This document shows positions 1 to 16,390 of a DNA stretch of 16,390 nt, one piece after another; position 1 is the first letter of the stretch; each line of letters starts with the position of its first letter. The translations under genes and the position numbers were made by a program. This DNA is from Vicinamibacteria bacterium. Lineage in GTDB: Bacteria > Acidobacteriota > Vicinamibacteria > Vicinamibacterales > UBA2999. The stretch lies in NCBI GenBank assembly GCA_025938035.1, contig JAICQE010000101.1:1-16390 (forward strand). The letters are read 5' to 3'. The notes under the pieces are model-generated. The model was not told the DNA's origin. It searched no databases and saw only the letters and a program-made list of their open reading frames with translations.

Positions 1-108
1 CATATTCCGGCCGTCCCTCCCCCGCGCGTGACGTGTTCTCGTGCGTCTCTAGCGCAATCCGCGCGGGTGTAGCAGTTTTTCCCTCCCTATAGCCATCCGC
101 CCAGACAG

Positions 109-138
109 TTGACGTTGCTCCTACAAGTGTAGTAGATA
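109..138 (+). promoter_or_regulatory. Candidate sigma-70 promoter of the blaI-like operon
   Basis: A TTGACG -35 hexamer (109-114) and a weaker TAGATA -10 (133-138) are separated by 18 bp. They lie about 25 bp before the blaI-like start codon. The palindromic operator at 121-132 fills the spacer, which is where a repressor would block RNA polymerase. The -35 is close to consensus and the -10 is not, so the promoter call rests mostly on position and on the operator. Confidence 0.4.
121..132. promoter_or_regulatory. BlaI/MecI-type operator, copy 1
   Basis: CTACA-AG-TGTAG is a perfect inverted repeat with a 2-bp spacer. It matches the TACA/TGTA core that BlaI/MecI winged-helix repressors bind. 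It lies 30 bp before the blaI-like start codon, so autoregulation is likely. The palindrome is followed by TAG, as in the second copy at 6221. A lone TGTAG half-site lies at 68-72. Confidence 0.7.
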
Positions 139-162
139 TCACCACACGTATAGGAGCAATCC

Positions 163-549
163 ATGGCCCTCCCCCGACTGACGAAGCTGGAACTGCAGGT
201 AATGGAGGCGCTCTGGTCGCGCGGCGCCTCATCGGTGCGCGAGATTCAGGAAGCCTTTCCGGAGAAAGACCGTCCCGCCTACACCACGGTGCAGACGATG
301 GTCTACCGGCTCGAGGGGAAGAAGGCGATCCGCCGGCTGAAGAAGATCGGCAACGCGCACATCTTCGAAGCCGCCATCTCGCGCAACGCCGCGCAGCGGC
401 GGCTGATCGACGATCTCCTGAGCTTTTTCGGCGGCAGCCCCCAGCCTGTCGTCGCCCATCTGGTCGAGACCGGGAAGCTGACCCTCGACGACGTGCAGGA
501 GGCGGAACAGCTGATTCGCAAGCTGTCGAAGAAGGAGAAGCCGCGATGA
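163..549 (+). CDS. blaI: BlaI/MecI/CopY-family transcriptional repressor
   Basis: This 128-residue protein is a dimeric winged-helix repressor of the BlaI/MecI type, close to the usual family length. The N-terminal half (about residues 5-70) carries the DNA-binding fold, with the recognition-helix segment AYTTVQTMVYRLEGKK at 39-54. The C-terminal half (about 75-125) is the helical dimerisation region. The ATG at 163 follows an AGGAGC ribosome site at 152-157. The stop codon overlaps the start of the M56 gene as ATGA, the usual repressor-sensor pairing. In BlaI/BlaR1 systems the sensor protease causes cleavage of the repressor and releases the operon. I see no Asn-Phe pair at the equivalent of the classical cleavage site, so the inactivation step may differ. 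The palindrome at 121-132 suggests it represses itself. The symbol denotes the family; no beta-lactam role is implied. Confidence 0.9.
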   Translation: MALPRLTKLELQVMEALWSRGASSVREIQEAFPEKDRPAYTTVQTMVYRLEGKKAIRRLKKIGNAHIFEAAISRNAAQRRLIDDLLSFFGGSPQPVVAHLVETGKLTLDDVQEAEQLIRKLSKKEKPR

Positions 550-2432
550 CCTCGTTCATCTCGACTCAGGAGCTGCTCGCTCTCGCGGGTGATCACCTCT
601 GGCAGTCCACGCTGTTCGCGGCGGCCGCCCTCGTCTGCGCCGCCCTGCTGAAACGCCACAGCGCCGCGGTTCGGTACTGGGTTTGGTTCGTGGCCTCGGC
701 CAAATTCCTCGTCCCAATCGCCGCGCTCGTGGCGGTCGGCGGCTACAGCTCATGGCGCGTCATCGAGATCGTGCCGTATAGCGAAGGGCCGGTCCTGATC
801 GAAACCGTCAGTCAACCTTTCACGGGGGAAGGTGTTGCGCTTCGCACGCCCGGGCCACGCGCCGCTGCGGACACCACCATCATGAGCTGGCTGCCCGCGG
901 GCCTTCTCGCCCTGTGGGCCGCTGGCGCCGCGTTCTTCCTTCTTCGCTCGCTCTTGCACTGGCATCGAATCCGGAGGATTGCGCACGACGCAGTGCCCAT
1001 GACAGCGGGCCGGGAAGTAGAGAGCCTGCGAGCGCTCGAGCGCCGTATGGGCTTCACCACGCCGCTGCCGCTGCGATGCACGGAGTCGTTTCTCGAACCC
1101 GGCATCTTCGGCGTCGTTCACCCGGTGCTGCTCTGGCCGCGCGCAATTGGCGAGCGGTTGACCGATGACCAGCTGCAAGCCGTTCTGGCGCACGAGCTCT
1201 GCCATCTCCGCCGGCACGACAACCTGGCGGCCCTGTTCCACCTCGTCGTCCAGACCGCCTTCTGGTTCCATCCGCTGGCCTGGTGGATTGGCGCTCAGCT
1301 GATTAGCGAACGCGAGCGCGCCTGCGATGAAGAAGTGATCCGCCGCGGCAGCGAGCGCGAGACCTACGCGGAAAGCATCCTCAAGACGTGTCAGTTCTTC
1401 GTCGAGTCGCCGCTGGCGTGTGTGTCCGGTGTCACCGGGTCCGATCTGAAAAAGCGTATCGAAGAAATCATGACGAAGGACACCGTCAGCACGCCGGGAG
1501 CATTGAAGCGGGCGCTCCTGACCGTGGCTGCCGTTGCCGTCTTCGTCGCGCCCGTGGCGGTCGGGGCTCTCAATCCGCCGCCGCAGACACGCGATGTCGC
1601 CGCACCCGCGACGCTGCCGGCGTTCGAAGAAGTGTCGGTGCGACCGAACACCACAACGGGACCTGGCGGGCGCGGCGGCGGTGGGATGCAGCCGGGACGC
1701 TACGTCGCCACGAACCTGACGCTCAGGAACATCCTCCGCCGCGCCTACGCGGCAGCGGGATCGTCCGGGCCGAACGGTGGAATCGATCTGCTCGAGCAGC
1801 AGGTCGCCGGCGGACCGGACTGGGTCGCAAGCGACAAATTCGACGTCGTCGCAACGACAAAGGGGCCCACGCAGGGAGCCGAAATGCGTCTCATGCTCCA
1901 GCGCATGCTGGCGGAACGATTCAAGCTGAAGGCGCACTGGGAGAAGCGCGAGATGCCGGTCTACGTCCTGACGATGGCGCGCCCGGGAACCTTGGGCGCC
2001 GGGCTGACGAAGACCTCGGACGCGGAGTGCGCCGCCGCCAAAGCAGCCGCGGCAAAAGCGGCTGGCTCACAACAAATGCCGCCGATGCCGTCGGGGCAGG
2101 TCCAGCCGTCACCGCTTCAGCAATGCGGCTCGATCCAGTTCGGGCCGGGCACGCTGATCGCCCGAGGGGCACCGATGGAGTGGGTGGCGCAGACGCTCGT
2201 CACCGTCCCGGTGATCACTGGCATCGACCGACCGGTGCTCGACCGCACGAACCTGACGGGGAACTATGGCTTCGAGTTGAAGTTCGCCCCGGCACAGGCA
2301 GTCAATCCCGCTCCCGATCGGGCGCCGCTTCATCTCGCGCTGGAAGAGCAGCTCGGAATCAAACTCGAAGCCACGCGAGCGCCTGTGGACGTGCTCGTCA
2401 TCGACAGCGTGGAAAGGCCGGCGCCGAACTAA
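546..2432 (+). CDS. M56 (BlaR1-type) metallopeptidase fused to a TIGR03435 domain
   Basis: This 628-residue integral membrane protein has BlaR1 architecture with an unusual sensor. Helices are visible at about residues 18-35, 43-64 and 115-136. A cytoplasmic zinc-peptidase region follows, with the HELCH motif at 216-220 (zinc-binding His216 and His220, catalytic Glu217) and ERERACDEEV at 255-264, which should supply the third ligand. A fourth helix lies at about 323-343. The outside portion (about 358-628) is a TIGR03435 domain, from FEEVSVRPN through RPVLDRTNLTG to EQLGIKLE and VDVLVIDSVERP. In BlaR1 and MecR1 this position holds a penicillin-binding sensor, so TIGR03435 probably senses a periplasmic or envelope signal here. 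The ligand is unknown. The start overlaps blaI by 4 bp, so the two are probably translated together. The likely target is the neighbouring repressor. M56-TIGR03435 fusions are, as I recall, present in other acidobacteria. Confidence 0.88.
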   Translation: MTSFISTQELLALAGDHLWQSTLFAAAALVCAALLKRHSAAVRYWVWFVASAKFLVPIAALVAVGGYSSWRVIEIVPYSEGPVLIETVSQPFTGEGVALRTPGPRAAADTTIMSWLPAGLLALWAAGAAFFLLRSLLHWHRIRRIAHDAVPMTAGREVESLRALERRMGFTTPLPLRCTESFLEPGIFGVVHPVLLWPRAIGERLTDDQLQAVLAHELCHLRRHDNLAALFHLVVQTAFWFHPLAWWIGAQLISERERACDEEVIRRGSERETYAESILKTCQFFVESPLACVSGVTGSDLKKRIEEIMTKDTVSTPGALKRALLTVAAVAVFVAPVAVGALNPPPQTRDVAAPATLPAFEEVSVRPNTTTGPGGRGGGGMQPGRYVATNLTLRNILRRAYAAAGSSGPNGGIDLLEQQVAGGPDWVASDKFDVVATTKGPTQGAEMRLMLQRMLAERFKLKAHWEKREMPVYVLTMARPGTLGAGLTKTSDAECAAAKAAAAKAAGSQQMPPMPSGQVQPSPLQQCGSIQFGPGTLIARGAPMEWVAQTLVTVPVITGIDRPVLDRTNLTGNYGFELKFAPAQAVNPAPDRAPLHLALEEQLGIKLEATRAPVDVLVIDSVERPAPN

Positions 2433-2504
2433 TCGTTCGGATCGTTCGGATCGTTCGGATCGTTCGGATCGTTCGGATCGTTCGGATCGTTCGAGTCGTT
2501 CCCA
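2433..2504. repeat. 9-bp minisatellite (TCGTTCGGA)n
   Basis: Six perfect head-to-tail copies of TCGTTCGGA run from 2433 to 2486. Two degenerate units, TCGTTCGAG and TCGTTCCCA, extend it to 2504. The array starts on the base after the TAA of the M56 fusion gene and ends just before the duplicated segment. A 9-bp unit changes length without shifting frame. It may mark the recombination point of the duplication. Confidence 0.9.
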
Positions 2505-2515
2505 TCGAGGAGATC

Positions 2516-3281
2516 ATGACGAAAGATAACGTGAGCACTCCGGGGGCACTGAAGGGAGGCGTCCTGACAGCTGCCGGCATCATCGTGTTCATCGTTCCTG
2601 TGGCCGTTGGCGCCCTCAACCCACCACCGCAGACGCGCGACGTGGCGGCACCCGCGACGCTGCCCGCGTTCGAGGAGGTATCCGTCCGACAAATGGGATG
2701 TCATCGCCACCACCCCTCAGGCCACGCAGCCGCCGCAGATGCGGCTGATGCTGCAGCGGATGCTCGCCGAACGGTTCAAGCTGCGAGCGCACTCGGAGAA
2801 GCGTGACCTACCCGTGTATCTGCTGACGGTGGCTCGCGCAGACGGTGCGCTAGGACCTGGAATGCGACGGACGCCCGACGATGAGTGCGCGAAGGCGAAA
2901 GCCGCTGGACCGCCGCCAATGCCCGAACAGGTGCAGCCCGGACAGTCCCCTCCGCCGATGCCGCTCCCGAACTGCGGCGCGATTCAATTCGGACCGGGAC
3001 AGTTGTCGGCGCGCGGAACGCCGATGGAATTACTGGCCCAGACGCTGATCAATACTCCGGTCGTCACAGGTATCGATCGGCCGGTGCTCGATCGCACCGG
3101 CCTGACGGGAAACTTCGGATTTCAGCTCAAGTTCGCGCCCGCCACGAACGTGAATCCGGATCCCGATCGGCCGCATCTCGTCACGGCGCTGACCGAGCAG
3201 TTAGGGCTGAAGCTCGAAGCGACGCAAGCCCCCATCGATGTGCTCGTCATCGACCGCGTCGATCGGCCGTCGGAGAACTGA
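2516..3281 (+). pseudogene. Broken partial duplicate of the M56-TIGR03435 gene
   Basis: From about 2507 the sequence repeats the 3' part of the upstream fusion gene: the EEIMTKD segment, the last membrane helix (VPVAVGALNPPPQTRDVAAP) and LPAFEEVSVR. The M56 protease part is absent. At 2687-2690 the reading frame changes. The first part is in the frame of the ATG at 2516. The rest, from SDKWDVIATT to VDRPSEN at the TGA of 3279-3281, is one frame over. Relative to the intact copy about 191 bp are missing at this point (counterpart 1644-1832), and 191 is not a multiple of 3. The deletion thus removes about 63 residues of the TIGR03435 domain and shifts frame. TCCGAC at the junction could be deletion microhomology. 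A GAGGAG at 2507-2512 could still act as a ribosome site. Before the deletion this would have been a membrane-anchored TIGR03435 protein. Similarity remains high, so decay looks recent. Confidence 0.82.
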
Positions 3282-3284
3282 CGC

Positions 3285-3371
3285 TGCAAGTGGCAAGTAA
3301 CAACTTGCAAGTAACACGTGCCACTTGTTACTTACTTCCAACTTGTTACTTACTTCCAACTTGTTACTTGC
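3285..3371. repeat. Tandem and inverted repeat between convergent genes
   Basis: An 18-bp unit, ACTTGTTACTTACTTCCA, occurs at 3323-3340 and 3341-3358, with a partial third copy at 3359-3369. Reverse-complement relatives lie to the left. GCAAGTAACAA at 3293-3303 pairs perfectly with TTGTTACTTGC at 3361-3371. The block can therefore fold into a long hairpin between the TIGR03435 pseudogene (ending 3281) and the minus-strand membrane gene, whose TAA stop (3364-3366) lies inside the right arm. It could end transcription from both sides. Confidence 0.8.
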
Positions 3372-3729
3372 TGCGCGTCGACTCGATCGCCCGCAAGATG
3401 ACGCGCGTCATCCTGCTCACCTGCAGGATGACCGCCGCCGTTCCACCCGCGATCATCAGCATCTGGACGGCCGACGCCACGTAGAGCGCCTTCAGCGGCA
3501 GCCGGTTCACCCCGGCCGCCGGCGCGACATCGGGCAGCGTCGCCGTTCCAATTCCCGGGTCCGTTGGTGGCATCACGAATCTCGACATCGTGAACAGCAT
3601 CGCGAGCGTCACGGCCGAGGCGAAGAACAGTACCGTGATGCCAATGAGCCTCCATCGGCGAGCCGCGTTCACAGAGTCCAGTGCATTCCGCAGCATCGGT
3701 TCCATGTTGTCGTTGTCCGGCATCCTCAT
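3364..3729 (-). CDS. Small two-helix membrane protein paired with an ECF sigma factor
   Basis: I do not recognise a family for this 121-residue protein. It has a polar N-terminus of about 26 residues, a membrane helix at about 28-47 (ending TLAMLF), a periplasmic-looking loop of about 33 residues rich in Pro and Gly, a second helix at about 81-104, and a short basic tail. Its ATG (3727-3729) overlaps the sigma factor stop as ATGA, so the two are almost certainly co-transcribed and coupled. A second in-frame ATG lies two codons downstream. The position directly after an ECF sigma gene, together with the membrane topology, suggests a membrane partner or anti-sigma-like regulator. No zinc-binding anti-sigma motif is visible, so the role is inferred from context only. 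The last codons lie in the intergenic repeat. Confidence 0.7.
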   Translation of the reverse strand: MRMPDNDNMEPMLRNALDSVNAARRWRLIGITVLFFASAVTLAMLFTMSRFVMPPTDPGIGTATLPDVAPAAGVNRLPLKALYVASAVQMLMIAGGTAAVILQVSRMTRVILRAIESTRSK

Positions 3730-4259
3730 CTCCTCTTCTCTTCCAGATATCGCCGCAGTGTCGTGAGGCCGTACGCCAGCCGGGACTTGACGGTGCCGAG
3801 CGGAATCTCGAGGACCGCGGCAACTTCCGCCAGCTCCATCTCCTCCTGAAAATGCAGCACGAGCACGGCGCGGTTCGCCGGGGAGAGCACGTCGCCCGCG
3901 AGCAACTCGGCCAGCAGCTCGCTGTCGGGCGGCGGCTCAGGCGCGGGCAGCGATGCAAGTACCAGGTCAGCGTTGTCCTCGATGCCTCGCCGGCGAACGC
4001 GGCGCAGGTGACTGAACGCCGCCCGGCTGGCGATGCGGAACGCCCAGGCCCGGAACAGGCCCGGCTCCAGCAGCCACACCACGTTGCCGGCGATGGCGAC
4101 GAGCACGTCCTGCACCACGTCATCCGCGTCGGTCGCGCCGACGAGACGCGTTACGTACCGGCGAATTGGCGCCTGCACGCTGCGCAACAGGTGCTCGAGG
4201 GCGTCGCGGTCGCCGCATTGCGCGCGCAGCGCCCACATCACCTCGTCCTGAGGCGTCAT
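3726..4259 (-). CDS. RNA polymerase sigma factor, sigma-70 family (ECF)
   Basis: This 177-residue protein has the two-domain plan of ECF sigma factors. Region 2 covers about residues 20-90, with DADDVVQDVLVAI at 44-56 and the basic -10 binding part FRAWAFRIASRAAFSHLRR. A variable acidic and proline-rich linker (about 91-125) follows. Region 4 runs from about 126 to 175, with the helix-turn-helix EVAAVLEIPLGTVKSRLAYG at 145-164 that contacts the -35 element. It would direct RNA polymerase to a specialised promoter set. The first ATG (4257-4259) has no convincing ribosome site. The gene is transcribed away from the TIGR03435 pair that starts at 4379, leaving about 120 bp for divergent promoters. 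The overlapping small membrane protein may control it. I cannot tell which genes it activates. Confidence 0.9.
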   Translation of the reverse strand: MTPQDEVMWALRAQCGDRDALEHLLRSVQAPIRRYVTRLVGATDADDVVQDVLVAIAGNVVWLLEPGLFRAWAFRIASRAAFSHLRRVRRRGIEDNADLVLASLPAPEPPPDSELLAELLAGDVLSPANRAVLVLHFQEEMELAEVAAVLEIPLGTVKSRLAYGLTTLRRYLEEKRR

Positions 4260-4378
4260 GCGAGCAGATCGTTGCCCCGTTCGGTCATCGCCGTCGCCTG
4301 CTAAGAGACACCGCTGGGCCAGAAAGTTCGCATCCGGGCTCGCTGCAACAAATCGCCGGCTGCGGGGTTATTGCGGGC

Positions 4379-5206
4379 ATGCGCCGACTCTCCCTCGCAA
4401 TCGGCCTGACCTTGCTGACGGCCTTTGTGGCTGCCGAGAGGCCACAGTCACCGGATCGCCCGACGTTCGAAGTCGCATCCATCAAACCCAACAAGTCCGC
4501 TGAGTCGCGCAACGGCGCCGATGCGGCGCCAAGCGGGCGCGTCACCGTCACCAACATGACGCTCTATAACCTCGTTCGGAACGCGTTCGAGCTGCAGCCG
4601 CACGAGCTGGTGAGCGGTGAACGGATGCCGCCCTGGGTTGAATCAGAGCGCTGGGACATCGTCGCGCAAGGCCCGCCACTGAAGGACCCTTCGTCGCAAC
4701 AGCTGCTGCGACAGATGCTGCGGAACCTGCTCGTCGATCGATTCAAGCTCAACTCGCGCCGTGAAACGCGGGAGGTTCCGGTTTACGCGCTCGTCCACGC
4801 TCGAAGCGACCGCCAGCTCGGGCCGCAGATACGGCCATCGACGCTCGATTGCGCGGCGCAGATTGCCGCCGCCCGCGCACCGGGAACCGCCCGCGGCAGC
4901 ATCCAGCAGTGCGGACGGCGCGTCGGTCCGGGCTACATGGCCACGTTTGGCATGTCACTCAAGGATTTCGGCGCGGCACTCAGCACGTCCGCCGGCCGCT
5001 TCGTCATCGACGCGACCGGCCTGACGGACCGCTTCGACCTGGAGCTGAAGTGGAACCCCGAACCCGGAACGACCGACGCCGGCGCCCCCGCGGATGGCGC
5101 CTCGTTGTTTACCGCACTCCAGGAGCAGCTCGGGTTACGACTGGAGGCGCGGCGCGCGCCGGTCAACGTCTTCGTCCTTGAAACCGCCGAACGGCCGGAG
5201 GAGTAA
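4379..5206 (+). CDS. Secreted TIGR03435-family protein
   Basis: This is a 275-residue stand-alone TIGR03435 (DUF3738-like) protein of unknown biochemical role. The chosen ATG at 4379 gives a clean signal peptide (MRRLSLAIG..., cleavage near VAA-E at about residue 20). An upstream in-frame extension would bury it. Family landmarks follow in order: FEVASIKPNKS, VTNMTLYNLVRNAF, WVESERWDIVAQGPP, MLRNLLVDRFKL, REVPVYALVHA, RFVIDATGLTDRFDLELKW, LFTALQEQLGLRLE and APVNVFVLETAERPEE. Two cysteines flank a 19-residue Ala/Gly-rich loop and could form a disulfide after export. A second family member starts 4 bp after its stop, and an ECF sigma gene is divergent. Location in the periplasm or outside the cell is inferred from the signal peptide. 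Confidence 0.85.
   Translation: MRRLSLAIGLTLLTAFVAAERPQSPDRPTFEVASIKPNKSAESRNGADAAPSGRVTVTNMTLYNLVRNAFELQPHELVSGERMPPWVESERWDIVAQGPPLKDPSSQQLLRQMLRNLLVDRFKLNSRRETREVPVYALVHARSDRQLGPQIRPSTLDCAAQIAAARAPGTARGSIQQCGRRVGPGYMATFGMSLKDFGAALSTSAGRFVIDATGLTDRFDLELKWNPEPGTTDAGAPADGASLFTALQEQLGLRLEARRAPVNVFVLETAERPEE
5197..5203 (+). promoter_or_regulatory. Ribosome binding site GGAGGAG
   Basis: GGAGGAG lies 7 bp before the ATG at 5211 and inside the last codons of the preceding TIGR03435 gene. It fixes the downstream start and implies translational coupling of the two paralogues. Confidence 0.75.
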
Positions 5207-5210
5207 AGCC

Positions 5211-6047
5211 ATGAGAGTACGGTGTCTCGTCACCATATTTGCGATCACAATCCTCTCCGGACTTGTCGGAGCGCAGTCGCCGGCCGCGGCACGACTCACC
5301 TTCGAGGTCGCCTCGATCAAGCGAAACGTGTCGGGCGATCAAGGCAGTCAGATACGCGTGCAGCCTGGCGGGCAGATCGTGGTGACGAACAACTCGCTGT
5401 TCAACCTGATTCGAAATGCCTATGGCACGCAGCGATTCGAGATGGTGCCGGGCCCGCAGCTGCCGCCGTGGATCGACTCGGATCGCTGGGACATCATCGC
5501 CAAACCGCCGGCGGACGCCCCGCAACGCGAGGAACAGATGCAGCTGCGCCTCCGCAGTCTGCTCGAGGATCGATTCAAGCTCGACGCGCGCCGGGAGACG
5601 CGCGAGATGCCCATCTACGCGCTGACGATCGCCAGAAGCGATGGGCAGCTCGGCCCGCAGATGAAGCGCTCAGGCGATGAGTGCGCGGCGGCGGCCAGGG
5701 CCCGGGCTGCCGGCGAGGCCGCTCCGCCTCTCCCCCCGGGGGGCTTCTGCGGTACTCGAGCGAATAACGGAACCGTGTCGATGCGAGGCGTCCCGCTGAC
5801 CAACTTCGTCCGCAATCTGGGCGGGATGACGGGCCGCTTCGTCATCGACAAGACGGGACTGGCTGGACCGTTCGACCTCGACCTGCAGTGGACGCCAGAC
5901 CAGGCGCTGGGCGCTGGCGGCGCCCTGACCGACGGTACGTCACTTTTTGCCGCGATCCAGGAGCAGCTTGGGCTCAGACTAGAGCCCCAGCGCGCCCCGG
6001 TGGAGGTCCTGGTCGTCAACTCGGCCGAACGACCTACTGAGGATTAG
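5211..6047 (+). CDS. Secreted TIGR03435-family protein, second of a tandem pair
   Basis: This 278-residue TIGR03435 protein is closely related to its upstream neighbour and probably arose by tandem duplication. The ATG at 5211 follows a GGAGGAG site and yields a signal peptide (MRVRCLVTIFAITILSGLVG, cleavage near GA-Q at about residue 22). The order of conserved segments is FEVASIKRN, VTNNSLFNLIRNAYG, WIDSDRWDIIAKPP, LRSLLEDRFKLDARRETREM, RFVIDKTGLAGPFDLDLQW, LFAAIQEQLGLRLE and APVEVLVVNSAERP. The Cys pair encloses 21 residues rich in Ala and Pro. No active-site pattern that I recognise is present, so a binding or signalling role is as likely as an enzymatic one. Transcription is expected from the region before 4379. 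Downstream lies a 250-bp repeat-rich gap. Confidence 0.85.
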   Translation: MRVRCLVTIFAITILSGLVGAQSPAAARLTFEVASIKRNVSGDQGSQIRVQPGGQIVVTNNSLFNLIRNAYGTQRFEMVPGPQLPPWIDSDRWDIIAKPPADAPQREEQMQLRLRSLLEDRFKLDARRETREMPIYALTIARSDGQLGPQMKRSGDECAAAARARAAGEAAPPLPPGGFCGTRANNGTVSMRGVPLTNFVRNLGGMTGRFVIDKTGLAGPFDLDLQWTPDQALGAGGALTDGTSLFAAIQEQLGLRLEPQRAPVEVLVVNSAERPTED

Positions 6048-6049
6048 AC

Positions 6050-6185
6050 CTAAGGAATGAGGCCCAAGGCCTAAGAACAGAACGAAGCGTGAGGTCCGGG
6101 CTGTCCAACGGCGGGTCAGGAGTACGGCAGTGCTTCGTTTTTCACTTAGGCCTTAGGCCTTCGCCCTTGGGCCTAAAAAAGGTGT
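6050..6185. repeat. Intergenic GGCCTAAGG-type palindromic repeat, imperfect long hairpin
   Basis: The block between the tandem TIGR03435 genes and the next operon contains facing arms. GGCCCAAGG (6061-6069) pairs with CCTTGGGCC (6165-6173), and AACGAAGC (6081-6088) pairs with GCTTCGTT (6132-6139). The intervening 43 bases are unrelated. The right arm carries the GGCCTTAGGCCTT motif seen again near 14130, 14770 and 15985. GCTTCGTT is followed by TTT, so a weak plus-strand terminator is possible. The long loop argues against an efficient one. Confidence 0.7.
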
Positions 6186-6220
6186 CTAAGGGAACCAGTC
6201 GCGCTATGCTTCCGTATCAA

Positions 6221-6232
6221 CTACAGCTGTAG
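6221..6232. promoter_or_regulatory. BlaI/MecI-type operator, copy 2
   Basis: CTACA-GC-TGTAG is a perfect palindrome. It has the same half-sites, the same 2-bp spacing and the same trailing TAG as the operator before the blaI-like gene. It lies 67 bp before the ATG at 6300. This suggests that the same repressor controls the TIGR03435/Oar-like/VWA operon. I see no strong -35/-10 pair around it. Confidence 0.65.
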
Positions 6233-6299
6233 TAGCGACTGACGGGTTTCGGGCCAACTAATCGATCCGGCGGCGCGTCCAATGGGCGAGGTTTTCTTA

Positions 6300-7220
6300 A
6301 TGAAAAGACTGCTCGTGCTGGGCGCAGCTCTCGCGTCGGTGACGCTGGGCGCCCAGTCCTCCGACCCGCCTCGGGACTGGTCGGGAGCGCCGGCGTTCGA
6401 GGTGGCGTCGATCAAGCGGAACAAGTCGGGCGACGGGTTCATAACCATGGGCATGCAGCCGGGCGGACGGCTCACGATGATCAATATGCCAGTCCGACAG
6501 CTGATCGTCCGCGCGTATGGCGTGCAGCCCTATCAGGTCCTTGGCGGCCCGTCGTGGATCACGAGCGACCGGTTCGACATCACGGCAAAGGCGCCTGGTG
6601 ATGCCTCTCCGCAGCAGATGAACGCGATGCTGGAGACGCTGCTGGCCGACCGCTTCAAATTGAAGGTTCGCCGCGAAACCCGGCAGTCGGACGTCTACCG
6701 CCTGGTGAAGGCACGGGCCGACGGAAGACTCGGGGACGCCCTCAAGCCAGCGGCCGTGGAGTGCAATACGGGGCGCGGACGTGCCGGAGCTCCGGGACCG
6801 GGATCGAATGCGGCGCCGCCGCCAGGGCCTGCGATCGCCAGGCTCGGTGGGCCCGCAGGACCCGGCGGCATGCCGGCCCCGTGTCGGTTCTTGATCGCAC
6901 CTGGGCGTTTTGAGGCCATGGGCCAGTCCATCTCGGCGTTTGCGTCCACGATCGCGACTCAGTTGGGCCGTCCTGTGATCGACGAGACCGGCCTGCCAGG
7001 TGGTTATGACTTCACGCTGACGTTTATGCCCGACCCTGGTGGACGCGGGATGCCGCCTGGACCGCCGCCGCCCGGCGCTCCCGAACTGCCCCCGATCGAT
7101 CCAAACGCGCCTGCCCTGCCAACGGCGTTGCAGGAGCAGCTTGGCCTCCGGCTCGAATCGGCAAAAGGACCGGTGGAGATGATCGTTATCGACAGCATCG
7201 ACCAGCCCACGGAGGATTGA
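6300..7220 (+). CDS. Secreted TIGR03435-family protein heading an outer-membrane operon
   Basis: This 306-residue TIGR03435 protein starts at the ATG of 6300, which has GGCGAGG at 6285-6291 and gives a compact signal peptide (MKRLLVLGAALASVTLGA, cleavage before QSS). An ATG at 6282 would add six residues before it. Landmarks are FEVASIKRNKS, MQPGGRLTMINMPVRQLI, SWITSDRFDITAKAP, MLETLLADRFKLKVRRETR, RPVIDETGLPGGYDFTLTF, ALQEQLGLRLE and PVEMIVIDSIDQP. It is longer than the tandem pair because of a 39-residue Gly/Pro/Ala-rich loop between its two cysteines and a second proline-rich insert near the C-terminus. The next gene starts on the base after its stop. The BlaI-type operator upstream suggests repression by the 163-549 protein. 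Biochemical function is unknown. Confidence 0.85.
   Translation: MKRLLVLGAALASVTLGAQSSDPPRDWSGAPAFEVASIKRNKSGDGFITMGMQPGGRLTMINMPVRQLIVRAYGVQPYQVLGGPSWITSDRFDITAKAPGDASPQQMNAMLETLLADRFKLKVRRETRQSDVYRLVKARADGRLGDALKPAAVECNTGRGRAGAPGPGSNAAPPPGPAIARLGGPAGPGGMPAPCRFLIAPGRFEAMGQSISAFASTIATQLGRPVIDETGLPGGYDFTLTFMPDPGGRGMPPGPPPPGAPELPPIDPNAPALPTALQEQLGLRLESAKGPVEMIVIDSIDQPTED
7211..7215 (+). promoter_or_regulatory. Ribosome binding site GGAGG
   Basis: GGAGG lies 5 bp before the GTG at 7221, within the last codons of the TIGR03435 gene. It supports that start over the GTG at 7302, so the palindromic repeat that follows is translated. Confidence 0.6.
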
Positions 7221-10200
7221 GTGCGGACTGCTTTCACGTTCACGGGTCACGAAGGCACGGAGTCACGGAGAAACGTATTTCGGTTTTCCCTCCGTCCCTC
7301 TGTGGCTCCGTGGTTTGTCGCCATCATCGTCTGTGCGTCGATCTCGGCCCTGGCGCAATCCGATCACACCGGCAAGGTGACGCTGACGGGCGTCTCGATA
7401 CCCGGCGCGACGGTCACCGCCAAGCAGGGTGACACGACGGTCGCCACCATCACCGATCAAGGGGGCGTGTACAAATTCACCGCGATGGCCAACGGCACCT
7501 GGACGGTGACCGTGACGATGGTGGGTTTCGAAACGATGACGCGGGAAGTGACGCTGCCTTCGACCGCCGAAGGCGTTTGGGAGCTGTCGCTCCTGCCGAT
7601 CGAAAAAGTCGTCGGTGCGCTGCCGGCGCCGCGCGCCGAACCCGAAACCGCGACGGCCGCCGCCTCCTCCACCAACGGGTCTCAACGCGCACAGCAGCAG
7701 CGTGCAGGACCCGCGCCGCAGCCGCAGGGCAGCGCGCAGCGTGCCGTCGTCAATCAGGTGTCGACGCCGCCGCCGCCAGCCGGCCCGGCCGACGAGGCAC
7801 CGGTCGATCCGACGGGCACCGGTGCGGCGGCTGGGTTGCTCATCAACGGCAGCGTGAACAACGCGGCCACCTCTCCCTTCGCGCAGGCGCGCGCCTTCGG
7901 CACGAACCGGCCAAACCAGCGGTCGCTCTTCACCTACGCCGCCGGCATGCAGTTCGGCAATTCAGCGTGGGATGCGCGGCCCTATTCGTTCACCAATTCC
8001 GATCCGACGCGGCCGTCGTACACCGACGCGCAGTTCCTCGGCACGTTTCAGGGTCCCGTCAGGGTGCCGGGACTGCGCAACCGGGTAAACGTATTCGTCG
8101 GTTATCAGGGCACGTCTGATCACAACGCCTTCACCCAGTCGTCGGTTGTTCCAACGGCGGCCGAGCGCGTGGGAGACTTCTCGAACTCCGTGAACGCGGC
8201 CGGCAACCCGATTCAGGTGGTCGACCCGACAACAGGCCTTCCGTTTCCCGGCAACGCCATCCAGCCAGGGCGCCTCAGTCCAGAGGCTCTGGCGCTGCTG
8301 GCGTACTATCCGCAGCCCAACGCCGACGGGCGCCGGAACTACGAGACGCCAATCCTCACCTCGAACAGGGTGGACAGCGGTAACGTGCGGCTGGGCTATT
8401 CGCTGAACAACCGCCACCAGCTGCAGGGCAACATCGGCATCCAGCGGACGGAGGGCGACTCGACGACGCTGTTCGGCTTTACGGACGACAGATCGGGCAT
8501 GGGTGTCGATCTGCAGGCAAACTGGTCGTACCGTCTCTCCCAGTTCCTCAACATGCGGAGCCGCTATCAGTTCATCCGCAACCGCAACACGTCGACGCCA
8601 TATTTCGCGAATCGCACGAACGTGGCGGCCGAAGCCGGCATCGCCGGCACCGATCAGGATCCGCTCAACTGGGGCCCGCCGAGGCTGACGTTCGCGAGCG
8701 ACCTGGCGGGATTGAATGATGGCCTGTACGCGCGCTCGACAAGCAACACGCACGTGGTGGGAAGCGAGATTCAGAGCTTCCGCGGGCGTCACACGATTAC
8801 GGCCGGCGGCGAGTACCGGCGCATCGCGCTCGACGTGTTCGGCCAGCAGGATCCGCGCGGCAGGTTCAGCTTCACCGGCGCGAGAAGCGGATCGGACTTC
8901 GCCGACTTCCTGCTTGGCCTTCCCCAGACCGCCTCGATTGCCTATGGCAACGCCGACAAATTCTTCCGCAGCAACGCCTATGCGGCGTACGTCACCGACG
9001 ACTGGCGGTTGAGCCCGTCGTTCACGATGAACATCGGCGTGCGCTGGGAGTATGAGTCGCCGATCTCCGAGCGGCTCGACCGGCTCGTCAACCTGGACGT
9101 CTCGCCCGACTTCACCGCGGCCGAACAGGTCGTCGCCGCCTCGGCCGCGACAGGCGCGGTCACGGGCGCCGAGTATCCGCAGTCGCTCGTGCGGGCGGAC
9201 AAGCGCGGGTTCCAGCCGCGGCTTGGCATCGCGTGGCGGCCGGTACCGGGATCGTCCCTGGTCGTCCGCGCCGGCTACGGCATCTATCGCAACACGAACG
9301 TGTATCAGTCGATCGCCAACCAGCTGGCGCAGCAGCCTCCGCTGTCAACGACGTTCGAAATCCAACATTCGGCCCTGACTCCGCTGACGTTGGCGGACGC
9401 GCTGCTCGTCGGACAGTTGCTTGGGAACGTGGCCACGTTGAATACCTTCGCGGTCGATCCCGAGCTGCGCGTCGGCTATGCGCAGAACTGGCAGGCGTCG
9501 GTGCAGCGCGATCTGCCGATGTCGCTCACGGTCAATGCCACGTACCTCGGGTCCAAGGGAAGCCACCTGATGCAGGCATTCGTGCCGAATACCTACCCCA
9601 TCGGCGCGATCAATCCATGCCCGGCGTGCCCGACCGGCTTCCGCTTTCTGATCTCGGACGGCCGATCGCTTCGGCATGCCGGCCAGGTGCAGCTGCGGCG
9701 GCGGCTGCGCAACGGCTTCACCTCGTCGATCCAGTACACGCTGGCCAAGGCGATGGACAACGCCGGATCGTTCGGCGGCGCGACGGTCGACACCAATTCG
9801 CTGGCGCAGAACTGGCTCGACCTCGAGGCCGAGTACGCGCGTTCCAGCTTCGACCAGCGCCATCAGATCGTCGCGACGTTCGAATACACCACCGGCGCGG
9901 GAATCCTGGGCGGAACGCTCATCGACGGCGTGAAGGGCGCGTTGTTCAAGGACTGGACCCTGTCCAGCCAGCTCACCACGGGCAGCGGCACGCCGCTCAC
10001 GCCGGTTTTCTTCTCCCCCGTCGGCCGCACCGGCATCACCGGGTCGCTGCGACCCAGCCTGACCGGTGTGTCGCCCGACCCGATCAAGGACGGTTCGTAC
10101 GCGAACGCGGACGCGTTCGCGGTCCCGGCCGCCGGCGAATGGGGCAACGCACCGCGAAACTCGATCACCGGACCGTCGCAGTTCTCGATGAATGCGTCGG

Positions 10201-10382
10201 TCGCCCGGACCTTCCGCGTCGGCGAGCGGATCAACATGGACTTCCGCATCGACGCGACGAACGTGCTCAACCGTGTCACGTTCAATAACGTCTACACGCA
10301 GATCAACGGCAGTGAATTCGGACAGCCGAACTCGACAAACAACATGCGCCGCCTGCGCACCCTCGTGCGCTTCAGGTTCTAG
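7221..10382 (+). CDS. Oar-like TonB-dependent receptor-type outer-membrane protein
   Basis: This 1053-residue protein is an outer-membrane beta-barrel of the Oar-like group abundant in acidobacteria. Its signal sequence ends near ISALA-Q (residues 31-46) after an unusually long, basic leader. A carboxypeptidase-regulatory-like beta-sandwich follows (about 51-128; GATVTAKQGDTTVATITDQG, then TWTVTVTMVGFE). A Pro/Ala/Gln-rich linker (about 130-205) comes next, and a long barrel of alternating aromatic and polar strands ends in LVRFRF with a terminal Phe, the usual barrel-insertion signal. I see no typical TonB plug, so the plug is degenerate or replaced by the linker. Such proteins import large substrates or support surface functions; the substrate here is unknown. 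GTG at 7221 has a GGAGG site and directly follows the TIGR03435 stop. GTG at 7302 is the alternative and would skip a translated repeat. Confidence 0.85.
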   Translation: MRTAFTFTGHEGTESRRNVFRFSLRPSVAPWFVAIIVCASISALAQSDHTGKVTLTGVSIPGATVTAKQGDTTVATITDQGGVYKFTAMANGTWTVTVTMVGFETMTREVTLPSTAEGVWELSLLPIEKVVGALPAPRAEPETATAAASSTNGSQRAQQQRAGPAPQPQGSAQRAVVNQVSTPPPPAGPADEAPVDPTGTGAAAGLLINGSVNNAATSPFAQARAFGTNRPNQRSLFTYAAGMQFGNSAWDARPYSFTNSDPTRPSYTDAQFLGTFQGPVRVPGLRNRVNVFVGYQGTSDHNAFTQSSVVPTAAERVGDFSNSVNAAGNPIQVVDPTTGLPFPGNAIQPGRLSPEALALLAYYPQPNADGRRNYETPILTSNRVDSGNVRLGYSLNNRHQLQGNIGIQRTEGDSTTLFGFTDDRSGMGVDLQANWSYRLSQFLNMRSRYQFIRNRNTSTPYFANRTNVAAEAGIAGTDQDPLNWGPPRLTFASDLAGLNDGLYARSTSNTHVVGSEIQSFRGRHTITAGGEYRRIALDVFGQQDPRGRFSFTGARSGSDFADFLLGLPQTASIAYGNADKFFRSNAYAAYVTDDWRLSPSFTMNIGVRWEYESPISERLDRLVNLDVSPDFTAAEQVVAASAATGAVTGAEYPQSLVRADKRGFQPRLGIAWRPVPGSSLVVRAGYGIYRNTNVYQSIANQLAQQPPLSTTFEIQHSALTPLTLADALLVGQLLGNVATLNTFAVDPELRVGYAQNWQASVQRDLPMSLTVNATYLGSKGSHLMQAFVPNTYPIGAINPCPACPTGFRFLISDGRSLRHAGQVQLRRRLRNGFTSSIQYTLAKAMDNAGSFGGATVDTNSLAQNWLDLEAEYARSSFDQRHQIVATFEYTTGAGILGGTLIDGVKGALFKDWTLSSQLTTGSGTPLTPVFFSPVGRTGITGSLRPSLTGVSPDPIKDGSYANADAFAVPAAGEWGNAPRNSITGPSQFSMNASVARTFRVGERINMDFRIDATNVLNRVTFNNVYTQINGSEFGQPNSTNNMRRLRTLVRFRF
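7250..7314. repeat. CACGGAG-type imperfect palindrome inside a coding region
   Basis: CACGGAGTCACGGAGAAA (7256-7273) faces its imperfect complement ending CTCTGTGGCTCCGTGG (7299-7314), with CCCTCCGTCCC between. This CACGGAG pattern resembles dispersed intergenic repeats. Here it encodes about residues 11-32 of the Oar-like protein, ahead of the hydrophobic core of the signal peptide, unless translation starts at 7302. Confidence 0.6.
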
Positions 10383-10394
10383 GACAGGAAGACG

Positions 10395-12536
10395 ATGATG
10401 CGAAAAACGATCTTCACGCTGGGCGTGGCCGCGTGCCTCGCCATCAGTGCAAGCGCGCAGCAGGGCCAGAAGCCCGAGCAGCCACCCGTCTTCCGCAGCA
10501 GCACGCGTCTGGTCGTGAACACGGTGACGGTCCGTGACCGTGCCGGCAAGATCATCGAAGGCCTCACCGCCAAGGACTTCATCGTCACCGAGGACAACGA
10601 GCGCCAGGACATCGCGTTCGTCGAGTTCCAGCGACTGGTGGGTGAGCCGGACCCCGCTGCGACGCTCACCGCCGCCGCCCCCGCGGCTGCGCCTGCCGCG
10701 CCGGTCGCCGCAGCAGCCCCACCGCCGCAGGCACCCGAGGTGTCCAGCGTTGTCGCCAATCCGATTGCCACGCCCGCGTCGGGCGACATCAAGTACCGCA
10801 ACCGCCGCCTGCTGATTCTCTACTTCGATCAGAGCGCGACCTCGCCGCCCGATCAGATGCGGGTCTTCGACGCCGCCTTGAAGTACCTCAAGGAGCAGAT
10901 GCAGCCGGCGGACCTGATTGCCATCATGACCTATGGCGGGAGCGCCGTCCGCGTGAAGCAGGACTTTACCGACGACAAGGACAAGCTGCGCCAGGTCATC
11001 GAAGTCCTCATGTACGGCGAGGACAAGGACGGCGACGGCGTTCGCGATCCGGACATCGAGGGCACCGAGTTCGGCCAGAACGACGCGGAATTCAACGTCT
11101 TCAGCACCGACCGGCAGCTGGCCGCGCTGCAGACGGCCGTCAACATGCTGCGGCCGTTCCCGGAGCAGAAATCGCTGATCTACTTCGCCAGCAACCTGCG
11201 CCTGAACGGCACCGACAACAACGCACAGATGCGGGCGACAACGAACGCGGCCAATCGCGCGAACGTGTCGTTTTTCCCGGTGGACGCACGCGGACTGGTG
11301 GCGATGGCACCGCTCGGCGATGCCACACAGCGTTCGCCTGGGGGGATCGGCCAATTCAGCGGCGCGCTGGCGCAGTCGCAGATGTCACGGTTCCAGCGTT
11401 CGCAGGACACGCTGTACTCGCTGGCCAAAGACACCGGCGGCAAGGCGATGTTCGACTACAACGACCTCTCGCTGGGCATCGTCCAGGCGGCGGAGGCGCA
11501 GGCCAGCTACTACATCATCGGCTACTACAGCACGCATATCGCCAACGACGGCAAGTTCCGCCGCGTGAAGGTCGCGCTGGCGAACAACCTCGAAGGCGAG
11601 CTGGCGTACCGGCAGGGGTATTACGGGGACAAGGAGTGGTCGAAGCAGTCCACGGCCGATCGCGAGCGGCAGCTCGAGGAAGCGCTGATGCTCGAGAATC
11701 CGGTGACCGACATCACCGTCGCGCTCGAGCTGAATTACTTCCAGTTGAACAGCGCCGAGTATTTCATCCCGGTGTCCGTGAAGATTCCCGGCCGGGAGCT
11801 CGCCCTCGCCCGCCGGCGGGGCGCGCAGCGCGTGACGCTCGACTTCATCGCCGAGATCAAGGACGACCCCTACGGCCTCACGCAGGGGAACATGCGCGAC
11901 AAGGTGGAGAAGGACCTCGCGAACTCCACCGCGGAGCAGCTGGCCACGCAGCCGATTCAGTTCGAGACCGGCTTCACGCTGCTGCCGGGCAAATACGTGA
12001 TCAAGTTCCTCGTCCGCGACGCGGAAGCCGGCCGCATCGGCACCTATCAGACCAATTTCGTCATCCCCAATCTCAATAACGAGAAGCAGAAGCTTCCTAT
12101 CAGCACCGTGGTGCTCGGCGCCCAGCGCGTGCCGCTCGGCGGCGAGCTCGCCAGCGTCAGCAACAAGGCAACCGCGGCGCAGGCGTTCAACCCGCTCGTC
12201 TGGGAGGGGCAGAAGCTGCTGCCCAGCGTCACGCGCGTATTCAGCACGTCACAGGACATGCACGTCTACCTGCAGGCGTACGAGCGCGATGCGACGACAG
12301 TCACGAAGCCGCTGATCGCGTACGTCACCTTCTTCCAGGGTGATGTGAAGGTCTTCGAGACACAACCGCTGCCGATTGTGGACGGGTTGAACACCCGCTC
12401 GAAGGCGGTGCCGATCCGGCTCAGCGTCCCGCTCGAGAAAATTCCGCCTGGACGCTATGACTGTCAGATTGCAGTCATTGAGCCAGCCGGCCAGAAGGTC
12501 GCGTTCTGGCAGGCGCCGATAGCTATCGTGCCGTAG
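10395..12536 (+). CDS. VWA-domain protein, TIGR03436 acidobacterial type
   Basis: This 713-residue exported protein matches the acidobacterial VWFA-related family. A signal peptide (residues 1-21, cleavage near SASA-QQ) precedes a beta-rich segment with VTVRDRAGKIIEGLTAKDF (about 43-61) that is typical of the family. An Ala/Pro-rich linker (about 88-125) follows. The von Willebrand A domain runs from about 138 to 340, with an incomplete MIDAS-like DxSxT at 145-149 (Asp145, Ser147, Thr149), so metal-dependent ligand binding is plausible. The segment TLYSLAKDTGGKAMFDYNDL and the tyrosine-rich YYIIGYYS are also family features. The C-terminal 300 residues look like beta-sandwich domains. VAAC at 11-14 resembles a lipobox, but the signal peptidase I reading fits better. 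The gene starts 12 bp after the Oar-like gene, behind AGGAAG; ATG at 10398 is equally possible. It probably acts at the envelope with the receptor. Confidence 0.87.
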   Translation: MMRKTIFTLGVAACLAISASAQQGQKPEQPPVFRSSTRLVVNTVTVRDRAGKIIEGLTAKDFIVTEDNERQDIAFVEFQRLVGEPDPAATLTAAAPAAAPAAPVAAAAPPPQAPEVSSVVANPIATPASGDIKYRNRRLLILYFDQSATSPPDQMRVFDAALKYLKEQMQPADLIAIMTYGGSAVRVKQDFTDDKDKLRQVIEVLMYGEDKDGDGVRDPDIEGTEFGQNDAEFNVFSTDRQLAALQTAVNMLRPFPEQKSLIYFASNLRLNGTDNNAQMRATTNAANRANVSFFPVDARGLVAMAPLGDATQRSPGGIGQFSGALAQSQMSRFQRSQDTLYSLAKDTGGKAMFDYNDLSLGIVQAAEAQASYYIIGYYSTHIANDGKFRRVKVALANNLEGELAYRQGYYGDKEWSKQSTADRERQLEEALMLENPVTDITVALELNYFQLNSAEYFIPVSVKIPGRELALARRRGAQRVTLDFIAEIKDDPYGLTQGNMRDKVEKDLANSTAEQLATQPIQFETGFTLLPGKYVIKFLVRDAEAGRIGTYQTNFVIPNLNNEKQKLPISTVVLGAQRVPLGGELASVSNKATAAQAFNPLVWEGQKLLPSVTRVFSTSQDMHVYLQAYERDATTVTKPLIAYVTFFQGDVKVFETQPLPIVDGLNTRSKAVPIRLSVPLEKIPPGRYDCQIAVIEPAGQKVAFWQAPIAIVP

Positions 12537-14094
12537 GCTGACTTTCGTGGGGCGAGCCTTTCAGGCTCGCCTCGCGAACCCGAAGGGTTCGCGCCACGGA
12601 ACCGCGCATCCGCCTCAGCCCCAGCACGAAGCCGATCCCGCTCGACGTCAGCCCGCCGAGACAGAGGACGATCATCGCGATGTCCCACGACGGCCGGCTG
12701 TTGTAGAGATACGGGAAATCGAGGCTGTGCAGGCCGTGATAGACCCAGCGCTCGACGCGCCCCCAGCGATTGATCGCCGTGACCACCTGGCTCAGGGACG
12801 GATCCACGTAGACCCACGTCTCGGCGGGATCGTCGAACTTGATTCGCAGCGCCGGAAGCGGCACCTGGCCGACGCGTGAGTAGTAATAGGCGTCGTACTC
12901 GGACAGAAGCCCGGCCTCGACAATCCGCACCTCCGGTGCGGCCGCCCTGACTCTCTCGACGAGCATTGCCTGATCGAACAGGCCGCGGCGTACCGTGAAT
13001 GTATCCGCCGCGATGAGCACACGGTCGTCCTCGATGCGTGCGTGGCGGATCGGATATGGCTGATGCAGCCGCTCGCGATCGCCCTCGTCCCGCTCCACGG
13101 CGCTGCTGCGGACGACGTAATACGGCTCGTCGAGCATCCGGGTGAACTCGACCTCTTTCGCCGGCCGGTTCGCAAGGACCTGATCCCATTCGGCAGGAGG
13201 ATGGGCCGTGAACCGCGACAGATCGACCGGCCCGCCCGACAGCACGGTGCGCGGCAGCTCGAGCCCCGGCGCGTTCGTCCACTCCCATGGCTCCATCGAG
13301 ACCAGCCCGCTGAACGCAAACGTGAGCGTGAACACGCCGAAGACAACGCCGCTGATGTAATGCCACCGCATCGACCCGGAGTACGGCATCCCATTCCGCC
13401 GGAATTGCGTGACACCGAGAATCAGTCCCAGCACCGCGAGCACGCAGGCGAGCACCGACGACCACACGACGAGCCGGTACCAGAGAGGCTGGTTCGTGCG
13501 CAGCGCGGTGAAGTACATCCAGTGCGGGATCGTGCTGACCCACGCCCAGCCGCGGCTGCTGCGCGTGGTCATCATCGCCACGTCGCCGGTCTGCGGCTGC
13601 ACATACACTTCGGTCCCCGCCTCATCCTCCACGCGGAACTTGTGGAGCGGCAGCGGCGACTGCAGGGTCCATTGATCGACCTCGTACAGGGTGCGGACGT
13701 GATGGAGCTGCGACGCGGGTGTCCGCGTGAACGAGGCAGCCACGTCCTGCGCTTCTTCGAGCGAGAGCTCGTCGAGCACGTCGCCGGAGTCGGCGAAGAC
13801 CACGGTGCTGCCGCGCGACCCGAAACGGTAAGCCGGCCGATCGAGGAGCGTGACGAGCGTCGCGCGGCCCGGCGTCTCGAGCCCCGCGCGTTCTGCGGCC
13901 TCGGCCGGGGTGACGCGCACGCGCGCAAAGTCCACCGGATCGAGGCGCTCGAGCCGCAGTTCCGGCGTGACCCGCGGCATCCCGCCCCAGTACATCATCG
14001 TGATGCCCGTCGCGAACCACATGATGACGAGCAGGCTGAGGACGATGCCGAGATAGCGGTGCGAGAGAATGACGGCCCGGCGGAAGAAACGCAT
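12523..14094 (-). CDS. PepSY-domain transmembrane protein
   Basis: This 523-residue protein has the PepSY-TM plan: a first helix at about 15-37 next to His12 (LSHRYLG), a large periplasmic PepSY-like part, paired helices at about 206-227 and 246-266, a second periplasmic part, and a last helix at about 471-493. Histidines at helix edges (His12, His191 in IPHW, His245 in MRWHY, His453 and His456 in HGLHSLDF) are typical of this group. They could bind haem in a transmembrane electron-transfer role, as proposed for iron-linked members. Iron regulation is not evident here. The gene is convergent with the VWA gene and their 3' ends overlap by 14 bp (12523-12536). Residues after about 498 come from a palindromic repeat and are probably a non-conserved extension. 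No clear ribosome site precedes the ATG, and an intergenic repeat begins about 15 bp upstream. Confidence 0.85.
   Translation of the reverse strand: MRFFRRAVILSHRYLGIVLSLLVIMWFATGITMMYWGGMPRVTPELRLERLDPVDFARVRVTPAEAAERAGLETPGRATLVTLLDRPAYRFGSRGSTVVFADSGDVLDELSLEEAQDVAASFTRTPASQLHHVRTLYEVDQWTLQSPLPLHKFRVEDEAGTEVYVQPQTGDVAMMTTRSSRGWAWVSTIPHWMYFTALRTNQPLWYRLVVWSSVLACVLAVLGLILGVTQFRRNGMPYSGSMRWHYISGVVFGVFTLTFAFSGLVSMEPWEWTNAPGLELPRTVLSGGPVDLSRFTAHPPAEWDQVLANRPAKEVEFTRMLDEPYYVVRSSAVERDEGDRERLHQPYPIRHARIEDDRVLIAADTFTVRRGLFDQAMLVERVRAAAPEVRIVEAGLLSEYDAYYYSRVGQVPLPALRIKFDDPAETWVYVDPSLSQVVTAINRWGRVERWVYHGLHSLDFPYLYNSRPSWDIAMIVLCLGGLTSSGIGFVLGLRRMRGSVARTLRVREASLKGSPHESQPTAR
12546..12598. repeat. Double-hairpin palindrome at a convergent gene junction
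   Basis: Two perfect 9-bp hairpins stand side by side. GGCGAGCCT (12551-12559) pairs with AGGCTCGCC (12563-12571) around TTC. CGCGAACCC (12573-12581) pairs with GGGTTCGCG (12585-12593) around GAA. An outer stem, CGTGG (12546-12550) with CCACG (12594-12598), closes them into a three-way junction. It begins 10 bp after the VWA stop and encodes about residues 499-516 of the PepSY protein. It resembles REP-type elements or a bidirectional transcription stop, although no T-run follows. Confidence 0.85.
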
Positions 14095-14109
14095 TGCGGG
14101 CAGTGTACA

Positions 14110-14207
14110 AGGCCTAAGGCCGAAGGCCCAAGGCCTAAGGGCTGGTCAAGGGATAAGTGGACAGGGATAAGTGGACAGGGATAAGTGGACAGGGATCAGG
14201 GATTAGG
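14110..14207 (-). repeat. Composite intergenic repeat, left copy, with 14-bp tandem array
   Basis: Read on the minus strand, this copy has a tandem array, then ACCAGCCCTTAGGCC, then a GGCC/TTCGGCC palindrome block. The array is three perfect 14-bp units, GGGATAAGTGGACA, at 14150-14163, 14164-14177 and 14178-14191, followed by the relative GGGATCAGGGATTAGG. The palindrome block ends about 16 bp before the PepSY start codon, so any PepSY promoter must lie in or beyond the repeat. Confidence 0.85.
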
Positions 14208-14239
14208 TACGCAGTTTCGTTCAAGTGGAAGGTCTTCTG

Positions 14240-14260
14240 ACGTGGCGATCATTGCCACGT
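14240..14260. promoter_or_regulatory. Inverted repeat ACGTGGC-N7-GCCACGT
   Basis: This perfect 7-bp inverted repeat with a 7-bp spacer lies 68 bp before the four-helix-bundle start codon. The geometry would suit a dimeric regulator or a small hairpin. There is no T-run, so a terminator is unlikely. Function is not established. Confidence 0.4.
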
Positions 14261-14327
14261 TCCGCAGCTCTCTTCATGGAAACCCCATATATCCGGCTTG
14301 GCACCGGCTGTGCTCGACCGTGACGCC

Positions 14328-14702
14328 ATGACAAAAATCGCATCGTTTCGAGATCTCCTGGTGTGGCAGAAATCACTCGACCTTGCCGTTCGCTGCCACC
14401 GTGTCGCCAGACGATTTCCACGCGATGAGCAACTCGTCCTGGGATATCAGACGCGCAAGTCGGCATTGTCAGTGCCGTCGAACATCGCTGAAGGCTTTGC
14501 GCGACACTCCACAGCGTCGTACGTCCAGCACCTCTGGACAGCGCACGCCTCCGGAGCTGAACTTCAGACACAGTTGATCGTCGGGACGAGAATCGACATT
14601 GTCAGTGAAGCAGAGGCCGCGGCGCTGATCTCCGATGCGGAGGAAGTAGGCCGAATGATTCACGGATTGGTGCGCTCACTCGAGCGCACCCGTCCGACGT
14701 AG
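14328..14702 (+). CDS. Four-helix-bundle protein (S23 / bAvd-like family)
   Basis: This 124-residue protein matches the four-helix-bundle family first seen as ORFs in 23S rRNA intervening sequences and related to the Avd accessory protein of diversity-generating retroelements. Family signatures are FRDLLVWQKSLDLAV (8-22), a Phe-Pro-Arg segment (FPRDEQLVLGYQTRKSA), SVPSNIAEGFAR with the invariant NIAEG, and a C-terminal helix GRMIHGLVRSLERT. The ATG at 14328 is preferred because family members begin with this short lead to FRDL; no strong ribosome site is visible. Such proteins form pentamers and may bind nucleic acid, but the role of free-standing copies is unknown. No reverse transcriptase or rRNA is nearby. 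It is bracketed by inverted composite repeats, which suggests it spreads with them. Confidence 0.9.
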   Translation: MTKIASFRDLLVWQKSLDLAVRCHRVARRFPRDEQLVLGYQTRKSALSVPSNIAEGFARHSTASYVQHLWTAHASGAELQTQLIVGTRIDIVSEAEAAALISDAEEVGRMIHGLVRSLERTRPT

Positions 14703-14710
14703 CCGCCGGC

Positions 14711-14797
14711 CTTGTTTCCTGAATCCTTGGTGCCTGAATCCTTGTGCCTTATTCCTTGACCAGCCCTTAGGCCTTCGGCCTTCGGCCTTGGGCCTGC
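14711..14797 (+). repeat. Composite intergenic repeat, right copy
   Basis: Imperfect tandem units CCTGAATCCTTG, CCTGAATCCTTG and CCTTATTCCTTG (about 14718-14758) run into the ACCAGCCCTTAGGCC box and then a GGCCTTCGGCCTTCGGCC block ending in TTGGGCC. It fills the gap between the four-helix-bundle stop and the minus-strand membrane gene. It has the opposite orientation to the copy at 14110. Confidence 0.85.
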
Positions 14798-14801
14798 TGG
14801 A

Positions 14802-15350
14802 TCAGCCCAGTTCGTCCATCTCCTCCTGGATCCTCAACGCGCGTCGTTTTTCCCACCAGGCCACCCAGAGAAAGAGTGTGACGCCCGCAAATGCCACAGT
14901 GGCTGTCCAGACCGGTGGTCCGTCGAGCGTCCCGCCGAGAAGACTCAGCCCGACGCCAGGGACGAACGGGAGCAGAAACCTCCAGGGATGACCCGACAGA
15001 TCGCGGCGGCGCACGAGCTGGTCACGGTAGAAATGAACAGACCCGGTCAGACCGAGTCCGGCCGGCATCGACTGGACAGCGACGCTGCCACGGAACCGGA
15101 ACGCGGCGTAGACGAACGCCGCGATCGTCAGCAGGTCGCCAACGCGCTCGAGCAGCTCGGTGGATCTCGAAATCTGCCACATCTCGACGGATATCACAGC
15201 GGCAAACAGCCCGGCGGTGGCGATGTTCAACGACCGCACCCGCTGCTCGAGCCGCTCCGCCTTCGCACGGATGTTGTCGACCGACATCTGATACTCCTCC
15301 CGCGCCTGGCCGCGCCAGAGACGCCGGGCTTCCTGTTCACGATCCGTCAT
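14802..15350 (-). CDS. Four-helix membrane protein encoded with an ECF sigma factor
   Basis: I cannot name a family for this 182-residue protein. It has a charged cytoplasmic N-terminus of about 40 residues with a helical segment EEYQMSVDNIRAKAERLEQR, membrane helices at about 42-60, 70-86, 123-140 and 147-166, and a charged C-terminal helix. The N-terminal pattern resembles uncharacterised membrane proteins that I recall next to ECF sigma genes in several phyla. The ATG (15348-15350) has a GGGAGG site (15356-15361 on this strand) and overlaps the sigma factor 3' end by 14 bp, so the pair is translated together. A sigma-sequestering role through the N-terminal helix is the simplest guess. No zinc-binding anti-sigma motif or CHASE-type domain is visible. 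Confidence 0.75.
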   Translation of the reverse strand: MTDREQEARRLWRGQAREEYQMSVDNIRAKAERLEQRVRSLNIATAGLFAAVISVEMWQISRSTELLERVGDLLTIAAFVYAAFRFRGSVAVQSMPAGLGLTGSVHFYRDQLVRRRDLSGHPWRFLLPFVPGVGLSLLGGTLDGPPVWTATVAFAGVTLFLWVAWWEKRRALRIQEEMDELG

Positions 15351-15870
15351 CGCCGCCTCCCGCCTGGAAACGTGTGGTCAGAACCTGCTTGATCCGGTGA
15401 ACCCTGGTTGCGACGCTGGCGGCGCTCAGGCCGGTGATCTCGGCAATCGACGCGGCATCCATGTCTTCGAGGTACAGGACCATCACCTGCCGATCGATCG
15501 GGCGGAGCTGACGGACGAGTGCCTGCAGACGGTCCAGCGATCGTTGCCGATCGATCTGCCCTTCCCCATCGATCGGGACCGGGATTGACTCGACGTCGTC
15601 GATCGAGACGAAGACCGGCATGTGCGTCTTCGCCCGGATGACATGGGTCGTGGCGACGTTGTGCGCTACGCGGTAGACCCACGTTCGCATCGAACACCGG
15701 CCTTCGAACCTGGCCAGGCTGCGCCACAAGGCAATATGGATTTCCTGAAGCAGATCGCGCCGCCTGTCGGCATCCTGCTCATACGCGCGCGCCAGCCGCT
15801 CGAGCGCGCCGCCGTATTCCGCGGCAACCTCTCGATAGAGCCGCTCAGCGCGTCCGGCCGGACGATGCAT
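15337..15870 (-). CDS. RNA polymerase sigma factor, sigma-70 family (ECF)
   Basis: This 177-residue ECF-type sigma factor has region 2 at about 40-85, with LLQEIHIALWRSLARFEG and the basic MRTWVYRVAHNVATTHV, and region 4 at about 114-167, with helix-turn-helix SIAEITGLSAASVATRVHR at 141-159. The linker contains a DGEGQIDRQRSLDRLQ segment. It is not closely related to the sigma factor at 3726-4259, despite equal length. The ATG at 15868-15870 is the first available and has a weak ribosome site. Its promoter must lie in the roughly 40 bp between the start codon and the upstream terminator. It heads a two-gene operon with an overlapping membrane protein that may control it. Target promoters cannot be read from this window. 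Confidence 0.9.
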   Translation of the reverse strand: MHRPAGRAERLYREVAAEYGGALERLARAYEQDADRRRDLLQEIHIALWRSLARFEGRCSMRTWVYRVAHNVATTHVIRAKTHMPVFVSIDDVESIPVPIDGEGQIDRQRSLDRLQALVRQLRPIDRQVMVLYLEDMDAASIAEITGLSAASVATRVHRIKQVLTTRFQAGGGDDGS

Positions 15871-15909
15871 TCACATCAGATAGTCGTTTGGGCGGGAGTT
15901 TTCTTACGT

Positions 15910-15937
15910 AAAAAAAAGGCGCCTCCGAAGGGGCGCC
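15910..15937 (-). terminator. Rho-independent terminator for the tannase-family gene
   Basis: On the minus strand GGCGCC, an 8-base loop containing CTTCGG, and GGCGCC are followed directly by eight T residues. It lies about 70 bp downstream of the tannase-family stop codon and separates that gene from the sigma factor operon. The C(TTCG)G loop is a stabilising tetraloop. Confidence 0.8.
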
Positions 15938-15939
15938 CT

Positions 15940-16013
15940 GCTTCCCTGAATCCTGAAGCCTTATCCCTGGGACCAGCCCTTAGGCCCTAGGCCTTCGGCC
16001 TTGGGCCTAAGGA
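15940..16013 (+). repeat. Composite intergenic repeat, third copy
   Basis: TTCCCTGAATCCTGAAGCC and TTATCCCTG lead into ACCAGCCCTTAGGCC (15972-15986) and a nested palindrome. CCTTAGGCC (15978-15986) pairs with GGCCTAAGG (16004-16012) around GGCC-TTC-GGCC. It has the same orientation as the 14711 copy, so the sigma operon lies between direct repeats. The right arm supplies the TAG stop of the tannase-family gene. ATTTTT follows on the plus strand, so it could also stop plus-strand transcription. Confidence 0.8.
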
Positions 16014-16390
16014 TTTTTGCAACTGAAGTTCCCGGCGTCGTTCGTGGTCCCCTTGCCGCTGTACACCGCGATCTGCGGATAGGGACAGAGCGGACGCGAG
16101 ACTTCGATCCGGTTGTTGGCGATGCGTACGGCGTCGATGCGATCGGGAGCCACTCCGGCCTCACGCCAGCGCTCGAGCGCGGCCATCCAGTTCACGAGAT
16201 TCGGACCCGGACCGCCGCCGCAGTGATTCATGCCGGGCGCCATGAAGAGGCGGATGAAATCGTCCTGCTTCCCGCCCATTCGCTTCTGCACGCTGGTGTA
16301 GTAGTCGATCGCGTTGCCGGGTGAAATCGCCGTGTCGTTCCAGCCGTGATACATCAAGAGCTTGCCGCCGCGCGCCTTGAACCTGCTCAG
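16007..16390 (-). CDS. Tannase/feruloyl esterase family enzyme, C-terminal part
   Basis: The gene enters from beyond the right edge; 127 residues of the C-terminus are visible and the frame is open to base 16390. FKARGGKLLMYHGWNDTAISP followed by DYY is the conserved region containing the catalytic Asp, and MNHCGGG holds the catalytic His next to the Cys of the CS-D-HC disulfide motif of tannase-like alpha/beta hydrolases. The nucleophile Ser and its Cys lie outside the window. Family members hydrolyse ester bonds of gallate or hydroxycinnamate esters in plant polyphenols and cell walls, and most are exported. The substrate here cannot be told from this end. The last codons and the TAG stop come from a palindromic repeat, and a rho-independent terminator follows. 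Confidence 0.88.
   Translation of the reverse strand: MSRFKARGGKLLMYHGWNDTAISPGNAIDYYTSVQKRMGGKQDDFIRLFMAPGMNHCGGGPGPNLVNWMAALERWREAGVAPDRIDAVRIANNRIEVSRPLCPYPQIAVYSGKGTTNDAGNFSCKNP

Follow-up and report, generated by a model that had tools for sequence, protein, structure and literature searches.

Organization of the locus

The window, by which we mean the whole stretch of 16,390 bases analysed here, from a soil-type member of the Acidobacteria, carries a repressor and protease gene pair near its start and, beyond a separating stretch, a group of three genes. The first part, termed here the repressor half, holds the following features.

109..138, plus strand: likely blaI promoter, with a -35-like TTGACG (109-114), an 18-nt spacer with the operator inside and a -10-like TAGATA (133-138)
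118..135, no strand: operator 1, comprising the 12-mer at 121-132 within the 18-bp stretch CTCCTACAAGTGTAGTAG
142..153, no strand: second, weaker dyad CCACACGTATAG, 21 bp 3' of operator 1, with 2 mismatches
163..549, plus strand: blaI-type repressor, PF03965 Penicillinase_R, E 3.2e-27
546..2432, plus strand: M56 membrane zinc protease with a C-terminal DUF3738/TIGR03435 fusion and a HELCH motif

The product of 163..549 scores 95.6 bits against Penicillinase_R, above the curated cut-off of 22.6, and has PDB relatives in 2g9w and 1sd4. In the product of 546..2432 the M56 domain scores 131 bits and the HExxH motif is present as HELCH. Its C-terminus is DUF3738/TIGR03435 where BlaR1 has a penicillin-binding sensor, and against the BlaR1 model NF000326 the protein reaches 97.5 bits, far below the cut-off of 400. 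A strict sigma-70 scan called no promoter at 109..138; a comparable order of TTG-rich hexamer, operator and TAGAT is present at blaI of G002, G062, G063 and G128. Of 18 blaI promoters (17 of the class and that of the window), 8 have a further dyad with no more than 2 mismatches in the 45 bases downstream, compared with about 1% in shuffles.

The two halves are separated by a stretch with its own genes and repeats.

2433..6217, no strand: separating stretch of about 3.9 kb between the cluster halves, with opposite-strand genes inside
about 2607-3281: partial further DUF3738 copy, part of the separating stretch
3726-4259, minus strand: ECF sigma gene
about 4379-5206 and 5223-6047: two DUF3738 genes
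6044-6176: 133-bp inverted repeat, with 45-nt arms that are 76% complementary

Scans of the window with the 12-mer and with an 18-mer described below found no operator site at the two internal DUF3738 genes (4379-5206, 5223-6047). A 9-base tandem repeat, ATCGTTCGG, of about seven units lies 3' of the M56-DUF3738 gene (window 2433-3281). After it the 3' part of that gene is partly repeated, in a copy that by eye is seemingly shortened and frame-shifted near 2680. Intergenic palindromes of the GGCCTAAGG/CCTTAGGCC type occur at 6044-6176, about 14110-14140, 14740-14800 and 15975-16015, the first being the 133-bp inverted repeat, which ends 41 bases before the start of operator 2 (6218); the dyad is absent from the other GGCCTAAGG-type repeats in the window. 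The minus strand also encodes a PepSY_TM protein (12523-14094), a second ECF sigma factor (15337-15870) and a tannase/feruloyl esterase, of which the window has the C-terminal part (16007-16390).

The remaining features belong to what we call the detached half.

6182..6210, plus strand: candidate weak promoter, GTGTCT-N17-TATGCT, read by eye
6218..6235, no strand: operator 2 (putative), comprising the 12-mer at 6221-6232 within the 18-bp stretch CAACTACAGCTGTAGTAG
6300..7220, plus strand: DUF3738/TIGR03435 protein, likely with a signal peptide; its gene opens the detached half
7221..10382, plus strand: Oar-like outer-membrane beta-barrel receptor, PF25183 (OMP_b-brl_4), with a carboxypeptidase-regulatory-like N-terminus
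10395..12536, plus strand: VWA-domain protein TIGR03436, whose gene closes the detached half

The free DUF3738 protein exceeds the curated TIGR03435 cut-off of 40 with 222 bits, and the VWA protein that of TIGR03436 (81) with 226 bits. An AlphaFold2 model of the former has a mean pLDDT of 83.4 and no PDB match at E <= 0.001. The gene names of the sequence-only reading hold, namely Penicillinase_R, M56 plus DUF3738, TIGR03435, an Oar-like OMP_b-brl_4 barrel and a TIGR03436 VWA protein. One start is to be corrected, that of the gene it listed from 6282, which is more likely the ATG at 6300, with GAGG just upstream by eye, 64 bases from position 6235. At the second site the strict scan, which also missed the blaI promoter, gave no clear -35 and -10 boxes. 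The candidate at 6182..6210 would place operator 2 over the transcription start.

Two copies of a rare dyad

The sequence CTACA-N2-TGTAG followed by TAG is present at 121-135 and 6221-6235. The 12-mer CTACANNTGTAG has two exact copies, at 121-132 (CTACAAGTGTAG) and 6221-6232 (CTACAGCTGTAG), so that the core at 6221 equals the core at blaI with TAG after it in both cases. A third copy is absent from the window even when one mismatch is allowed, in agreement with the earlier statement that the motif occurs twice and nowhere else. At 6220-6233 there is a perfect 14-bp palindrome, ACTACAGCTGTAGT, nested in a wider dyad (6211-6242, 76%). No second dyad accompanies site 2, the best candidate having 5 mismatches, and a strong hairpin is absent within about 30 bases on either side of both window sites.

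None of 200 dinucleotide shuffles of the window contained two copies of CTACANNTGTAG. Sites away from blaI number 47 per 850 Mb in 193 related genomes of the class (sizes rounded), a density corresponding to about 0.0009 per 16.4 kb and about 8e-6 per one given 150-bp promoter, although the window was chosen for holding the site pair and these density figures are not corrected p-values. In the same genomes (about 850 Mb) the pattern read backwards, used as control, occurs at 790 places against 64 for the 12-mer; being 12 times commoner, it marks the 12-mer as rare in this class.

An 18-mer, CTACTACANNTGTAGTAG, was also set by eye with both window sites in view, and searches with it are for that reason not an independent test. 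At up to 3 mismatches it matches the window only at 118-135 and 6218-6235, with one mismatch each (15/16 positions). Among the operons described below it has 1 mismatch in G250, 2 to 4 in the seven operator-headed operons of the class, 2 in G532, 3 in G321 and 4 to 7 in G001, G377 and G439. The 193 class genomes have no place at 1 mismatch or fewer and 14 at 2, six of them before blaI-M56. In 396 genomes of the phylum there are 14 places at 1 mismatch, four before blaI (G250, G421, G196 and G528); four of the other ten are in a single genome, G218, where loci L234-L237 show no match to blaI, M56, DUF3738, Oar or VWA in the fetched stretches using our own HMMs. The 18-mer as a conserved long operator is thus only weakly borne out. 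This weak fit slightly lowers the likelihood that both window sites share a repressor and slightly raises that of a paralogue acting at the second.

Distribution of the 12-mer in related genomes

When the Oar protein was used as query, 28 loci came up, and every one of them lay in a record named as Acidobacteria or one of its groups. Two of these (L015 and L020) have the 12-mer, each directly 5' of blaI in a blaI-M56-DUF3738-Oar run, and the whole genomes of both have a single 12-mer, at that blaI. The L001 genome has none.

Across the class the 12-mer occurs at 64 places in 43 of the 193 genomes. According to HMMs of our own, seeded from the window's proteins, 17 places in 16 genomes lie directly before blaI; of the remaining 47, a strong hairpin lies no more than about 30 bases from 16, and the other 31 are scattered. 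The 12-mer was accordingly rejected as a blaI-specific mark, and the hairpin-side sites indicate that the same 12-mer is also present in repeat elements. The proposal that sites would be enriched 5' of TIGR03435 and Oar genes fails in these relatives: among the 64 places, all of them fetched, there is none before a DUF3738 or Oar gene outside a blaI-led run, a count made with the same HMMs on stretches that for many loci cover 1.5 kb each side and in some cases lie near contig ends.

In G066 and G063 (L044, L064-L069, L042, L060, L061, L063) the 12-mer sits beside or between strong hairpins, for example GGCGGGTCC..GGACCCGCC, and each genome has several such copies. They form a repeat family with the look of a BlaI operator. 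In three genomes (L045, L051 and L073, of G067, G098 and G086) ACGAATGAG is found on one side of the dyad, which at L045 and L051 lies 5' of a gene resembling a sigma factor by eye. This flanked form is possibly the site of another regulator.

Operators of the closest BlaI relatives

The closest BlaI copies, taken at E <= 1e-32, number ten in nine of the 193 genomes. Six have the exact 12-mer at a comparable upstream position (G002, G062, G063, G128:C234, G133 and G143) and three a form with 1 mismatch (G036, G119 and G128:C236); neither form was found at blaI of G193:C116. TAG follows the exact 12-mer at both window sites and at five of these six, G143 having TAC. The dyad of G143 (L077, 7572-7583) overlaps the likely blaI start, unlike in the other close copies, and by eye there is an in-frame ATG just upstream. 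Of the nine genomes with a close orthologue, six were chosen for having the exact 12-mer at blaI; each of these matches the 14-mer CTACANNTGTAGTA exactly once, again at blaI. Allowing 1 mismatch adds a few places. One is at another blaI of G002; one in G133, with an Oar match nearby, lies inside a different, 583-codon reading frame and not 5' of that match.

The window BlaI and its seven nearest relatives have AYTTVQTMVYRLE in common, a region which we take to be the DNA-reading helix. Of the 17 class sites that lie beside blaI, 11 adjoin a BlaI only 23-33% identical to that of the window, and the core may thus be read by other BlaI proteins too. Two of these 11, G003 and G067, head the same operon type: at L020 and L070 an Oar-VWA operon with the same operator core stands under a BlaI 27-29% identical to the window's. 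The type of repressor at these two operons may have been exchanged.

Joined and free-standing operons

The VWA relatives examined include 14 operons, from 13 genomes, in which blaI and M56 are clustered with DUF3738, Oar and VWA genes. Eight of the genomes are in the class (G001, G002, G003, G062, G067, G128, G133 and G143); five further genomes contribute six operons (G377 twice, G439, G532, G321 and G250). M56 was not detected in the G062 cluster and the blaI match in G439 is partial. Within 300 bases 5' of blaI the exact 12-mer is present in 8 of the 14 (G002, G003, G062, G067, G128, G133, G143 and the distant G250) and a 1-mismatch form in one, G532. The other five have no form within 1 mismatch; the best in G321 has 2 mismatches, and G001, G377 (twice) and G439 have nothing nearer than 3-4. 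By eye, G377 and G321 have other dyads, of the CTACTA/TAGTAG sort. The window Oar is 53-56% identical to that of eight blaI-headed operons.

Free-standing DUF3738-Oar-VWA operons lacking blaI also occur; none of the 15 fetched stretches that contain one has the exact 12-mer. G048, G059, G064, G425 and G527 lie too near contig ends for their arrangement to be judged. No other genome was found with the separated layout and its own site, and the window is a single case.

In a tree of 35 VWA proteins the window pairs with G133 (support 100/95), and the two proteins are 68% identical. The G133 operon is unbroken and operator-headed, in the order blaI, M56, DUF3738, DUF3738, Oar, VWA. The next starred set containing both has 14 rows, of which nine are joined, three undecided and one free-standing, the fourteenth being the window; several rows, G133 included (360 residues), are shortened by locus or contig ends. 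The tree position makes it most likely that the window cluster was once a joined operon, which came apart after the sensor gene and ahead of the free DUF3738 gene; operator 2 stands at this break.

A probable second operator on a detached half

Which protein would read the site at 6221? We consider that the site is probably a second operator of the BlaI encoded at 163-549, carried by the detached half of a once-joined, autorepressed operon. Control of the blaI operon and of the Oar/VWA operon by a single BlaI-type repressor is made plausible by the relatives that join these genes in one operon, 8 of 14 with the 12-mer before blaI. To this extent the proposal of one repressor for both operons made in the sequence-only reading finds support; its extension to a wider TIGR03435/receptor regulon does not, given the 64 places described above. 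Several observations weigh against the preferred reading, namely the lack of clear -35 and -10 boxes and of a second dyad at site 2, the single occurrence of the separated layout with a site of its own, the absence of the exact 12-mer from the 15 free-standing operons, the five joined operons with no form within 1 mismatch, the distant BlaI proteins beside 11 of the 17 class sites and the modest fit of the 18-mer to the class operons.

In the ancestor the repressor, the M56-DUF3738 sensor, the free DUF3738 protein, the Oar-like receptor and the VWA protein would have formed one autorepressed operon under one operator. Now that about 3.9 kb, including opposite-strand genes, sets the free DUF3738 gene apart from the sensor, the distal half would be controllable only through an operator of its own, which 6218-6235 resembles. 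A BlaI dimer on both dyads would shut both promoters. An envelope signal, sensed through the DUF3738 domain fused to M56, would switch on the protease, BlaI would be cut and both halves would be expressed together. The scheme follows that of BlaR1-BlaI, in which, according to PMC7593790, signal sensing turns on the M56 protease and BlaI is removed by it. By analogy the DUF3738 part would be the sensor of the M56 protein, as no penicillin-binding domain was found in it.

The site might instead be a true BlaI-family operator read by another BlaI- or CopY-like paralogue, with the two operons under different repressors. Class genomes hold several BlaI-like candidates, up to 24 among the matches listed under a loose criterion, and the distant BlaI proteins at 11 of 17 sites would fit such an arrangement, as would the finding, in PMC7253601, that a shared 10-base core is necessary and not sufficient for CopY binding. 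However, the detached genes come from the same ancestral operon as the window blaI, and the TAG that follows the 12-mer at both window sites recurs after it at five of the six closest copies with the exact form. We regard control by a paralogue as unlikely. A further possibility is that the dyad at 6221 arose by chance or within a repeat, for instance as part of an intergenic hairpin element, and has no regulatory role. The 16 hairpin-side sites among the 47, several of them in G063 and G066, give this some weight, as does the 133-bp inverted repeat upstream of site 2. Against it, that repeat stops short of the dyad, the other repeats of its type in the window lack the dyad, by the same test neither window site has a strong hairpin on either side and the density for one given 150-bp promoter is very low; a chance or repeat-borne origin is improbable.

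The abundance of TIGR03435 genes around the site and in the operons of relatives might also suggest that 6221 belongs to a genome-wide TIGR03435/Oar regulon of this BlaI. That is contradicted in the relatives by the absence, in the fetched stretches as read with our HMMs, of any of the 64 sites before a non-blaI-led DUF3738 or Oar gene, by the single exact CTACANNTGTAGTA place, at blaI, in each of the six chosen genomes, by the location of the 1-mismatch place of G133 inside a reading frame and, in the window, by two internal DUF3738 genes that have no site. Such a regulon was rejected, and we consider it highly improbable.

Comparison with known systems and implications

A second operator of the window BlaI, as preferred here, invites comparison with characterized repressors. 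In common with BlaI/MecI the window has a Penicillinase_R domain, a TACA-N2-TGTA core in the repressor's own promoter, a blaI-protease gene pair and, at several promoters of this type, a second dyad about two turns downstream. The difference lies in the linked genes, which encode an outer-membrane receptor, DUF3738 and VWA proteins; Pfam scans of the window proteins gave no beta-lactamase or penicillin-binding protein. As with BlaR1/MecR1, an M56 zinc protease with HExxH is encoded directly after the repressor, but it carries DUF3738/TIGR03435 and no penicillin-binding sensor domain was found. Putative action beyond its own operon recalls BlaI of Mycobacterium tuberculosis (Rv1846c), for which PMC12565901 names ftsQ and Rv1303. 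Those targets are genes of cell division and ATP synthesis, whereas in the window the target is seemingly a detached half of the repressor's own ancestral operon. The CopY/CopR copper repressors are related and have the core TACANNTGTA (PMC7253601), and the Solibacter genome paper describes a paralogue group of CopY-family repressors (PMC3174227). Unlike those repressors, the window BlaI scores only 54 against TIGR02698 (cut-off 122) and is followed by a protease gene, and no copper transporter is named among the scanned window proteins.

Relatives of one DUF3738/TIGR03435 protein number 3,801, those listed as P0003-P0025 and known as proteins being 76-98% identical, and this large family is recurrent in the Acidobacteriota stretches seen. 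No paper naming DUF3738 or TIGR03435 was found in the open-licence PubMed Central literature and, among the matches listed, no title dealt with a BlaI-TonB link in Acidobacteria. We tentatively suggest, at somewhat less than an even chance, that in many Acidobacteriota BlaI and M56-DUF3738 may form a dedicated envelope switch for a cassette of Oar-like receptor and VWA protein, with DUF3738 sensing on the extracytoplasmic side and free copies beside the receptor; in the window, one promoter would have become two at the operon break with the link kept.

The recurrent operon would give DUF3738 a first testable role, in sensing for a receptor system and not in beta-lactam resistance, and 'BlaR1/BlaI' labels in these genomes need not signify antibiotic resistance. 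An operon that was broken and now has an operator-like site on its detached half offers a compact case in which regulatory links may outlast the disruption of an operon.
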